This document shows, piece after piece, positions 1 to 59,658 of a stretch of 59,658 nucleotides of DNA. Within the stretch, counting starts at the first letter, position 1. The number at the start of each line of letters is the position of its first letter. Position numbers and translations under genes: made by a program. Source of the stretch: a virus. The stretch covers positions 1 through 59,658 of the IMG/VR virus record IMGVR_UViG_3300046535_000317. The stretch is one strand, 5' to 3'. Below the pieces are notes generated by a model. It was given only the letters and a program-made list of their open reading frames with translations, searched no databases and had not been told where the DNA came from.

Positions 1-114
1 TGCAACAGGATTTGCTTTCTTACCGCCACCCGTTGACGTTAACTGAGCAAACGACAAATGCGCTGCAAAAAGCAACGCAAAACTTAACAATAGGCCAGAA
101 GTTAGCTTCCTCAC
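1..114 (-). CDS. Exported fibre protein, N-terminal end (cut by window edge)
   Basis: The gene starts at a GTG (112-114) that overlaps the TGA of the upstream gene in a GTGA junction and runs off the left edge after 38 codons. Residues 1-24 form a Sec signal peptide: MRK, a Leu/Phe/Ala-rich core, then HLSFAQ with likely cleavage after SFA. The mature part begins LTSTGGGKKANPVA. Fibre proteins with an arabinofuranosidase-like domain often continue as AFSGAGDIVSG, which is exactly how the protein at the right edge begins. The two are therefore probably one gene split by linearisation of a circular map. The start and signal peptide are seen directly; the join is inference. Confidence 0.7.
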   Translation of the reverse strand, partial: MRKLTSGLLLSFALLFAAHLSFAQLTSTGGGKKANPVA

Positions 115-419
115 GGAGGGGTTACCTTTACATCAGCTGGAAATACTCGCAATCGCTCATCAAGAGCCAATTTAGTAATAGTTGGCGCAGGATCAGTAAC
201 AACAAGACTATTAGCCGGAAATGTGCCAGCCATCATAATTGAATTGGCAAACCATTTTAGACCGACATCAGTGCCAGACTGATCAGCACGCGGTAATATC
301 TCCGTAACGGTCATAGGAGGACCGCCAGATTTGAGATAGACCACATCGCCAAGGTTTTGTGCAAAACTAGGCGATGATAGAACAGCTAAGAATGCTGCCG
401 ATAGCAACCACTTATTCAT
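111..419 (-). CDS. Exported DUF2158/YodC-like protein
   Basis: This 102-aa protein starts with the signal peptide MNKWLLSAAFLAVLSSPSFA. The mature part contains GDVVYLKSGGPPMTV, then LKWFA and FPANSL, the pattern of the small DUF2158 (YodC) domain (G-D-V-V-x-L-K-S-G-G-P-x-M-T-V, then a W-F pair). Family members I know of are cytosolic, so a secreted version is odd. It lies between two exported fibre-like genes and its stop overlaps the next GTG start. Function unknown; the domain call rests on the motif only. Confidence 0.75.
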   Translation of the reverse strand: MNKWLLSAAFLAVLSSPSFAQNLGDVVYLKSGGPPMTVTEILPRADQSGTDVGLKWFANSIMMAGTFPANSLVVTDPAPTITKLALDERLRVFPADVKVTPP

Positions 420-431
420 ACATTTCTCCCA

Positions 432-3400
432 TTACAACTGAGCGTAATATACAATTGCTTGTGTGGCAGTTCCAGCAGAAGTATTGATACAAAGTGCATT
501 AGAAACTGCTGTCTTAAGTCCACGCGCAAATGGTGAACCATCTACAAGACCAACTTGCGCAGTCAACTGAAAAGCAGGAGTTATTGCGGTAGGACCTCCA
601 CTGCAATTCGTTGACGTACCATAAATCAACTTCACATTAACCGTACCGCCAGCTAGAATCGAATACCCACACACATAGATTATTCGACCGGAACTCAGGG
701 CAACCAACTCAGTTGATCCATTGGTAGAGGCATCGTAAATAGCACTGCTATTGCACTGAATTAATCCCTGAACAAGGCCACCAGTCGCACCACTCGTATT
801 TGCGCCAACATAAACCGCATTGGCAGGAGGCGCTGCACCAGTAGCGGCATCAAAAGCGCCACCCGCATTGCCAAGATTTCGGACAGTTCCAATTACCTTA
901 GTCGTTTCCGCTGACAAAGTAGCATTGACAGAAAACGCTGTATTATCAGAAGCAATAGTAACTCGCTGCGATCCTGTTCCAGTGACACCATTTCCCATTA
1001 ACAGTGCCGCACCATTCATCTGCGCAAGATTTGTAACTGTGGCTACTGTCTGCGCAGCCGAAATATTAACCGTGCCGATAACCTTAGTAGTCTCTGCTGA
1101 TAGAGTAGCATTAACTGAAAACGCCGTATTGTCAGAAGCAATAGTAACACGTTGTGAACCTGTTCCGGTAACGCCATTGCCAGCGAGTGTTGCTGCCGCA
1201 TTAATATAAGATAGCGATGTGGCATTTGTAGTTCCAGGAGTGGTTTGGTCAATGCCTACTTTGCCGATAATGTTTGATCCAGTTGCAAGAGGATTAATCA
1301 GCGCATCGAGAAGCGGATTAACCGACGAGACAGTTGGAGAGATGATGACCTGTCCGCCAGAACCCGTGATAGCTGTCGTCAGCCGAGCACGAATGACGCG
1401 CGTTCCTCTCGTGGACAAGGCAACGGCAGTCTGCCCGGTCGTCAGGGTCAGTGGATTGGTTCCGGCCAGTAGCGGGTACTGCTGATTGACGGCGCTAGTC
1501 GGGAGGTTGACGAACGTGCCGGTCGTGCCAGAGCAATCCGTAGCATCGTTCGCATACTGAAATGAAATGACACCAAGTGTAATTGTTCCACTACCAACGA
1601 TATCAATCAAGACAGTTGGAGCACTATCACCGCAAGACACAACAAGGTTAGTATTTACAGATGTTGCTGTCGTCCACGTTGTAATCGTTCCCCAGTCAGC
1701 ACCTGGACGATTTCGGAGATTACCGCCAACACTCATTTGCGCGGTATTGTAGCGCGTATCGGTCAAAGACAACGGCGCGGAGTTGTACTGACCAACAGCC
1801 AAGGTATTAAGCTGATTGGTTGCTGCGGCGACGTTGGACACGGCACCGACGCGCCCCGCAACCATATTAGTGCCATCGGTAAAACCGACTGCCGTACCAG
1901 CACTTGGAAATGCAGAACCGTAATTAGATGACGTACCTCCAGCACCACCAAACGAAGTTATCTGATTGCCACTAGCATCAACAATTGCAATAGTTTGTGA
2001 AAACGTCGTACCTAATGCTAATGCAGTTGCTCCGCGCAATAGCGGACCACCACTAACAACATTAAGACCAACATAAGATGCATTAGCAGGTGGCGTTGCA
2101 GCAGTTGCGCCAACACCAACACTTAGACTGCTAACACGCAAGCCACCTGCCGTGTCACAAGACAACGGATCAGTTTGTGCAGTCGTATATGTTGGCGCTG
2201 CCGTCGTTACAGCACATTGCGCAAGAGGACCAGTTTGGCCAGAAGTTGTTGAGGCAATAGCGACTGAGCTAGCCCATCCACTCGGCAAACTATTATCATT
2301 AGCAATCGTTACACGTTGCGCGCCAGTGCCTGTTGCACCATTTCCTGCCAAGGTCGTCGCAGTATTAATCTGTGCTAATGAAATTGCATTCGTTGTACCT
2401 ACAGTCGTCTGATCAATCTTAACCGACATATAACCAGCGGTCGAAATAGCAGTGCCATCCGACGCAATCGTTACGCGAGGCGAACCAGTCCCTGTAACAC
2501 CATTGCCCATTAATGGCGTTACACCATTAATTTGTGCAACATTTGTTGAAAGATTAGTTGCACTGACTGCAACTAGCAACTTACCGGCATTATCGCACTG
2601 TAGCGGTGAAGAATTGCCAGTAGTGATTGTCGTTGGCGTTGTATTGAAACCGCAACCAACAAGCCACGCATTGGCAGGAGTAGTAGCATTCTGACCAATA
2701 AAATCAGTAACGCCACCAATATTGCCAACATTACGAACAGTGCCAATAACTTTCGTTGTTTCTGCTGTAAGTGTAGCATTAACAGAGAAAGCCGTGTTAT
2801 CGCTCGCAATAGTAACTCGTTGGCTTCCAGTTCCAGTAACGCCGTTACCCATCAGAACGGTAACGCCATTAATTTGCGAAGTGTTATTAACCCAAGGTGA
2901 TGTGCCTTGATTGACTGTACCAATGACCTTCGTCGTTTCGGCTGAAAGCGTTGCATTAACAGAAAATGCGGTATTGTCACTCGCAATTGTAACGCGCTGA
3001 CTTCCAGTTCCCGTAACACCATTGCCCATAAGAGGCGTAACGGCATTTATCTGCGAAATATTAACCGAAAGATTTGTTGCTGTAACTGGGAATGTGCCAC
3101 CTGTGCCAGTGACAAGCATAGCTGTGCCATTAGCACCTGTATTAGCCACACTCACTTGCAAAGGCGTTGTCGATGTACCGATTTCAGTACCAGCCGCATT
3201 GCGAAGATTGGTGAACAATGCGCGATTAGAAGTTACCTGGAACATGCCTTGCTGACCAGTGGTCAGAGCATTGCTCGTTGCCGTTGTCTGGAAGAAACCA
3301 CCGCCACCAGCAAACAGTGACACACTTGGTGTAAATGACGCAGCATCCGCCGTGCTAACACCAGAACCAGAACAGTTCGCGCACTGAACATTCAGATTGT

Positions 3401-4163
3401 TAGACGTGCTTGCGATAACAGCGCCAGCACCATCAACAATTTGAGTTTTCTGAGTGCCATCCGACTGTTTGGTAGATGTTGCCGCCAATGTAGGAAGCGT
3501 AATCGTACCAGAAATATTATTGATATTATTCGTTGCACCTGTCAATTGAACAGCAAGCGTTCCTGTACCAACAACAGTAGCATTAAGATTAGATGCTGTT
3601 CCTTGTGTAACGGTAACTGACTGACCAGCCGAAATGTTAACAGTACCAATAACCTTGGTTGTTTCTGCAGACAACGTGGCATTAGCAAGCAGCGGCGTCA
3701 TCGACGCGATGCCCTGAACCGTAATAACGTCGGCAGAGGCTGTCCCGGCCGTTCCTAGCGCAGGCTGTTTCGCTGCCGTGCTCGCACCAGTTGGCAGAGT
3801 AATAGTACCACTAATATTGGTAATATTCCAAACGCCAGATTGTGTTGCGGCAAAAGTCGTATTGCCAATTGATCCGCCAGCTTGAAATGGCGTTCCCAAT
3901 GTCGTATTAATCGTGCTTAGTGAAGTATTAATAGTTACCAATCGCCCCGAGATAGACGTTGCGGCAGGAGAAGCGGTTAACAAACCAAGAATTTCATTAC
4001 CGGCTGTATCAAGAATGCCGTGCTGCATCAATTGTAAACCAGCACCAAGGTCTTTTGACTTCAAATTAATATCGGCTCCATTAGTCACCGTAACGGCATT
4101 ATCGGCCGCATTTGCACTAAATGCCCACAATAAGCAAGTGGACGACATTAGGAGTTTGCGCAT
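432..4163 (-). CDS. Exported repetitive fibre-like protein, 1243 aa
   Basis: The start is the ATG at 4163, behind an AAGGA ribosome site; the frame is open further upstream but the signal peptide MRKLLMSSTCLLWAFSANA begins here. The body is Thr/Ala/Gly/Val-rich and almost devoid of charged residues. It carries at least six copies of a unit built around GNGVTGTGSQRVTIASDN, usually followed by AFSVNATLSAETTKVIGTV (coding DNA about 895-1200, 2290-2530 and 2750-3040). The last ~110 residues (VKLIYGTSTNC...IVYYAQL) match the C-terminal half of the protein at 4352-4795. Composition fits a beta-solenoid fibre or adhesin of the virion or the infected-cell surface. No catalytic motif is visible. Confidence 0.8.
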   Translation of the reverse strand: MRKLLMSSTCLLWAFSANAADNAVTVTNGADINLKSKDLGAGLQLMQHGILDTAGNEILGLLTASPAATSISGRLVTINTSLSTINTTLGTPFQAGGSIGNTTFAATQSGVWNITNISGTITLPTGASTAAKQPALGTAGTASADVITVQGIASMTPLLANATLSAETTKVIGTVNISAGQSVTVTQGTASNLNATVVGTGTLAVQLTGATNNINNISGTITLPTLAATSTKQSDGTQKTQIVDGAGAVIASTSNNLNVQCANCSGSGVSTADAASFTPSVSLFAGGGGFFQTTATSNALTTGQQGMFQVTSNRALFTNLRNAAGTEIGTSTTPLQVSVANTGANGTAMLVTGTGGTFPVTATNLSVNISQINAVTPLMGNGVTGTGSQRVTIASDNTAFSVNATLSAETTKVIGTVNQGTSPWVNNTSQINGVTVLMGNGVTGTGSQRVTIASDNTAFSVNATLTAETTKVIGTVRNVGNIGGVTDFIGQNATTPANAWLVGCGFNTTPTTITTGNSSPLQCDNAGKLLVAVSATNLSTNVAQINGVTPLMGNGVTGTGSPRVTIASDGTAISTAGYMSVKIDQTTVGTTNAISLAQINTATTLAGNGATGTGAQRVTIANDNSLPSGWASSVAIASTTSGQTGPLAQCAVTTAAPTYTTAQTDPLSCDTAGGLRVSSLSVGVGATAATPPANASYVGLNVVSGGPLLRGATALALGTTFSQTIAIVDASGNQITSFGGAGGTSSNYGSAFPSAGTAVGFTDGTNMVAGRVGAVSNVAAATNQLNTLAVGQYNSAPLSLTDTRYNTAQMSVGGNLRNRPGADWGTITTWTTATSVNTNLVVSCGDSAPTVLIDIVGSGTITLGVISFQYANDATDCSGTTGTFVNLPTSAVNQQYPLLAGTNPLTLTTGQTAVALSTRGTRVIRARLTTAITGSGGQVIISPTVSSVNPLLDALINPLATGSNIIGKVGIDQTTPGTTNATSLSYINAAATLAGNGVTGTGSQRVTIASDNTAFSVNATLSAETTKVIGTVNISAAQTVATVTNLAQMNGAALLMGNGVTGTGSQRVTIASDNTAFSVNATLSAETTKVIGTVRNLGNAGGAFDAATGAAPPANAVYVGANTSGATGGLVQGLIQCNSSAIYDASTNGSTELVALSSGRIIYVCGYSILAGGTVNVKLIYGTSTNCSGGPTAITPAFQLTAQVGLVDGSPFARGLKTAVSNALCINTSAGTATQAIVYYAQL

Positions 4164-4173
4164 TATAAAATCC

Positions 4174-4365
4174 TTAAAGTGCAACAGGTATGTACTGGCT
4201 ATTACAAGCTTGAGAGAAATCCAGGCTATTAGTACATGGGGGAGGGGGAGTGCCGCCACCAGGAGCGCCTAGGCCAATGCCCATTAACAAAATGGTTCCA
4301 CCAATAGCAGAAGAACTAATAAGCAAAACACCAAAGATTATTATCAACGTGCTAATATTGGGCAT
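4174..4365 (-). CDS. Small membrane-anchored protein, 63 aa
   Basis: The ATG at 4365 begins MPNISTLIIIFGVLLISSSA followed by a second hydrophobic stretch, so residues ~6-33 would form one long membrane segment. The tail GAPGGGTPPPPC has a Pro-rich linker and two cysteines. It overlaps the end of the upstream exported-protein gene by 14 bases and sits inside the cassette of exported proteins. Function unknown; possibly a membrane anchor or exported peptide. Confidence 0.6.
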   Translation of the reverse strand: MPNISTLIIIFGVLLISSSAIGGTILLMGIGLGAPGGGTPPPPCTNSLDFSQACNSQYIPVAL

Positions 4366-4795
4366 AACTGACCGACCCAGCAACCAAACTTGAGCCAGAA
4401 GCAGTTAAGCATAGAGCATTGCCAGAAGGTACGAATAGGATTACACCTGTGCCATTGCCCTTAGAAATTCCAGCTTGTGCAATTAGCGGGTAAGCACCAG
4501 TCAAATCAGTCGTACCAGTTCCGCAAGCCACTCCCGTACCATAAACAAGCTTTACGTTATTTGTATTGCTCGCCATCATGTCAAAAGAAGTGACGTAAAT
4601 CTGCTTTCCAGTAACCAGGGGAATCACCTCTGTAGTCGTTGCTGCGGCAACACTGATTTTTGCAGAATTAGATGCACCGGCTTCTGGAATACAGTTACTA
4701 CCATTCGATGTATGACACGGCTTAAACGTCTGCTGTGCAGACGCCAGTGTAGGCACACAAAGCAATGCCCACGATACAAGCAGGAGTTTTCGCAT
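4352..4795 (-). CDS. Exported protein sharing a domain with the 1243-aa fibre
   Basis: This 147-aa protein starts at the ATG at 4795, with GAGG upstream. The signal peptide is MRKLLLVSWALLCVPTLASA. The mature part (VKLVYGTGVACGTGT...NALCLTASG...GSVSYAQY) aligns with the C-terminus of the 432-4163 product (VKLIYGTSTNCSGGP...NALCINTSA...IVYYAQL). The two conserved cysteines suggest a disulphide, which fits export. This is probably a stand-alone copy of a fibre tip or capping domain. Role inferred, relationship seen. Confidence 0.75.
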   Translation of the reverse strand: MRKLLLVSWALLCVPTLASAQQTFKPCHTSNGSNCIPEAGASNSAKISVAAATTTEVIPLVTGKQIYVTSFDMMASNTNNVKLVYGTGVACGTGTTDLTGAYPLIAQAGISKGNGTGVILFVPSGNALCLTASGSSLVAGSVSYAQY

Positions 4796-4834
4796 TAAAA
4801 TGTCCTCAAAAAAAGAGGAAGCAATTATAGGCAA

Positions 4835-5341
4835 TTAAGATAACGGTGTCAGAAAACAGGTAACAACAACACCAGCAGAAGATTGAATAGCATCGGCGAA
4901 ATCGACCGACAACCGATTACCAGCAGCAAGCGTGACAGTCGCGACAGTCGCCGATAATGCGCCTGTCTGTACGGTATTTGCCGTTCCATTCAAATTAAAA
5001 CCAGTTGTCAACAAATCAGTTCCGGCTCCAGGCGCGTCGGTGCCAGTGTCCTTAACAACTTGCAATACGCTCGTGCTACCAGCCGCGACAGAATGAATCT
5101 CGCGGCACGAGATCACACGCATTGATCTACTGGCAATAAAAAATACCTGATCCGTAGCGGCAGGTGTTCCAGTAAACATATATGTTGCGACGACAGTGCC
5201 ATTGTTGAAACGATCAACAATTTGGTTTAGCTGACTGCCATCAATCAGGCGAGGCCCAGGCTCGTAACGTTGGAGTAGGTTTTGCGCATTTGCAGGAAGC
5301 GCAATCAGCGCCAAAATGGCAGCAATAAGCCACTTTTTCAT
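4835..5341 (-). CDS. Exported hypothetical protein, 168 aa
   Basis: The ATG at 5341 follows AGGTGATAAG and opens the signal peptide MKKWLIAAILALIALPANA. The mature chain is rich in small and beta-prone residues and contains two cysteines (SCREIH and VVTCFL). It sits in the exported-protein cassette between the small-terminase candidate and the window edge. No family recognised; a virion or surface beta-sandwich protein is plausible. Confidence 0.75.
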   Translation of the reverse strand: MKKWLIAAILALIALPANAQNLLQRYEPGPRLIDGSQLNQIVDRFNNGTVVATYMFTGTPAATDQVFFIASRSMRVISCREIHSVAAGSTSVLQVVKDTGTDAPGAGTDLLTTGFNLNGTANTVQTGALSATVATVTLAAGNRLSVDFADAIQSSAGVVVTCFLTPLS

Positions 5342-5412
5342 CTTATCACCTATGATTACCATAACATAATTATGGAATTGATTAAGTTATGAAAACGTGA
5401 AAAAGCAACGGA

Positions 5413-5979
5413 TTACTGCACGCGATACCAAGTGGTGTTGGATACGCGGTAGACCCATTCAACGCAAGAAGCTGCACCTGTTATAACTGGGACCAGCAAG
5501 GCAGTCGGCGCGAGGCTTACAGTAGTGCCAGAGCCAGCCGTCACAGTCAGCGTTGTAATGATATTGTTCGTGCAAATGCCAAACAACTGGCCCTCAATTA
5601 GATTTGTTGAAGCTGGCGTCGTAATGGTAAGTGCGGTAACAGTGCCGCTCGAAATATTCATAATGCGACGAGTCAGATACGTCGCAGTTGTATTAGCCGT
5701 GCCATCAATATAAGTATTAATGCCACCGCCAAGCGTCATCATGCTAAATTTACCAGACTGCGGCTGCTGACCACTCGCGGCATTGGTATCGGCCGGAACA
5801 GTTTCAGCACCAGTCTGCGCAGGGCCAGCGGGAACCGTATTGACACACGTTCCATTGACCGTGCTAGAGCAATATGAATTGCCACCGATAATCGGCATAT
5901 TCGGTGCGAATGTCTGCGCCAATGCCGCGACACCGGCAACAGAAAGAATAGCAATTGTAGGCAAAAGGCGCTTGAACAT
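5413..5979 (-). CDS. Exported hypothetical protein, 188 aa
   Basis: The ATG at 5979 (AAGGAA upstream) opens MFKRLLPTIAILSVAGVAALA, a signal peptide, followed by QTFAPNMPIIGG. Cysteine pairs occur early in the mature chain (NSYCSSTVNGTCV) and near the end (GICTNN, ASCVEW), which suits an oxidising compartment. The chain is Thr/Ala-rich and beta-prone like its neighbours. Function unknown; it is the first of the exported cassette after the small-terminase candidate. Confidence 0.75.
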   Translation of the reverse strand: MFKRLLPTIAILSVAGVAALAQTFAPNMPIIGGNSYCSSTVNGTCVNTVPAGPAQTGAETVPADTNAASGQQPQSGKFSMMTLGGGINTYIDGTANTTATYLTRRIMNISSGTVTALTITTPASTNLIEGQLFGICTNNIITTLTVTAGSGTTVSLAPTALLVPVITGAASCVEWVYRVSNTTWYRVQ

Positions 5980-6010
5980 TGCAATGTTTCCTTTGGTTGA
6001 AAGGGGAATG

Positions 6011-6610
6011 TTACGAACTATTACTAACAAGCTTCAAGTTAACACCAAGATCGTAAACCTCGTCAACTTCGCTATGCTCAATAACCTTTTCCTCAGTCTT
6101 TTGATCAGGTGCTTTGACGAGAATGATTTCCATTCGATTGTCATTGTTATTGATGGTCGAAGCGTCGATGTTAATCTTATTGAGATAACCACGAATTTCG
6201 GCATACAGCTTCAAAGCGTTCAGCCGTTCTTTGCTTTCATGGATGGGAAGCCCCTGCGGCGATTTCTCACCTTCAAACCGCAACAGCTTTGCTAAAAGTT
6301 GGTCTTTGTCAAGTAAATTTATTTCGTTTTCAACTGCTTCGCGAGCATCGACAACAATCGGATCGCGCAACCAGTTTTGTACTGCCCACAAGCCATCAGG
6401 CATTTTGTTGTTGAAAACAAGCAGTGCCGCGTCTAACGGCTTATCGCCTTTGCCCAGGCGGACGCCGAAGGCGCGCTTGAGCGCAATATCGCCGTGCCAT
6501 TCGGGCTTCTCAGGCTCACGCGAGGCAATCGGCATGTCCCATGCGCTACGCACAGGCGGTTTAACCTCGAAAATCGGTTGTGGAGCCGTAAACATGATTG
6601 TCGATAACAT
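6011..6610 (-). CDS. Small terminase subunit candidate
   Basis: This 199-aa protein has an N-terminal region (ALKRAFGVRLGKG...FNNKMPDGLWAVQNWLRDP) and a C-terminal helical part (LLDKDQLLAKLLRF, then ERLNALKLYAEIRGYLNKINID, then NNNDNRMEI) that resemble small terminase subunits of several podoviruses. The small subunit recognises packaging DNA and loads the large subunit. If the map is circular it lies upstream of the large terminase in the late transcript, separated by the exported-protein cassette. Its ATG (6610) abuts the T-tract of a terminator; ATG 6595 is an alternative start. No strong ribosome site precedes either. Family call is by pattern, not by search. Confidence 0.6.
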   Translation of the reverse strand: MLSTIMFTAPQPIFEVKPPVRSAWDMPIASREPEKPEWHGDIALKRAFGVRLGKGDKPLDAALLVFNNKMPDGLWAVQNWLRDPIVVDAREAVENEINLLDKDQLLAKLLRFEGEKSPQGLPIHESKERLNALKLYAEIRGYLNKINIDASTINNNDNRMEIILVKAPDQKTEEKVIEHSEVDEVYDLGVNLKLVSNSS

Positions 6611-6639
6611 AAAAACGGCCGATCAATCAAGACCGGCCG
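6611..6639 (-). terminator. Rho-independent terminator before the late region
   Basis: On the minus strand a 9-bp stem (CGGCCGGTC / GATCGGCCG, one G-U pair) with a 6-base loop TTGATT is followed by TTTTT, and the next base starts the ATG of the small-terminase candidate. It would stop leftward transcription arriving from the early region. Confidence 0.8.
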
Positions 6640-6883
6640 CCAAGTTGGTTAGAAGGGGGCACCAATGAAGCGTACTTCACACCACACACGTTGATCGTCT
6701 CTCCGACCTGTCACGTCCATGGCTGGCCTAGGGTTTCCCTCTCGGTACGTCCTACAGAGCCAGTCTGTTACCCATCCGACCTAGCTGGCCGACGTTCGCC
6801 GTGGCATACCCATGGATGTAATGGTTCCAACGGTAGCGGTTCCTCGCGTTGGACGTGCTGGAGCCGGAACCCCGCAGCACTAT
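6640..6883 (-). ncRNA. Structured non-coding stretch upstream of the terminator
   Basis: No convincing gene lies between the 168-aa gene and the terminator. Read on the minus strand the segment offers successive hairpins: GTGCTG/CAGCAC, TCCAACG/CGTTGGA, ACAGA/TCTGT with loop CTGGC, AGGG/CCCT with loop AAA, TGAAG/CTTCA with a TACG loop (6666-6679), and TTGGT/ACCAA. Repeats GGCCAGC and GGTCGGA occur twice each. It may be an untranslated leader, an antiterminator RNA or a processed small RNA. Only the pairing potential is seen. Confidence 0.45.
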
Positions 6884-7390
6884 TCACACCACACGTACAA
6901 CCAAAACACCATCGACATCTGCTGTCTTATCGGCAAATTCATCACCTTTGGCAATCCGACGAGCAACATAGCGACGGCCAAAGATATAATTTGGTCGTGA
7001 GACAGGATCGTGACCGTAAATTACTCGGCCTGCACCGTCAAGCTGAAGTGAACCGTCAGGATTTAATTTTGTGGTGCGGATATAAACGTCTTCCCACACT
7101 TCATCACCGTTCGCGTCTGTCTCAATTTCGCTGTACCAATCGTTAACGAGAGCAAGCTGTGGCGCAAGTCTAGCTACAGTTTGCGCAGTCGTTTCATTGG
7201 GCACATTGGGGATGAAAAAACCCGCTCCAGGCTCCATATCATCGAATGGATACAGGAACTTATCTTCAGGCTCAGGCTCGATTTCGTTGATAATTGCGAC
7301 TTTCGGCTTTACCGGCTTCGGTGGATCAGCAGCTTTGGGCGGATCAACATGCTTTGGCTCAGCCTTGGCCTTCTCATCGACCTTATCCAT
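6884..7390 (-). CDS. DUF7303-like phage protein, 168 aa
   Basis: Residues 1-40 are Lys/Pro/Glu-rich and probably disordered. The core has YPFDDMEPGAGFFIPN, the signature I associate with DUF7303-type phage proteins, then FGRRYVARRIAKGDEFA and a C-terminal DGVLVVRVV. The protein at 8591-9256 has the same layout (YPWASMDVGGTFFVP, then DGVLVGRVL), so the two are paralogues. Function unknown. The stop codon lies inside a 12-base repeat (TTCACACCACAC) that recurs at 6676. Confidence 0.65.
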   Translation of the reverse strand: MDKVDEKAKAEPKHVDPPKAADPPKPVKPKVAIINEIEPEPEDKFLYPFDDMEPGAGFFIPNVPNETTAQTVARLAPQLALVNDWYSEIETDANGDEVWEDVYIRTTKLNPDGSLQLDGAGRVIYGHDPVSRPNYIFGRRYVARRIAKGDEFADKTADVDGVLVVRVV

Positions 7391-7474
7391 GATTTAATTC
7401 CTTTGTGCGAATAGGTGGAACCGTAATCAACGCGCCTTGGCATGAAAAGTTCCATGTCGCAAGGTCACGTCACC

Positions 7475-8080
7475 TTAATTGACTTGTATTTGCACAGGCA
7501 ACAGCACAAAGTCAGCAATTCCTTTGCCTCGCCACTTTTTATCATTGCTTTTGAGCTTTTCTGGATTTACCAGCTTCATTCGTTTTCTGCGCTCTTGCTT
7601 TTGTGTATTACGATATTCACGACAATCAATGCACTTACATCTAGCAGTAGGACAACCGGCGACTGCATATTTAACACCAATTCTCTTTTTATTTGCCTCT
7701 GAAACAGCTTTGCGCTGGTGTTCTGTCGGCTTCCAGCCTTTACGTTTAGCCTTAGTTTCCTCTGAATGCTTATAGCCTAAACAACTGCCAGCTTTTGGCA
7801 ATAAGTTATAACCAAATCTATGATCATAACACTTGGTAATGTCCATATAATATTGTTCTCGCTCTAACAAATCTTCCTTATTGTCAACATATTCAACAAT
7901 TGTAAATGCAAAATTCTCACAAAAATATTTGTTCCACGCTCTTTGTAAAAGCCTATTGTGATGTGTACCTAGCTCTAGCGTCTTTATATGCAAGCCCCAT
8001 CTATCATAAATATTGGCAGCGCTGCCAACATATTTCTTGCCATTAACAATATTGCGTATAACGTAGATACCAGAAATCAT
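7475..8080 (-). CDS. GIY-YIG homing endonuclease
   Basis: This 201-aa protein opens with SGIYVIRNIVNGKKYVGSA, the GIY-YIG core, followed by the conserved Arg in YDRWGLH and a Glu in LLEREQYYMD. A NUMOD-like DNA-binding motif follows (GYKHSEETKAKRKG) and the C-terminus is basic with a Cys cluster (CPTARCKCIDC). The enzyme would nick or cut DNA at a specific site and spread by homing. Its start overlaps the stop of the KTSC gene by an ATGA, so it is neatly fitted into the operon. Confidence 0.9.
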   Translation of the reverse strand: MISGIYVIRNIVNGKKYVGSAANIYDRWGLHIKTLELGTHHNRLLQRAWNKYFCENFAFTIVEYVDNKEDLLEREQYYMDITKCYDHRFGYNLLPKAGSCLGYKHSEETKAKRKGWKPTEHQRKAVSEANKKRIGVKYAVAGCPTARCKCIDCREYRNTQKQERRKRMKLVNPEKLKSNDKKWRGKGIADFVLLPVQIQVN

Positions 8081-8295
8081 GTTACTTTAACTGATTTTCT
8101 ACGCCTAATATTAGTCCAAAAATGCCTACCCACCGACGCAGCTTGCTTCAATGCCTCATATTCCGTTTTCGGACACTCGGGATAATGATACGTCTGGCCA
8201 CTGCTAAAATGGATAACGAGCGTGCCGCTATCGTCGTGATAATCGCAAGCGTCAATTGACGAGCTATCCTTGAACTTGTGATGATTCGCTGTCAC
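8077..8295 (-). CDS. KTSC-domain protein
   Basis: This 72-aa protein starts at GTG 8295 after GGGAGA. SSSIDACDYHDDSGTLVIHF, SGQTYHYPECP, and SVGRHFWTNIR follow the KTSC domain pattern (small proteins linked to phages and to Lys-tRNA synthetase C-termini). Exact role is unknown. A promoter with TTGACA-N17-TAGATT lies just upstream at 8320-8348. Confidence 0.8.
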   Translation of the reverse strand: MTANHHKFKDSSSIDACDYHDDSGTLVIHFSSGQTYHYPECPKTEYEALKQAASVGRHFWTNIRRRKSVKVT

Positions 8296-8319
8296 TGCTA
8301 TCTCCCATCTGATAGCTGT

Positions 8320-8348
8320 AATCTACTTCACTTTAGTCACCTTGTCAA
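8320..8348 (-). promoter_or_regulatory. Sigma70-type promoter for the KTSC gene
   Basis: Minus strand: TTGACA (8343-8348), 17-bp spacer, TAGATT (8320-8325). It overlaps the 3' end of the upstream gene and faces the KTSC gene start at 8295. Confidence 0.6.
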
Positions 8349-8568
8349 CCGGCTTCTTTTCCAATGCCTTCAATAATGCCTGAGCAATAATAGTATTCTG
8401 CTGATTCAACTTTTGCAATTCAACAATAATCTTGTCCAGCCGTATTTCATTCGGCTTGCGTTCATCAGTTTTAACAATATCGTGCATCATTCCCATCTCC
8501 CTTTCCCGTGCAACCTCTCGCCATGCGTCGAGCCAACTTAGCTGCCACATGGCGAGATTATTGCTCAT
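8323..8568 (-). CDS. Hypothetical protein, 81 aa
   Basis: It begins MSNNLAMWQLSWLDAWREVA. The second half (LDKIIVELQKLNQQNTIIAQALLKALEKK) is a predicted amphipathic helix, probably a coiled coil. No family recognised. The ribosome site is weak; the downstream promoter overlaps its last codons. Confidence 0.6.
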   Translation of the reverse strand: MSNNLAMWQLSWLDAWREVAREREMGMMHDIVKTDERKPNEIRLDKIIVELQKLNQQNTIIAQALLKALEKKPVDKVTKVK

Positions 8569-8590
8569 AATACGCGATTAACAAGAGTAA

Positions 8591-9256
8591 TTACAGTACG
8601 CGACCAACGAGAACGCCGTCAGACGGTGCAGACCATGCTCCAATTGTTTCACCACTCTTAACCGCACGCAGTTCGAACTTCTTGACCGGCTTGCGATCTC
8701 GGCGCATGACCGTTTCGCGTTCCGGCTTGCCATCAAAACCAACCACCGCCTTATTGCCAGGGCCACGCTTGGTCCGTGTTACCGGCTTGGCTTCGCCGTA
8801 TTCCTCGCTGTATTTCATATTGGCACTCGATACCGCTGAAGTCAACGACTTGACCGGATCAGGATGCTTGGCCGACACCGGCACAAAGAACGTACCGCCA
8901 ACGTCCATAGAAGCCCAGGGGTAAATTGTCGGAGCACCCGCACCACCGAAGCGACCACGTTGCTTTTTCTCACCAGGAGCGAAAATAAGCCCGCTAATGA
9001 CCGCATATTGCGGGACCGAAGCAGAGGCGGCTTCGCTACCGGCTGCACCAGTAGGAGCAAGCGCACGGCCTGTATCCGTCAATGCAACAGCCGCCTTGCC
9101 ATCAACTACGTCACTGGTATTAACAGTGATCAACGGCGGATTGTGATTGAGCAACGGCAAACCTTCCTCCTGCGTAACGCGCGTAACTGTCCCATTGGCA
9201 ATGCTCGCAAGCAGCGACATATTTACCACAGTACCTTTATTCTTCTTAGACGACAT
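8591..9256 (-). CDS. DUF7303-like phage protein, 221 aa
   Basis: The start ATG follows AGAAAGGTGTCAA. Residues ~115-135 read YPWASMDVGGTFFVPVS, close to YPFDDMEPGAGFFIPN of the 6884-7390 product, and both proteins end in DGVLVxRVx. Between them lies a basic stretch (KPERETVMRRDRKPVKKFELRAV). The N-terminal ~100 residues are unique. Function unknown; the paralogue pair brackets the KTSC and GIY-YIG genes. Confidence 0.7.
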   Translation of the reverse strand: MSSKKNKGTVVNMSLLASIANGTVTRVTQEEGLPLLNHNPPLITVNTSDVVDGKAAVALTDTGRALAPTGAAGSEAASASVPQYAVISGLIFAPGEKKQRGRFGGAGAPTIYPWASMDVGGTFFVPVSAKHPDPVKSLTSAVSSANMKYSEEYGEAKPVTRTKRGPGNKAVVGFDGKPERETVMRRDRKPVKKFELRAVKSGETIGAWSAPSDGVLVGRVL

Positions 9257-9301
9257 TTGACACCTTTCTAAATCGTGACTACCAGAATTGGTAATTTCGC
9301 A

Positions 9302-9330
9302 AACCTAATCTTGTTCCATCTTGCTGTCAA
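9302..9330 (-). promoter_or_regulatory. Sigma70-type promoter for the 221-aa gene
   Basis: Minus strand: TTGACA (9325-9330), 17-bp spacer, TAGGTT (9302-9307). It lies in the 3' end of the 60-aa gene and faces the start at 9256. Confidence 0.5.
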
Positions 9331-9487
9331 CTAGCGCAGTGCTCTTTCTCACATATTCTCCAGGACATTCCTTTTCCAAGTCATGGTACTGTTCAGCAGA
9401 ACACTTTTTGCAATACGCTACCCACACATACGGCCAATGACCATCATTATTTCGATATGCGTTCATGTCATGGCTAGGGTGTGGCAT
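9305..9487 (-). CDS. Small Cys-containing protein, 60 aa
   Basis: I chose the ATG at 9487 because AGAGGA lies just upstream; a longer frame exists but lacks such a site. HDMNAYRNNDGHWPYVWVAY is followed by CKKCSAEQYHDLEKECPGEY, with CxxC and a third Cys that may bind zinc. Similar small proteins occur in other phages. Function unknown. Confidence 0.7.
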   Translation of the reverse strand: MPHPSHDMNAYRNNDGHWPYVWVAYCKKCSAEQYHDLEKECPGEYVRKSTALVDSKMEQD

Positions 9488-9596
9488 TATATCCTCTATA
9501 TTATTTACGGCCCACGCTCTCAAACGTGATTTAAATAATGCCTGTAGGCACATACCGTAAAATAGTCGCAACACGCATTGGGCACGAATGCTACGA

Positions 9597-9839
9597 CTAT
9601 TTCGGTGCTTCCGCTGGCGCTACCGGCTTCGGTTGCTGATCCATAATTTGCTGTCGTAGTTTATTGATCAATGGCAGAGCCTTGCGAATCGACATTTCCT
9701 GCAAGCCTTCAGAAATTATATTCACTTCATCAGGTGTAACCTTGAGCACCAATTCAGCCGGTGGAGCCGCGACTTGCGTCGTAGGCTGCGCAAAGGCAAC
9801 TGTAGGCAACAGCATGGCAACAACAATCAATCGCTTCAT
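9597..9839 (-). CDS. Small exported protein, 80 aa
   Basis: The signal peptide MKRLIVVAMLLPTVAFA is followed by a Pro/Ala linker, a predicted helix (VTPDEVNIISEGLQEMSIRKALPLINKLRQQIMDQQ) shown here only as a span, residues ~35-70, and a Pro-rich tail. It is exported but lies far from the fibre cassette, among early genes. Function unknown; a periplasmic or membrane-associated host-directed factor is possible. Confidence 0.7.
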   Translation of the reverse strand: MKRLIVVAMLLPTVAFAQPTTQVAAPPAELVLKVTPDEVNIISEGLQEMSIRKALPLINKLRQQIMDQQPKPVAPAEAPK

Positions 9840-9842
9840 CGT

Positions 9843-10115
9843 TCATCCTTTCAGGAGTTTGCTGGCATCAACTTTTGGTTGATTTGGAGGAGCATCATAT
9901 TTGCTACATGATCCATTCGGATTAGTTTCGCTTTGAACCGTGTCACGCCAGATTGGACTATCCACACCGTCGACGTGAGCACCATACATTCTCGCGTGAA
10001 TAGCAACAGCGATCTTAGTAACAGCAACATCAGTGCGTTTCAAGCCAGGAAATTCCTTTCGCAGAACATTACGCACAATCCGCGATACAATCACTCGGTA
10101 CTCAACAGATTTCAA
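9843..10115 (-). CDS. Hypothetical protein, 90 aa
   Basis: The likely start is TTG 10115, with AAGGAA upstream formed by the last codons of the preceding gene. The N-terminal half is basic (RIVRNVLRKEFPGLKRTDV), the second half acidic and Pro-rich. No family recognised. Confidence 0.6.
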   Translation of the reverse strand: MKSVEYRVIVSRIVRNVLRKEFPGLKRTDVAVTKIAVAIHARMYGAHVDGVDSPIWRDTVQSETNPNGSCSKYDAPPNQPKVDASKLLKG

Positions 10116-10118
10116 CAG

Positions 10119-10400
10119 CTATTCCTTCTCATCAATCACATTCGTCAATTCAATCGACTTGCCATTGTGCAAGCCCCATATGATTAAGTCCTTAATTGAT
10201 TTCCACTTCTTGTCAAGTGCCTCCTGCTGCTTCTCTTCTTCTTCCTTAGCGGCCTTCAAAGAGCGATAAGCCTGCACATCAACATCGACCTTGCGAAAGC
10301 TATAATGCCTGCGACGTTCCTCCGTGTCAGACTTCACATCAAACACGCGCACGATGATAAACAATGGCCTATTGCGCTCTTTTTGTTCTTGCATGGTCAT
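10119..10400 (-). CDS. Hypothetical protein, 93 aa
   Basis: The ATG follows AGGAATTAATA. A beta-prone N-terminal part (PLFIIVRVFDVKSD) precedes a charged helix (LKAAKEEEEKQQEALDKKWK). No family recognised. About 85 bases without a gene precede it (10401-10485). Confidence 0.6.
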   Translation of the reverse strand: MTMQEQKERNRPLFIIVRVFDVKSDTEERRRHYSFRKVDVDVQAYRSLKAAKEEEEKQQEALDKKWKSIKDLIIWGLHNGKSIELTNVIDEKE

Positions 10401-10485
10401 TATTAATTCCTAATATTTGTGGCTTCACGGCTACGATCCTCGCGCCGATCCGCCATCCGCACTTGCGAGGCGAAGCGGATAAATA

Positions 10486-11262
10486 TTACAGCTTCAACAA
10501 ATCCTTAATCACATCCCACTTGTCAATCGGCATCTTGATCACCACACAATCCTCTGCGCTATCGTCCACATCGGAATATTCGAAAGCGTCCTTAACAGCG
10601 GTCTTGATATTCGGCTTGCCCACACTTGCAGGCGTCACCTTATCACCACCAGATGCCGCAAGTCCATCCCGAAGCACCTTCTCGGCCGCAGAACCTTCCT
10701 CACGCACGATTTGCATGGCCAGGGTAGGTGATACCTCCCCATTCGTGATCATGCGCTGTACGCTCACCGGAGCGGTCAGAAGGGCCAAGGTTTGCGACAC
10801 CCAACCCTGCGTTTTGCCCGCCCGCTTGGCGATGTCCTCTTGCTGCCAGCCAAGATCAATCAGGCGCTTGAAATGCCGCGCACGTTCGAGATCAGTGAAC
10901 GGCTTACCAGTATTCTCCAGATATTGCGTAAATAGCCGATCAGCGTCATTCGCGTAGCGATCATCAGCGATAACTGGAACAGTTTTAACCTCAGTGCCAC
11001 GCTCGATCAGGAGCATACAGGCACGCAAACGGCTTTCGCCATTGACGACATACGCCGCTCCATCTTCCCAATTGACACGAATTGGCGTAATCACGCCTTT
11101 CTCGGCAATGGAGAGCGCGAGGCTTTCAACATGCTCCTGATTATCAGGACTATTGAAATCGCGGCTATTCCAGCCCTTGCGAACAGTAAGCTTACGTGGA
11201 TCAATGCGGTGTACGTCGCTGCGGCCTTCTGCGATAGATGCCAGTCCGGTAGTCTTCGACAT
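10486..11262 (-). CDS. ParB-like partition/regulatory protein
   Basis: The start ATG 11262 has AGAGGAAGGA upstream (258 aa). The ParB N-terminal domain is visible: IDPRKLTVRKGWNSRDF, then IAEKGVITPIRVNWEDG and VVNGESRLRACMLL. A central helix-turn-helix follows (QEDIAKRAGKTQGWVSQTLA). ParB-type proteins bind DNA, hydrolyse CTP, and in phages often act as regulators or nucleases. No ParA partner lies nearby, so a partition system is unlikely. Confidence 0.85.
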   Translation of the reverse strand: MSKTTGLASIAEGRSDVHRIDPRKLTVRKGWNSRDFNSPDNQEHVESLALSIAEKGVITPIRVNWEDGAAYVVNGESRLRACMLLIERGTEVKTVPVIADDRYANDADRLFTQYLENTGKPFTDLERARHFKRLIDLGWQQEDIAKRAGKTQGWVSQTLALLTAPVSVQRMITNGEVSPTLAMQIVREEGSAAEKVLRDGLAASGGDKVTPASVGKPNIKTAVKDAFEYSDVDDSAEDCVVIKMPIDKWDVIKDLLKL

Positions 11263-11299
11263 TGATAGTTCCTTCCTCTGATGTTGATAGACTACGATA

Positions 11300-11467
11300 T
11301 TAGCTATTGAGCGTCTCCAATTCTCGCATAACTCGTTCGACATTTATCATGATGTTGTCACATTCTTCGAAGCAACAGTTATTATCGCCATTATCAATAG
11401 CGGCTTGCGCTATTGCTGCCGAATGAGCGATAAGCTGAAGCAATTGCTTTGTCAGCTTGCAGTCCAT
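11300..11467 (-). CDS. Hypothetical protein, 55 aa
   Basis: The ATG at 11467 is preceded by GGAGGG, the best start in the frame. MDCKLTKQLLQLIAHSAAIA begins a helical protein with a CCFEEC cluster. A consensus-like promoter lies upstream at 11512-11540. No family recognised. Confidence 0.6.
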   Translation of the reverse strand: MDCKLTKQLLQLIAHSAAIAQAAIDNGDNNCCFEECDNIMINVERVMRELETLNS

Positions 11468-11511
11468 TTCTAAGCCCTCCAATGGTTGTCGTGCTTCCGT
11501 CCGATTTATGC

Positions 11512-11540
11512 ATCCTACTCCTATCAATAATTAATGTCAA
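11512..11540 (-). promoter_or_regulatory. Sigma70-type promoter upstream of the 55-aa and ParB-like genes
   Basis: Minus strand: TTGACA (11535-11540), 17-bp spacer, TAGGAT (11512-11517). The upstream context TAACAGTTGACA is identical to that of the promoter before the DUF932 gene. Confidence 0.65.
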
Positions 11541-11731
11541 CTGTTAATTTCTAAATGCCCCAATATTAATTTCCGAATAAAGGCCGCTTTGGTTAAACCA
11601 TCAGCCCTTGCCATGGCATCAAGCTTGACATAATCTGCACGTTCTAAGCTTGATGAAATGCTAACAACAGATACGGCCTTATCCATAATAAATACGGCTG
11701 ATGACTGCTTGTAGCTATTTCGTATTGACAT
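11537..11731 (-). CDS. Ribbon-helix-helix (CopG-like) regulator, 64 aa
   Basis: The ATG at 11731 follows AGGAGTAAACAATGT. Residues ~22-60 (VSISSSLERADYVKLDAMAR, then GLTKAAFIRKLILGHLE) fit a ribbon-helix-helix fold: a short strand, then two helices. A promoter on the opposite strand (11725-11753) overlaps its start codon, so the protein may repress that promoter and itself. Regulatory role inferred. Confidence 0.75.
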   Translation of the reverse strand: MSIRNSYKQSSAVFIMDKAVSVVSISSSLERADYVKLDAMARADGLTKAAFIRKLILGHLEINS

Positions 11732-11753
11732 ACATTGTTTACTCCTATAGGAT
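11725..11753 (+). promoter_or_regulatory. Rightward promoter overlapping the RHH gene start
   Basis: Plus strand: TTGACA (11725-11730), 17-bp spacer, TAGGAT (11748-11753). The -35 box overlaps the ATG of the leftward RHH gene. It would start transcripts near 11760, just before the GGAG and ATG of the rightward 66-aa gene. Confidence 0.7.
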
Positions 11754-11775
11754 CAATCATCAGATGGAGCAACAC

Positions 11776-11976
11776 ATGATAATCAAGCGTGTTACTGGCG
11801 GATCAAGCAAGAGCGTGGCCCTAGGCCGACCGCGAGGCATTCATAAGGAAGGCAACTCGATCATATTCACGGTTGATAATATCAACGCCAATAGTCCAAC
11901 CTTCTGGCGTGTGCAAATCAGCGAACATGAGATCGAGGACATAGCCGAATGCTTCGGGCGTATAATTACTTCTTAG
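11776..11976 (+). CDS. Rightward small protein, 66 aa
   Basis: This is the only well-supported rightward gene among the leftward genes. ATG 11776 has GGAG 5-8 bases upstream (11767-11770) and the promoter above in front; the in-frame ATG 11764 would be nearly leaderless. The product starts MIIKRVTGGSSKSVALGRPR and has a beta-prone, mildly acidic body (FWRVQISEHEIEDIAECFG). It ends 11 bases inside the convergent gene at 11966. Divergent pairing with an RHH gene suggests a small regulatory switch. No family recognised. Confidence 0.6.
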   Translation: MIIKRVTGGSSKSVALGRPRGIHKEGNSIIFTVDNINANSPTFWRVQISEHEIEDIAECFGRIITS

Positions 11977-12217
11977 CTTCCCAGAACCGGCACGTCCCAA
12001 CCATCGAAATATTCCCTGCAACCTTAGTACAGCTTACAGGGAATATAAACATCACACAATCCTCGCAATGATTATTAGTTCGCGAGTAATTGACATACTC
12101 AGCTTCAGCCTTCGATGTTTTGCCTAATGATGTTGCCAATGTGACCGGCCTTTTGCTGTAGTGTGCGCCCCAATTGCGTCGAGGCTTGCGATTTCCCCAA
12201 GGGTGATTATGCTCCAT
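11966..12217 (-). CDS. Cys-rich small protein, 83 aa
   Basis: The ATG at 12217 lies inside the last codons of the endolysin gene. The N-terminus is His/Arg-rich; the C-terminus has CEDCVMFIFPVSCTKVAGNI followed by GTCRFW. The C-x2-C-x-M-F ... C ... C spacing suggests metal binding or a small Fe-S protein. Related small proteins are common in phages, function unknown. Confidence 0.7.
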   Translation of the reverse strand: MEHNHPWGNRKPRRNWGAHYSKRPVTLATSLGKTSKAEAEYVNYSRTNNHCEDCVMFIFPVSCTKVAGNISMVGTCRFWEAKK

Positions 12218-12734
12218 GGGCAACTTCAGCCATATGCAGCGCAGCAGCCCTCACTTCCTTAACTCGCCTTGACCAGCCGTTTTTATATACAGGCCATATT
12301 TTCAAGCCTTGTAGAAAATGCAGCCGCTCATCACAAATCACGTTGATCAATGCTGGAATATCCGTTTTAACTGTGGCGGCAATAGTCTTTGGTCCGATAT
12401 GACCATCGACTTGCACGCCAACTGCGTGCTGCAACACCTTCGCCGCGCGTGACACACCTGAGTTCACACCATAGTCAAATACGGCGTAATCGACACCAGC
12501 AGGCAATTTGTCGCCTTCAACAGCATCCCAGTATTTTTCCCTATAAATCTTTTTAGCCACTTCTAGCGGCATTGCTCGCACATCATTGGCCGTTGCATTT
12601 GGCCGCCAATAGGCACGAGCATCATAAATCGTAATTCCCCAATTAGTAGGGCCGCCGGGATCAGATTTTTCGTTGGTATAGCCACCCTCGTGCAGCAGCA
12701 CGTTCTTAATTGCAAAGTCGTAAGATGATTTCAT
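12207..12734 (-). CDS. Endolysin, GH108 lysozyme-like
   Basis: This 175-aa enzyme has the GH108 signature LLHEGGYTNEKSDPGGPTNW, with the catalytic Glu at about residue 16, then FDYGVNSGVSRAAKVLQ. A C-terminal peptidoglycan-binding-type segment follows (VQVDGHIGPKTIAATV). It cleaves peptidoglycan in the periplasm at the end of infection. No signal peptide is seen, so release depends on a holin (candidate at 31354-31704, well away from it on the map). The start overlaps the upstream gene's stop by ATGA. Confidence 0.9.
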   Translation of the reverse strand: MKSSYDFAIKNVLLHEGGYTNEKSDPGGPTNWGITIYDARAYWRPNATANDVRAMPLEVAKKIYREKYWDAVEGDKLPAGVDYAVFDYGVNSGVSRAAKVLQHAVGVQVDGHIGPKTIAATVKTDIPALINVICDERLHFLQGLKIWPVYKNGWSRRVKEVRAAALHMAEVAHGA

Positions 12735-13117
12735 TTCTTATCCTTTGAATGATCGGCATCTTTTGAATGATCGGCATCAAAAACATTATAGTCATTCGGT
12801 AGCCTGATCCTTAGCTCTGAGCCAACAGTCCACTGCGGATTAGAAAAGAAAACATTATCGGCCATAAAACTAACAGCCAGTTTATCTATCTCCGCATTAC
12901 TCGCAGCAAACAACGCCTTCATCTGTTTCGCATATGGACTAGCTCTAAATTCCTCCTGCCGCTTCAATTCCTCTGCCGTTAACGGCTTCTCGGCTTCCCA
13001 CACACCAAGCTTGACACCTAATGCTTCAAACTTATTCCTGTCAATAATAAATTCACACGCACCAAAAACATCGCGCAGAGTATCCATTTCATCGTCAGTT
13101 AGCTCGAATGTAGGCAT
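12731..13117 (-). CDS. Hypothetical protein carrying a coat-protein-like motif, 128 aa
   Basis: The acidic N-terminal half is unremarkable, but the C-terminal part reads TVGSELRIRLPNDYNV. The coat protein (44986-46254) has KIGQTLRIRLPNDYTV at its N-arm. The nine residues LRIRLPNDY are identical. The tail ends in a repeated ADHSKD encoded by an 18-bp tandem duplication (12743-12778). It lies between the endolysin gene and a 61-aa gene. Function unknown; possibly a decoy or capsid-interacting protein. Confidence 0.7.
   Translation of the reverse strand: MPTFELTDDEMDTLRDVFGACEFIIDRNKFEALGVKLGVWEAEKPLTAEELKRQEEFRASPYAKQMKALFAASNAEIDKLAVSFMADNVFFSNPQWTVGSELRIRLPNDYNVFDADHSKDADHSKDKK
12743..12778. 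repeat. 18-bp tandem duplication
   Basis: Two copies of (C/T)TTTGAATGATCGGCATC lie head to tail with one mismatch and keep the reading frame of the 128-aa gene. Confidence 0.9.
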
Positions 13118-13302
13118 TAGTTAATCTTCCTCATGCGCAGCATATTCACCACAGCCGATAGGTCATTGCACAACTGCGAAATATCTTCGATATCAGCCAA
13201 AATCAATTCACCAAGCAAGTGATCGCGTTCGCCAATCAGTTGCAAGTGAATATGATTTTCATCGCACAAATGCAGCGACCAGCCAATGGCGTCTGTGGTC
13301 AT
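13117..13302 (-). CDS. Hypothetical protein, 61 aa
   Basis: MTTDAIGWSLHLCDENHIHL is followed by a helical segment (DISQLCNDLSAVVNMLRMRK). It overlaps the stop of the upstream 44-aa gene by ATGA, so the two are probably co-translated. No family recognised. Confidence 0.6.
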   Translation of the reverse strand: MTTDAIGWSLHLCDENHIHLQLIGERDHLLGELILADIEDISQLCNDLSAVVNMLRMRKIN

Positions 13303-13433
13303 TTCTTCTTTTTTCCCTTACGCTTAACCGCGTATGCGATGGCTACTGCCTGCTTCTGCGGCTTACCGGCTGCGATCTCGGCTTTGATATTCGCTTCAAA
13401 CGCGCCTTTTGACTTACCTTTTTTCAACGGCAT
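13299..13433 (-). CDS. Small basic protein, DUF6496-like, 44 aa
   Basis: ATG 13433 follows GGGAGGATGTAA. The product reads MPLKKGKSKGAFEANIKAEI, then AAGKPQKQAVAIAYAVKRKG and four lysines, a pattern seen in many phage genomes (often labelled DUF6496). It is strongly basic and probably binds nucleic acid. Confidence 0.75.
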   Translation of the reverse strand: MPLKKGKSKGAFEANIKAEIAAGKPQKQAVAIAYAVKRKGKKKK

Positions 13434-13838
13434 TTACATCCTCCCTAAATACATCAATATTGTATCGCGAGCACTCTCCCAACCATAGCACACAATGGCA
13501 CGATAGCCGTTATCATTCAAATAGTCAATCCATTCCTGTTGCTCTGTGCTTGGTTTATTCTTACCCACCTTCAGTTCGATAACTAATCCACAGTAATTAT
13601 TGCGAACACCGTTATCATCCATAAAACGCATTGGCACCGGCAACCAAATATCAGGCACGCCCGGTCGAAGTCCTTCGGCCTTCATCTTGCTCTTCTGTGC
13701 CGCAGTGCCATAGAACCCATTAGGAACGGCAAATAGCCATTTTAATTCCTCAATGCCCGATTGCTGTGCCCAACAGAAGATCGCTGCCTGATGTCCATGC
13801 TCAGTACCGCTTGCGGCCAATTGCTCGTGGGTAATCAC
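13434..13838 (-). CDS. VRR-NUC domain nuclease
   Basis: This 134-aa protein starts at GTG 13838, overlapping the upstream stop as GTGA. HGHQAAIFCWA, LFAVPNGFYG, GLRPGVPDIWLP and GLVIELKVGKNKPSTEQQEW match the VRR-NUC nuclease fold, with the PD ... ELK metal-binding residues in place. Such enzymes resolve or nick branched DNA; in phages they probably serve recombination or replication. Confidence 0.85.
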   Translation of the reverse strand: MITHEQLAASGTEHGHQAAIFCWAQQSGIEELKWLFAVPNGFYGTAAQKSKMKAEGLRPGVPDIWLPVPMRFMDDNGVRNNYCGLVIELKVGKNKPSTEQQEWIDYLNDNGYRAIVCYGWESARDTILMYLGRM

Positions 13839-14002
13839 GCTTTCTTCACCTTCATTACATCACCGCGCGCAACATACTCCTGATACATCAACTTAGCATT
13901 GCGAATTGCCTCATATTTGTCTACCCCTTGCGCCGTGTCCATCCACTTCCAGCAATATTCATGCTTATTCCAATAATACAAGTCCCAGAGCTTAAGCGCC
14001 AT
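13835..14002 (-). CDS. Hypothetical protein, 55 aa
   Basis: The chosen ATG 14002 has GGGGAAGAAGG immediately upstream; a longer reading exists but runs antiphase through the upstream 50-aa gene. MALKLWDLYYWNKHEYCWKW is aromatic-rich, followed by a helix. No family recognised. Confidence 0.6.
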   Translation of the reverse strand: MALKLWDLYYWNKHEYCWKWMDTAQGVDKYEAIRNAKLMYQEYVARGDVMKVKKA

Positions 14003-14144
14003 CCTTCTTCCCCTTGATTGCTTTCGCCACTTCATCGCCAGCGAGTCGAATAAGCGACAATTGATAAACTCTAGCCAAATCACCGTGGCCATTGTATATC
14101 GCGTCATCGCGAAGCAAGCGTATTGACTTGCTAACATTATCCAT
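13992..14144 (-). CDS. Hypothetical protein, 50 aa
   Basis: This short gene begins MDNVSKSIRLLRDDAIYNGH and ends in a Lys-rich stretch. Its ATG overlaps the stop region of a 20-codon peptide, and its end overlaps the next start by 11 bases, a typical compact phage arrangement. No family recognised. Confidence 0.55.
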   Translation of the reverse strand: MDNVSKSIRLLRDDAIYNGHGDLARVYQLSLIRLAGDEVAKAIKGKKDGA

Positions 14145-14199
14145 GCGTCACCGAATAGATCAAATAGCCAAGCACGAAGCCGATCAACGCATATTCCAT
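14137..14199 (-). CDS. Possible 20-aa membrane peptide
   Basis: ATG 14199 follows GAGAGGATTGCT. The product MEYALIGFVLGYLIYSVTHG is a single short membrane-like helix. It is too small to be sure. The ribosome site and flank are tandemly duplicated just upstream. Confidence 0.4.
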   Translation of the reverse strand: MEYALIGFVLGYLIYSVTHG

Positions 14200-14234
14200 A
14201 GCAATCCTCTCACAACTGCTAGCAATCCTCTCAC
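14199..14234. repeat. Duplicated ribosome-site segment
   Basis: The 15-mer TAGCAATCCTCTCAC occurs at 14199-14213 and 14220-14234; on the minus strand it contains the GAGAGG site of the 20-aa peptide. The rest of 14200-14340 holds no gene. Confidence 0.8.
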
Positions 14235-14308
14235 CGCTGCCGTCTATAACGCCTGTCGAGTACGGGACGCTAGGCGGCAGCTATTAGAAGATCACATATC
14301 ACGCACTC

Positions 14309-14338
14309 CATGTATGTTGCGAGAATGCAACATACATG
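14309..14338. promoter_or_regulatory. 12-bp perfect inverted repeat
   Basis: Arms CATGTATGTTGC (14309-14320) and GCAACATACATG (14327-14338) flank a GAGAAT loop. No T-tract follows on either strand, so it is more likely an operator or RNA regulatory hairpin than a terminator. The same two half-sites recur before the outer-membrane protein gene (31281-31353). Confidence 0.75.
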
Positions 14339-14340
14339 AG

Positions 14341-14538
14341 TTATTTAGCGATGTCAATGGGCTTAATCACAGGCAATTCGCTTTCCTTTACCTCGATGTA
14401 TAATCTTGCCTTATGTAACATACATTGGCTAAACCAACGGCCTTCGTGCTTATTCCAACGCCATCCCCACACATAGCCAGATGGAGCCACAAGCGACTCC
14501 ACCTTAATGCACATGCCTTGGTCAGTCTTGATAATCAT
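14341..14538 (-). CDS. Hypothetical protein, 65 aa
   Basis: ATG 14538 has GAAGGTG upstream. MIIKTDQGMCIKVESLVAPS and GYVWGWRWNKHEGRWF are followed by a charged tail. The start overlaps the end of the 45-aa gene. No family recognised. Confidence 0.6.
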   Translation of the reverse strand: MIIKTDQGMCIKVESLVAPSGYVWGWRWNKHEGRWFSQCMLHKARLYIEVKESELPVIKPIDIAK

Positions 14539-14659
14539 CAAGCACCTTCGCCGCCATAGTGCCTAATGCAGCACTCATTCTCTTCCTGCCATGCCATTTC
14601 TTAAATACAGACTCAGTTACTTCCACCCATTCACCATTAACGAACAATTCATATTTCAC
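14522..14659 (-). CDS. Hypothetical protein, 45 aa
   Basis: GTG 14659 is preceded by AGGAGGAAGGCAA, one of the best ribosome sites in the window, which decides this start. The product begins MKYELFVNGEWVEVTESVFK. No family recognised. Confidence 0.65.
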   Translation of the reverse strand: MKYELFVNGEWVEVTESVFKKWHGRKRMSAALGTMAAKVLDDYQD

Positions 14660-14674
14660 TTGCCTTCCTCCTGA

Positions 14675-14833
14675 TCAGTCCTGATTATCATCTTCAGCAG
14701 CATCTGCCCATTCGTCAACCATCTGTTTGGCCTCGTCGGCACTATAGCCGACTAGCTCCAATTGCGCAACAGCATTCGCGTATGGCAATTGGCCATTCAG
14801 GAATTGTCGCAAGATCGCAGCTTCCTTGTCCAT
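14675..14833 (-). CDS. Small helical protein, 52 aa
   Basis: From ATG 14833 the product reads AAILRQFLNGQLPYANAVAQ, then LELVGYSADEAKQMVDEW. The same pattern (ILRxF, Y, AV, VGY, A, W) appears in the start-less frame at 15373-15534, so these are paralogues. The fold resembles a short three-helix UBA-like unit. Function unknown. Confidence 0.6.
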   Translation of the reverse strand: MDKEAAILRQFLNGQLPYANAVAQLELVGYSADEAKQMVDEWADAAEDDNQD

Positions 14834-14837
14834 GATG

Positions 14838-15170
14838 TTACTCGTCCTCCTCATCAATATATCCACACTCTTCCCTCGGCCACATAAACGTCCCGCTATG
14901 ATCATCCCACACCATGCCTTCTGGCACTAACCAGCAATCACCATCTTGCCAAATGCGGCATTTGACACCATCGGCAGTGATCACTGCATTGTCACAAACG
15001 TCATTCCACGCTTCCCAATACCATTCATGGTCAGGACCGGCTTCAAGAATTGACCACTCTTCATCAGACACGCCAGCAACATGCTCCGCTCGATTAGCAA
15101 AACTATTCGCAAAATCACGCGGAATGTACTGACCGTGAGCATCTGATAACCACAGCAACATATCGCTCAT
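14838..15170 (-). CDS. Conserved phage hypothetical, 110 aa
   Basis: ATG 15170 overlaps the upstream stop as ATGA. The sequence is acidic and Trp-rich: DAHGQYIPRDFANSF, GVSDEEWSILEAGPDHEWYW, and DGDCWLVPEGMVWDDHSG. Related proteins occur in other phages of Gram-negative hosts; no function is known to me. Confidence 0.65.
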   Translation of the reverse strand: MSDMLLWLSDAHGQYIPRDFANSFANRAEHVAGVSDEEWSILEAGPDHEWYWEAWNDVCDNAVITADGVKCRIWQDGDCWLVPEGMVWDDHSGTFMWPREECGYIDEEDE

Positions 15171-15292
15171 GTCAACCACCCAAATACCAATGCTGCAAAG
15201 CCATAGAACAGCATGGCAACTGCCAGTAACATGCTAAACGCATACGCACGCAGCGCCATTAATTCGTAATAATCCTCTTGATCGCGTGTCAT
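15167..15292 (-). CDS. Small membrane protein, 41 aa
   Basis: ATG 15292 follows GGAGGG. After MTRDQEDYYELMALRAYAF comes one membrane helix (SMLLAVAMLFYGFAALVFGW). It is coupled to the next gene by ATGA. Function unknown. Confidence 0.65.
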   Translation of the reverse strand: MTRDQEDYYELMALRAYAFSMLLAVAMLFYGFAALVFGWLT

Positions 15293-15334
15293 CTAGCCCT
15301 CCATCTGATGATCAAACCTACCACAATAGCCGTA

Positions 15335-15360
15335 GCTGGTCAACCGAATTGTTGACCAGC
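15335..15360. promoter_or_regulatory. 10-bp perfect inverted repeat
   Basis: Arms GCTGGTCAAC and GTTGACCAGC flank CGAATT. It lies in the leader of the 41-aa gene and shares GTTGAC with the larger repeat at 15521-15557. Probably an operator or RNA hairpin. Confidence 0.6.
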
Positions 15361-15372
15361 GTAGTAATTATT

Positions 15373-15534
15373 TTAAAGATACTTCCCCCAGTTATTAATA
15401 ATGTCATCTGCGCTACGATGATTATAGCCAACAATGCGGAACAGCTTAACAGCTTCGAAGTAGCCAATCTTGTGAGTGCAAAAGTCGCGAAGAATATCGT
15501 CGCAGACTATATCAAACCAACTAGAGCCTGTCAA
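15373..15534 (-). pseudogene. Frame paralogous to the 52-aa gene but lacking a normal start
   Basis: Read from TTG 15534 or from within, the frame contains CDDILRDFCTHKIGYFEAVK, then LFRIVGYNHRSADDIINNW, clearly related to the 52-aa product of 14675-14833. Where that protein has its ATG, this frame has ATA, which is also part of the -10 box of a strong promoter. It may be a gene whose start was lost when the promoter and inverted repeat evolved, or it may use an unusual start. Confidence 0.5.
15506..15534 (-). promoter_or_regulatory. Strong sigma70-type promoter
   Basis: Minus strand: TTGACA (15529-15534), 17-bp spacer, TATAGT (15506-15511). The -35 box lies inside the inverted repeat 15521-15557, so a bound repressor would block it. 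It faces the small genes from 15292 leftward. Confidence 0.75.
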
Positions 15535-15557
15535 CTATTATTATCGACAGGCTCTAG
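15521..15557. promoter_or_regulatory. 12-bp perfect inverted repeat over the -35 box
   Basis: Arms CTAGAGCCTGTC and GACAGGCTCTAG flank a 13-base AT-rich loop. On the plus strand TTATTTTTATC follows, so it could also act as a weak rightward terminator. Position over the -35 box favours an operator. Confidence 0.7.
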
Positions 15558-15566
15558 TTATTTTTA

Positions 15567-16634
15567 TCACCTCACCATCAACGGCTGCTGTAAAGCACGG
15601 CTAATTCCACGATTAGCTTCGGTAGCGGCAACGCACGCCTTGAGCAATGCGCCATCGTCAAGCTTGTAGAGCATATTAACTGCCTTGGCCTTTATAACCG
15701 CACCGGACGAGAACTGTGCGCTAAAGAACCGGCTTTCCGTCTCACCCTGGCCCATATCGCGCGTGCCACGATCATGGTCAACGTACCGCGTAACCGCATT
15801 GAGAGCGCACCATGCAGTGCCCGGCTCAGTGCCCTCACGCACAGTCGCATCGTAAGCATACTGGAGGTCATTCAGCGTGTTAACCTTGCGCGTGTTAACC
15901 TCGCTCAGATCGTCAGTCGGGATATCAAGCAACCGGCGAAGGAATGCCTGCGTCTCGTCAGCCTTCATGTGGTGTTGCGCCATTGCATCACCCATGCGCT
16001 TGAACTGCTCCATGTTCTGAATGATCGCTGTCAATTGCTTGCCAACAGACGCATGATCAAACTTAGACGCATGGCGAACGCGAATTTCGCCACCCTTAGC
16101 CAGCAATGCCATATCCAGTGTATTATCGCACACTGCGCGCGTTGTCGTAGCCTTGATCACAGTTGCAGCCTTGCCATCATATGACGTGCTAGCCAGCAAC
16201 CGCACCTTGAAGCTATCGCCAGCAACTGTGAAATCATCGTTAAACACCGCAGTTGCCCACACTCGCTTGCCACCAGACAGATGGCCAGCAACGTCAAGCT
16301 CAAACCGGCTATCGCTCGTGCAATAGGGCTCAAGAACTTGCAACGTCTCAATCGGCTGCACCAGCTTGTAAACATTGGTCGCAACGCCAAGATGATAATT
16401 GTTATCCTTGCGAGCGCAGTGCTTGACGCCAGGAACTTCGCGCATCTCGCCATTGATCAGCATGTAGGCCGGAACCATGACTGCTTCGAAGTCGGTGCCA
16501 GCAGCCGCTGCCCACTCCTCAACTGTCATCCCCGGCTGCATCTGGTTGCCCAGTCGATGCCAGATGCTATTGCGCTCGCCCCGGAACGCGATGTTTGCTT
16601 CGCCGCGTGCGTGTTGCTCAACAATGTAGCCCAT
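15567..16634 (-). CDS. DUF932 phage/plasmid-like protein
   Basis: This 355-aa protein has the full-length DUF932 (TIGR03299-type) layout: AFRGERNSIWHRLGNQMQPG near the start, NNYHLGVATNVYKLVQPIET, KRVWATAVFN, TTTRAVCDNTLDMALL and ENT-like C-terminal segments. Members are widespread in phages and plasmids, and the role is poorly defined, possibly DNA modification or replication related. A promoter lies directly upstream. Confidence 0.85.
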   Translation of the reverse strand: MGYIVEQHARGEANIAFRGERNSIWHRLGNQMQPGMTVEEWAAAAGTDFEAVMVPAYMLINGEMREVPGVKHCARKDNNYHLGVATNVYKLVQPIETLQVLEPYCTSDSRFELDVAGHLSGGKRVWATAVFNDDFTVAGDSFKVRLLASTSYDGKAATVIKATTTRAVCDNTLDMALLAKGGEIRVRHASKFDHASVGKQLTAIIQNMEQFKRMGDAMAQHHMKADETQAFLRRLLDIPTDDLSEVNTRKVNTLNDLQYAYDATVREGTEPGTAWCALNAVTRYVDHDRGTRDMGQGETESRFFSAQFSSGAVIKAKAVNMLYKLDDGALLKACVAATEANRGISRALQQPLMVR

Positions 16635-16677
16635 GATGGTAGCTCCCTTTGGTTGTGGTCACTGCGACCGTGATTAG

Positions 16678-16706
16678 ATACTACATCTTATTTCTTAACT
16701 TGTCAA
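16678..16706 (-). promoter_or_regulatory. Sigma70-type promoter for the DUF932 gene
   Basis: Minus strand: TTGACA (16701-16706), 17-bp spacer, TAGTAT (16678-16683), about 40 bases before the ATG at 16634. Context TAACAGTTGACA equals that at 11540. Confidence 0.7.
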
Positions 16707-16715
16707 CTGTTATTT

Positions 16716-16877
16716 CTAGATGGAGAAGACTTGAACGCCATCTTCGAAGATCGCAACAAAGAAGCCTTGAGAACCCTCGACCACCTGATAATCAGTCTCG
16801 GGATCATCGGCCTTGAGAGTTGCAGCAAGCGATGCGGCCTTAGCTTGATCAACGAAGAAGGTGAAGCGGTTGATCAT
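16716..16877 (-). CDS. Hypothetical protein, 53 aa
   Basis: ATG 16877 follows GGAGGGCTTCTCAC and is preferred over the upstream in-frame start. MINRFTFFVDQAKAASLAAT is followed by VVEGSQGFFVAIFEDGVQVF, an alpha-beta mini-protein. A promoter lies at 16927-16955. No family recognised. Confidence 0.6.
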   Translation of the reverse strand: MINRFTFFVDQAKAASLAATLKADDPETDYQVVEGSQGFFVAIFEDGVQVFSI

Positions 16878-16926
16878 GTGAGAAGCCCTCCGGTTGCCGA
16901 TCAGCACCGCGCCGACCGTGAAAAAG

Positions 16927-16955
16927 AATATACACGATACATAATCCGCTGTCAA
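16927..16955 (-). promoter_or_regulatory. Sigma70-type promoter for the 53-aa gene
   Basis: Minus strand: TTGACA (16950-16955), 17-bp spacer, TATATT (16927-16932), near consensus. Confidence 0.7.
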
Positions 16956-16968
16956 TACATTCAGTCAA

Positions 16969-17568
16969 TTATTTTCTAACTGCCTCTATTAATTTTCGGA
17001 ATAACCAAGAAATATCGCCAGCCATCGGCCCTGGCGTTGGCAATGCGCCAATAACTTCAATATTGACACCCGTGTATGTATGCCCACACGGATGTCCTGG
17101 GCACGTCCCATCTTGGAAAAATCCGTAATCCTCTGACATATAAAGCTGATGGAAACCATTGCCAACATTCGCTTCAATATGTGAGCCATCATTCAACCAT
17201 CGCAAATAGTATGGACCACCGCTAAGATACAGATTGCCGCTAGTCCAATGGAACGGCATAGTGTAGAACGGAACGATGACGCCATCGCCATAGGTATCAA
17301 TGCCATCCACCGTAATTGAGGCACTAATTGATCCACCATTTAATTGATGCGACACGCTATCGAACTGCATTGTCCCGCGATCAGTATCAAATACAAAATC
17401 AGCCACAAACGACATGGTTGTAATTTGATTATGAACAGCATTGTATAGGCTATAATCCCAAATCCAATGCAGCACGTCGATTTGGCCTGTCGCAATAACC
17501 TCAATGGTATTGGCCAATGTTGGAAACCCAACTAACGAAATTGCCAGTGCTAGTGCTGTACGTCTCAT
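16969..17568 (-). CDS. Exported protein, 199 aa
   Basis: ATG 17568 follows GGAGG and opens the signal peptide MRRTALALAISLVGFPTLA. The mature chain is beta-rich (SASITVDGIDTYGDG, LYLSGGPYYLRWLNDGSH) with one Cys pair (GTCPGHPCGH). The C-terminus, ALPTPGPMAGDISWLFRKLI followed by basic residues, resembles a shortened PEP-CTERM-like tail of secreted alphaproteobacterial proteins. It is probably host-derived and acts outside the cytoplasm. Function unknown. Confidence 0.7.
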   Translation of the reverse strand: MRRTALALAISLVGFPTLANTIEVIATGQIDVLHWIWDYSLYNAVHNQITTMSFVADFVFDTDRGTMQFDSVSHQLNGGSISASITVDGIDTYGDGVIVPFYTMPFHWTSGNLYLSGGPYYLRWLNDGSHIEANVGNGFHQLYMSEDYGFFQDGTCPGHPCGHTYTGVNIEVIGALPTPGPMAGDISWLFRKLIEAVRK

Positions 17569-17926
17569 AACATAACCTCCATGTGTGATCCGATAAACCT
17601 TTATCACTTAACCCACTCAGCAGCAAACCCACCTTGACCCTTTCGACAGCTAATTGCCCACATCTAGTGCTTTCTTATGGCCTTAGTGCTCCGTAAGTCT
17701 TTGTTTCTTATATATATATAATAATATAGTATATATATAATATAGAGAAGGTATGTTACCGATCAGTAACATGTGACATTTTTGTCACACTGTCTATCAG
17801 TTTATCACCATTAGATTTTAGATGCGTTATATTTCCTCGCAAGTCTTTGAGATTGCTAAGGAAAACCCATATTGTGCCCCCTTATATGCACTATATTTCA
17901 GAGCATAAAATATGACAGATTAATTC
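17569..17926. other. AT-rich non-coding region with two dyads
   Basis: No gene. An alternating TA tract (about 17708-17746) is followed by ATGTTAC-CGATCA-GTAACAT (17753-17772) and TGTGACA-TTTT-TGTCACA (17772-17789). AT-richness plus adjacent dyads, next to the replication primase gene, would suit a replication origin or a control site. This is inference. Confidence 0.5.
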
Positions 17927-20233
17927 TTAACCGTCTAAAAGCGAAAGATCGCTAACAACGAATGCTCGCTGAGTGCTATTGTATCTGCTTATTAGTTCTT
18001 TCTTATCAATCTCTTGTAATTTTCCGCCATCCACTAGCAACTGAATAGATCGCTTCAAAGCATTAGTGGCTCCCACTCTGTCATTTCTAAATGAAGCAAC
18101 AGCAATCAATCGCTTGGACAGATATGAATATGGAACAAGCTTATCACGATGCAGCACGCTGTCAGATTTGCCCTGACAATACTTGGCAGCGTCATCCCAA
18201 CTCTGTGTAACAAAATCTCTAATTATTCTTACAAGATCATCCTGTTGCTTATTTTCTCCGGTATTTACACCAACAAGACCTTTTTCAAACTTACTAACGA
18301 GCGCAGCAATATCGCGCCTCACCAAATCAATTGCCCACTCCACGTAAGATGGCTGCACTGTGGGCACAAACATATTAACGCCGACTGCCACGAGCGATGC
18401 TAATTTCAATGCCTTCAAATGCGCACGGGACCATAGCTCGACAATGATGTTCTTGTTCGCACTGTTAATAAGCTTGTCAGCGTAGGTATCGAAATCGTCT
18501 AGTATTTTCTGCGCAGCCGGCTCGCACTGGACAATAATCACCTTTGGAACTTGATTTTGTGTCACTGAATTAGGATGCATAATGCTTTCGCAATATGCGA
18601 GCAACGATGCAAAATCATTGACTAATTGCTGTGATGGCTTAGCTTGATATTTATTCAGTGGTGGACGCGGGCCGGTGTATTCGATAATTAAGAAACGAGG
18701 CAGCAACCCCTCGCTGATCATATCCTCGTTCAGAATGCTGTAGAACCGTTCTGGCTGGCTATCGCCAATGAGGCTCAGCGCAGGCCATTTGGTGGCCTCT
18801 ACATTTTTATCTTTGTCGGCATAAATCGAGCCGCGAAACATCTGGCCGTATTTTGATTTCGTATATATGTCGAGTAAAATGCGCTTTAATGTGCGCTCAG
18901 ATGAACTAGCGCGGGCATTTGATAATTGCTCAATGCGTATGCCAAATTCACCAAGAATGGACACGAAGCATTGAAAGTTGCTAACATGTTTGACCAATGC
19001 CTGCCCACTGGCAATCTCGGACGGACCAATGTAATTGTTAGCGTATGGGCACTGAAAGGCGACCGCTTCCATGAGCGCGTCAATGCCGCTCGACATGCTA
19101 TCTTTGCCAGTGCCGGTATTGGCTAGCAGCAGCACATAATTGTTCAGACCGGCGTTGGTGTTGGTGTTGTAAGTGCGTCCTACGATGCCCGACATTAGCC
19201 CAATAGCGCCCGCCAGTGCGATTTCAGGCACAGGGCGAGGCGAAGCCGCATAGATAAACTTGGCTAGCTCACCAAGCAACCCAGGGGGGATTGCTACTCC
19301 TGCTACCTCTGCTACCTTGACACTCGTATTCGCGATTCGTTCTACTTTCGCGGTTTGTTCTTTTGCCTGGGGCGACTGCGTGGCAATCTTCGCTTCTATC
19401 TGCTGTTTGAACCCATCGAAATCAATGGGCGGCAGCATACGATCAAATGACTTGTTGATCATCCATGCGAGATAGTCCGTCCTATTCGCTTTATCTCGCT
19501 TACCGAGTGCGCTTGCTCTAAATATACGTCCAATTTGATTTCTATTTTGCGTGTAAAAAGCAATAATATTAATGATAGCCAAGTCAGCCTCAGATTGACT
19601 TGGATAGCTGCCATTCCAACGGCCGGTGTACAGTTGTTGAAACTTATCTCCATTGACGGCTTTAGAAGCCTGTTCAACAATCGCCGCATCTGTAAACTTC
19701 TCATCAGCATAATTGTCCCCTGTGTAAGCGACACCATTAATTGGCTTATCGCCCATCTGATGCCACAATTGCATCAACTTGTCTTGGCAATCTTTTATAG
19801 GCGCATTGTTATATACGTTGCCAGTGAAAGTAGCGTAACGCTGAGAAGAATAGATTTCAATGAATGACCGTCTTCTCCCGGCAGGAACAGAACCACGCAC
19901 AATAATATGTAAACCGCGACCGCTAGGACTAATCTCGCTATAGCTATTGAACTCACGATGTATTTCAATCTGTCGATTAAGGGCAACTTGATCGCCTTTT
20001 GTATCATCTAAGTCAATTACGGTGTATTCATCTGTATTGGTGAATACAAAGCCAGGGCCATTATAATCAGTGCGTGCTATCGCCGTGGCAAAGTCGCACC
20101 ATGTTGCCGGATCAATTACGCTACCAGCTTTCCCAGTCTTAGCGTCATATGGTACCTTATCTTTGCCCCACACCACCCATTGCGGCAGCAAACGCAATTC
20201 TTCTGGTATCGCCGCGTACTTGGTATGGGGCAT
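17927..20233 (-). CDS. Prim-pol / helicase replication protein (NrS-1-polymerase-like, DUF3987)
   Basis: This 768-aa protein has an N-terminal primase-polymerase domain (residues ~1-165): LLPQWVVWGKDKVPYDAKTG, catalytic YTVIDLDD, SPSGRGLHIIVRG and FIEIYSSQRYATFTGN. These match the metal-binding, SxH and third motifs of AEP primases of the NrS-1/phage type. A linker follows, and from ~330 on a DUF3987-like ATPase with LLLANTGTGKDSMSSG (GKD instead of GKT/S, as in other members) and LSLIGDSQPERF. It probably primes and unwinds phage DNA. It is encoded leftward, opposite to the polymerase module. Confidence 0.85.
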   Translation of the reverse strand: MPHTKYAAIPEELRLLPQWVVWGKDKVPYDAKTGKAGSVIDPATWCDFATAIARTDYNGPGFVFTNTDEYTVIDLDDTKGDQVALNRQIEIHREFNSYSEISPSGRGLHIIVRGSVPAGRRRSFIEIYSSQRYATFTGNVYNNAPIKDCQDKLMQLWHQMGDKPINGVAYTGDNYADEKFTDAAIVEQASKAVNGDKFQQLYTGRWNGSYPSQSEADLAIINIIAFYTQNRNQIGRIFRASALGKRDKANRTDYLAWMINKSFDRMLPPIDFDGFKQQIEAKIATQSPQAKEQTAKVERIANTSVKVAEVAGVAIPPGLLGELAKFIYAASPRPVPEIALAGAIGLMSGIVGRTYNTNTNAGLNNYVLLLANTGTGKDSMSSGIDALMEAVAFQCPYANNYIGPSEIASGQALVKHVSNFQCFVSILGEFGIRIEQLSNARASSSERTLKRILLDIYTKSKYGQMFRGSIYADKDKNVEATKWPALSLIGDSQPERFYSILNEDMISEGLLPRFLIIEYTGPRPPLNKYQAKPSQQLVNDFASLLAYCESIMHPNSVTQNQVPKVIIVQCEPAAQKILDDFDTYADKLINSANKNIIVELWSRAHLKALKLASLVAVGVNMFVPTVQPSYVEWAIDLVRRDIAALVSKFEKGLVGVNTGENKQQDDLVRIIRDFVTQSWDDAAKYCQGKSDSVLHRDKLVPYSYLSKRLIAVASFRNDRVGATNALKRSIQLLVDGGKLQEIDKKELISRYNSTQRAFVVSDLSLLDG

Positions 20234-20241
20234 ATTGATAA

Positions 20242-20439
20242 TTAATCTACAATGATATCGTGCTGAGCCGCTAACTCACGCAATGCCTCGCGAACCAAAT
20301 CAGCCATGCTCATGAACTGTCCACGATCCATCTCCAATTTAGTCTTTAATCGCAGCAATAACATGCGTTCGCCATCGGTGACGCGAACAGACGGTATCCA
20401 GATAGGATCAGACACGATACGCGGTCGAGGTGTGGGCAT
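20242..20439 (-). CDS. Small ribbon-helix-helix-type protein, 65 aa
   Basis: The C-terminal 40 residues (GERMLLLRLKTKLEMDRGQF, then SMADLVREALRELAAQ) fit a ribbon-helix-helix DNA-binding unit. It lies at the head of the leftward region beside the divergent promoters, a natural place for an early repressor. Regulation is inferred from fold and position. Confidence 0.65.
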   Translation of the reverse strand: MPTPRPRIVSDPIWIPSVRVTDGERMLLLRLKTKLEMDRGQFMSMADLVREALRELAAQHDIIVD

Positions 20440-20658
20440 AGATTTTATTCCTGTTAGTACTTGTGGAGATCAAATAGCGCACTGTAAATGCAATGTCAAT
20501 GTGATTTTGTGCTTGACATCGCCGCCGTACACAGGCATGTTGCCAACCGACGACGCGGCATCCCTTCATGGCCCTTCGCTCCAGCCCACTGCGTACAAGG
20601 GTCGTGTCCGCCCTCTGCGATGCTCGCGTCGTCACCTAACATTAGGAGCGAAGAACTA
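20440..20658. promoter_or_regulatory. Divergent promoter region between the two early modules
   Basis: Non-coding. Leftward: TTGACA (20494-20499), 17-bp spacer, TATTTG (20471-20476). Rightward: TTGACA (20513-20518), 17-bp spacer, CATGTT (20536-20541). The two -35 boxes are back to back, 13 bases apart, so one bound protein could control both directions. Confidence 0.6.
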
Positions 20659-21072
20659 ATGAACGACATAGCCACACGCACTAACGGTATTCATCCGGCC
20701 ATCGCCGATCATTATGAAGGTATGAACGAGGCGTTGCATGAGCGCGATAAGCTGCAGCATTTGGCGAGTGATTTGCAAAACGAATTGACCGTAACACAAC
20801 GATTGAACGAACAGTATCAAGCACAGATTGACATATTGACTAAGGAACGCGATTTCTACTATCGCAACGCATATGCGTTTGAAAACAAGTTGCGCGACAT
20901 GAAGGGCATGATTGACGGACTGTTCTCGTTGGTCAAATTCGAAGCCGACAATTCGCCAGTGCAAGCGCCGTCAACGCCTTCATTTGACGAAAGTGCCATT
21001 GGCAAGGCAATTATGAAAGAGCAATACAAAATGCCATCGGCTGCTAATATAGAGGGAGAGCAAGGTACATGA
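20659..21072 (+). CDS. Coiled-coil hypothetical protein, 137 aa
   Basis: ATG 20659 has AGGAG 10-14 bases upstream and is favoured over longer in-frame readings that cross the promoter. The centre (residues ~25-85: ALHERDKLQHLASDLQNELT, then QRLNEQYQAQIDILTKERDF) is a clear coiled coil. It is the first gene of the replication module and overlaps the next start as ATGA. Function unknown. Confidence 0.7.
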   Translation: MNDIATRTNGIHPAIADHYEGMNEALHERDKLQHLASDLQNELTVTQRLNEQYQAQIDILTKERDFYYRNAYAFENKLRDMKGMIDGLFSLVKFEADNSPVQAPSTPSFDESAIGKAIMKEQYKMPSAANIEGEQGT

Positions 21073-21539
21073 CTGACACATTGACCACCAGCGATCCTCG
21101 CGATTTGCTATCGCAAGACGATGTGCTTGTGGCGTGGAATAATGCCAGGGCATTGCTTGCAGAAGTGAAACAGCAAGAATTAGAATGGCGCAAGTATGTG
21201 GTTAAGCGTGCCTTCCCACAAGCCACCGAAGGCACTAATACGACTGAGCTAGGCAATGGCTATCAGCTTAAGGCCAATGTTAGATATAATTATCGGCTGC
21301 TTGATACAGATACAGTGGAAAAATGCTTAGCGCGTATTGCCAAGATTGGCAATCAAGGCTCATTCATTGCTGATCGGCTCGTGAGTTGGACACCGAATTT
21401 TCTGCTGACCGAGTATCGCGCGCTATCTGAAACCGATACGCAAGAGGCAAAAGACATTCTGCGCATTGTTCACGAAATGTTGGAAATTACCGACGCTGCG
21501 CCGACAGTCTCGATAGTAGAGCCAAAGAAAGCTAAATAA
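21069..21539 (+). CDS. Conserved phage protein, DUF7173-like, 156 aa
   Basis: The N-terminal half is helical (DVLVAWNNARALLAEVKQQE), then a basic segment (RKYVVKRAFPQATEGTNTTE), LGNGYQLKANVRYNYRL and WTPNFLLTEYRAL. Similar proteins sit next to SSB-like and Sak4-like genes in other phages, which points to recombination or replication. Function unproven. Confidence 0.6.
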   Translation: MTDTLTTSDPRDLLSQDDVLVAWNNARALLAEVKQQELEWRKYVVKRAFPQATEGTNTTELGNGYQLKANVRYNYRLLDTDTVEKCLARIAKIGNQGSFIADRLVSWTPNFLLTEYRALSETDTQEAKDILRIVHEMLEITDAAPTVSIVEPKKAK

Positions 21540-21893
21540 ATGGGCTGGTTTGACAACGATGCTGAATATCGGGCTATAGGGCGCAGGCTCGATAAAATTG
21601 ATGCCGCTCTAACTGCGCTCAAAACGCAACTTTTCTCCAATACTGCACAACTCATAACCCAAGGGAAAGTAATTATGAGCAAAGCGACTGAACTGCAAAC
21701 TTCGCTATCTGATCTCGGCACTACGCTTATCCGACTGTCAACCGACATTAAAAATCAGTTGGACATTGCTAACAACCCCACTACGCCTGATGCTGATGTT
21801 GATGCGGCTATTGCCAAAATCGGTGAAATCAATGCCACGTTGCTGCAAAAGGCAACTGATCTTGAAGCTGACGACACGCCTCCCCCCGCGTAA
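21540..21893 (+). CDS. Helical hypothetical protein, 117 aa
   Basis: The product is almost all helical (IGRRLDKIDAALTALKTQLF and TTLIRLSTDIKNQLDIA). An internal in-frame ATG at 21675 has AAGGGAAAG just upstream, so a shorter 72-aa product may also be made. The tail is acidic with four prolines. No family recognised. Confidence 0.6.
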   Translation: MGWFDNDAEYRAIGRRLDKIDAALTALKTQLFSNTAQLITQGKVIMSKATELQTSLSDLGTTLIRLSTDIKNQLDIANNPTTPDADVDAAIAKIGEINATLLQKATDLEADDTPPPA

Positions 21894-21900
21894 GTAGTGG

Positions 21901-21928
21901 TGTGGGTAAGTTGGCTGGCTTACCCACA
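21901..21928 (+). terminator. Hairpin between early genes
   Basis: A perfect 10-bp stem (TGTGGGTAAG / CTTACCCACA) with loop TTGGCTGG lies between the 117-aa gene and the Sak4-like gene. The downstream tract (TTCCATTTCT) is only moderately T-rich, so it may attenuate rather than stop transcription. Confidence 0.5.
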
Positions 21929-21971
21929 TTCCATTTCTAACTAGCGAGTTCTCCATTGGGTAAATAAAAAT

Positions 21972-22643
21972 ATGAATATGTCGGACTTAAAAGCAGCGGG
22001 TGAATTTTCAAGACGCTACGGCGCGAAAGCTATTGTGTATGGCCCTCCAGGCAGTCGTAAAACACCACTGATTAACACCTGTCCGCGGCCATTGATGCTC
22101 GCGTGCGAACCTGGAATGTTGTCAATGCGCGGCTCGACTGTGCCCACATTCCAAGCTTTCACAGCAAGTGCCATTGATGAGTTTTTCGCTTGGTTCTTCA
22201 GTTCGAATGAACGCAAAAACTTTGACACACTAGCGATTGATAGCACTAGCCAGATGGCTGATGTATATTTGCAAGAGTCATTGAATGGCAGCGGGGCCAA
22301 GAGGCATGGATTAGCGGCATATGGTGAGATGGCGACACGCACATTGAAACAACTGCGACCATTATTTTTTACTGAGAATATTCATACCTATCTCATTGCT
22401 AAAGAGGGAACTAAGGACGGAATGAAGTGGCCTTATTTCCCTGGTCAACAGCTACTAACTGAAGTGCCTCATATGTACGATTTCATACTATATTTAGGAA
22501 TACAAAACGTGCCAGGAATGGGCAATGTTTCAGCTTTTCGTTGCAATCAAGCAATGGATGTGCTAGCAAGATCACGTACCGGCAATCTAAATGACTATGA
22601 ACCACCGGACTTTGGTGCTCTAATTAGAAAGGCAATGTCATGA
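21972..22643 (+). CDS. Sak4-like RecA-fold ATPase
   Basis: This 223-aa protein has a P-loop region VYGPPGSRKTPL (residues 22-33), a sensor-like LMLACEPGMLSMRG, Walker B FDTLAIDSTSQMADVY and a C-terminal region LLTEVPHMYDFILYL. This is the layout of phage Sak4-type single-strand annealing or recombination ATPases that work with a cognate SSB. The usual GKT of the P-loop is RKT here: Arg replaces the last Gly (codon CGT). Whether it still hydrolyses ATP is uncertain. The SSB-like gene lies just downstream. Confidence 0.75.
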   Translation: MNMSDLKAAGEFSRRYGAKAIVYGPPGSRKTPLINTCPRPLMLACEPGMLSMRGSTVPTFQAFTASAIDEFFAWFFSSNERKNFDTLAIDSTSQMADVYLQESLNGSGAKRHGLAAYGEMATRTLKQLRPLFFTENIHTYLIAKEGTKDGMKWPYFPGQQLLTEVPHMYDFILYLGIQNVPGMGNVSAFRCNQAMDVLARSRTGNLNDYEPPDFGALIRKAMS

Positions 22644-22658
22644 TCAAAAGGAGTTATC

Positions 22659-22808
22659 ATGAGCAAGGATAGACAAGTTACATATGATACGGTGCTAAAG
22701 AAGATTGACGCTTTGATTGATCGCGCAAAAAACGATGCCGCTATAACGTGTTTGCGCGGAGCAAGGACAGAAATATATTCAGCAATTGAATACGAGAAAG
22801 CTGAATGA
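22659..22808 (+). CDS. Hypothetical protein, 49 aa
   Basis: ATG 22659 follows AAAAGGAGTTATC. The product begins MSKDRQVTYDTVLKKIDALI and is helical and charged. It overlaps the next start as ATGA. No family recognised. Confidence 0.65.
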   Translation: MSKDRQVTYDTVLKKIDALIDRAKNDAAITCLRGARTEIYSAIEYEKAE

Positions 22809-23095
22809 TCACTAAAACAACCATTTCGGTATCAACCGAATGTTATGACGAAATACTCGCGGCCATGAAAGCAGTTGGCCTCGAAACAACACCAGATAGC
22901 CTAACCATCAAACGCGATGTAACAATCAGTCAGCCGATTGATTTTCGCCTTGCAACCATTCGTCGCGATTGCTTGGTTGAGGCGGTGAAGCTTGTTGATC
23001 GTGATAATCCAAACGCGGTAATCGAATTAGCCGATAGTATGTACAACTTCGTGATAGGCCATAACGGCCTTCCTAACAAACAGGAGTGGAAATAA
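22805..23095 (+). CDS. Hypothetical protein, 96 aa
   Basis: TTISVSTECYDEILAAMKAV is followed by a beta-prone segment and FRLATIRRDCLVEAVKLVDR. A compact alpha-beta protein inside the replication operon, immediately before the Acb2/Tad1-like gene. No family recognised. Confidence 0.6.
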   Translation: MITKTTISVSTECYDEILAAMKAVGLETTPDSLTIKRDVTISQPIDFRLATIRRDCLVEAVKLVDRDNPNAVIELADSMYNFVIGHNGLPNKQEWK

Positions 23096-23311
23096 ATGCC
23101 CGCAGGCAGTTTAGGCGCATTGCGTGTGCGCGAAGATTTCAATCCGTCGAAAGACGATACTGTCACCAAGCTGAAGCGTTACACCGCCGATCTGATTGAT
23201 ATGTGCGAAGACCTCAAACATCTCGATCCCCGGCTTACAGCATTAGCGCAGACTTCCTACGAGGAAGCTGCTATGTGGGCAGTTAAAGCAGCAACAACAC
23301 AGAAAGGATAA
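23096..23311 (+). CDS. Acb2/Tad1-like cyclic-nucleotide sponge candidate, 71 aa
   Basis: After a short N-terminus (MPAGSLGALRVREDFNPSKD) come two helices: TVTKLKRYTADLIDMCEDLK and, after DPRL, TALAQTSYEEAAMWAVKAAT. The second helix matches the hairpin signature (E-x-A-x-M-W-A-x-K-A) that I associate with the Acb2/Tad1 hairpin domain. Those phage proteins bind cyclic di- and trinucleotides or cyclic ADP-ribose derivatives and block CBASS or Thoeris immunity. The length fits a minimal version. Assignment is by motif memory, not by search. Confidence 0.65.
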   Translation: MPAGSLGALRVREDFNPSKDDTVTKLKRYTADLIDMCEDLKHLDPRLTALAQTSYEEAAMWAVKAATTQKG

Positions 23312-23317
23312 TCATCA

Positions 23318-23884
23318 ATGATCAACTTCGACGCAACTAAATACAATCCTGAACAGGGTATCGCAAAGCACCCTGTCGGTAAGTTCCCTGCTGTCATCAG
23401 CGAGGTTAAGTTGGAAGGCAAGAGTGAGACTGACCATCATTTGATCGTGTTCTTTACGACACAAGCGGGATCAATCCGCAAGCAGTATAATATCGCTAGC
23501 GATAGTCAAGAAGACAACATGAAGAAAATGGTCGAGATTGCGCGCAACAATCTGTCGTCGCTCTGCTACGCCACTGGTGTGTTCAAGCTTGGAAATGGGC
23601 AGGAGTTAGTTAACGCGCGTTGCCAGATTGAGGTAAAGGAACAAACCAAAAATCCTCAATACAATGAGGTATCGAAAGTCTACGATGCCAATGGCAATGA
23701 ACCCGGAAAGGCTACGGCAGCGCCACAGCCGCAAGCGAATGGTGGGGGATGGGGGCAGGTACCCCAAGCACCGCAAAACGCACCAGCGCCAGCCCCTGCC
23801 CCGGCAGCACCACCTGCGCAGCCTGCATGGTCCCCTGGTCCGTCTGCTGCACCGGGAACGCCGCCACCCTGGGCAGGAAGGTAA
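23318..23884 (+). CDS. SSB-like protein with Pro/Ala-rich tail
   Basis: This 188-aa protein has an N-terminal region (KHPVGKFPAVISEVKLEGKS, then HLIVFFTTQAGSIRKQYNIA and VNARCQIEVKEQTKNP) in the style of DUF669-type phage single-strand binding proteins. From ~residue 130 it becomes a disordered Gly/Pro/Ala tail ending PPPWAGR. It would coat single-stranded DNA and recruit the Sak4-like ATPase; the tail probably serves partner binding. Ribosome site GAAAGGA. Confidence 0.7.
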   Translation: MINFDATKYNPEQGIAKHPVGKFPAVISEVKLEGKSETDHHLIVFFTTQAGSIRKQYNIASDSQEDNMKKMVEIARNNLSSLCYATGVFKLGNGQELVNARCQIEVKEQTKNPQYNEVSKVYDANGNEPGKATAAPQPQANGGGWGQVPQAPQNAPAPAPAPAAPPAQPAWSPGPSAAPGTPPPWAGR

Positions 23885-23908
23885 TCGCGCCCATTAAGAG
23901 CGTGAACT

Positions 23909-23946
23909 TGGCTGGGGAAGTTGGACGCATCCCTAGCCACTTTTTT
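23909..23946 (+). terminator. Rho-independent terminator after the SSB-like gene
   Basis: A 10-bp stem (TGGCTGGGGA / TCCCTAGCCA, one G-U pair), an 11-base loop and C-TTTTTT. It separates the SSB-like gene from the Cas4-like gene, so the later replication genes may need read-through or their own promoter. Confidence 0.85.
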
Positions 23947-23969
23947 ATACCTATCCTATTGGATATCTG

Positions 23970-24863
23970 ATGACCGACTTCAAGCCAACACGCGAAGCTG
24001 ATGGCAGCTTGTCACCGGCAACCATATCGGCAATTAATGCCGAGCTATATCATTTGCTTGACGAATATAGTGAAGAAAAATACCCATCAAAGCATCGTGA
24101 GCATTTAGGCGTTTCGATTATTGGCGAGAAATGTCACCGCAAGCTGTGGTACAGTTTCAGATGGGCCAAACTCGAAAAGCATATACCGCGCATAAAGCGG
24201 CTATTTCAGCGTGGTCATCTGGAAGAACCAAAGTTTGCCGATATACTCGGATGGATGGGCTTTTATGTACGCACTATTGATCAGGCAACTAATCGACAAT
24301 ATCGCTTTACTGCTGTCAATGGCCATTATGGCGGCAGTGGTGATAGCGTTGCCCTTTTACCTTGGTTTCAAAATGATGAAGACCTTCGTATTCTAGTGGA
24401 GTATAAGACTGCGAATGCTAAGTCATTTGCGGCGATGAAAAAAGATGGACTGCAAAAGTCAAAGCCGATACACTATATCCAGATGTGTGGGTATGCAAAG
24501 GCTTTTGGCATTCGCTATGGTCTATACCTCGCGATCAATAAAGACGATGATGATATTCATTTCGAGTTTCTCGAACTTGATTGGAACGTCGCGACATTGA
24601 TGGAAAAGAAAGCCGCTGATATAATCAACTCGCAAATAGCGCCACCAAGGATTAGCGACAACCCGGCTTGGTTCGAGTGTAAGTATTGCGCCTTCCAAGA
24701 TGTGTGCCATCATGGTGAATGTGTGGAGATTAACTGTCGTTCGTGTAAGCATGCACAGCCGATTGAAGATGCGAAGTGGCGATGCAACTTGTGGAACGCG
24801 GTCATACCAGATAGAGCGGCGATAGAGAAAGGGTGTGGCCAGCATGAGAGTATTAACGTATGA
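23970..24863 (+). CDS. Cas4-like PD-(D/E)XK nuclease with Fe-S cysteines
   Basis: This 297-aa protein shows the Cas4/RecB-type nuclease motifs: IGEKCHRKLWYSFRW (first Cys), GGSGDSVALLPW (Asp), ILVEYKTANAKSF (ExK) and IHYIQMCGYAKAFG (QxxxY). CKYCAFQDVC near residue 240 completes four cysteines able to bind a 4Fe-4S cluster. A further Cys-rich tail (CVEINCRSCKHAQ ... CNLW ... GCGQ) is unusual. It probably trims DNA ends in replication or recombination. No CRISPR genes are present. Confidence 0.85.
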   Translation: MTDFKPTREADGSLSPATISAINAELYHLLDEYSEEKYPSKHREHLGVSIIGEKCHRKLWYSFRWAKLEKHIPRIKRLFQRGHLEEPKFADILGWMGFYVRTIDQATNRQYRFTAVNGHYGGSGDSVALLPWFQNDEDLRILVEYKTANAKSFAAMKKDGLQKSKPIHYIQMCGYAKAFGIRYGLYLAINKDDDDIHFEFLELDWNVATLMEKKAADIINSQIAPPRISDNPAWFECKYCAFQDVCHHGECVEINCRSCKHAQPIEDAKWRCNLWNAVIPDRAAIEKGCGQHESINV

Positions 24864-25363
24864 AATATTTAGACAACATAAGTCAAGAGTACCTTAAATC
24901 AATTTTGCACTATAATCCTGATACAGGATTATGGACTTGGATCGCGCGTCGTCCGAAGATTAGAGTAGGTGATATTGCAGGAGGATTATCAGAAGACGGC
25001 TATCTAAAAATTAGAATTGATAGAAAGAAATATCTTGCCCACAGGTTAGCGCATTTGTACATGACTGGTAAATGGCCAGATGAAGAAATTGATCACGAAG
25101 ATTTATGCAGAGCTAATTGTAAATGGGATAACATAAGAGAGGCTACGCGCACACAAAATTTTGGAAATCAGCGAAAATATTCTAACAATAAGAGTGGCAT
25201 TAAAGGTGTATGTTGGGATAAAGATGCTCGCAAATGGCTTGCTCAAATACAAGTAAACAGCCGCAAAATTAAGCTTGGCCGATATCGTAACATTGAAGAC
25301 GCAGCGAAGGCATATGAAAGTGCAGCGCGCTGGTATTTTGGCAAATTTGCGAGAACAAAATGA
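24860..25363 (+). CDS. HNH homing endonuclease with AP2 domain
   Basis: The 167-aa product has an HNH nuclease (LAHRLAHLYMTGKWP, EIDHEDLCRANCKWDNIRE, TQNFGNQ) followed by an AP2 DNA-binding domain (GIKGVCWDKDARKWLAQIQV, then KLGRYRNIEDAAKAYESAA). It is inserted between the Cas4-like and helicase genes with ATGA overlaps at both ends, so it does not disrupt the operon. Confidence 0.92.
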   Translation: MKYLDNISQEYLKSILHYNPDTGLWTWIARRPKIRVGDIAGGLSEDGYLKIRIDRKKYLAHRLAHLYMTGKWPDEEIDHEDLCRANCKWDNIREATRTQNFGNQRKYSNNKSGIKGVCWDKDARKWLAQIQVNSRKIKLGRYRNIEDAAKAYESAARWYFGKFARTK

Positions 25364-26979
25364 TACAACCTCGTTGGTATCAAGAGGAAGCTATTAATGC
25401 TATATACCACTATTTTACAAAAAATAGCGGAAACCCAGTCATTGGCCTGCCAACAGGATCAGGTAAGACTTTGATACCAGCCATCTTCATTCAGCGTGTG
25501 TTGAGACATTGGCCAACACAACGCTTCCTGATGCTCACTCACGTAAAAGAATTGATTGAACAGGCAGCTAATGTAATGAACTTGGTATGGCCAGAGGCAC
25601 CGCTTGGCATTTACTCGGCTGGCCTCAAATCAAAGCAACTCGCAAATAGCATAATTTTTGCAGGAATACAAAGTGCCATCAAAAACCCAATGGCCTTCGG
25701 TACAAGAAACATAATCTTTGTTGACGAAGTACACATGGTTAATCAAGACGAAACCTCGATGTATAGAACCTTTCTCGCTGCAATGAAATTGATAAATCCT
25801 GATGTGAAGCTAGTTGGGCTATCAGCGACATTATATCGGATGGGGCAAGGCTACATTACAGACGGCGGATTGTTCACAGATATAATCTACGATATGACAG
25901 GACTAAACGGCTTCAATAGGCTAATCGCAGAAGGTCATTTGTGTACGCTTGTGCCTCGCCGCACTACTCAAGAGCTAGATGTCTCCAATGTAGGTATCTC
26001 AAAAGGAGATTACATTGGCAGCCAGTTGCAACATGCTGTTGATAAAAATGACATTACATATAAAGCATTGCGAGAAAGCATTGAATTTGGACACGATAGA
26101 AAATCATGGTTAATTTTTTCTAGTGGAATTTCGCACGCCAATCATATCGCTGAAATGCTAAATGCCTTTGGCATAGAATGCGCTTCTGTTCATAGTAAAC
26201 AAACGCCAGAATACAATGACACAGCAATCAAAGCCTTTAAGAACGGTCAGCTAAGAGCTATTGCTAATTATGGAAAGCTAACAACAGGTTTCGATTACGC
26301 AGGCATAGACTTAATAATAATGCTTCGGCCAACTCTTTCCATTCCCCTTTGGGTACAGATGTTAGGCCGTGGCACTAGACCGTGCGCAGCAACCAATAAG
26401 CAAAACTGCATGGTACTTGACTTTGCACGAAATACACCAAGGTTAGGTTGCGTCAACGATCCGATCATTCCTCGAAAGAAGAATAGTGCTCCTGGTGATG
26501 TGCCAGTAAAGCTTTGCCCTGAGTGTGGCACGTACAATCATACGCGTGTGCAATTCTGTACCTCGTGTGGTCACGAGTTTCAGTTTCAAAATAAGCTAGT
26601 TGCAAAGTCAGGGCTGCACGAAATAATCAAGACGGATATTTCAACTATCCCAATTTACGAAACATTTGATGTCGCCCATGTAACTTATAGTAAGCGACAA
26701 AAGGTTGATTATATGGCGAATGGAGAAAGAAACATTAGACCCGCATATATACGAGCGACTTACGTGTGCGGAATGCAAGCATTTAGCGAAAACGTGTTTC
26801 CCGAAGGCAAGCCATATGCTAAAATGCTGTTTCACAAATGGTGGATGCAACGTGCCAATGGCAATGCACCGGCAACAGCAGACGAAGTGCTGCCACATAT
26901 AAATAAGCTAAGACATCCTAAGCGAATTAAAGTATGGGTTAATCGCAAATGGCCTGAGATTGTAAGTGCGGAGTATTGA
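25360..26979 (+). CDS. DEAD/DEAH-box superfamily 2 helicase
   Basis: This 539-aa protein carries motif I GLPTGSGKTLIPA, Ia MLTHVKELIEQA, II FVDEVHMVN (DEVH), III VGLSATLYRMG, then IV-VI including ANYGKLTTGFDYAGIDLIIM and VQMLGRGTRPC. A C-terminal zinc ribbon follows (CPECGTYNHTRVQFCTSCGH). It is the UvsW/RecG-like type of helicase used in phage replication and recombination. Its neighbours are the Cas4-like nuclease and polymerase. Confidence 0.92.
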   Translation: MIQPRWYQEEAINAIYHYFTKNSGNPVIGLPTGSGKTLIPAIFIQRVLRHWPTQRFLMLTHVKELIEQAANVMNLVWPEAPLGIYSAGLKSKQLANSIIFAGIQSAIKNPMAFGTRNIIFVDEVHMVNQDETSMYRTFLAAMKLINPDVKLVGLSATLYRMGQGYITDGGLFTDIIYDMTGLNGFNRLIAEGHLCTLVPRRTTQELDVSNVGISKGDYIGSQLQHAVDKNDITYKALRESIEFGHDRKSWLIFSSGISHANHIAEMLNAFGIECASVHSKQTPEYNDTAIKAFKNGQLRAIANYGKLTTGFDYAGIDLIIMLRPTLSIPLWVQMLGRGTRPCAATNKQNCMVLDFARNTPRLGCVNDPIIPRKKNSAPGDVPVKLCPECGTYNHTRVQFCTSCGHEFQFQNKLVAKSGLHEIIKTDISTIPIYETFDVAHVTYSKRQKVDYMANGERNIRPAYIRATYVCGMQAFSENVFPEGKPYAKMLFHKWWMQRANGNAPATADEVLPHINKLRHPKRIKVWVNRKWPEIVSAEY

Positions 26980-26980
26980 A

Positions 26981-27190
26981 ATGATAGCAAAGTGCGTTGG
27001 CGGCCCTATGGATGGGCACGAACAAATTATTAGCGATAGATGTAAAATAGGTGAAGCTATAAGAATAGCTGAAATGCCAAAATTCCAATTGTTCAGCTAC
27101 ATTCCGTCTTACGAAGAAAGTCAACGGTCAATATTAATACGATATCATGTGTATATACTCACAAGTGAAAAAACATTGACGCCGCAATGA
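26981..27190 (+). CDS. Small conserved phage protein, 69 aa
   Basis: ATG 26981 lies just after the helicase stop. The opening MIAKCVGGPMDGHEQII is a pattern frequent in phage mini-proteins of unknown role. The rest is beta-prone. It overlaps the next start by ATGA. Confidence 0.65.
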   Translation: MIAKCVGGPMDGHEQIISDRCKIGEAIRIAEMPKFQLFSYIPSYEESQRSILIRYHVYILTSEKTLTPQ

Positions 27191-27417
27191 TTAAGCCAAC
27201 CCTCCGCGAAGCTGACCGCATTGATATCTACTCCTACGTCCAGGGAATAATTCGCAAATTGAAAGATGAGAAGCAATACCCCTATCGCACTTGTCTAAAT
27301 TGCCAACACTTTACCGAAGGCTTGGAACAGTGTAATCTCTACAATCAACGACCGCCGGCAAGGGTTATTGCATTTGGGTGTTCTTCCCATTTTGACATAG
27401 AAGGTATCCCCTTTTGA
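27187..27417 (+). CDS. Small Cys-containing protein, 76 aa
   Basis: YPYRTCLNCQHFTEGLEQCN and VIAFGCSSHFDIEGIPF give four cysteines in a CxxC-x8-C-x18-C spacing suited to zinc binding. It overlaps the polymerase start by ATGA. No further clue to function. Confidence 0.65.
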   Translation: MIKPTLREADRIDIYSYVQGIIRKLKDEKQYPYRTCLNCQHFTEGLEQCNLYNQRPPARVIAFGCSSHFDIEGIPF

Positions 27418-29381
27418 AGAAGTCAACACAAACCTCCTTTGCCGACAGCTTATCCTTTGCCGACAGCTTAGTCGAGCTACGACCATATATAGCGCGTGAG
27501 CCGTTACAATGCGAGCTAGCTACAGATGCCGAGATCATGCTTAATGCTGGCGGCACATTGATTTGTGACACCGAAACGTATGCTAACTATCATTTAATTT
27601 GTTTTCGCGATATTAAGACGCACAAGGTAATTCAGTTCGAGATAAGAGCAACAGATGACTACACAACAGATAACTACAGCCCGCACAAATTATCTTGGAT
27701 TATGCATAGCTATTGTGTTGTTGGTTTCAACCTGCATAAATATGATCTCCCTATCATCTGGTGTGGGCAGAAATTTCGCGACCTTGGCACACTTAATCGA
27801 CTATCTGCCGAAATAATTCACAACAACACATGGCCACAGCAGCTTCAAAAAGATTTCGATTTCAAGATATGGCCAACGAATACGATTGATCTCATTGAAG
27901 TATGTCCTGGTGTCCACAGTCTTAAACTCTACATGGGGCGATTGCACTCCAAGCGATTGCAGGATTTGCCATTTGACCCCACTAAGCCACTGATAGCCGA
28001 GCAAGTCGAGATCGTAAAATCCTACTGCCTCAATGACATTGGTGGCACAGAAGAACTATTCCTGTTTAATCGAGAGCGCATTCAGTTACGTGAAGAATTA
28101 GGCCGCGAATATCATGCCGACTTGCGCTCAAAATCAGATGCGCAGATGGCCGAGACTATGGTGGCGAAAGAGATACAGCAGAAAACTGGCAATTGGCCAA
28201 AGAAAGGCAATTTGAATGAGCGACGATCATTTGGATATATACGTCCTGCCTACATGGAGTTTGCCACACCGCAGCTACAAAAGCTTCTACAAGATGTTTT
28301 ATCAACTGAGTTCACAGCGCAACACGGTGAATTATCTAAGCCAGCCATATTTAATAACTATCACTTCCAGCTTGGAACTCTTCGATACAAATTCGGCATA
28401 GGAGGATTGCATAGCTGTGAAGAAAACATAAGCCATAAGGCGTCTACTGATTGCATGATCATTGATCGCGATGTGGCCAGCTACTACCCTGCAATCATCA
28501 TCAATCAAGGGTTATACCCAAAACACGTAGGCCCGGTGTTTCTGGAAGTCTATACCAAAATGCGCGATGATCGCATTAGTGCAAAAAAGCTAAAGCATTT
28601 CGCACGAGACAAGGGATTGAAAATTGCGCTCAATGGCGTTAGCGGCAAATTCAATTCAGAATATTCAATTTTTTATGATCCTCAGTGCTATCTACAAATG
28701 ACACTGACCGGCCAGTTGTCTGTGCTCATGTTGGCAGAGTTTTTAGATAGCGTCGATATTCGAGTCATCAGCGCAAATACAGATGGCGTTGTGTCGCTAT
28801 GCAATCGCAACGACTATCACAGAATGCTAGATGTTGTAACCGTGTGGGAAAAGTTAACTGGCTTCACCACCGAAGAAACGCAATACAAAGCTTATTACGG
28901 CCGGGACGTAAATGCATACTTCGCATTGAAACTCGATGGCTCAGTCAAGGTCAAAGGGCCATATAGCGAAGTAGGTTCGCAGACAGGCACCAAGCTCGAC
29001 AACAATCCAATTTGTCTGATCTGTTCAGATGCAGTTAAAGCACTGCTAGCTGATGGCACACCAATCGAAAAGACCATTTACGGGTGCCAAGACATCACGC
29101 GATTTCTGACTGTGCGTAATGTTGCTGCACCGGGTGCCCACAAGCAGGGGTATTATCTCGGCAAGGTCGTGCGCTGGTTCTACAGCACGAAAATAGGCGG
29201 AACAATCAACTATGGTGCCAATGGAAACAAGGTGCCGGAAACGGAAAACGCATGGCCTTGCATGGAGCTACCAAGCGAGATGCCAGACCACATAAATTAT
29301 CAATACTATATAAACAAGACGATAGGCATCTTGTATGACATTGGCTATTTGCGAAGGCCGGAACAGATGAAGCTATTTTGA
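27414..29381 (+). CDS. Family B-type DNA polymerase
   Basis: This 655-aa enzyme has a 3'-5' exonuclease: Exo I CDTETY (D52, E54), Exo II VVGFNLHKYDLPI and Exo III YCLNDIGGTEEL. Polymerase motifs follow: motif A IDRDVASYYPAIII (~351), motif B LKIALNGVSGKFNS (~402) and motif C SANTDGVVSL (~455). Motif C has NTD where most family B enzymes have DTD. It is short for the family and lacks a terminal-protein domain. It completes the replication module and converges with the late region, overlapping its last gene by 9 bases. Confidence 0.9.
   Translation: MKKSTQTSFADSLSFADSLVELRPYIAREPLQCELATDAEIMLNAGGTLICDTETYANYHLICFRDIKTHKVIQFEIRATDDYTTDNYSPHKLSWIMHSYCVVGFNLHKYDLPIIWCGQKFRDLGTLNRLSAEIIHNNTWPQQLQKDFDFKIWPTNTIDLIEVCPGVHSLKLYMGRLHSKRLQDLPFDPTKPLIAEQVEIVKSYCLNDIGGTEELFLFNRERIQLREELGREYHADLRSKSDAQMAETMVAKEIQQKTGNWPKKGNLNERRSFGYIRPAYMEFATPQLQKLLQDVLSTEFTAQHGELSKPAIFNNYHFQLGTLRYKFGIGGLHSCEENISHKASTDCMIIDRDVASYYPAIIINQGLYPKHVGPVFLEVYTKMRDDRISAKKLKHFARDKGLKIALNGVSGKFNSEYSIFYDPQCYLQMTLTGQLSVLMLAEFLDSVDIRVISANTDGVVSLCNRNDYHRMLDVVTVWEKLTGFTTEETQYKAYYGRDVNAYFALKLDGSVKVKGPYSEVGSQTGTKLDNNPICLICSDAVKALLADGTPIEKTIYGCQDITRFLTVRNVAAPGAHKQGYYLGKVVRWFYSTKIGGTINYGANGNKVPETENAWPCMELPSEMPDHINYQYYINKTIGILYDIGYLRRPEQMKLF
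27435..27470. repeat. 18-bp tandem duplication in the polymerase gene
   Basis: Two exact copies of TCCTTTGCCGACAGCTTA give SFADSLSFADSL at residues 8-19 of the polymerase. Confidence 0.95.
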
Positions 29382-29885
29382 TACCTCGTATCGAACCTTT
29401 GGTGTATCTATACAAACCGGCCAATTCAATATTTTTTGCAAAGGATTGCAAATAAAACAGGCTTTCGAATAATAGTCGGCCGGACCAGGAACGCTGATAT
29501 CTGGCAGGATAAATGGTCGCCGTAATTTCTCGGAGAACGATTGCCGTCCCGGTCCAAAATATCGTTCTGTCTTCTCCAATTCATGCGTTATACCATCTGA
29601 ACCTGTGATGGTACGGCTAACGTGCAGCGAATTTACAGGAACACAACTTCTATAGTTATCATGCAAGTCCACAGTCCATTCGACTACTACACAGCCGTTA
29701 GCTTTGATTTCATCAAAATAATTAGCATCTGGCCCACATTCGGATTTACCAGGAACAATCACACCAAACAATCTCTCATATGGACCATTCCTATCTATTG
29801 TCCATAAAGTTAGAGGAACAGTAAGCATAACAGTACCGAGCATCAGCAAGAAAGTGGATAAAACTTGTACAATCCATTTCAACAT
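29373..29885 (-). CDS. Membrane-anchored hypothetical protein, 170 aa
   Basis: I take the ATG at 29885, which opens a membrane segment (MLKWIVQVLSTFLLMLGTVM); a longer frame would overlap the upstream gene extensively. The remainder, with several cysteines (SECGPD, GCVVVEW, CFICNP, VCIDTP), would lie outside the cytoplasm. It is the last gene of the late region, in a run of membrane proteins. Function unknown. Confidence 0.65.
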   Translation of the reverse strand: MLKWIVQVLSTFLLMLGTVMLTVPLTLWTIDRNGPYERLFGVIVPGKSECGPDANYFDEIKANGCVVVEWTVDLHDNYRSCVPVNSLHVSRTITGSDGITHELEKTERYFGPGRQSFSEKLRRPFILPDISVPGPADYYSKACFICNPLQKILNWPVCIDTPKVRYEVSK

Positions 29886-29899
29886 GAGCAACAATTCTT

Positions 29900-30190
29900 C
29901 TATAATTTGTGCATCCCAAGGTAGGCGGCTATGGTGCCGATTACTGTCCCCATGAATAGCACAATCCATTTGATGGTGTCCATGATTTGCACCCATGCCA
30001 CACGCGCGGCTTTTTGTGTTCGCCAGTCCTCTTGCACCTGTTGAACTACTGACATGCTAGTTTTAAAGTCGCCAACTTGACTAGCTAAGGCGCGCGTTGC
30101 CTCCGATTGTGCAGCCATAACCTGTTCAATTAGCGCGAGGCGAGTTTCTATTTTTCGCAATATTGTCTCATCTGATTCCCGCGCGGACAT
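29900..30190 (-). CDS. Coiled-coil protein with C-terminal membrane helix, 96 aa
   Basis: Residues 1-65 are helical (ETILRKIETRLALIEQVMAA, QVGDFKTSMSVVQQVQED); residues ~70-92 form one membrane helix (IVLFMGTVIGTIAAYLG). The layout resembles XhlA/haemolysin-type accessory holins. AGAGGGA precedes the ATG. A lysis role is inferred from layout and position. Confidence 0.65.
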   Translation of the reverse strand: MSARESDETILRKIETRLALIEQVMAAQSEATRALASQVGDFKTSMSVVQQVQEDWRTQKAARVAWVQIMDTIKWIVLFMGTVIGTIAAYLGMHKL

Positions 30191-30202
30191 TTCGTCCCTC
30201 TA

Positions 30203-30313
30203 TCAGAACCAGCGTCGAGTCGGATAATACACAATGCACGCGGCAACACAAAAACCTAAACCCATAAACAAGCCTTCAACAAACCAGACAAGCAATCCAT
30301 TGGCGGTAATCAT
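30203..30313 (-). CDS. Small membrane protein, 36 aa
   Basis: ATG 30313 follows AGAGGAATAGCAA. The product has one membrane helix (LLVWFVEGLFMGLGFCVAAC) and ends PTRRWF. Good ribosome site and tight packing support it; function unknown. Confidence 0.65.
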   Translation of the reverse strand: MITANGLLVWFVEGLFMGLGFCVAACIVYYPTRRWF

Positions 30314-30341
30314 TTGCTATTCCTCTCTAATTCCTCTCTGC

Positions 30342-30491
30342 TTACCTCACTATCAGCAAAATCAGAATAATCAACAGCACAAGCCCAATCCCCCCGCCAC
30401 CATAGTAACCAGGACCACCACCGCGCCAGTAACCAAAGCCACCAAAGCCAACTAAAATGAGAATGATAATCAATATTAGAATCGGGTCCAT
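30342..30491 (-). CDS. Small membrane protein with Gly/Tyr loop, 49 aa
   Basis: The product is MDPILILIIILILVGFGGFG, then YWRGGGPGYYGGGGIG and a second hydrophobic stretch ending IVR. This two-helix, GGGGYYG-type layout is common in small proteobacterial DUF3309-like membrane proteins. It is probably part of the envelope or lysis cluster. Confidence 0.75.
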   Translation of the reverse strand: MDPILILIIILILVGFGGFGYWRGGGPGYYGGGGIGLVLLIILILLIVR

Positions 30492-30552
30492 TGGTCATTA
30501 TCCTTAATAGGCAGGGGGCATTTGCGCCCCCTTATCCCAGCCGCCAACTGAA

Positions 30553-31269
30553 TTACCCACCCATGCCGTAATTCACAATTACGCCAGTGCGAAACGTCGA
30601 GCCGACTTCAATTTCGGTTCCAGGCTGAAGCAGGAATTTGCCGCTGCCAAACTTCCAATCAACAAACGTGTTGACGGTCGTGTTGCTGTTGGCTTGATAG
30701 ATCATGCCCACACCAAGCAGCCCTTTTACGCTCGTCTTGTTACGCACAATAATCGCGTCCAAGTCTGGCGCAGCGAACAAGGTGCGTTCCTGCGTGATCC
30801 GCACACCAGCCGAGACATACGGATGGGCCGTCGAGTTGATCGCTCCAACCGGGATCGGCGGCAGCGCGGGAAATCCAGCCGCAGCGTTGCTGAATAAACC
30901 ACTCAGGGCAGAGATAGGAGCCCCGTACATGACCTTAAAGTCACCGCTCTGCTGTCGGGGGCCAATCTCGCCCATAATCGTCCTGTTGTCGATATTGCTG
31001 TAAGCGTAGTTGGCTTGGAACGCGAGAAAACGATCATCTGCAATTGCCATCGCGTACCCACAATTGAAGTTCGCCAAGCCAGCCGCTTCGTAGGTGGCCG
31101 CCAGATTGCCGCTGACTTTGGTCGCCTCACCACCGACGCCAGCACCGCAGTAGAAGCCAGAACCGCCATAGAAGACCGGCGCACGCGGAGCCACGGCCTT
31201 CAGCGGCAGATCAGCAGCCTGTGCTACGCCGCCTGTGAGTAGTGCGGCAAGAACAAGGAATTTGCGCAT
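30553..31269 (-). CDS. Outer-membrane beta-barrel protein (Omp25/31-like)
   Basis: ATG 31269 follows GGGGTGAAAG. The signal peptide MRKFLVLAALLTGGVAQA is followed by AADLPLKAVAPRAPVFYGGS, the hallmark opening of Hyphomicrobiales outer-membrane proteins. About 238 aa of alternating strands end with FRTGVIVNYGMGG. Two cysteines occur early (FYCGAGVG, FNCGYAM). A phage gene for a host-type porin or surface protein could alter receptors, exclude other phages or aid lysis. It is flanked by the holin candidate and tiny membrane proteins. Confidence 0.8.
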   Translation of the reverse strand: MRKFLVLAALLTGGVAQAADLPLKAVAPRAPVFYGGSGFYCGAGVGGEATKVSGNLAATYEAAGLANFNCGYAMAIADDRFLAFQANYAYSNIDNRTIMGEIGPRQQSGDFKVMYGAPISALSGLFSNAAAGFPALPPIPVGAINSTAHPYVSAGVRITQERTLFAAPDLDAIIVRNKTSVKGLLGVGMIYQANSNTTVNTFVDWKFGSGKFLLQPGTEIEVGSTFRTGVIVNYGMGG

Positions 31270-31280
31270 TTCTTTCACCC

Positions 31281-31353
31281 CTATGTTGCGAGCACCCCAT
31301 GATGCCCACAAACAGGCGTATCACTAAAACGTGTGGCAGTTATGCAACATACC
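31281..31353. promoter_or_regulatory. Split dyad in the leader of the outer-membrane protein gene
   Basis: On the minus strand GTATGTTGCAT (31342-31352) and CTCGCAACATA (31282-31292) are complementary half-sites about 49 bases apart, the second ending directly before AGGGGTGAAAG. The same two 11-mers are adjacent at 14309-14338. Confidence 0.6.
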
Positions 31354-31704
31354 TTATTTCTTGTCGGTATCAATTACTGTCGTATTTTCGCTGGTGACAG
31401 TTGTGTTCTCCGTCTTGATATCTCCACCAGTTGGCAATGGCTTGTCAGGAGTTGGCTGCTTAATAACCATACTGCTAATGGTATCGTCCTTGTCTTTTGA
31501 ACTTGAGGATGACCCGAAATAGAAACCAATGATAGCTGCAAGTCCTGTTGTTACCAGTGCGCCAACAAGCACTTGCGCTAGTTGATTATCTGACGCAGGG
31601 GGATGGAGGATTACGAGAAAGGTAATAGCGACAACAGAAAATACAAGAAATATAGCCAAGATTGCTCTTGTGTCTGGAACCCACCATGGTTTATCAGTGT
31701 TCAT
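31354..31704 (-). CDS. Holin candidate, 116 aa
   Basis: ATG 31704 overlaps the fibre gene's stop as ATGA. Two membrane helices are visible (ILAIFLVFSVVAITFLVILH and VLVGALVTTGLAAIIGFYFG), then SSSSSKDKDD and a hydrophilic tail. IIGFYFGSSSSSK is a common ending of class II phage holins. It would open the inner membrane for the endolysin encoded at 12207-12734. Confidence 0.75.
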   Translation of the reverse strand: MNTDKPWWVPDTRAILAIFLVFSVVAITFLVILHPPASDNQLAQVLVGALVTTGLAAIIGFYFGSSSSSKDKDDTISSMVIKQPTPDKPLPTGGDIKTENTTVTSENTTVIDTDKK

Positions 31705-34325
31705 GGACAAGTCGCTTTCTTATACATATTACCAGAAGTATCAATACATACAAAAAGCCCGCCACCACCCGCAGATGTTGGTAGAGTTGAAACTGATAAC
31801 GTCCCATTAACATGACTATCACCCTGCATAATAATTCCAGTGCTTGATGTTATTTGAGTAAAACCAACTGTTGATCCAAATTCAGCATTAGATGTTGCAG
31901 ATAGCAATTTCATTATATTCATTCCGCTATCTCTGGAAAAAATTATAGTATTGGTTATCCCAATTGTTGGATAGCCATCGTCTGAAATTTGAAAAACACT
32001 TCCATTTTGAGTACCGTAGATCAACTCACCTCCGCCATAGTTCAGAGAACGAAAATAGGTCCCACCAGTATTACCATCAAAAACAATCTTTTGACTAGCG
32101 GCAAGGAAGATAGGTGCTGTTCCAAATGTACCGTCAGTGGAATCTAAGCCAATCCCATAACTTCCATGGAGGGCGATGCCGCGATCAATGATCGACCCTA
32201 CCCCAGCGGCATTATTCATTAGCAGCCCGTAGGCCACATGCGACACGCCATTGTCATATGACCCAGCAGCGATCTGGATACCGATGCGCGTTTTATTGTT
32301 ATCAGTACTATTCCCATGATGATAAATATCAACCTCTACACCGACACAGGCGGCAACTGGATCGTTTTCTCCCGTCTGGTCCTCACAGACAAGATTAGCA
32401 CCCCATGACGGACCAATCGTCATGCCCTTAATTGTACCCGCAACGGTCTGAGGACCAGTTTGAGCGGAAGCAAACGATACGGACCCAGCACTTGAGGCTG
32501 TTACGAGGTGTTGGCCATTGTACCCACTTGGGGTCATGCCACTTATAAGTACGTTGTGACCGACGCTCGCAATTGCAGGGCCAGTATAAGTAACTGTCGC
32601 CGTGGCTCCTGTTCCACTTGCCGCTGTTGTAGCATAAATGCCGTTAGTACCGCTGAGTTCTTTGAAATTCGTTCCGTTCAGAGCTACGTTTTGACCACCA
32701 GTAACAAATAAATTTCTGTTGTGCTGTTCTGCAACTATCGTCCATTCATAATTGCCTACGAATGGCTCAATTCCGGTTATGCCCCAAATTGTGGGAATCA
32801 CGGCAGTTGACGGCGATGATGTGAAATTCGCCTCTCTTTGTGCCCGAAAATTTGAAAGAACATTTTGACTACTATAATTATTGTAACTGAACCAGTTAGT
32901 ATTCAAAAACCCAGGCTGGCCAGTGCCAACAACATCAGCAACTACATTGGTTCCAGAAACAGCACTAAGCAACTTTCCCGTCACTCCATCAAATACAGCC
33001 ATATTGCCGTTAGTTGCTGATCCAGGGCCAGCAACATCCCCGCTGCCAATTCCACTCGCCGTAATATTCTGCCCACTACACGTAATAACTCCGCTACACG
33101 TAATATCGCCTGTCATGCCACCTAGCGACGTGACCACATTCAACGTGCTAATGCTCGTATCTGGCGTAATCTTGATTATATAGTTAAAAGTAATCGACGG
33201 AGGAACAACTGAAAATGGCGTTGATGTTCCACCTTGTGCAGTGCCAGTTAGCGTTGATGTGATTGTGGGCGTGGCAGTCGTAGTAAGGCCAATTGACGCA
33301 ACTGTGGCAGTACCAGCTAAGCTATAGGCTGCTGTTGAACCAATATTATTATTAGCCGTTTCATATGACGAACTATTCAGCGGTGTCGCAGATGTATCAC
33401 CATTAGCGATAAAATGACTATGCGCCCCTTGCGTCGAAACAATCGTGCCCGCTGGCGTGTAGGCAGGCAGATTTGCAAGAACCAATGTTTGGCTTTGCGA
33501 ACCACCAGCAGCCCCAACGCCATCTGGATTAGCGCCGTAATACGCAAGCGTCAGTCTCGATGCTGCCGTACCACCGAGATTATCGCGACCAACTAATGCG
33601 CGACCACGCAAATCGGGTCCATTGAATGTGCTCGTGCCATTGCCATTACCCCAAGGAAAGAAAATAGCCGATACAGAAGTTGTGACATTTGCATTATTGC
33701 TAACTGTAACTGTCGATCCTGTTTTCGCCGTAACTGTCGTTCCACCAGCAACACAAGTTGCTTCAACAGGAGCACCAATAGGAATTTGTTGTGTATCTGA
33801 AAGTCCAGTTAGAATATTGCTCGCACTCGTGCAATTAACTGTCGAAGTTAATGTAATTGCGGTATAGAGCGCAGCGTAAGTGACTCGCGAAAACTCTTGC
33901 CCATAAGCAAAAACATAATGACTAGGTGCAACAATTCCTGACCATTGCAATACGGTACCTACGGCCGTTCCATCGCCAAACTGCGTTGCGCTACCGCCTG
34001 TGCCAACAGCAGACGTAACAGCATCCCAAATGATATTTCCATTGCGATCCTTGACAACTTGCCGGTATACACCATCGCCATAAATAATTGCGCGGCCAGC
34101 CGCATTCAAAACAATCGGGTTGGTATTAGGAATTGTTTCACCAGCATCTTGCCATGTCGTCTTGCGTGTCGTAGTACCTACAATGTAGGTATCAACCGTG
34201 CCGGAACTGAGCGGATTGCCGTTGTTGTCGAAAAAGCTTTGAACGGCATTTGGCATAAGTCCTGCCGATTGTGCCCACACTGGTGATGTCACGAGCATAA
34301 AAAGGAAGAAAATGAAATTCTTCAT
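31701..34325 (-). CDS. Collar-domain tail fibre with signal peptide, 874 aa
   Basis: The protein starts with a signal-like MKNFIFFLFMLVTSPVWAQS. A fibre attachment domain follows (residues ~25-110: SFFDNNGNPLSSGTVDTYIV, then NPIVLNAAGRAIIYGDGVYR), then a phage tail-collar domain (VLQWSGIVAPSHYVFAYGQE, then GPDLRGRALVGRDNLGG). The rest is a long beta-rich shaft ending with a Cys-containing tip (FVCIDTSGN). It probably recognises the host surface. The signal peptide on a tail-fibre-type protein is unusual. Confidence 0.85.
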   Translation of the reverse strand: MKNFIFFLFMLVTSPVWAQSAGLMPNAVQSFFDNNGNPLSSGTVDTYIVGTTTRKTTWQDAGETIPNTNPIVLNAAGRAIIYGDGVYRQVVKDRNGNIIWDAVTSAVGTGGSATQFGDGTAVGTVLQWSGIVAPSHYVFAYGQEFSRVTYAALYTAITLTSTVNCTSASNILTGLSDTQQIPIGAPVEATCVAGGTTVTAKTGSTVTVSNNANVTTSVSAIFFPWGNGNGTSTFNGPDLRGRALVGRDNLGGTAASRLTLAYYGANPDGVGAAGGSQSQTLVLANLPAYTPAGTIVSTQGAHSHFIANGDTSATPLNSSSYETANNNIGSTAAYSLAGTATVASIGLTTTATPTITSTLTGTAQGGTSTPFSVVPPSITFNYIIKITPDTSISTLNVVTSLGGMTGDITCSGVITCSGQNITASGIGSGDVAGPGSATNGNMAVFDGVTGKLLSAVSGTNVVADVVGTGQPGFLNTNWFSYNNYSSQNVLSNFRAQREANFTSSPSTAVIPTIWGITGIEPFVGNYEWTIVAEQHNRNLFVTGGQNVALNGTNFKELSGTNGIYATTAASGTGATATVTYTGPAIASVGHNVLISGMTPSGYNGQHLVTASSAGSVSFASAQTGPQTVAGTIKGMTIGPSWGANLVCEDQTGENDPVAACVGVEVDIYHHGNSTDNNKTRIGIQIAAGSYDNGVSHVAYGLLMNNAAGVGSIIDRGIALHGSYGIGLDSTDGTFGTAPIFLAASQKIVFDGNTGGTYFRSLNYGGGELIYGTQNGSVFQISDDGYPTIGITNTIIFSRDSGMNIMKLLSATSNAEFGSTVGFTQITSSTGIIMQGDSHVNGTLSVSTLPTSAGGGGLFVCIDTSGNMYKKATCP

Positions 34326-34441
34326 TGTTCAGTTCCTATTAGCCTTTTTATTTACTGCATACAAAGTTCTACAAAACCGCTTTGGCGATAACGTATTAAA
34401 GGGAATGCGCGTTTACTACATTGAAGATCGCGAGCCTGATT
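34326..34441. other. Short intergenic gap
   Basis: No supported gene or clear regulatory element between the fibre and the ejection-protein gene. Confidence 0.5.
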
Positions 34442-36559
34442 TCATCGGAACGGAAGGCGGTTGCGATCCTCACGGTTCAGCCTCAGTACAGAAGTTGCAG
34501 GACCAGAAACCACACCAGTTGTAACTGCGCCAGCCGTGCCAAGCCGATTAGAAACCTTCGCTTGTCTCGCACCTTCGTTGCGCAATGCATCAACTAGATC
34601 GCTCATTGTAGGATTATTTGGCATAGTAAGAACTTCGGCAAGCTCTCTTTGTGATTTGGCTGCGCGACTACCTTTCAGTGCATTTGCCATTCCAGCAATC
34701 GTAAATTGCTCACGTATGCTAGGTGGAATATAGGTCATAGGCTTCATCAAATCCCAATCGCTTTTAGTTGGCTCAGGCATCAAGGCATCGCGTCTAGCTG
34801 TTCTAGCTGACGCGGATGCACCCGTAGCCAAATTACCTAGAACATCTAGGCTTTTATCTCCCAAATAATGCTCTTGTTTCAAGCTTGCAATTAAGTGCTC
34901 TGCCAATGCAGGATCATTGACAATAAGCCTGATCTTCTCTTGATTATTTGGAGCAAGCAACAAATTGCGCGCTCGCGTATCGCCAGTCAGCGACTTGCCG
35001 ATTGCTTCGCCAATTGCCGAACGCAAGCCGACTTGCCTAGCTAGCTTTTCTGGTGTCGAAAGGCGCTTCAACTCCTCGCGCAATTCGTCTTTAGTTGTAG
35101 CGTTGCGACCACCTATGAACGTGTCAACGCCATTTTGAATTTCTTCAAGCATGCTTTCTTTAGTCGCGAATTTATTACGCGCATCTGCCCACACCTTACC
35201 GGCCGGTGTCTTTTCGATTTCATCAATCATTTCGTGCTTCAAACCAGTCAATGCCTTAGCAAGCGTATCGCCACCCTCCTGCTTGTATGCCTGATTAATG
35301 CGACGATCTAAGCCGCGCTTAATCAAATCCCAATTTTCGCTTGTCGTCACCCCATCTGTTTTGAAAACATCAGGCTTGATCTTTGGCTTTCCTGTGATGC
35401 CCGCTAGCTCATTGGCCAATGTAAAAGCGTGAGATTCTTCCAATCGAGGCACAAGTGACTTCAATTCAGGCGTCGGAATAATCGCCATCGAACGGAATTT
35501 TTCATACAATGGATCATACGTTGCTTTTGCAGTCTTAGTAATATTTTCCATTTCCAACGGGATATTTCGTTCTGGCCCCATTGTTCTATCGAGCACAACC
35601 TTTAACCTGTTAATCTGATCTTTCATCCTGTCGCCATAAGCGCTACGAACAATCGTTTTACCAATCCCAGGTATATCGGCCACGCCGCCTGCAAGATCGG
35701 TCATACCTTGATTAAGATCACCTAGAAATCCGGCTGGTCCCATTCTATTCTTAGCATCAGCGATACTAGCTTGTGTCTCGCCTTCTAGTGCGCCAGTAAG
35801 TCTGTTCACCGTGAGCGGACTAAAGCCTTTCAATGGCCCTTTCTTCGGCCACAAATGCGTGGAGACAAGATTTCCTGCGTGCTCCAGTGCAGTACCAGCA
35901 AGAGGGCCAGCCGCGCCACCAGCGGCCCCCATAGCAGCTTGTGGCACTACGTCATTGCCGCGCATCATCGCGTCTGTGGCAGCAATCCCACCCTGACCAC
36001 CAGCCCCTGCCACAGTCCTGATACCTAAGCTAGGACCAGTCAGCCCCAATGCGACTTTGCCTAACCGCGTAGTCGCCATGGCCCCGCCGCCAACCATGCC
36101 ACCAGCAAGATTTGAACCTAGAGCTAAAGCTGGATTTTGCTCGCTAAATTCATGTCGTGCTGCTGCAAGATCACTTTCGTTTTGATTGAACCTGCCTTGA
36201 AAGGTATTTGGCACATCAGACCTAACCGCAGGCTGAATAGCACTGGCAGCGACATTGCTCATCGCTTCCAGTGCAGGACCAGCAACTGGAACACTTTGCA
36301 CGGCCTGATCAATGGCACCAGAAACCTTATCAAAATGTGGGCCGCCAGGACGCACAGTAATTCGCAATGGCGCACGCGGTGGCAAATCCTTGCCAATTGC
36401 GCCAAAATTAATACCAATGTCTTTTGCCGTAGCAGCTAAATCTTCGTCGGAATACTCGCCCTCATTTTTAGGCGCAGCTTTCCCTTTCAGCAAGCTAGTG
36501 CTAATGCCTAACGAGCGCGCTGTCTTTTCTAACTCAGATTGTGAATAGTCGTCAGCCAT
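34442..36559 (-). CDS. Large internal virion / ejection protein, 705 aa
   Basis: ATG 36559 or GTG 36565 starts it. Residues 1-60 hold two similar short units (YSQSELEKTARSLGIS and YSDEDLAATAKDIGIN). A Gly/Ala-rich segment (~140-230: GSNLAGGMVGGGAMATTRLG, GAAGGAAGPLAGTALEH) could insert in membranes, and the remainder is helical. Position after gp7-like and a 495-aa gene matches the ejection proteins of P22-like phages. Role by position and composition. Confidence 0.65.
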   Translation of the reverse strand: MADDYSQSELEKTARSLGISTSLLKGKAAPKNEGEYSDEDLAATAKDIGINFGAIGKDLPPRAPLRITVRPGGPHFDKVSGAIDQAVQSVPVAGPALEAMSNVAASAIQPAVRSDVPNTFQGRFNQNESDLAAARHEFSEQNPALALGSNLAGGMVGGGAMATTRLGKVALGLTGPSLGIRTVAGAGGQGGIAATDAMMRGNDVVPQAAMGAAGGAAGPLAGTALEHAGNLVSTHLWPKKGPLKGFSPLTVNRLTGALEGETQASIADAKNRMGPAGFLGDLNQGMTDLAGGVADIPGIGKTIVRSAYGDRMKDQINRLKVVLDRTMGPERNIPLEMENITKTAKATYDPLYEKFRSMAIIPTPELKSLVPRLEESHAFTLANELAGITGKPKIKPDVFKTDGVTTSENWDLIKRGLDRRINQAYKQEGGDTLAKALTGLKHEMIDEIEKTPAGKVWADARNKFATKESMLEEIQNGVDTFIGGRNATTKDELREELKRLSTPEKLARQVGLRSAIGEAIGKSLTGDTRARNLLLAPNNQEKIRLIVNDPALAEHLIASLKQEHYLGDKSLDVLGNLATGASASARTARRDALMPEPTKSDWDLMKPMTYIPPSIREQFTIAGMANALKGSRAAKSQRELAEVLTMPNNPTMSDLVDALRNEGARQAKVSNRLGTAGAVTTGVVSGPATSVLRLNREDRNRLPFR

Positions 36560-36565
36560 ATTCAC

Positions 36566-38053
36566 TTACTTTGGTATCTCATAATTGATCCAGCCTTTGG
36601 TCTTGGCGTGATGAAAAGCGCGAACAAATGATTGCGCTTCATCAGGAGTAGTTATGCTATCCACATACTCGCGCCGCTCTTTCGGAGCTAGATATTTTAA
36701 CTGGAATACTCTAGGATCGAAAGTTTCGTTAAACTTTTGATTGAACGCTGGCCATGTCTGAACACTATTGCCTTTACTTCTCCAATTTCGCCATTCCTTA
36801 TTTTTCATTTCTATAGCATCTTGATTGCCATCAAGAAAGCCTAGCACACCCTGAATACCTAGTTTCGACATAAACTCATTTGGTGATGTATGTTGCACAC
36901 TATCAAGATGGGCGTTGGTCCCAGTCCCCCCAAGTTGCTTAAATTGCGACTGCGCAATCTGCTGAGCAAACTTATTAAATTCTTCTTGACTGGCAATAGA
37001 CTTTGGATCGAGAAAGCCGCCCTCTTTTTTCCAACTATCAGGAACAACATTCGCCGCAAGCGAACGCCCAATGCGACTGTAATCAGCCAATGGCCCAGGA
37101 GTAAATCCCTTCAATGTATTACGTAAATTACCAATCAATGCCTTGGTATTTCGAGTTTCATTAGCGGCTGCTGACAAGTCATTAGCTTGCCGTTGGCTTT
37201 CGGCTAATTCACCTTTAATTGCTTCTGGTTCGCCTACTGGAGGTTGTGTAGCCGGTCCCCGTGCTACAGGTGGATTGCCATAAGCATCTTGAAATCCAGA
37301 ACGAACACGAGAATTTGGACTTTCAATAGGACCAGGATTAACAGCCCTAGGTGTCTCTCCTGGCAGCATACGTGGATTTGTAGGCAAACTATTAGGATCG
37401 CGATTAATAGGAAGAAATTGCCCTGGAAACCCTCCAGGCGCAAGGCGCGAGCCAGGAGGAATTTGAATTGGCACATTGCCTAATTTAGCAGGTTCATATC
37501 CACCTGTAGGTTGTCCTGTATTAGGATCAATAGTAGGTCTATTAACATCTGTCTCTGGCGAAAGTTGCTTTGCAATAGGTGCTCCACTTGGCACAGGTCC
37601 GCCACTTCGAAATGTTCGCGACGGAGTTACGGTCTGACCATTATCAACATTTCCAGAAACACCATATAACGAATTGACACGTTCGCTAATTGACTGACCT
37701 CGACTAATGCTATATTCTAACTGTCTCCTAATCTGATCACTTGTCTGAAGCGGCGCAAACTCATTAAGCATCTTTTGACGAACAGGAGCGGGCATATTCA
37801 ACATATCGGCCGTAGCGTTCAGCCGCTGTAATACTTTATCTTTTGTAATATTTGGGTCGTTGGCTAATGTAGACAATTCATCGTTCATGATAGCATGGTG
37901 CTGGTTATAAAGATTTAGCTTCGCTTGATCAATATCAATAGATTGCCGTTGCAATCCGCCCAACTTACCAGCAATATCCAATGCCGACGTTGGTGCCGCA
38001 GGCTTAGGATATGAACTCGTGTCAGCAGAAACGCCAGCAAATCCGTCGGCCAT
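36566..38053 (-). CDS. Internal virion protein, 495 aa
   Basis: A helical N-terminal part (residues ~25-125: GLQRQSIDIDQAKLNLYNQH and LNATADMLNMPAPVRQKML) is followed by a Pro/Gly/Asn-rich disordered middle (~165-270), and a helical C-terminal part. The layout and position fit a podovirus ejection protein (gp20/gp16 slot). No sequence family recognised. Confidence 0.6.
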   Translation of the reverse strand: MADGFAGVSADTSSYPKPAAPTSALDIAGKLGGLQRQSIDIDQAKLNLYNQHHAIMNDELSTLANDPNITKDKVLQRLNATADMLNMPAPVRQKMLNEFAPLQTSDQIRRQLEYSISRGQSISERVNSLYGVSGNVDNGQTVTPSRTFRSGGPVPSGAPIAKQLSPETDVNRPTIDPNTGQPTGGYEPAKLGNVPIQIPPGSRLAPGGFPGQFLPINRDPNSLPTNPRMLPGETPRAVNPGPIESPNSRVRSGFQDAYGNPPVARGPATQPPVGEPEAIKGELAESQRQANDLSAAANETRNTKALIGNLRNTLKGFTPGPLADYSRIGRSLAANVVPDSWKKEGGFLDPKSIASQEEFNKFAQQIAQSQFKQLGGTGTNAHLDSVQHTSPNEFMSKLGIQGVLGFLDGNQDAIEMKNKEWRNWRSKGNSVQTWPAFNQKFNETFDPRVFQLKYLAPKERREYVDSITTPDEAQSFVRAFHHAKTKGWINYEIPK

Positions 38054-38055
38054 GA

Positions 38056-38763
38056 TTAACCTGCATTATTCCCTTGCGTGAACCTATCGCCAGAGCTAGG
38101 GTTTCCAGGATTATTCCCACCATATAATCCCTTGTATAGTGCGAAACCAGCAATATTATTTCCAGTATTGCCAGCAGCACTGCCTATGGCATTGTAACCC
38201 GCCGCTTGTGCATTACCTGCTGCCATAGCCGCACTTGCAGACGTATTAGCTGCATTTGCTCCAAACGTACCAGTCTGAGCACTTGCATTTTCGCCAACGT
38301 CAACCAAGCTTTTTAAGCGATTATAGGCATTGGTTTGATTGGTGTTAGCAATATCAAATTGCGTTTTATACGTCTGATCAGCCAAGCCAGTCGCAAAATT
38401 AGCAGCACCTTTCAGTGCCGCACCAGACACACCCAATCCTCTCGCAGAAGCTGCATTCTGCACGGCTTTTTGCCCTTGATAATTCGTAAATTGCCAACCT
38501 GGAGTCTGCTCTAGTTGCGCCTGCGTCATATTAATTGGCGCGGTCAATTCATCCAAACGTGAGTTCAACCGATTGCCTGCGTCTGTACCAATAGCGCGAT
38601 ACGGCGCAAGATCGCCTCGCGTTGTATTATACTGCGCCATCGCAGTATCAGAAGCTTTTTGTGCAGCCGCTTTCTGTGCATCAGCAGCTTTACTAGCTCC
38701 ATAAATGCTTCCAGCCGCAGCAAGCACGCTGCCGCCGATAATAGCTGTTGCTACAAAGCTCAT
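38056..38763 (-). CDS. gp7-like DNA ejection protein, 235 aa
   Basis: The N-terminus is a hydrophobic, Ala/Gly-rich helix (FVATAIIGGSVLAAAGSIYG), then Ala/Lys/Gln-rich helices (SKAADAQKAAAQKASDTAMA), APYRAIGTDAGNRLN and QLEQTPGWQFTNYQGQ. This is the typical layout of P22 gp7-type DNA-transfer proteins released from the capsid before DNA. The C-terminus is Asn/Gly-rich. Confidence 0.75.
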   Translation of the reverse strand: MSFVATAIIGGSVLAAAGSIYGASKAADAQKAAAQKASDTAMAQYNTTRGDLAPYRAIGTDAGNRLNSRLDELTAPINMTQAQLEQTPGWQFTNYQGQKAVQNAASARGLGVSGAALKGAANFATGLADQTYKTQFDIANTNQTNAYNRLKSLVDVGENASAQTGTFGANAANTSASAAMAAGNAQAAGYNAIGSAAGNTGNNIAGFALYKGLYGGNNPGNPSSGDRFTQGNNAG

Positions 38764-39245
38764 CCTTGTACCGCCTCTAGTGGCAGCGATAATTGCGCTG
38801 ATTGTGATAATTGCGCTGATTGCGGCAATTGCGCATTAAATTCCAGCCACTCTTGCTCAGTTTCAAATACCAAATTCTCATCAGCAAATTCAGGAGACTC
38901 GCAATACAAATGCACAGTCACCATAACGCTATCTTCGTGTGCATAAATTGCACGTTTTGCACCAGCCTTAGAGCGCATGATAAATGGTGCCTTAGCTCGC
39001 TTCACACTGTAGTCATCTGCCGAAAATGATAGCTCACCTTTGATTATCATAACAAAATGATCATACTTATGTATCTTGCCCACAATAGTAGTGTCTTTTG
39101 GTATGATCAATTCGCGTGCATAGAGATTGCCAGCGAAGTAATGATTAAGCGGCAATTCAACTTGCGGCATCAACAGCATGACTTCTTGCAACGCGAATAC
39201 CTTATCGCGCAAATCGCAGTAAGCATATTCGACAGTATCGGTCAT
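38760..39245 (-). CDS. Cupin-like virion-region protein, 161 aa
   Basis: Residues ~40-115 form a cupin-like barrel: LIIPKDTTIVGKIHKYDHFV, MIIKGELSF, then FIMRSKAGAKRAIYAHEDSV. Metal ligands are incomplete (one H-x3-H stretch). The C-terminus carries a repeated QSAQLS caused by 18-bp tandem duplication (38788-38823). Cupin proteins of this size recur in podovirus structural regions, role unknown. Confidence 0.7.
   Translation of the reverse strand: MTDTVEYAYCDLRDKVFALQEVMLLMPQVELPLNHYFAGNLYARELIIPKDTTIVGKIHKYDHFVMIIKGELSFSADDYSVKRAKAPFIMRSKAGAKRAIYAHEDSVMVTVHLYCESPEFADENLVFETEQEWLEFNAQLPQSAQLSQSAQLSLPLEAVQG
38788..38823. repeat. 18-bp tandem duplication in the cupin gene
   Basis: GATAATTGCGCTGATTG(T/C) occurs twice head to tail, with a third degenerate copy beginning at 38824. 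Confidence 0.9.
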
Positions 39246-39580
39246 CTTGGCGCTGCCCCGTAAATTGGGATAAAGGTCATTGTGGGCAAAACGGAATATG
39301 TTGCTGTAACAGTATCGGCAATTGAAACAGGTATTATCAACTGACCCGTAAAATTAAGTGTGTCGCTACCTCGATCTAACGCAATTGCTGAAACTGTGCC
39401 GCCACTGACGATTACAAATCCAGGCTCTACCGCAGTATATGAAAAAGGTGAAATGTCAACAGTTATCGGCCCAAACGGCGGCGGAGCCTGTGTAAACTGC
39501 TGTAGGTATTGTATCCATGGCGTAACGATATTGCCAAGGTTATTAACAAAACGAGATAGACTATTTGGCAGGACTTGCAT
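39242..39580 (-). CDS. Hypothetical structural protein, 112 aa
   Basis: MQVLPNSLSRFVNNLGNIVT is followed by a beta-rich body (ITVDISPFSYTAVEPGFVIV, GSDTLNFTGQLIIPVSI). Small beta proteins in this slot of P22-like phages can be tail or neck components. Its start overlaps the upstream gene by 20 bases. No family recognised. Confidence 0.6.
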   Translation of the reverse strand: MQVLPNSLSRFVNNLGNIVTPWIQYLQQFTQAPPPFGPITVDISPFSYTAVEPGFVIVSGGTVSAIALDRGSDTLNFTGQLIIPVSIADTVTATYSVLPTMTFIPIYGAAPR

Positions 39581-39743
39581 TTGGAGTTTCCAACTTCGCC
39601 ACCTTTGTCTCTAACGCTCTGATCCGGCTAGCGGCTTCATTAAGGCCAGCGATTATCAGAGGAAAATGTTGCGTAGCGTTGAATGCAGTAATGTTATTCA
39701 AGTCAGCAATTGCATCTTCAAAAGTAGGTTGTTTCTTGCTCAT
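39561..39743 (-). CDS. Short helical protein, 60 aa
   Basis: FEDAIADLNNITAFNATQHF, then GLNEAASRIRALETKVAKLE, ends in a coiled-coil heptad pattern, possibly a trimeric structural piece. Its ribosome site AGGACA lies inside the 7-bp repeats at 39747-39767. Confidence 0.6.
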   Translation of the reverse strand: MSKKQPTFEDAIADLNNITAFNATQHFPLIIAGLNEAASRIRALETKVAKLETPNASPAK

Positions 39744-39746
39744 GTG

Positions 39747-39767
39747 CTATGTCCTATGTCCTATGTC
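39747..39767. repeat. Three tandem 7-bp repeats
   Basis: CTATGTC three times. On the minus strand (GACATAG) it contains the stop codon of the gp10-like gene and the ribosome site of the 60-aa gene. Confidence 0.9.
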
Positions 39768-41235
39768 CTTTGACTGTTGCGAAACCGCCATTCAGCGCAG
39801 TTTTGATTGGCTCTGACCATTCCAGCTTAAAGATACGATCACGCGCCATGCCAAGCCGGTTCCAAGAAATTACCGTGTCGTATTCGCCACCTTTTCCAAG
39901 CGATTGACCAACGGGATTGCCAAAAGTTACGCCGCGATCATCGGACCAGCTTAGAAACACAAGCGGTGTTGTTTCGATCACAGGCGATTGCCGTCCTACC
40001 TCCATATCAGCGTCAAACGAATTATAGGTTACGCGCTCAAACTCAGCACCGACCATATGCAAAAATGTCTTAATCCGTCGAATTGGCGTTGGATTATCAG
40101 GATCATCCGACACATCAGTATAAACATCACTTCTGAGTGTATAGATTTTCCCTGTTTCATAGTCGCCAATTAAATTCATGCCATTGAAAAACATGGCACA
40201 ATTTGCGCGATGTCGTTCAAGTACACCTGTCGCCACATTCAAAAATGCCCATCGCGCCCACTGCTTCGTCTTTAACTCGTACAACCATGACTTATTAGCC
40301 TGTGGAAATACAAGCGCATAAAATGCATGATCATCTAATTGAAAAAAGAAGCCAATTGCGTCGGTTGTTGTAACGTAGCTATTAAATTCATTCGTAAGAA
40401 ATGGTGTTCCGATATCTTCCACACCATATCCACTGGTCTTAACAACCATATTCTTGCCAGCACGATCTTGCATCAACCAAATGCCAATCACATCGGTATT
40501 AGCTGCTGTATATTGAGCAATGCAACCATGATCAATGTAAGCCCCTTGCACAAGCTGGAAATAGAAATCCGCTGCGCCTGTGCCAATCCAAATTTCAGTC
40601 GTTAATGTGCCAATCAACCAAAGTTGTTTCTGGTAAGTCAAGATCGCAACAATCGGATCAGCCGAACCACTCTTAGCTGCAATGTCCAACGGATCAAACG
40701 CGGTGCCACCAGTCAGCATTGAAAAGTCAACAGTAGACAATGAGATGTAAAATTGATTGGTATCTGGCCGATTAAAAACGAAAAAGGTATCAAGAAACAC
40801 AACGAAATCCGCACCATAGAAACTGGCATCAATTATTTCTGCGAAATCATTGGTCGCAAGATCAACAGCCCAGCCTTGATCACCATCAACCAGCACCAAC
40901 GCAAGGCCGTTATCAGCCATGTAAACTTGCGACGGCCTATCCGCAATATTGCCCACAGTAACCAGCGCGCCATTAGTTTGGACAGAAAACAACTTCGAAC
41001 CAATGACAGTGTAGGCAGTGCCAATGCTAGTACGGTATTCACCGCGATTGGCAGCTTGATCAACAACAGCAGGTGTTGCGAATGCAGAAGTTCCAGGCGT
41101 CAAATAATAGGTAACTGGCGTAGGAGCCTGTTGATCATCGCTATTAACTTCGGCAATCAAATTCACGCACTCCATCCCGCCAGCGACGACGGAACGCTCT
41201 TGGTAGGCGCGGCCTGTGAGTGGGACGCGAGACAT
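39754..41235 (-). CDS. gp10-like tail hub / DNA stabilisation protein
   Basis: This 493-aa protein begins VPLTGRAYQERSVVAGGMEC, NLIAEVNSDD and YYLTPGTSAFATP. It continues as a beta-propeller-like chain (SRVPLTG..., VYMADNGLALVLVDG, LIGTLTTEIWIGTGAADF) and ends WNRLGMARDRIFKLEWSEP. This is the pattern of P22 gp10-type packaged-DNA stabilisation (tail hub) proteins that sit below the gp4 adaptor. Confidence 0.8.
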   Translation of the reverse strand: MSRVPLTGRAYQERSVVAGGMECVNLIAEVNSDDQQAPTPVTYYLTPGTSAFATPAVVDQAANRGEYRTSIGTAYTVIGSKLFSVQTNGALVTVGNIADRPSQVYMADNGLALVLVDGDQGWAVDLATNDFAEIIDASFYGADFVVFLDTFFVFNRPDTNQFYISLSTVDFSMLTGGTAFDPLDIAAKSGSADPIVAILTYQKQLWLIGTLTTEIWIGTGAADFYFQLVQGAYIDHGCIAQYTAANTDVIGIWLMQDRAGKNMVVKTSGYGVEDIGTPFLTNEFNSYVTTTDAIGFFFQLDDHAFYALVFPQANKSWLYELKTKQWARWAFLNVATGVLERHRANCAMFFNGMNLIGDYETGKIYTLRSDVYTDVSDDPDNPTPIRRIKTFLHMVGAEFERVTYNSFDADMEVGRQSPVIETTPLVFLSWSDDRGVTFGNPVGQSLGKGGEYDTVISWNRLGMARDRIFKLEWSEPIKTALNGGFATVKGHRT

Positions 41236-41238
41236 TTA

Positions 41239-43017
41239 TCAACTGCCTCCACCAAGGCAACTATAGACCAGCTTATTGCTGGAGGTTCCGGTCTGAGTAA
41301 CAACGATACCGCTAGTACTCGTGACCCACGATAGAGCCGCGACTTGTGGATTCGATGTGACCACACAATCTGGCGTAGATGCAAAGGTCGCGCCAAATCC
41401 TATTGTGCAAGCCGTTGGTGCTCCAGTGCCAACCGTCACCGTGCCATGCAAATCCTTAGCCCCGGATATTGATGGGCTCGATCCGCAAGATGTTACAGTT
41501 GTCGCAGTTGGCTGCAAAATGACAGAGAAGTGAGCGCCAGAGTCAAATGAAATGGAATTATTAAGCTGCCCAGCCGAGTTCGAGGTTTTCAAAGTTAGCG
41601 TCGTCGGTACATTAGCCCCAGACACCGCACCAGCTGTCGATGCATAGATTTCCGCTGCATTAACGTAACTCGTAGTAAATCCCTGGAAAACCAGTATTCC
41701 AAGCGAGTCTCCAGTATTAACGGCAGCGCCTGTACGGCTTTTCTGGAAATTGAATACGGCCGCTCCGCTATCGGCGGTGGTGTTCTGAAACACAGATTGT
41801 GGCTGAAAAGTTGTAGCAGAAGAACAAGAGATGCTGTTGTTGGCATCAACGGAGCAGCCAGATGCGGCCAGAGCCGACGTGCCATTTCCCTTGATAATTG
41901 CATTAGTCGTAAACGTGCCAGCGCCAGTACCACCATTAGCAACTGTCAACGGAGTCCCGAGTGTGGCTGATGCCGCCGATACGGCACCTGATGCGATCAA
42001 AGCACCAGTCAGATTAAGACCAGATGCGTTACCCCACAGTTCACTGTCGGTGGTATTACCGCTGTTCAACCAGCGAACACTTTGTCCTCTCGCCATTTCC
42101 AATATAACACCATTGCCACCAGCACCTATAGATTTGTTGCAGCAATCATCAAATGTAACTATTCCTTTCTGAAACACTGACCCCCCAACTGTCCCAACGC
42201 CTATGTAAAGCGCGCCTGTTGGGTTCGTTGAGCGAACAGCGTAAGCACCTGATGTTATACCTAACCCCCACGCTGATCCGCTTTGAACACCGCTAAACGG
42301 AGTTGGTGTAACTGCAACTGCCGCATTGCCTACATCAAGCTGATTCAACGCAATGCCATTCACCCCAGCCGTCTGCATAACAATTCCACAAACACCACAA
42401 GCAATAGGTGTTGTGGCAGGAGTAGTATCGTCATTTACAGCTAGTCCGGTAATTCCTTGACTACCGCCACTAGCTGATCCTGCCCATGCGCGGAAGTCAC
42501 TTGTGCGCGCAGAACCAGTAAGCGCAATGTTTCCGCTAGCACTTACAGAAGAAACTTGAGAAGCGGCGGTAAGACCAGGAACATAAGCATCCTCCCAAGT
42601 TGTCGTACTTTGTGGAATATCGCTAGAACCATTTATAGCTACGCCCAGCAATAGACGATTAATTCTTGAGACAACGCCAGCGCCAGCATTTCCAAAATAT
42701 GTCGGGAGCCATACCGTAGATGCATTGCCTGCAACCGAAATCCCAGAAGTTATTGCACCAATATCACTAACAGTAATGCCAGGAGAATTTTGTATTAATT
42801 TGCCTGTTGTTCCATTAAACCGAGCAATAGAAGTATCTGTCGCACTAGCTGGCCCAACAACATAGCCTGTAATAATTGGATAGTCCTGCTTAGCCGCAAA
42901 TGCCGCATTCCACTGCACCGCAGATGGCACTTGGCCAGTAACAAAGCCAGGAGACGTTTGCCCCCAGGCATTACTCGACAGCAGTGCAGCAATAATACCT
43001 AATATACGTCGGCCCAC
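41239..43017 (-). CDS. Tail-fibre-like protein with signal peptide, 592 aa
   Basis: GGAGG lies just before ATG 43023 but at a better distance from GTG 43017, so GTG is preferred. The signal peptide is MGRRILGIIAALLSSNAWGQ. The start of the mature part (SPGFVTGQVPSAVQWNAAFA) and SATDTSIARFNGTTGKLIQN are common in phage fibre proteins. The body is low in charge and beta-rich, and the end (DLHGTVTVGTGAPTACTIGF) has a cysteine. It sits between gp4 and gp10 genes. Confidence 0.75.
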   Translation of the reverse strand: MGRRILGIIAALLSSNAWGQTSPGFVTGQVPSAVQWNAAFAAKQDYPIITGYVVGPASATDTSIARFNGTTGKLIQNSPGITVSDIGAITSGISVAGNASTVWLPTYFGNAGAGVVSRINRLLLGVAINGSSDIPQSTTTWEDAYVPGLTAASQVSSVSASGNIALTGSARTSDFRAWAGSASGGSQGITGLAVNDDTTPATTPIACGVCGIVMQTAGVNGIALNQLDVGNAAVAVTPTPFSGVQSGSAWGLGITSGAYAVRSTNPTGALYIGVGTVGGSVFQKGIVTFDDCCNKSIGAGGNGVILEMARGQSVRWLNSGNTTDSELWGNASGLNLTGALIASGAVSAASATLGTPLTVANGGTGAGTFTTNAIIKGNGTSALAASGCSVDANNSISCSSATTFQPQSVFQNTTADSGAAVFNFQKSRTGAAVNTGDSLGILVFQGFTTSYVNAAEIYASTAGAVSGANVPTTLTLKTSNSAGQLNNSISFDSGAHFSVILQPTATTVTSCGSSPSISGAKDLHGTVTVGTGAPTACTIGFGATFASTPDCVVTSNPQVAALSWVTSTSGIVVTQTGTSSNKLVYSCLGGGS

Positions 43018-44060
43018 ACACATCCTCCATTCGCATTAACAATCCCGGCCCTGCGTCTGCCGGGCAAAGTACCGGGCATTCGCAACACTGGAATTTGCGT
43101 ATTTGCCGCAATTAGCGTCTTAAGCGAGGTACGCGCAATCTTCTGCGTAATCGCTAATGGCTCCATTTGATACATGGAGCCAAGTTCGACCGCGAGATTA
43201 TAAATCAATGCACGTTGATACTCAGGCGGAAACGACATTTCGCTATCGAGACTACTTTCAACAGCCGTCACGATGCCCACAAAGCCAGTGCCCGCACCGA
43301 CAATTGTTTCATCAAGCGTAAACACATCGCCTACTTTATACAATTCTCCGCCGCTTTGAATTTCAATGCCGGTGATAACGCCTGACATAATAACAACATT
43401 CGCAGTTGCAGACATACCAGTTAGCGATGTTCCACCAATCGCGCTAATACCAATAATGAACGAGCCAATGGCAGATGCAAATTGATCCTCGTTAAGATTT
43501 ACCAATGGTACAGCGGCATATGTACCATCGGTGTAGCCACCGCCTTCGCCGCCAGTAGCTACTGCCACTGTGCTGATTGTTGTTGAGAAGCCAAGAGGGC
43601 TTTTCAGGATCAGGTGTATTTCATAGTCGGCGGTAGGAATAGGCCAGATAAACACATTGCCATAGGGAAACGCATTATCGTAGAAATATCGTGTCGGCCA
43701 AGAATTTAGAGTTTTCAATGAGATACGTGAATAATCTTCGTAGCTATACATTGGATAGAGAGGAAAACTAACTGGCGTGCTGCCACTATTCGGCTGAATG
43801 AAATAAGCCGCCATGATCTTGTCTGGTCGTAGCGTATTCCAATATTGACCAGCGCCAATCCGATTGGAAGCCTCGTTATTTCCAGGCATAGCAATATCGT
43901 AAAGCGAAGGTACAAGCCATCGCTTCACTTGCCATTGAGTTACCATATTCTGAAGTGCAGTAGAACCATCATTAATGTCTTCAGCGTTGAGCGTCTGGCC
44001 CAACCCAAGCACGCCAGCCATTTTCATGGCTTGTGTAATGATGTCCCGCTGTGTGGGCAT
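42999..44060 (-). CDS. gp4-like head-to-tail adaptor
   Basis: This 353-aa protein opens QRDIITQAMKMAGVLGLGQT, then LNAEDINDGSTALQNMVTQW, the signature of P22 gp4 tail accessory factors. Residues ~165-270 are an inserted beta domain (TGGEGGGYTDGTYAAVPLVN, IQSGGELYKVGDVFTLDE) of the kind found in decorated virion proteins. The C-terminus returns to the helical fold (FPPEYQRALIYNLAVELGSM). P22 gp4 is about half as long. Confidence 0.85.
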   Translation of the reverse strand: MPTQRDIITQAMKMAGVLGLGQTLNAEDINDGSTALQNMVTQWQVKRWLVPSLYDIAMPGNNEASNRIGAGQYWNTLRPDKIMAAYFIQPNSGSTPVSFPLYPMYSYEDYSRISLKTLNSWPTRYFYDNAFPYGNVFIWPIPTADYEIHLILKSPLGFSTTISTVAVATGGEGGGYTDGTYAAVPLVNLNEDQFASAIGSFIIGISAIGGTSLTGMSATANVVIMSGVITGIEIQSGGELYKVGDVFTLDETIVGAGTGFVGIVTAVESSLDSEMSFPPEYQRALIYNLAVELGSMYQMEPLAITQKIARTSLKTLIAANTQIPVLRMPGTLPGRRRAGIVNANGGCVWADVY

Positions 44061-44408
44061 TTATTTGCCATCCCATGCGGCCTTTGCCGCAGGCTTATCC
44101 GACTTCGAAGGCGGCTTCTCCGCCAATACCTTTTTTTCCTCGTCTTCGTCTTTGACCATCACCTGTTCAGGAAAATCGCTCTCGATAACCGTCGTCTTGC
44201 TTTCACCATTACGACCAAAATAAGTAGTCACACTGTCAGTGCGCTTTTTCCAAGGATGGTCAATGTACTTTGGGTAATTGGTGTGGCCGTACTCATTCTT
44301 AATATTCGGATCAATGCCAAATGCAGGGTGTGGATTGCGCACAGTATAGTGTGTTCCAACCTTCGCAGGATCATTTTCAAGGTCAGCGAGATTTTGTCGA
44401 ACAGCCAT
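44061..44408 (-). CDS. Hypothetical structural-region protein, 115 aa
   Basis: HYTVRNPHPAFGIDPNIKNE and YIDHPWKKRTDSVTTYFG precede a charged, Lys/Ala-rich tail. It overlaps the 3' end of the HNH gene by 26 bases. Possibly a head-associated or decoration protein; no family recognised. Confidence 0.6.
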   Translation of the reverse strand: MAVRQNLADLENDPAKVGTHYTVRNPHPAFGIDPNIKNEYGHTNYPKYIDHPWKKRTDSVTTYFGRNGESKTTVIESDFPEQVMVKDEDEEKKVLAEKPPSKSDKPAAKAAWDGK

Positions 44409-44907
44409 TTTCTGCCTCTTTGTGCTTGTTCAGGTAGTCGATCATTGCGCGTATTAAGTCAACATTTTCTTGTACTCTACCTAGCATTGAATTGCATTTC
44501 CAGCAAAGCAGTCCTCTGACTTTACCTGTTTTGTGATTGTGATCTATAGCCAATTGTTTTATTTTTCCAGGAATGTTTCTGAATAAAGACGTTTCGGCTT
44601 TCCTGCATATTGCGCACAAATTGTTTTGCTCATTAATCAGTTCTATATATCGCGCATGATCTATTTCATATACCCTAAACTTATGATGATATTGTCTATA
44701 ATGTATAAGACACAGACCGTGACCTTTTATTTTTGTCTCGCCACAACCTTCTACAGTACAAACAGCATAGACGCCTCGTTTAACAACCTTGTGCGTTCGT
44801 CCATATCTATGCATCCTCCACCAATGTGGCCGACACATTCCTTTGCCGTAAACAAGCTTACCACAATTTTCTACACTGCAAAGTGCTGTATTTTTAGGAC
44901 GCGCCAT
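44383..44907 (-). CDS. Endonuclease VII-type HNH homing endonuclease
   Basis: The 174-aa product has two Cys/His zinc units (CSVENCGKLVYGKGMCRPHW and CTVEGCGETKIKGHGLCLIH) and an Endo VII-type HNH core (NNLCAICRK, then LAIDHNHKTGKVRGLLCWKC). It lies between the coat and adaptor genes, a classic place for a free-standing homing endonuclease. Its start lies at the base of a strong hairpin (44916-44958). Confidence 0.9.
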   Translation of the reverse strand: MARPKNTALCSVENCGKLVYGKGMCRPHWWRMHRYGRTHKVVKRGVYAVCTVEGCGETKIKGHGLCLIHYRQYHHKFRVYEIDHARYIELINEQNNLCAICRKAETSLFRNIPGKIKQLAIDHNHKTGKVRGLLCWKCNSMLGRVQENVDLIRAMIDYLNKHKEAENGCSTKSR

Positions 44908-44915
44908 TTATTTCT

Positions 44916-44958
44916 CCATTCGGGTCAACTGAAAGAGTTCAGTACGCGACCCGAATGG
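44916..44958 (-). promoter_or_regulatory. 11-bp hairpin at the HNH gene start
   Basis: Perfect arms CCATTCGGGTC and GACCCGAATGG enclose an inner CTGAA-AGAG-TTCAG hairpin. In the minus-strand RNA the arm ends ...AATGG|AGAAATAAATG, so the GGAG ribosome site is half inside the stem. A second small hairpin (CAACC/GGTTG, 44970-44983) precedes it. Confidence 0.7.
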
Positions 44959-44985
44959 ATATGTCAATGCAACCTGTAGGTTGTA

Positions 44986-46254
44986 CTAGACCTTATCTGC
45001 AACTATCGCGAGCCATTCTGGTCTAATGTAGCGGAACCCAAACAAGACATCCATACGAGTAGCCAACTGATCGCTATTGGGCAAATACGGCGTAAGCATA
45101 CGAATGCTAACACCATCGTAAACTGCCCGCGCCGCTTCTTGCACGGCTTTGGACGGCATGACAAGATCGGCAGTCGCCATTGTCACTGCTTTTTGGGTAT
45201 ACGCCAAGGTCTTTCTGTACACTTCGCTCGACTGCGTAACCAGCTTCATCTGCGCGCCGTTGATGGGCGACGCCGTTACTGTCTGGTACTGCACATACGC
45301 GCCAGTGACGCTATCGGGCGGGATCATGGCCGGGTAGATTGGAATCAGCGTGCCACTGGTCGCAACGTCAGCCGTCACAACAAATTGCTGGAGCGTACCA
45401 TTCGACCGCTTGGTGACGCGGTTGACTGAGTTGACACCAGCGAAAGTAACGATGTCGCCCGCCTTCAGCGTGCCGGTGATCGCATTAACAAGAATCGTTC
45501 CACCAGTAACAGCAGTAGTCTGCGTGCCACCATTGACCGTGCCACCAGCCGAGAATGTGCCGCTGGTATGCTTGATGACCGTCTGGTCTTCGAACCAACG
45601 CTCGTAGCCAAGACCATTTTTCATCTGGCCAGAACGGAATTGCGCACTGATTTCCGTAGCCGGATTAAGCAAGCCAGCCAGCACATTGACTGAACGTGCA
45701 TTGGAAATCGGATCGAGCACAATGCGACGGCTTTCGCCAGGAGTCGGCACAATGCTCAGCACAGCATTGCCTTGCAGATAGGTGTCCATCGTCGGGCTGA
45801 TAATAGCACCCGTTGCACTTACGGCATTCAGAGCCGCAGAGCTATCGACATTGGAAACGAAGTTGGAAACGCCGCCTTCGCTGCCTTCCATAACAGTTGC
45901 AGCAACATCACCAACAAGATCATTCAGCATCGGCTGCAAGACGATTTCGTTGTAATCGTCTACCGACATTGTGCGCTCTGCCGTTGTGAAGCCAACATCC
46001 ACGCCGTATTGGCTCGACACGGTAAGCGTTGTGTATTGCTCGTTGGTGCTCTGAATATTCATGGCAGGGCCATGGCGCACTGTATAGTCATTGGGCAAGC
46101 GAATGCGAAGCGTTTGCCCGATCTTCGCCCCATCAACAGCAAAGGCGCTGTCGTACTGCGTATCAATATTCATGATAAACAGATTGGAGTTTTTGAAAAG
46201 GCGTACTGCTTCTCTCGTTATCATATCGATGGTTAATAGACTGTTGCCAGCCAT
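44986..46254 (-). CDS. Major capsid protein, P22 coat-like
   Basis: This 422-aa protein begins LLTIDMITREAVRLFKNSNL, then AKIGQTLRIRLPNDYTVRHG, YGVDVGFTTAERTMSVDDYN and ILQPMLNDLVGDVA-like helices, the N-arm and core of P22 gp5-type coat proteins. Length matches the family (about 430 aa). The middle (residues ~235-330) is a Thr/Gly-rich inserted beta region. It forms the HK97-fold shell and follows the scaffold gene after a long leader. Confidence 0.88.
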   Translation of the reverse strand: MAGNSLLTIDMITREAVRLFKNSNLFIMNIDTQYDSAFAVDGAKIGQTLRIRLPNDYTVRHGPAMNIQSTNEQYTTLTVSSQYGVDVGFTTAERTMSVDDYNEIVLQPMLNDLVGDVAATVMEGSEGGVSNFVSNVDSSAALNAVSATGAIISPTMDTYLQGNAVLSIVPTPGESRRIVLDPISNARSVNVLAGLLNPATEISAQFRSGQMKNGLGYERWFEDQTVIKHTSGTFSAGGTVNGGTQTTAVTGGTILVNAITGTLKAGDIVTFAGVNSVNRVTKRSNGTLQQFVVTADVATSGTLIPIYPAMIPPDSVTGAYVQYQTVTASPINGAQMKLVTQSSEVYRKTLAYTQKAVTMATADLVMPSKAVQEAARAVYDGVSIRMLTPYLPNSDQLATRMDVLFGFRYIRPEWLAIVADKV

Positions 46255-46618
46255 TGTATTAATTCCCTTTGGTTAATTGCGCGCAGTAATGCAGCGCAGA
46301 TGAAATGGGTTTGGTGAAATGTCCGTTGCTCGACACGGACCATTTACGAGCTAGTCATGCACTTATGACGCCAATGCAGGGGCGAAACATCACGGCCTAC
46401 AAAGCGGACCAGGGCGCTATAACATGTAGCTGTAGTCACATATTTGACGCGAAGTCAAGCAAAATTGTGCTAGACGATTGCCTTTGCTCTCTATCATGTG
46501 TGCCAGCGGATCATGACTGACACGCCTACCCTGCGAGCAACTCAGGCAACCTCTTTATAACAATGACGCTAGCACGCACCAATTGGAGTGCAGGATCGAC
46601 AAGCTAAACCATACATTA
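46255..46618 (-). other. 364-base non-coding leader between scaffold and coat genes
   Basis: No gene seen. Inverted repeats include GTCCGT/ACGGAC, TTGAC-TTCGC-GTCAA and GTCAT/ATGAC. The coat gene's ribosome site is AAGGGAA. It may hold a promoter, an RNA processing site or a translational control element that sets coat to scaffold ratio. No strong sigma70 promoter was found. Confidence 0.5.
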
Positions 46619-47548
46619 CTATTTCAAATTTATACGACCATTCGCACGCTTCTTAGCAACATCGGCATTCCGCGCCTGTACGTATTCGTCCATTTCAGAA
46701 CTGGTTAACGTCTTCTTACTCGCTAGGATGGCTAGTCGATCACCACCAGCCGACTTGCCGCCCAACGGCTCGGGAGGATCAGGCACTTTCGAAACTGGCT
46801 TTTGTTTCGGTGTTGAAAGCTTGGTTGACAATTTTGCCAATTCCAGACCAAGCTTGATATGCCGATTTTTTAGCTTATAGATATCTTCAGCATCATCGGT
46901 ATTCTTGAGCAAATGCGCCAGCACTAGATGACCATTATCAATATCACCCAATGCCTCAACAATTTCAGCAGGCACAGGCTCGCCAATATCATCTTGCGCC
47001 GCTTCAATCAAACTGTCCATCTGCTTATTATTCAGCTTCAAATGCTTCTGCGCACCTTCGACCAGCTTTTCAACAGTTGAATTAAATTCCTTGATTCGCA
47101 TTTCGCGTTCAGCTTTTGCCGTCGCGCGGGCTTCAACGTCTTCCTCAGTTAATGCCTTGTCTGGCTTAGCTTCTAGCCGTCGCAGTAATTCCTTTTCGCG
47201 CTTCTCAGCTTCGCGCCGTCGCGTTTCTTCACGCGCGATTTTCTTTTCCGCACGCTCCAATTTTTTCTGTAACTTTAATTCTTCCTTATCCTCATCTTTG
47301 ATATCGTCTTTGTTATCGTCCTCTTTAGCTCCATCGCCGTCCCCTTCGCCTTCTTTTTCTTCTTCGCTGCCTTCGTCTTTTTGTTCATTTTCTTTATCGT
47401 CGTCCTTGTCTTTGGCTTCAACTTCCTTATCGCTGTCATCATCGTCTTTAATATCGACTTTAGTCACAACAACCTTCGCGCGCTCTGCCTCTACAGCAGC
47501 TTTACGCTCAGCAGCAGAATCGGCAACATTCTTGTCATCTTCGCTCAT
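46619..47548 (-). CDS. Scaffold protein
   Basis: This 309-aa protein has a strikingly acidic first third (DDDDSDKEVEAKDKDDDKEN and similar), a long Lys/Glu/Arg coiled coil (~90-150), and a basic C-terminus. The gene lies directly upstream of the coat gene in the P22 order. It would guide procapsid assembly and leave before packaging. Sequence itself is low-complexity, so the call rests on position and composition. Confidence 0.75.
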   Translation of the reverse strand: MSEDDKNVADSAAERKAAVEAERAKVVVTKVDIKDDDDSDKEVEAKDKDDDKENEQKDEGSEEEKEGEGDGDGAKEDDNKDDIKDEDKEELKLQKKLERAEKKIAREETRRREAEKREKELLRRLEAKPDKALTEEDVEARATAKAEREMRIKEFNSTVEKLVEGAQKHLKLNNKQMDSLIEAAQDDIGEPVPAEIVEALGDIDNGHLVLAHLLKNTDDAEDIYKLKNRHIKLGLELAKLSTKLSTPKQKPVSKVPDPPEPLGGKSAGGDRLAILASKKTLTSSEMDEYVQARNADVAKKRANGRINLK

Positions 47549-47549
47549 T

Positions 47550-47744
47550 TTAGACTCCTAGAAATTTGGCGATAGTATCAATCTTTTCGTGATCTTTTGC
47601 TGCATTCAGATTTGAAACAGCACTGATAATTTTTCTAATTTTGAATGCATACGTTGCAGATTTATGCAGCGTATCGACCATTTCCTGTGTAGCAGGCACT
47701 AGTTTATCTGTACTGCAATCATACATTTGAATAGTTTCGCTCAT
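47550..47744 (-). CDS. Hypothetical protein, 64 aa
   Basis: MSETIQMYDCSTDKLVPATQ precedes a helical segment (HKSATYAFKIRKIISAVSNL). It starts inside an ATGA with the upstream gene. No family recognised. Confidence 0.6.
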   Translation of the reverse strand: MSETIQMYDCSTDKLVPATQEMVDTLHKSATYAFKIRKIISAVSNLNAAKDHEKIDTIAKFLGV

Positions 47745-47974
47745 TTTAAGCCTCTATTTTTCAACTCTTGTTCAAGATCAAGCAAATGACCCATAAATAG
47801 CGGATTGTCAAAGTCAATTTTTTCATGCCGTTCCTTGCGCCGCTTTGCAATCTCCACAGCCCGACTCCAGCCAGCCGCAGTTAGCTTGCGATATCGCGCC
47901 AGCAATTCATCATTGGTCAAACTTTTAGTTTCCATTATCATTTTCTCATAACAGAAATAATCAGTGTGTTGCAT
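47741..47974 (-). CDS. Hypothetical protein, 77 aa
   Basis: ATG 47974 overlaps the upstream stop (TAATG); ATG 47935 after GAGAAAATG is an alternative. LTNDELLARYRKLTAAGWSR and IDFDNPLFMGHLLDLEQELK are charged helices. No family recognised. Confidence 0.55.
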   Translation of the reverse strand: MQHTDYFCYEKMIMETKSLTNDELLARYRKLTAAGWSRAVEIAKRRKERHEKIDFDNPLFMGHLLDLEQELKNRGLK

Positions 47975-48249
47975 TACTTGCCCCACCATCTGCGACTAAT
48001 AATTGGATTACGCGCAATCATCGCCGCAGCACCAAGCACGATAACTTCCTTAGTAGAAATAGTTTTTGCAATCACTTCTGCCCTTGTCTTAATTATCCAA
48101 TCATTAGGAAGTCTAATTCGTAAGGTGCTGCCAATCTTTGCACCATTAACTGCAAATAAATCATCGTACTGCGTAATAAAAGAGTTACTATTTTTCCACA
48201 TAGCAACAGCTTCTCTAGTAATCCTATCCAAGTCTTGATGCGTAGACAT
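47974..48249 (-). CDS. Coat-protein N-arm homologue, 91 aa
   Basis: The first ~50 residues (RITREAVAMWKNSNSFITQY, then FAVNGAKIGSTLRIRLPNDW) align with the coat protein's N-terminus (MITREAVRLFKNSNLFIMNI ... FAVDGAKIGQTLRIRLPNDY), with five residues missing. The C-terminal part (EVIVLGAAAMIARNPIISRR) is unrelated. It is therefore a chimera that keeps only the capsid N-arm. A capsid-binding or assembly-regulating role is possible; a decaying duplicate is the alternative. Confidence 0.75.
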   Translation of the reverse strand: MSTHQDLDRITREAVAMWKNSNSFITQYDDLFAVNGAKIGSTLRIRLPNDWIIKTRAEVIAKTISTKEVIVLGAAAMIARNPIISRRWWGK

Positions 48250-48656
48250 CAATGCCTCTTGGCCTTAAACGCACCTGCGTAATCCGTAATCGATCTCTTA
48301 TCCTGAATAACCGAAGGCAATTCCTTTACAGGTATTACCTTAGCAATATCAATATCAGGCAATGCATGATTGGCAGAAGCATCAGCTAACGACTGCGCCA
48401 TAGGATCATTAATGCGTTCTTGCAATGCCTCAAATATTTCTTCCTTTTGCTCTACACTGATCGAGGGATTGTTAAGCTGTTCAAGCAAATGACGCACTGC
48501 GTGAGGTACGAACTTTTCAAGATTGTTAAGTGCGTAAGCACGCGCATTCTTATGTCGTGACTTTAACCCCTGACTACGACCGACCTCATAAAATGTCGCT
48601 GCCAATTCAGCAGCAACATGCTCAATCAGGTTTAGTTTAGGAACAGTTGGTTTCAT
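48249..48656 (-). CDS. Helical hypothetical protein, 135 aa
   Basis: ATG 48656 overlaps the upstream stop as TGATG. MKPTVPKLNLIEHVAAELAA is followed by LNNLEKFVPHAVRHLLEQLN and FEALQERINDPMAQSLADAS, all helical. The position between polyvalent and scaffold genes suggests a head-assembly role. No family recognised. Confidence 0.6.
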   Translation of the reverse strand: MKPTVPKLNLIEHVAAELAATFYEVGRSQGLKSRHKNARAYALNNLEKFVPHAVRHLLEQLNNPSISVEQKEEIFEALQERINDPMAQSLADASANHALPDIDIAKVIPVKELPSVIQDKRSITDYAGAFKAKRH

Positions 48657-49027
48657 CACACACTCGTCGGCAAATAGATGCAATAAAGCGTATAGATCAT
48701 GCTCGGCACATTTGGACGAAAACAGGCATGATATCTTTCGTCTTTTGATTTCCGCCAACGTGCCTTTTCATAATTCAAAATATGACCTAGGTCTTTGTAA
48801 ATGACAATCGGATTATTCAATGCGTCCGTACCAAAATTCACATCTTGATCTAGCACCGGATGGCAGTCTTGCTTGTTACAACAATCATTATCGTACCAAT
48901 CAGGTATTCCCTTCGTGCCATGCTCATGCTCTTGCGCCGCAGCCCGATACGAATAGAATGCCAAAACAAGAGCCAAAATAAAGGCGATAGTTAGCATCAG
49001 CACTCTATCGGCTATTGAATGGGTCAT
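48656..49027 (-). CDS. Secreted Cys-rich protein, 123 aa
   Basis: The N-terminus carries a signal or anchor sequence (VLMLTIAFILALVLAFYSYR) ending AAAQEHEHG. The mature part has IPDWYDNDCCNKQDCHPVLD, later YHACFRP and LYCIYLP, a cysteine pattern I associate with conserved periplasmic proteins of Hyphomicrobiales and their phages. Cysteines suggest disulphides. Function unknown. It overlaps the end of the polyvalent-protein gene. Confidence 0.75.
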   Translation of the reverse strand: MTHSIADRVLMLTIAFILALVLAFYSYRAAAQEHEHGTKGIPDWYDNDCCNKQDCHPVLDQDVNFGTDALNNPIVIYKDLGHILNYEKARWRKSKDERYHACFRPNVPSMIYTLYCIYLPTSV

Positions 49028-52000
49028 GCGCCACCGGAGTTAAACGATTTGCGTCATTGCCAAACTTCTTGCGCAGTGAACTGATTATGCCAAACATGTC
49101 GCCTATCGAGCCTTCGCTAAACTCAATTTCAGATGGCTTCTTACCAGCTTTCAGTTGTTTATTGATATCTTCCTTCAACATGCGTTCCATCATTGGCCAT
49201 TGTGCGATCCACGCTGCCGTTAATGGTCCGTTGATATGAGGATAATTGCGACTGCCAAGAAAAGCAAGCCACTCGGCGGCTTTTCCAGCACCAACCGCAA
49301 CGGCCTTCAAACTGCCCACATCAGCACCCGGCTTCACAGGCTGAAGGGTCATGCTTTCATATTGTTCCTTCGTGAAGATTGGCATTAGCTGATTGCCGTC
49401 TTTGTCCTGATGAATAGGCAAGCCGCTGGCTTTCAGCAATCCGCTTTCGCCGTACTTCGCCGGATCGAATTTGGCAAACTTACTGCGCACTGTTGACGGG
49501 TCGAGTGTGATGTAAACGGTTTGCGGTCCACGATCAACACCATTGTTATCTATAACATTTTTAAGTACAACACCCTTTTTGCCTAATTGCTCTGCTTCAA
49601 AAATAGCATGTTTATTGGCATATTGCCAATTGGAACCTTTAGCGTCAAATACGTGATAATCTTTAGTATTCAATTTAAGAGGCATTATTTGACTACCGAG
49701 CGCATAGTCGTCGGCAAGTTCAGGATTAGAAGTTGAAAATAATTCACTGCCAACTCGTTTGTCAATCCAAGCATTAGCCTCTGCCTCACTCTTGAACTTA
49801 GGACTAATAGTTCTTCTATTAGTTGTATCCCATACCGAAAATTCATACCCATCACGATGGATAGCATACCCCGACTTAGGCTCTACTTCTGTGCCTCTAA
49901 AGCCTCTTGTTCCATGATAAGCATCTGTCGTAAACGGATTGCTCTCAACTGGTGTTAGCTTCACACCATGCTGTTTTGCCAATGCAGATAGCGGCGCATT
50001 AGCAGAAGTGTCAGACATTAGCTGCCCCGTTAGCGCATTGCGAAGATGTTTACTCGTGTCAAATATAATGTAACTCGTTTTATCTTTAGCATTTGCTGTT
50101 TCGCCAGGAGATGTATTCGTATACTTGATGCCCGCATATCCATTATCCTGAGCATCTTTTTTGAATATTTCAACAGCTTTCGCACGGTCAGCAACCCTAT
50201 ATGGCTTGCCACCAAAATTACTTATAAATCTGTCAAGATCATAATCAGGACCATCTGTAGGCAAAGTAACCTTCTTGCCAGCAACCATATCGTTTGCTAA
50301 TTTTACTGCATCTTCTTTTGGCACAGCCCTCGCATCTTCTAAATATCGAGCTAATAGCTCAGGGTCTTTTTCAAACGCAGTTTTCATAACCATTCGTTCA
50401 ATTTTAGTTTGATCAAACGCACCTTTAACTGGATCGGCATTGAGAAATTTAGCATCATGCGGAATGGTAACAGGATAGACCCCACCGGCAGCGCCCTCAA
50501 CTTTTCTACCAAAGCTAAACTCCGACTTACCTGTAAACGTATTAGCTATCTCAGGGTCTTTAGCAACATGAGTGCCTAGCATTCTATCAATCATATAGTC
50601 TTCATCAGGCTTTTTGAACTTATCAAATCCGGGCGTCTTAGTCCCGTGATAAGCACGTTGCTCTGTAAACGGATTATGCTCGACACGGCTCAATGCTGCT
50701 AATGGCGCACCAACCTTGCCAGTATCGGCAAATAGGCTGAAGCCCTTGCTTAGTGCAGCGTCGCGAAGTTGTGGCGTAATGCGGAGGACGTGGATTGGTT
50801 GTTTTGGCGTGCGTTCTCCTGCAATTTGCTGTTCTAAATTGGCCTTGGCTTCCGCCTCAGTATCAAAATGAAATCCTTTCGAATTATACTCATTGCTCTT
50901 AACCATCCATTTGCCGCTAACAGTTTGATCAGGTGGCGTTATATGCCATCCTTTTGGATTGGTTTCACCTAGATTGCTCTCCTCCACCTTCCCGCCAAAC
51001 TTCTTAGCCAAGGCATTCATCTTATCAACAACCATTTTGTCGTAGAAGGCTTTCATTGGAGCACTGTTCATTACATAGCCTTTGGCGTCGATATTGCCTT
51101 CGCCTTTCTCCATGATCTGACTAGCAATATCTTTGCCTAATACAGCATCTAATTGCTTGCCTTGCAATTCGCGTCGGCCACCTATAATTTTTCCTTGCTT
51201 ATTGACAGTTAGAATAATTTCAGTACCACTAGAAGGCGTAACTAAAATCTGTTTTGAACCATCTGGTGAAACTTTTCCATTCTCTTTATTATGCCAGTCA
51301 ACCGCATTCAGCTTTTGCCTAATCTCATTCTGATATCGCAATGCCTGCGCTTCCCCAGGCGTCCAGCTAATCGCGTCCTTACCTTCCTCTGCCGCTTGTC
51401 GAATAATTCGCTTAAGAGCTAGATCAGGCCAATTCTGCTTGAATGGGAAGTCAGGCACAGGCTTCGCATCACCGGCCTGTTCAGCTTCAATCTTACTATA
51501 CCGCTTATAGACTTCGGCTTCTGCCTTGGTAATCACGCCTTTATCCATTGCCATCTTCAATGCGTCATCAAGCTCTGGATTAGCTAGAATGCTTTCATCT
51601 GCCGTATCCATCAACTTTTTATCAATCTTGACAAACTCAGGCTCAAGCTTTTCTAATTCGCCAACATACCCTTGCTTGCGTCCTGCTTGATGTAAATCGG
51701 ATTGGATTTCTTCGACGTGAAGGGAGTTCAATGGCTGATTTCGACCACCAGCAACAGGCGGAATAACCCGCTCATTAGTGCGAATGTGGGCAAGCACATT
51801 TGGTTCTGACCAATGGGAGGATGTGAATGTATCTGAAATTGGATTATTCGTAATTACTTCTCGATAACGCTTTGCAAATTCCTTATCTGGCCAATCTGAT
51901 ATTCTATCTCCATATCCTCTACGATCAGCTTCGGCGCGTAACTTAGCCGCTTCGCTACGAGTATTCTCAGGCAACGTCAACAAATGCTCGCGATAATTCT

Positions 52001-53222
52001 CGCCACCTGGGAGTTGGTATTGAGCGAACTTAGGGCCAGACATAATTTCGCCGGTAGTATTCTGACCTCGCTCATATTCAGTAATCAACGCCTTAATCTC
52101 GTTTAATGTTTCTGGCCTACTCCCTGTATGAACATTCAAATTACCCGCAACTGTTCCTGGCTTGTCCTGACGCATCTCCAAGACTTCATAATGTCCAGAA
52201 CCGGCATCCCTATCTGCATCATATATTTTACCAGAGCTAGACTTAATTTTTAGACTATGTGCGCCATCTTCTGTAGTATCAGAAATAACTTCGTATTTAG
52301 GAACATCGCGAGTTCCCTTCGTTACCTCCTTCAACTCCACCTTATGCGACTGCACAAATTGCTCTAGCTCTGGCTTGGTGATCTTACCCGCAGGCAATTC
52401 ATGCAACACCCAATCCAATTCCTCCTGCTTAACCCCAGGCTTATTGCGTATTTCACCTAGCCATTGCTCAGCAGTTGCTACCTTGGTCTTGCTTTCGGTC
52501 ACAGCGCGTTCGACCGCTGAGTAGAAGCGAGGTGCAGGCTTGGCTAATGCGGAGAGGGGCGCAGTAGCCGCTGTATCTGCGTGCGCCATCGCCTTTTCGC
52601 CAGTGCTCGCAAATGAACCACCACCCATCAATCCCGCCGTATCCTGCGCACGCTCAATCAATTGCTGAGACGTATGACCAGTGGCAGGATCAATAACGGG
52701 CACTTCGCCAGTAGCCACATCATGCGGCAGCGTGAAGCCGCTTCTAACCAATTGTTCCGGCCATGTTTGGTATCGTTCTTGGCCAATGCCAAGTAGCCGC
52801 TTACCCATCTCGCTAGGGCCAACGCCTTTGCCACTAAGAATATCGCTAAGCCTGCCCACACTCTCCCGCATTGCAGGAGCAAATACCAAAGGATTATCTT
52901 GCGCTTTTAATTGCGCATCCCAGCCAGGACGATATGTGTGGACGTGTCCAGGCAATGATCTATTGCTGTTAGTATTAGAAGACAAGCTGGCTACATAATC
53001 CCGCAATTCGCGGTCATCATCGCGCTGCTGAGTTGCAGGATTTAACCCAAACGTCCCTGGTGCAATATTAGAAAAATCAGTAGGAACTTCTACAAGCTTG
53101 CCACTTTGCCAACTCGCAGGACCAGTTGTGTTTAATTCACTTGGTAGCGACGGCGCAGAGCTAGGCAAAGGCAAACCAGCCTCGTCGTAATAATCGCTAT
53201 AATCGCCAAGCCGGTTAGCCAT
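49005..53222 (-). CDS. Polyvalent virion protein with two ADP-ribosyltransferase-like modules
   Basis: This 1405-aa protein is modular. A disordered N-terminus is followed at ~230 by a polyvalent-protein domain (FYSAVERAV, ATAEQWLGEIRNKPGVKQEE). At ~500 comes another (LHVEEIQSDLHQAGRKQGYV, later DLALKRIIRQAAEEGKDAIS). At ~857 and ~1100 two ART-like modules start (RAYHGTKTPGFDKFKKPDED and DAYHGTRGFRGTEVEPKSGY). Linkers resembling APLSALAK and NPFT precede them, and the protein ends with the same linker type (RLTPVAHDPFNSR). Such proteins are packaged and injected with phage DNA to counter host functions. Role by family, modules seen. Confidence 0.8.
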   Translation of the reverse strand: MANRLGDYSDYYDEAGLPLPSSAPSLPSELNTTGPASWQSGKLVEVPTDFSNIAPGTFGLNPATQQRDDDRELRDYVASLSSNTNSNRSLPGHVHTYRPGWDAQLKAQDNPLVFAPAMRESVGRLSDILSGKGVGPSEMGKRLLGIGQERYQTWPEQLVRSGFTLPHDVATGEVPVIDPATGHTSQQLIERAQDTAGLMGGGSFASTGEKAMAHADTAATAPLSALAKPAPRFYSAVERAVTESKTKVATAEQWLGEIRNKPGVKQEELDWVLHELPAGKITKPELEQFVQSHKVELKEVTKGTRDVPKYEVISDTTEDGAHSLKIKSSSGKIYDADRDAGSGHYEVLEMRQDKPGTVAGNLNVHTGSRPETLNEIKALITEYERGQNTTGEIMSGPKFAQYQLPGGENYREHLLTLPENTRSEAAKLRAEADRRGYGDRISDWPDKEFAKRYREVITNNPISDTFTSSHWSEPNVLAHIRTNERVIPPVAGGRNQPLNSLHVEEIQSDLHQAGRKQGYVGELEKLEPEFVKIDKKLMDTADESILANPELDDALKMAMDKGVITKAEAEVYKRYSKIEAEQAGDAKPVPDFPFKQNWPDLALKRIIRQAAEEGKDAISWTPGEAQALRYQNEIRQKLNAVDWHNKENGKVSPDGSKQILVTPSSGTEIILTVNKQGKIIGGRRELQGKQLDAVLGKDIASQIMEKGEGNIDAKGYVMNSAPMKAFYDKMVVDKMNALAKKFGGKVEESNLGETNPKGWHITPPDQTVSGKWMVKSNEYNSKGFHFDTEAEAKANLEQQIAGERTPKQPIHVLRITPQLRDAALSKGFSLFADTGKVGAPLAALSRVEHNPFTEQRAYHGTKTPGFDKFKKPDEDYMIDRMLGTHVAKDPEIANTFTGKSEFSFGRKVEGAAGGVYPVTIPHDAKFLNADPVKGAFDQTKIERMVMKTAFEKDPELLARYLEDARAVPKEDAVKLANDMVAGKKVTLPTDGPDYDLDRFISNFGGKPYRVADRAKAVEIFKKDAQDNGYAGIKYTNTSPGETANAKDKTSYIIFDTSKHLRNALTGQLMSDTSANAPLSALAKQHGVKLTPVESNPFTTDAYHGTRGFRGTEVEPKSGYAIHRDGYEFSVWDTTNRRTISPKFKSEAEANAWIDKRVGSELFSTSNPELADDYALGSQIMPLKLNTKDYHVFDAKGSNWQYANKHAIFEAEQLGKKGVVLKNVIDNNGVDRGPQTVYITLDPSTVRSKFAKFDPAKYGESGLLKASGLPIHQDKDGNQLMPIFTKEQYESMTLQPVKPGADVGSLKAVAVGAGKAAEWLAFLGSRNYPHINGPLTAAWIAQWPMMERMLKEDINKQLKAGKKPSEIEFSEGSIGDMFGIISSLRKKFGNDANRLTPVAHDPFNSR

Positions 53223-53453
53223 TTAGCGGTCATCCGGTACAACGCATTTCGCCAATAATTCCTGCATATTCTTCTGAGATGCAAATATCATTTCCATCTG
53301 TTTATTGCGATATTCCTCTGCACTATTATAGATAGACCACAATGTCACTAGAAGACAAACATTCATTATCACTAAAGCAAGCGATAGTGGCTCAGACTTC
53401 ATTGCCTCCATAAAGCTATTTGCTGCCTTACCACCTTCTTCAATAGCACCCAT
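53223..53453 (-). CDS. Small membrane protein, 76 aa
   Basis: One membrane helix (LSLALVIMNVCLLVTLWSIY) lies between an acidic N-terminus and a charged helix (YRNKQMEMIFASQKNMQELL). It overlaps the portal stop. Small membrane proteins next to the portal gene recur in podoviruses; role unknown. Confidence 0.7.
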   Translation of the reverse strand: MGAIEEGGKAANSFMEAMKSEPLSLALVIMNVCLLVTLWSIYNSAEEYRNKQMEMIFASQKNMQELLAKCVVPDDR

Positions 53454-55858
53454 TATGCCCCGGCCTCAACACGCGCCCACTGACCGGGGGAATGTTCTAT
53501 GTAGTGCCGCCCATCAGGAGCAAGCTGCGATCCCGGCATTGAAGGCACGTCAGGCTCGTTTTCCGCCTCACCAGTAACGCCATTTGCCGCCCCTGCAGCA
53601 GAGGTAGCGCCCTCGCCTTCCGCAGGCTCAGGCGGCAGTTGGATAGGCGTTCCGCCTTCGTGCGGCCCAGGCCCTGGCGCAGGCGATCCCTCGCGCAGCA
53701 TATCTGCAATCAATTGCTTGATCACCGGCTGGATTTGCTCCATCGACATTCCCGGCCCAGCATTGCCCAGTGCCGTTATGCGTTTCGTTTCAGCATCGTA
53801 ATCGCCACGCGCTTGTTCAGCGCCTTCCTTGCGGAATGCCAATTCTAGCTCATGCTCTTTGCGCTCCAGATCACGTTGCTTATCGGCCAACTGTTGCTTT
53901 GTGGCACCCAATTCGCCAGTCAACTTCTCAATATGATCACTAGCCTGATGCATGAGTTGCTGCACACGCGGATCATTGGTTGGGTCTTGTTCACCCAACA
54001 CATTCGGCGGCAAGAACTTCTGTGCCCTTTCAGCCATATTGGCAGCTTCGGGGAAATCAAGTGTCTTAAACAAGAAGTCGGCATACCGCTCCATAAAGGT
54101 CTTATCGCCAGCCGCTAACTGCGTCAATGCCGCAGCCGCTTCCATACGCTTTGTCGCATAGGATGGCCCTGTATCAGACTGCACATCGTACATGCCAATA
54201 TTCGGATTGAAAATAATCTCTTGAACCGTCTTATTTTTATCCTTCACTGGCCCATTCGGATTATCAACCTTCTGCATAGGTTGCTGTGCGTCAGGATCAA
54301 TCGTCACGTCCATAATCTCGCCATCGCTGGCGGTAATTCGCATGACGCGCTTAACGTCATAAACCTTTGGAATAAGATCAATTAGTATCTTGCCTTGGAA
54401 GCGAATGGCAATTGCCTGATTATCAATAAAATGGTAAGTCGCGCGATCACCTTGACGCTGGCGAGCATTGATCGCAACGCCTGATTTGGCATTCTCCGCT
54501 TCACCGAATTGCGCTTGATATTGGCCAGAGGCCATCATCATTTCATTTTGGGCAGTTTTTCTCCCTTCGGCGTAAGCAGGCGAAGGCATTGGCGGCTGGG
54601 GACGTGATGGCGACGGAATAGGATCGCCATTTTCATCTATATGCTCATACGGCAAATAGGCATGATTCTTAGTATTAGCTGTCTCCCAATATTGAATATT
54701 CTCTCCAATTGCCGCACTTGGTGTAAGCCAAGGCACTTTCGTCTGCAATGCGCCAAATTCAGCATCGGCTGATGTATTGTAATTATACATCTGCTGCGCA
54801 TTGATTAATGCGCGCGTATGACCCTTGCGGTCTAAAACACCGTCAATAACCGTTTCCGTGCCAGGAAGCCGAATAATTGGAATATACTTGCCAAGCCAAT
54901 CGCCTTCCTCAACAACCCAATCGCCTGCAACCTTATACCACTTAATCTTGTCCGTCAGTACCTTGCGCTCGCGGTACTGATAATGTTCGCGTGTCGCCTT
55001 ATTCCGCGACACTTCCTTATAAAGCATCTTCTCCATATCGTTCAAAAGGCTAACGCGCTTTTGAATTTGCATACCGTCATCAGTGACAAACGAAATCAGT
55101 TTATCTTTTTGCTGATCCTTGCGGTAATACAAACACAAGCGAATATGGTTTTGCGTAATCCACTTGTCTTGACCGGAAAATGTTGCACTTAGCGTTCCGG
55201 TGCCCACAACTGATACATACTGTGGGTATGTCTCGGCAAAGACCGACTTTGGCACATCTTCAAAGATCAGACCCCATCGAGCATCACTGCCGTCAACCTC
55301 ATTAATGTCAGGATCGAGATAAACGCTACGTGGGTCTTTAATGCGCTTGATTTTGATTTCTTGATCAAAGCTATCAATACTGATTGGCTCAATAACCGTC
55401 TGCCAATAGCCGATACCTGCTTCAACCGCCCATGTTACAGCGTTGTCGTAAACATTTTCCGCACCCGAAATGTATTCAATATGATAGACAATCTCTTGAA
55501 AGATTTGTGCGGCTTCATAGGTTGCTTCGTCGCCAACAGGCCGAATGCGTACACCCGGCTTATTCTGCTTGGCATCATTAATAATCATCAAATTGTGCTG
55601 CTGTGCTTTATTCACAGTCAGACACGGACGGCCATCACGATCAGCTAGAATATCCTCGTCCCATTGATACTTGTTATGGCTATCGCCATTGGCAAACTTA
55701 TAATCATAATCAAAACGTGATCGCGCTACACTTTCCCAATCGCTGCCATAGGTTAAATCAGTCTTGGCCTGTTTGACAATACGTTTCTGCGCTTCGGTTT
55801 GCTCCGGTGGAGCAGAAGCGTCATTGACGATTTCAGCAACATCTTCGTCAGTAGCCAT
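53453..55858 (-). CDS. Portal protein, P22 gp1-like
   Basis: This 801-aa protein shows P22-type portal features: RSRFDYDYKFANGDSHNKYQW, RPCLTVNKAQQHNLMIINDA, KQNKPGVRIRPVGDEATYEA and IKRIKDPRSVYLDPDINEVD. A long C-terminal coiled coil follows (HIEKLTGELGATKQQLADKQ). It forms the dodecameric DNA gate at one vertex. The last ~100 residues are Pro/Gly/Glu-rich. Length is close to P22 portal (725 aa). Confidence 0.9.
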   Translation of the reverse strand: MATDEDVAEIVNDASAPPEQTEAQKRIVKQAKTDLTYGSDWESVARSRFDYDYKFANGDSHNKYQWDEDILADRDGRPCLTVNKAQQHNLMIINDAKQNKPGVRIRPVGDEATYEAAQIFQEIVYHIEYISGAENVYDNAVTWAVEAGIGYWQTVIEPISIDSFDQEIKIKRIKDPRSVYLDPDINEVDGSDARWGLIFEDVPKSVFAETYPQYVSVVGTGTLSATFSGQDKWITQNHIRLCLYYRKDQQKDKLISFVTDDGMQIQKRVSLLNDMEKMLYKEVSRNKATREHYQYRERKVLTDKIKWYKVAGDWVVEEGDWLGKYIPIIRLPGTETVIDGVLDRKGHTRALINAQQMYNYNTSADAEFGALQTKVPWLTPSAAIGENIQYWETANTKNHAYLPYEHIDENGDPIPSPSRPQPPMPSPAYAEGRKTAQNEMMMASGQYQAQFGEAENAKSGVAINARQRQGDRATYHFIDNQAIAIRFQGKILIDLIPKVYDVKRVMRITASDGEIMDVTIDPDAQQPMQKVDNPNGPVKDKNKTVQEIIFNPNIGMYDVQSDTGPSYATKRMEAAAALTQLAAGDKTFMERYADFLFKTLDFPEAANMAERAQKFLPPNVLGEQDPTNDPRVQQLMHQASDHIEKLTGELGATKQQLADKQRDLERKEHELELAFRKEGAEQARGDYDAETKRITALGNAGPGMSMEQIQPVIKQLIADMLREGSPAPGPGPHEGGTPIQLPPEPAEGEGATSAAGAANGVTGEAENEPDVPSMPGSQLAPDGRHYIEHSPGQWARVEAGA

Positions 55859-55862
55859 TAGG

Positions 55863-57245
55863 CTATCCGCCCATCCAATTATTTCCAGTACGATTAATTG
55901 TTAAAACGCGACCACTCGAAATTAGCTTAGGCTGTTTTTTCTTCATCGCCTGTTCCGGCTTCAAATGCAATGCCATTGTTTGCCAAGCGTCAGCACCATG
56001 CGAATATTCGTTATGTTTTGGGTTTAATGAAAATTTACCATTCTCGTCAACATCATATTCATAACGGCACAGACATTGCCAGCCGTCACCTGTGTTTTCC
56101 TCGTCAAAATTGCACAAATCAAAAATCTGCCGACCCGCGCGAATGCCGAGCACCTTTTGCGAAACACGCGGCACAACGCGCACTTTGCCAGGATAAGAGC
56201 CTAGCATGATACGCTTAACACTGCGGCTTGCGAGTGTCTCATTATCCGCGTCATGCGGCAGATAGTGAACACCATAGTTGTACTTACAGCTTTGTAAATA
56301 CTCGATATAATGCGCTAACTTTTCGAGCCGATTTTGATAGAACTTGATCAGATTGTATTCAACGCCAACTTGCTGCACAAACCAAATCGAAGTGTAGTCA
56401 TCGTGGCCCAAATCCCAAAACGTGTTAACTGGTCGCGACGGATCATACTCAACCTTACCGCGACGGCCTTCTAGCAAAACCTTCTTAATCTCTTTCGCGT
56501 AAATCGCACCCGTCAATGTCTGCCGAATATTGCCTTCCCACACATGAAGCCATTCGTCTTCGTCAGCTACTTTCATAACCTCCATTTCAATTCGGCTATC
56601 ATTTGGCAAGAACGGATTGTCATTCCAATTTAGCTTCATTACGTGCGAATAGCGTTCTTGCTCACCTTTATCATTGGTGATAAACTCAGGACACCACTTA
56701 TCGCGCTTTTTCACAAACCGCTCGTAAACTTCATCCGTATCCAATTCAGGATTGAAAGAAATCCAAATTTCCGGCCCCTTGCCGAATGGTCCGCCTTGCT
56801 CACTCGTATCGCCTTCTAATCGACCAAGCCCGCGAATAGTTGGCGGCAGCTTTGTCCACGTTGTCTTTGAAGTATTGCTAGCTTCTTCTACCCATGCAAT
56901 ATCAATTCGCGCCATCGACTTGATTGAATTAATCTGATAGCGCAAACCAGAAAAAATAAACTCAGAGCCAGTCTTTAGCGAAATGATAGTCGTTTTCTGT
57001 ATGTCAAATTCGTTTTCAAAGCCAAGATCAATAATGCGATTTTTCAATGTCTCGTAAACACTTTCATCAATTGACTTCTGTAGCTCACGAAAACAGGCAA
57101 TGCGCAGCTTGCGTGAACGCGCAAGAATGATCAGAGCTAGCGCAATTGTCTCAGTCTTGCCAGCACCGCGACCACCATATAACACCTTGTATCGCGCGGG
57201 CGAGTTGATTAGAAACAGTAAATTTTCAGGATACTTGATTTGCAT
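55863..57245 (-). CDS. Terminase large subunit
   Basis: This 460-aa motor has Walker A VLYGGRGAGKTETIALAL (~residue 22-39), Walker B IDIAWVEEAS (~120), a coupling region (ISFNPELDTDEVYERFV) and a nuclease domain with acidic residues in NTFWDLGHDDYTSIWFV (~265), HYLPHDADNETLAS and HGADAWQTMAL. It translocates DNA into the procapsid and cuts concatemers, by headful if P22-like, which agrees with a circularly permuted assembly. Confidence 0.92.
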   Translation of the reverse strand: MQIKYPENLLFLINSPARYKVLYGGRGAGKTETIALALIILARSRKLRIACFRELQKSIDESVYETLKNRIIDLGFENEFDIQKTTIISLKTGSEFIFSGLRYQINSIKSMARIDIAWVEEASNTSKTTWTKLPPTIRGLGRLEGDTSEQGGPFGKGPEIWISFNPELDTDEVYERFVKKRDKWCPEFITNDKGEQERYSHVMKLNWNDNPFLPNDSRIEMEVMKVADEDEWLHVWEGNIRQTLTGAIYAKEIKKVLLEGRRGKVEYDPSRPVNTFWDLGHDDYTSIWFVQQVGVEYNLIKFYQNRLEKLAHYIEYLQSCKYNYGVHYLPHDADNETLASRSVKRIMLGSYPGKVRVVPRVSQKVLGIRAGRQIFDLCNFDEENTGDGWQCLCRYEYDVDENGKFSLNPKHNEYSHGADAWQTMALHLKPEQAMKKKQPKLISSGRVLTINRTGNNWMGG

Positions 57246-57251
57246 ATGTCA

Positions 57252-58853
57252 TCACGGCGGCGCGAACTGCGTCATGTCGGTGCCGGTAGAATAGCGTTGT
57301 ATTATTGTCTCAGCACCGTATGGGACATAGCGATCCCAGTTTTGTTGCCCACTACCGGCATCACACGTAGCCGTTGGTAACGCCCCAGCAGGAATATCAG
57401 TTATATAATTAGTATTTCCGCCGCCCTGTGTAATATCCGTGATTGTGAACGTGTGCCCAGCATTGCAGGTTGTAGAACCGAATGCAAAACCCAAAAAGTA
57501 TTTCTTCCCAGGAACACCCCAGGTTAGCAAATTCCCCTCTACAGCACTGTCGGCAATAGTGAGTGTACCAGCATTATCCCAAGTAACAGACGCTTTTGGC
57601 ATGTTACAATTTGAAAGAGCACCGCTAGCAATTGATGAATAGGATATACTGAATGCATTATTATGCCCATAGCAATTAGTTCCAAGAGTTAGCGCATGAG
57701 ATTGAACTGGCTGCGGAAGAACAGAATTTCTAACTGTTGTATTCTGTCCTGTTCCACTGAGAACGCCGTTAAAAAGATCAATTGTATAATCTATGGGCGA
57801 AGCACTCTGACCAAGAATAAATCCTGTTACATTTGACAATTGCATAAACTCAATAATTTTGTCTGTTTCCATTGCTGAGCTAACACCACCAGCAAGCGGT
57901 GGCGAAGAAAGCGTACTAACTTGGGAATTGAAAATCCACATCTTTCGCGAAGTTGATGGCGCAGGACCATTCGCTGATCCGTTAGACAAAAGAGATTGTT
58001 GAAATTGCACATCATAAATAATTATTTCTTTTCCGCTCAAAGGAACTTCGTTATTAGCTGTTGTAGGTGCCCATACTAAACCGTATATTGCAATCAGACT
58101 ATTAAAACTTGGCCCCATTTTATAAATTGTCGCAGGACCACCATAATTAGCTGATGGTGGAGAAAACGCCGAATAGTTTGGCCATGTGGATTTGTAGTCA
58201 AATCGAAGTGCGCTATCCAACGTGATCGTCGTTCCAGAAATTCCTGTAATTACATGAAATTCATAAAACTGAAAATTCTGCGGATATCCAGAATTTTGCA
58301 TATTGAGACCAGTAACACAAATCCAATCTCCAATCGAAAACTTACTCTCCCCTCCACCAAGAGCCGTAACGGTTAATGATCCGGCCGATACTGTTGCAAT
58401 GCGTGAAACAGTTGTATCATTTTGTCCAAATGACTCACCAACTACACCCCATAAATTGGCAAAGGCTCCGTAGGCCCACACAACAGCATTGTTAATACTT
58501 TGTCCGTATACAAATCCTCCGCTACCGCCGATAGTAGTATCCACATTAAAAGCATTAGTCGCCACAAAACGGCACTTTGATCCTGGCGGAATATAAAGAA
58601 CGGCGCGTGTCGGATTTCCAGCAAGACCAGCGGCATCCCATGCTTGCAATGCCGCAGTATCATCAGCAACGCCATCACACGTCGCATTGAATGCGCCCGT
58701 TGGGCATTTACCAGCAACGGTTGCGGTCAAGCAATAGATATTGGCACCAGGGTAATTGTTAGGATCGAAAACCTGCGACGAGCCGCCACGGCCGCCAGCA
58801 TGAGTTGCGCTAGCGATCACCATACATGCGAGGGCAACAATCCATCGAATCAT
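57252..58853 (-). CDS. Beta-helix tail-spike-like protein with signal peptide, 533 aa
   Basis: ATG 58853 overlaps the upstream stop as TGATG. The signal peptide is MIRWIVALACMVIASATHAG. GVADDTAALQAWDAAG and TRAVLYIPPGSKCRF are the opening of right-handed beta-helix spike and pectate-lyase-like proteins. The rest is repetitive beta with Cys residues (YCLTATVAGKCPTG, GTNCYG). It probably binds or cleaves a surface polysaccharide. The signal peptide again suggests export. Confidence 0.8.
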   Translation of the reverse strand: MIRWIVALACMVIASATHAGGRGGSSQVFDPNNYPGANIYCLTATVAGKCPTGAFNATCDGVADDTAALQAWDAAGLAGNPTRAVLYIPPGSKCRFVATNAFNVDTTIGGSGGFVYGQSINNAVVWAYGAFANLWGVVGESFGQNDTTVSRIATVSAGSLTVTALGGGESKFSIGDWICVTGLNMQNSGYPQNFQFYEFHVITGISGTTITLDSALRFDYKSTWPNYSAFSPPSANYGGPATIYKMGPSFNSLIAIYGLVWAPTTANNEVPLSGKEIIIYDVQFQQSLLSNGSANGPAPSTSRKMWIFNSQVSTLSSPPLAGGVSSAMETDKIIEFMQLSNVTGFILGQSASPIDYTIDLFNGVLSGTGQNTTVRNSVLPQPVQSHALTLGTNCYGHNNAFSISYSSIASGALSNCNMPKASVTWDNAGTLTIADSAVEGNLLTWGVPGKKYFLGFAFGSTTCNAGHTFTITDITQGGGNTNYITDIPAGALPTATCDAGSGQQNWDRYVPYGAETIIQRYSTGTDMTQFAPP

Positions 58854-59658
58854 CAAAACCCACCGCGTGTATGTTGATTAGTGCTCATCTGAGAACTTTG
58901 TGTCGTATTGAATGCTGAGAGCCACAAGCCCACTTCACGGAATTGGCCGGTGAACGAATTGCCCGCAGGGCTGCAAATACCAAGAAATACGCCGGTAATC
59001 CCATTCGTACCTGCGCTGCCTGTATTTGGAGTACCATCAACATTGGTATCTGATGACGCCCCATTAAGTACGTATTGCAAAGAGTGAAATGAACTATCTG
59101 CTGCTGTGGCATTAGCTACTCCGCCAGCGTAGTTGAATAGAGTATTTGTACTATTTGCCCATCCAACCTGAAAACTGAAATCCGACATCGCAAAAATCAT
59201 TCCAAATGATGTCGTCGCCGCGTTTCTATTCGCTACTGCTGAAACCGTATATGGCTGTGCCTCAGTAGATTGTTGCGATGGTGTAGAAAGTCCTTGCGTA
59301 CCAGAACACGCCATACAATTCTTGGTGCTACCAGTGCAGCCAGAAATATTGTATGTCGGACGACTTGCTTCTGTCGCTTGTTCCGCAGCGCAATCCGTCG
59401 GACCAGCGCCTCGTGTACAAGAATTAGCGCCACTTTGATCGTATAGCGTCTTGACAGTGCAACTTACTGCGCAAGTCGTAGAAAGTGCTTGCAAGGTTTC
59501 ATTAATAACGCCACCAGTCGAACAAGTCAGTAGTGTATGAGTAGCATCAGCAGGAGCATAAATATCAGCAACATTTCCAGTATAAGCAGATGTATAGCAA
59601 TCTAAACCCCAGTAGCCATAGGCTCCACTAACGATATCGCCCGCACCAGAAAACGCTG
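58853..59658 (-). CDS. Arabinofuranosidase-B-domain fibre protein (5' end outside window)
   Basis: The frame is open to the right edge, beginning AFSGAGDIVSGAYGYWGLDC, then YTSAYTGNVADIYAPADATH. It continues with CAVSCTVKTLYDQSGANSCT and ASRPTY, the arabinofuranosidase-B catalytic-type lectin-like fold found in phage fibre proteins. A concanavalin-like C-terminal part follows. Many cysteines fit an exported protein. Its missing start is very probably the signal-peptide fragment at positions 1-114. Confidence 0.8.
   Translation of the reverse strand, partial: AFSGAGDIVSGAYGYWGLDCYTSAYTGNVADIYAPADATHTLLTCSTGGVINETLQALSTTCAVSCTVKTLYDQSGANSCTRGAGPTDCAAEQATEASRPTYNISGCTGSTKNCMACSGTQGLSTPSQQSTEAQPYTVSAVANRNAATTSFGMIFAMSDFSFQVGWANSTNTLFNYAGGVANATAADSSFHSLQYVLNGASSDTNVDGTPNTGSAGTNGITGVFLGICSPAGNSFTGQFREVGLWLSAFNTTQSSQMSTNQHTRGGF

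Follow-up and report, generated by a model that had tools for sequence, protein, structure and literature searches.

Virion adhesins of a tailed phage, among them a tailspike with a recognizable head-binding domain, are predicted to carry Sec signal peptides, and we consider it fairly probable that they are exported, become oxidized in the periplasm and are attached to virions during lysis or later. The window (the whole stretch of DNA analyzed, 59,658 nt) belongs to an uncultured family of short-tailed phages with P22-type portal and coat and genomes of ~56-60 kb; no integrase was found in it. The sequences contain leaders, conservation of these leaders, their gain and loss ahead of an unchanged docking domain, and an even-cysteine signature; from these we infer export and cleavage in cells, disulfide formation, incorporation into virions and joining at or after lysis. 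All genes of the window described below lie on the minus strand, and a slash marks the predicted cleavage point of a leader.

Twelve N-termini resemble Sec signal peptides

N-termini were evaluated with a home-made, rule-based scorer of Sec/signal peptidase I (SPase-I) leaders, by which signal anchors can be mistaken for leaders. In the E. coli K-12 control, 10 of 10 secreted proteins scored at least 8, and the single false positive among ~50 other genes was TolA, a signal anchor. Twelve of the 68 genes in the window score between 8.3 and 12.3, the remainder giving 6.7, 5.9, 0.9 and then no score; when the cut was relaxed greatly, to a score of 4, 14 genes were observed against ~2.9 expected from residue shuffling. 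The same procedure returned two leaders in P22, one in T7, two in Rhodoferax phage P26218 and none in MW202674.

The preliminary description, whose gene coordinates we verified, listed about thirteen products with textbook signal peptides. Twelve of these N-termini combine a positive n-region, a hydrophobic h-region and small residues at -3 and -1, as expected of Sec/SPase-I substrates, with scores of at least 8 and the support of the controls; the exception is 48656..49027, where a normal leader was rejected (long hydrophobic stretch, acidic n-region, no score) and the N-terminus may be a membrane anchor. Sec export of the leader-bearing proteins is, on this evidence, well supported.

Not every leader product is fiber-like. 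Besides the DUF2158 protein of the cassette (see below), this applies to 9597..9839 (small; score 11.3) and 16969..17568 (score 8.8; 2 Cys), both without assigned function, and to 30553..31269, a small protein that is outer-membrane-protein-like by motif only (leader MRKFLVLAALLTGGVAQA/ADLP; score 10.8; 2 Cys). The latter has leader-bearing homologs in the full-length syntenic relative G001 and in G017, and Pfam gave no match for proteins of this type. A host search with the outer-membrane-protein-like protein found no match among plasmids, and a search over genome contigs reached distant prophage-like loci only. A fiber-like protein with a leader, 41239..43023 (score 9.7; 10 Cys), is flanked by tail genes and has no counterpart in G001 by gene-order comparison.

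A predicted signal peptide ahead of the tailspike head-binding domain

The tailspike (31701..34325; score 10.1; 8 Cys) consists of leader MKNFIFFLFMLVTSPVWA/QSAG, a head-binding domain (~23-110), a Collar domain (3e-9) and a variable body. Using hmmsearch, the head-binding domain matched solved tailspike domains (PDB 7eeq, 7e-11; 9vyg, 1e-8), and it is homologous to those of Rhodoferax phage P26218 gene 26 and Xanthomonas phage PBR31. The gene occupies the tailspike slot: two large tail-region proteins precede it, as they do the tailspike gene of P26218. However, the known tailspikes of this type start at the domain itself with their initial Met and are leaderless, as are all isolate homologs examined, whereas 31701 has a signal peptide before the domain and an even number of cysteines.

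Among 90 head-binding-domain loci, 27 have a leader directly ahead of the domain by score; L021, additional to these, is leader-like by reading and low by score, and ~60 are leaderless, their Met lying 2-7 residues ahead of the LLPN motif. The residues left before the domain number a median of 4 after predicted cleavage versus 3 from Met in leaderless loci; cleaved as predicted, mature 31701 would begin at nearly the same place as the leaderless spikes. The arrangement of leader, head-binding domain and Collar domain was found repeatedly. Each genome examined holds a single copy of the head-binding domain, 31701 being the sole such protein in the window, and therefore the virion has no leaderless twin to use. 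From its domain content and position, 31701 is likely incorporated into the virion.

A cassette of leader-bearing genes upstream of TerL

Around the circle, the cassette runs 5413, 4835, 4352, (4174), 432, 111, 1/58853 and 57252, followed by TerL (55863..57245), which was recognized by tblastn to annotated phage terminases and has a G001 homolog. The family 1 protein 5413..5979 (leader MFKRLLPTIAILSVAGVAALA/QTF; score 10.0; 4 Cys) joins a conserved 'PIIGG..C..C..TVPAGPA' module to a C-terminal C1q-like/fiber-knob beta-sandwich; its 15 relatives in the genomes examined all have even cysteine counts, and in a separate scan of viral contigs 12 of 12 loci had a leader. It is followed by 4835..5341 (leader MKKWLIAAILALIALPANA/QN; score 12.3; 2 Cys), which contains a 'PGPRLIDGSQLNQIVD' module, and by the family 2 protein 4352..4795 (leader MRKLLLVSWALLCVPTLASA/QQ; score 10.8; 4 Cys; 57% to G001 4123), in which 'C.TSNGSNC' precedes a jelly-roll-like domain that is found again at the C-terminus of 432..4163. 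This last gene encodes a 1243-aa repetitive fiber-like protein (leader MRKLLMSSTCLLWAFSANA/ADN; score 8.3; homolog of G001 6202) with 12 Cys, some in local pairs, and is followed by the DUF2158 protein 111..419 (leader MNKWLLSAAFLAVLSSPSFA/QN; score 8.3; Pfam 2e-11). A small ORF with a hydrophobic N-terminus at approximately 4174..4383 (start uncertain), absent from the gene list of the preliminary description, is 49% identical to G001 4520-4735; the window copy of its leader was unscored, and that of the G001 homolog scores 12.0.

The cassette had been described as six consecutive leader genes. The leaders are real (scores 8.3-12.3), but 1..114 (leader VRKLTSGLLLSFALLFAAHLSFA/QLT; score 9.3) is not a separate gene: on sequence grounds it is the 5' part of one gene broken at the contig ends, which continues at 59656-58853 and whose 3' part (58853..59656; 10 Cys; 46% to L004) encodes an ArabFuran-like body, because the homolog L004:505-1407 carries leader and body in one gene. 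Joined directly, the contig ends miss the reading frame by 2, which means that a few bases are missing. L004:505-1407 sits directly before another leader-bearing gene and then TerL; in the window, the gene directly upstream of TerL encodes the spike-like protein 57252..58853 (leader MIRWIVALACMVIASATHA/GG; score 10.6; 9 Cys), which has a PHROG tail spike match at E 0.006. Of the fiber and spike content claimed previously, the Collar domain of 31701 stands, but the beta-helix of 57252 (E 0.025) and the ArabFuran match (E 9e-4, in the homolog L004 only) fall below the cut-off. Against 50,697 phage records, tblastn gave no match for 4835, the two family members G015 2556 and G013 5979, 57252 or 41239.

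G001 retains a leader on the spike as well as a series of leader genes ahead of TerL, and ~10 further uncultured phages have leader-bearing genes just upstream of TerL. Thus, a cassette of predicted Sec-exported proteins is real and conserved, although its members are not all fiber-like. In L002, an S74 fiber chaperone lies within a leader protein upstream of TerL. The AF2 model of 4352 is of middling confidence (pLDDT 75) and its PDB matches are weak; Foldseek relates 4352 to phage virion structural proteins and 5413 to C1q and tail-fiber domains (BFVD E 2e-6 to ~1e-4 for the two proteins). Orthologs of 4835 have a leader in 4 other cases and none in 7, with the cassette slot unchanged. Given these modeled folds and leaderless orthologs, incorporation of cassette proteins into the virion is plausible.

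The cassette proteins, the spike excepted, could instead be secreted adhesins or polysaccharide-acting enzymes outside the virion, periplasmic or released, that modify the envelope of the infected cell, e.g., by masking receptors from inside, blocking superinfection or loosening exopolysaccharide at release. Superinfection exclusion by phage-encoded envelope proteins has precedents, leaders by themselves deliver proteins to the periplasm, and both the outer-membrane-protein-like 30553 and a leader-bearing GDSL-like esterase in G001 are probably envelope-directed. However, we judge this reading rather unlikely: in fold, 4352 and 5413 are similar to virion and fiber proteins, the 4835 family stays in its cassette place in the 7 phages where it is leaderless, and no outer-membrane translocator was recognized among the genes of the window. 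No surface anchor was seen among them either; display of fiber-like proteins on the infected cell, offered previously as the other possibility, may nevertheless occur. The cassette could also be a chance cluster of a few unrelated exported morons unlinked to virion assembly, as phages often have a few leader-bearing genes and 9597, 16969 and 111 show no fiber features, but this is improbable given a position before TerL kept across many phages and the presence of a leader on a spike that has a head-binding domain. Maturation of virion parts in the periplasm, as first suggested, finds its support in spike 31701 (head-binding domain, single copy, tailspike slot, cysteine parity) and would extend to the cassette by inference.

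Even cysteine counts in leader-bearing proteins

Even cysteine counts were found in 62/68 leader-bearing proteins versus 168/368 leaderless proteins of the same phages (p 2e-13), and in 27/32 versus 70/147 when each homology cluster was represented once (p 6e-5). In spikes, the count is even in 18 of 21 with a signal peptide and in 17 of 39 leaderless homologs, tree-aware pairing having given too few pairs. The exceptions are 6 of the 68 leader proteins, and 57252 has 9 Cys; the major coat protein (44986..46254; 69% to G001 21856), presumably of the P22 type (compare the 'P22 coat protein' annotation in MW202483), has none. A preference of exported proteins for even cysteine counts is already established (PMC7678975). 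The bias in the leader-bearing proteins therefore points to evolution for an oxidizing compartment, and disulfide bonds may be expected in the exported spike and cassette proteins.

That the hydrophobic N-termini are membrane anchors, or leaders cut inside the cell by a protease outside the Sec route, as in the P22 virion protein gp7, which is processed in the cytoplasm and loses 20 N-terminal residues to host OpdA (annotation), deserves hardly any credence in view of the canonical n-h-c architecture, the A-x-A/Q junction and an even-cysteine bias that demands an oxidizing compartment. P22 gp7 shares with the proposal made here a virion protein whose N-terminus is processed by a host protease; unlike the present leaders, its leader is not Sec, and gp7 is not exported during assembly.

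Discussion

Tailed-phage assembly, spikes and fibers included, is taught as cytoplasmic, and we found no report in the open-access literature of Sec leaders on tailed-phage spikes. The coat proteins pIII and pVIII of the filamentous phage M13 carry signal peptides and, as proposed here, are virion proteins that pass through the inner membrane via a cleaved leader. However, filamentous phages assemble at the membrane without lysis, whereas the present phage is tailed and of lytic type; non-lytic extrusion of a particle with neither head nor terminase does not fit its TerL and coat, both with G001 homologs, or its GH108 endolysin. The phage envelope morons T5 Llp and lambda Bor are likewise phage-encoded and exported, but these are single small lipoproteins, in contrast to a row of fiber-like proteins plus a tailspike.

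In the mechanism that we favor, the virion adhesins of the family would have acquired Sec signal peptides. Spike 31701, together with the fiber/knob-like cassette proteins, would be produced late; the host Sec machinery would export these products, signal peptidase I would remove their leaders, and folding with disulfide bonds would follow in the periplasm, while DNA packaging and head assembly would take place in the cytoplasm. Lysis would then mix the compartments, so that heads meet the exported adhesins and the head-binding domain of 31701 docks on the tail. Split assembly in this sense, with heads in the cytoplasm, disulfide-locked spikes and fibers in the periplasm and joining only once lysis removes the membrane, is a proposal that we regard as evenly balanced.

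A search rule for such phages follows, namely a leader and even cysteines directly before a docking domain, and the periplasmic maturation reading accounts for leader-bearing 'hypothetical' proteins adjoining TerL in uncultured viruses. If true, part of virion assembly would occur in another compartment, probably after lysis; tailed-phage adhesins would gain access to disulfide chemistry, and exported spikes could also affect the infected cell while it is still intact, prior to lysis.

Predicted signal peptides in the window

The window phage (IMG/VR virus record, 59,658 bases) is, as judged from its genes, of the short-tailed type. Its TerL (55863-57245) resembles annotated phage terminases, and a second record holds syntenic homologues of its TerL, portal, coat and tail genes. 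Using a custom-written Sec/SPase-I scorer (n-region charge, uncharged hydrophobic core, -3/-1 rule), we examined the thirteen signal-peptide proteins proposed in a preliminary description. ORFs are present at all the positions proposed, and twelve products score 8.3-12.3, but that of 48656 lacks support. Among the remaining window genes the top score is 6.7, and the majority lack any possible site. In an E. coli K-12 control, 10/10 secreted proteins reach at least 8, as does only the signal-anchored TolA among about 50 others. The same procedure finds two leader genes in P22, one in T7, two in Rhodoferax phage P26218 and none in phage MW202674. Given this separation, the controls and the low comparison counts, the leaders are, at the sequence level, real and unusually numerous.

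A membrane-type N-terminus is seen on the products of 48656-49027 and of 37128 and 45928 in the relatives G001 and G017, at least two of which contain a CC motif (window, DCCNKQDCHPV; G001, SCCGEADAY). Twin-arginine-like leaders (ARRSFITGL..AAPAIVRA) occur on small proteins of several relatives (G004 32535; G008 35302; G013 58069; G014 40314 and 40709; G017 47827 and 49497), with none seen in the window.

A conserved cassette upstream of TerL

Taken earlier as a separate gene, 1-114 is instead the leader of a gene whose body lies at 58853-59656. In a homologue (locus L004), likewise two genes upstream of TerL, leader and body form a single gene, which indicates that the genome is circular or circularly permuted and that the contig ends fall within this gene. 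Direct joining gives 920 nt, a length not divisible by 3, so there is a small gap at the junction. Since the two parts are one gene, the cassette runs 5413, 4835, 4352, (4174), 432, 111, 1/58853, 57252, TerL. The DUF2158 product of 111-419 bears a signal peptide here; DUF2158 proteins are usually small and leaderless.

The full-length relative G001 (58,313 bases, 42% GC) is syntenic throughout and, behind the 6011 homologue, carries a series of leader-type genes (2412, 3149, 4123, 4520, 4738, 6202, 7893 and 8643; some score below 8, and 6202 was not scored) followed by TerL. Similar leader genes lie upstream of TerL in G004, G006, G007, G008, G009, G010, G013, G014, G020 and G021, and likewise at loci L170, L173 and L175-L179. 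A separate scan that took the mature part as its first sequence found family 1 (5413-5979) with a leader at 12/12 loci. With tblastn, 50,697 isolate phage records gave no match to any of the cassette proteins tested.

The model of 4352-4795 is all-beta (pLDDT 75); its best viral structure matches are phage proteins of about 107 residues, several of them carrying the name virion structural protein (E 2e-6 to 4e-4), and its weak PDB matches include the phage KHP40 cement protein (E 0.008). The 5413 product matches C1q, depolymerase and tail-fibre domains, and at L002 the leader protein directly upstream of TerL has an S74 fibre chaperone (E 4e-10). Alternatively, part of the cassette may possibly encode secreted envelope proteins outside the virion, a reading likely for the outer-membrane-like product of 30553-31269. 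Members of the 4835-5341 family have a leader in five cases and none in seven, within the same cassette, so their function does not seem to need the periplasm as final site.

Elsewhere in these genomes, TerL of G001 (10517-12982), L002 (3320-5740) and L003 (636-3056) has a long intein-like insertion directly after the P-loop (GGRG.MK/CLALGT...; about 335 residues in G001), and the window TerL has none. Short ORFs at 47974-48252 and 12731-13117, and at 44733-45035 in G001, contain a coat-protein-like stretch (LRIRLPNDY) and are possibly duplicated coat fragments. The 1405-residue, cysteine-free product of 49005-53222 has no Pfam match; its two YHGT stretches recall polyvalent ADP-ribosyltransferase-like proteins. 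Judged by eye, 7475-8080, 24860-25363 and 44383-44907 may be homing endonuclease genes of the GIY-YIG and HNH types.

A leader on the tailspike

In the tailspike (31701-34325), a leader is followed by a head-binding domain, matching solved tailspike domains (7eeq, E 7e-11; 9vyg, E 1e-8), and a Collar domain. Two large tail-region proteins precede it; the homologue in the same slot of P26218, gene 26, is leaderless. Across 80 viral and 10 genome loci with this domain, the scorer places a leader directly before it in 27; most of the others begin at a Met that lies two to seven residues ahead of the LLPN motif, and the L021 N-terminus reads as a leader but scores too low to pass. After the predicted cleavage, a median of four residues remain ahead of LLPN, so that the predicted mature ends coincide with the leaderless starts. 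The spike tree places the window in a clade of 17 spikes, all leader-bearing, with support of 99/94; the distribution of the leader label takes about seven changes, and supported branches make at least two of these unavoidable. Every genome searched has a single copy of the domain, an argument for the leader-bearing protein itself being the virion spike.

Cysteine parity

Even cysteine counts are preferred in exported bacterial proteins (PMC7678975). Even counts are found in 18/21 complete leader-bearing spikes (0-20 cysteines) versus 17/39 leaderless homologues (Fisher p 0.002). Among cysteine-containing proteins of 16 genomes, they occur in 62/68 leader-bearing proteins of at least 100 residues versus 168/368 leaderless ones (p 2e-13), and with one protein per homology cluster in 27/32 versus 70/147 (p 6e-5). 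All 15 family-1 members are even (2 to 12 cysteines), and in several a C-terminal pair is jointly present or jointly absent. The window coat, scaffold-position and several tail-region proteins have no cysteine. Parity played no part in the scorer design, and the even counts would be hard to explain unless leader-bearing proteins fold in an oxidising compartment.

Discussion

The domains themselves are already known; neither the cassette nor a leader on the spike of a tailed phage has been described, as far as searches of the open-access literature show. The sequences show the leaders, their conservation, their modular placement and the even cysteine counts; beyond these, we propose that the leader-bearing proteins would be exported by Sec and cleaved, would form disulphides and would dock onto tails at or after lysis. 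In P22, tailspikes can attach in vitro to heads that are already complete, which makes such late joining plausible.
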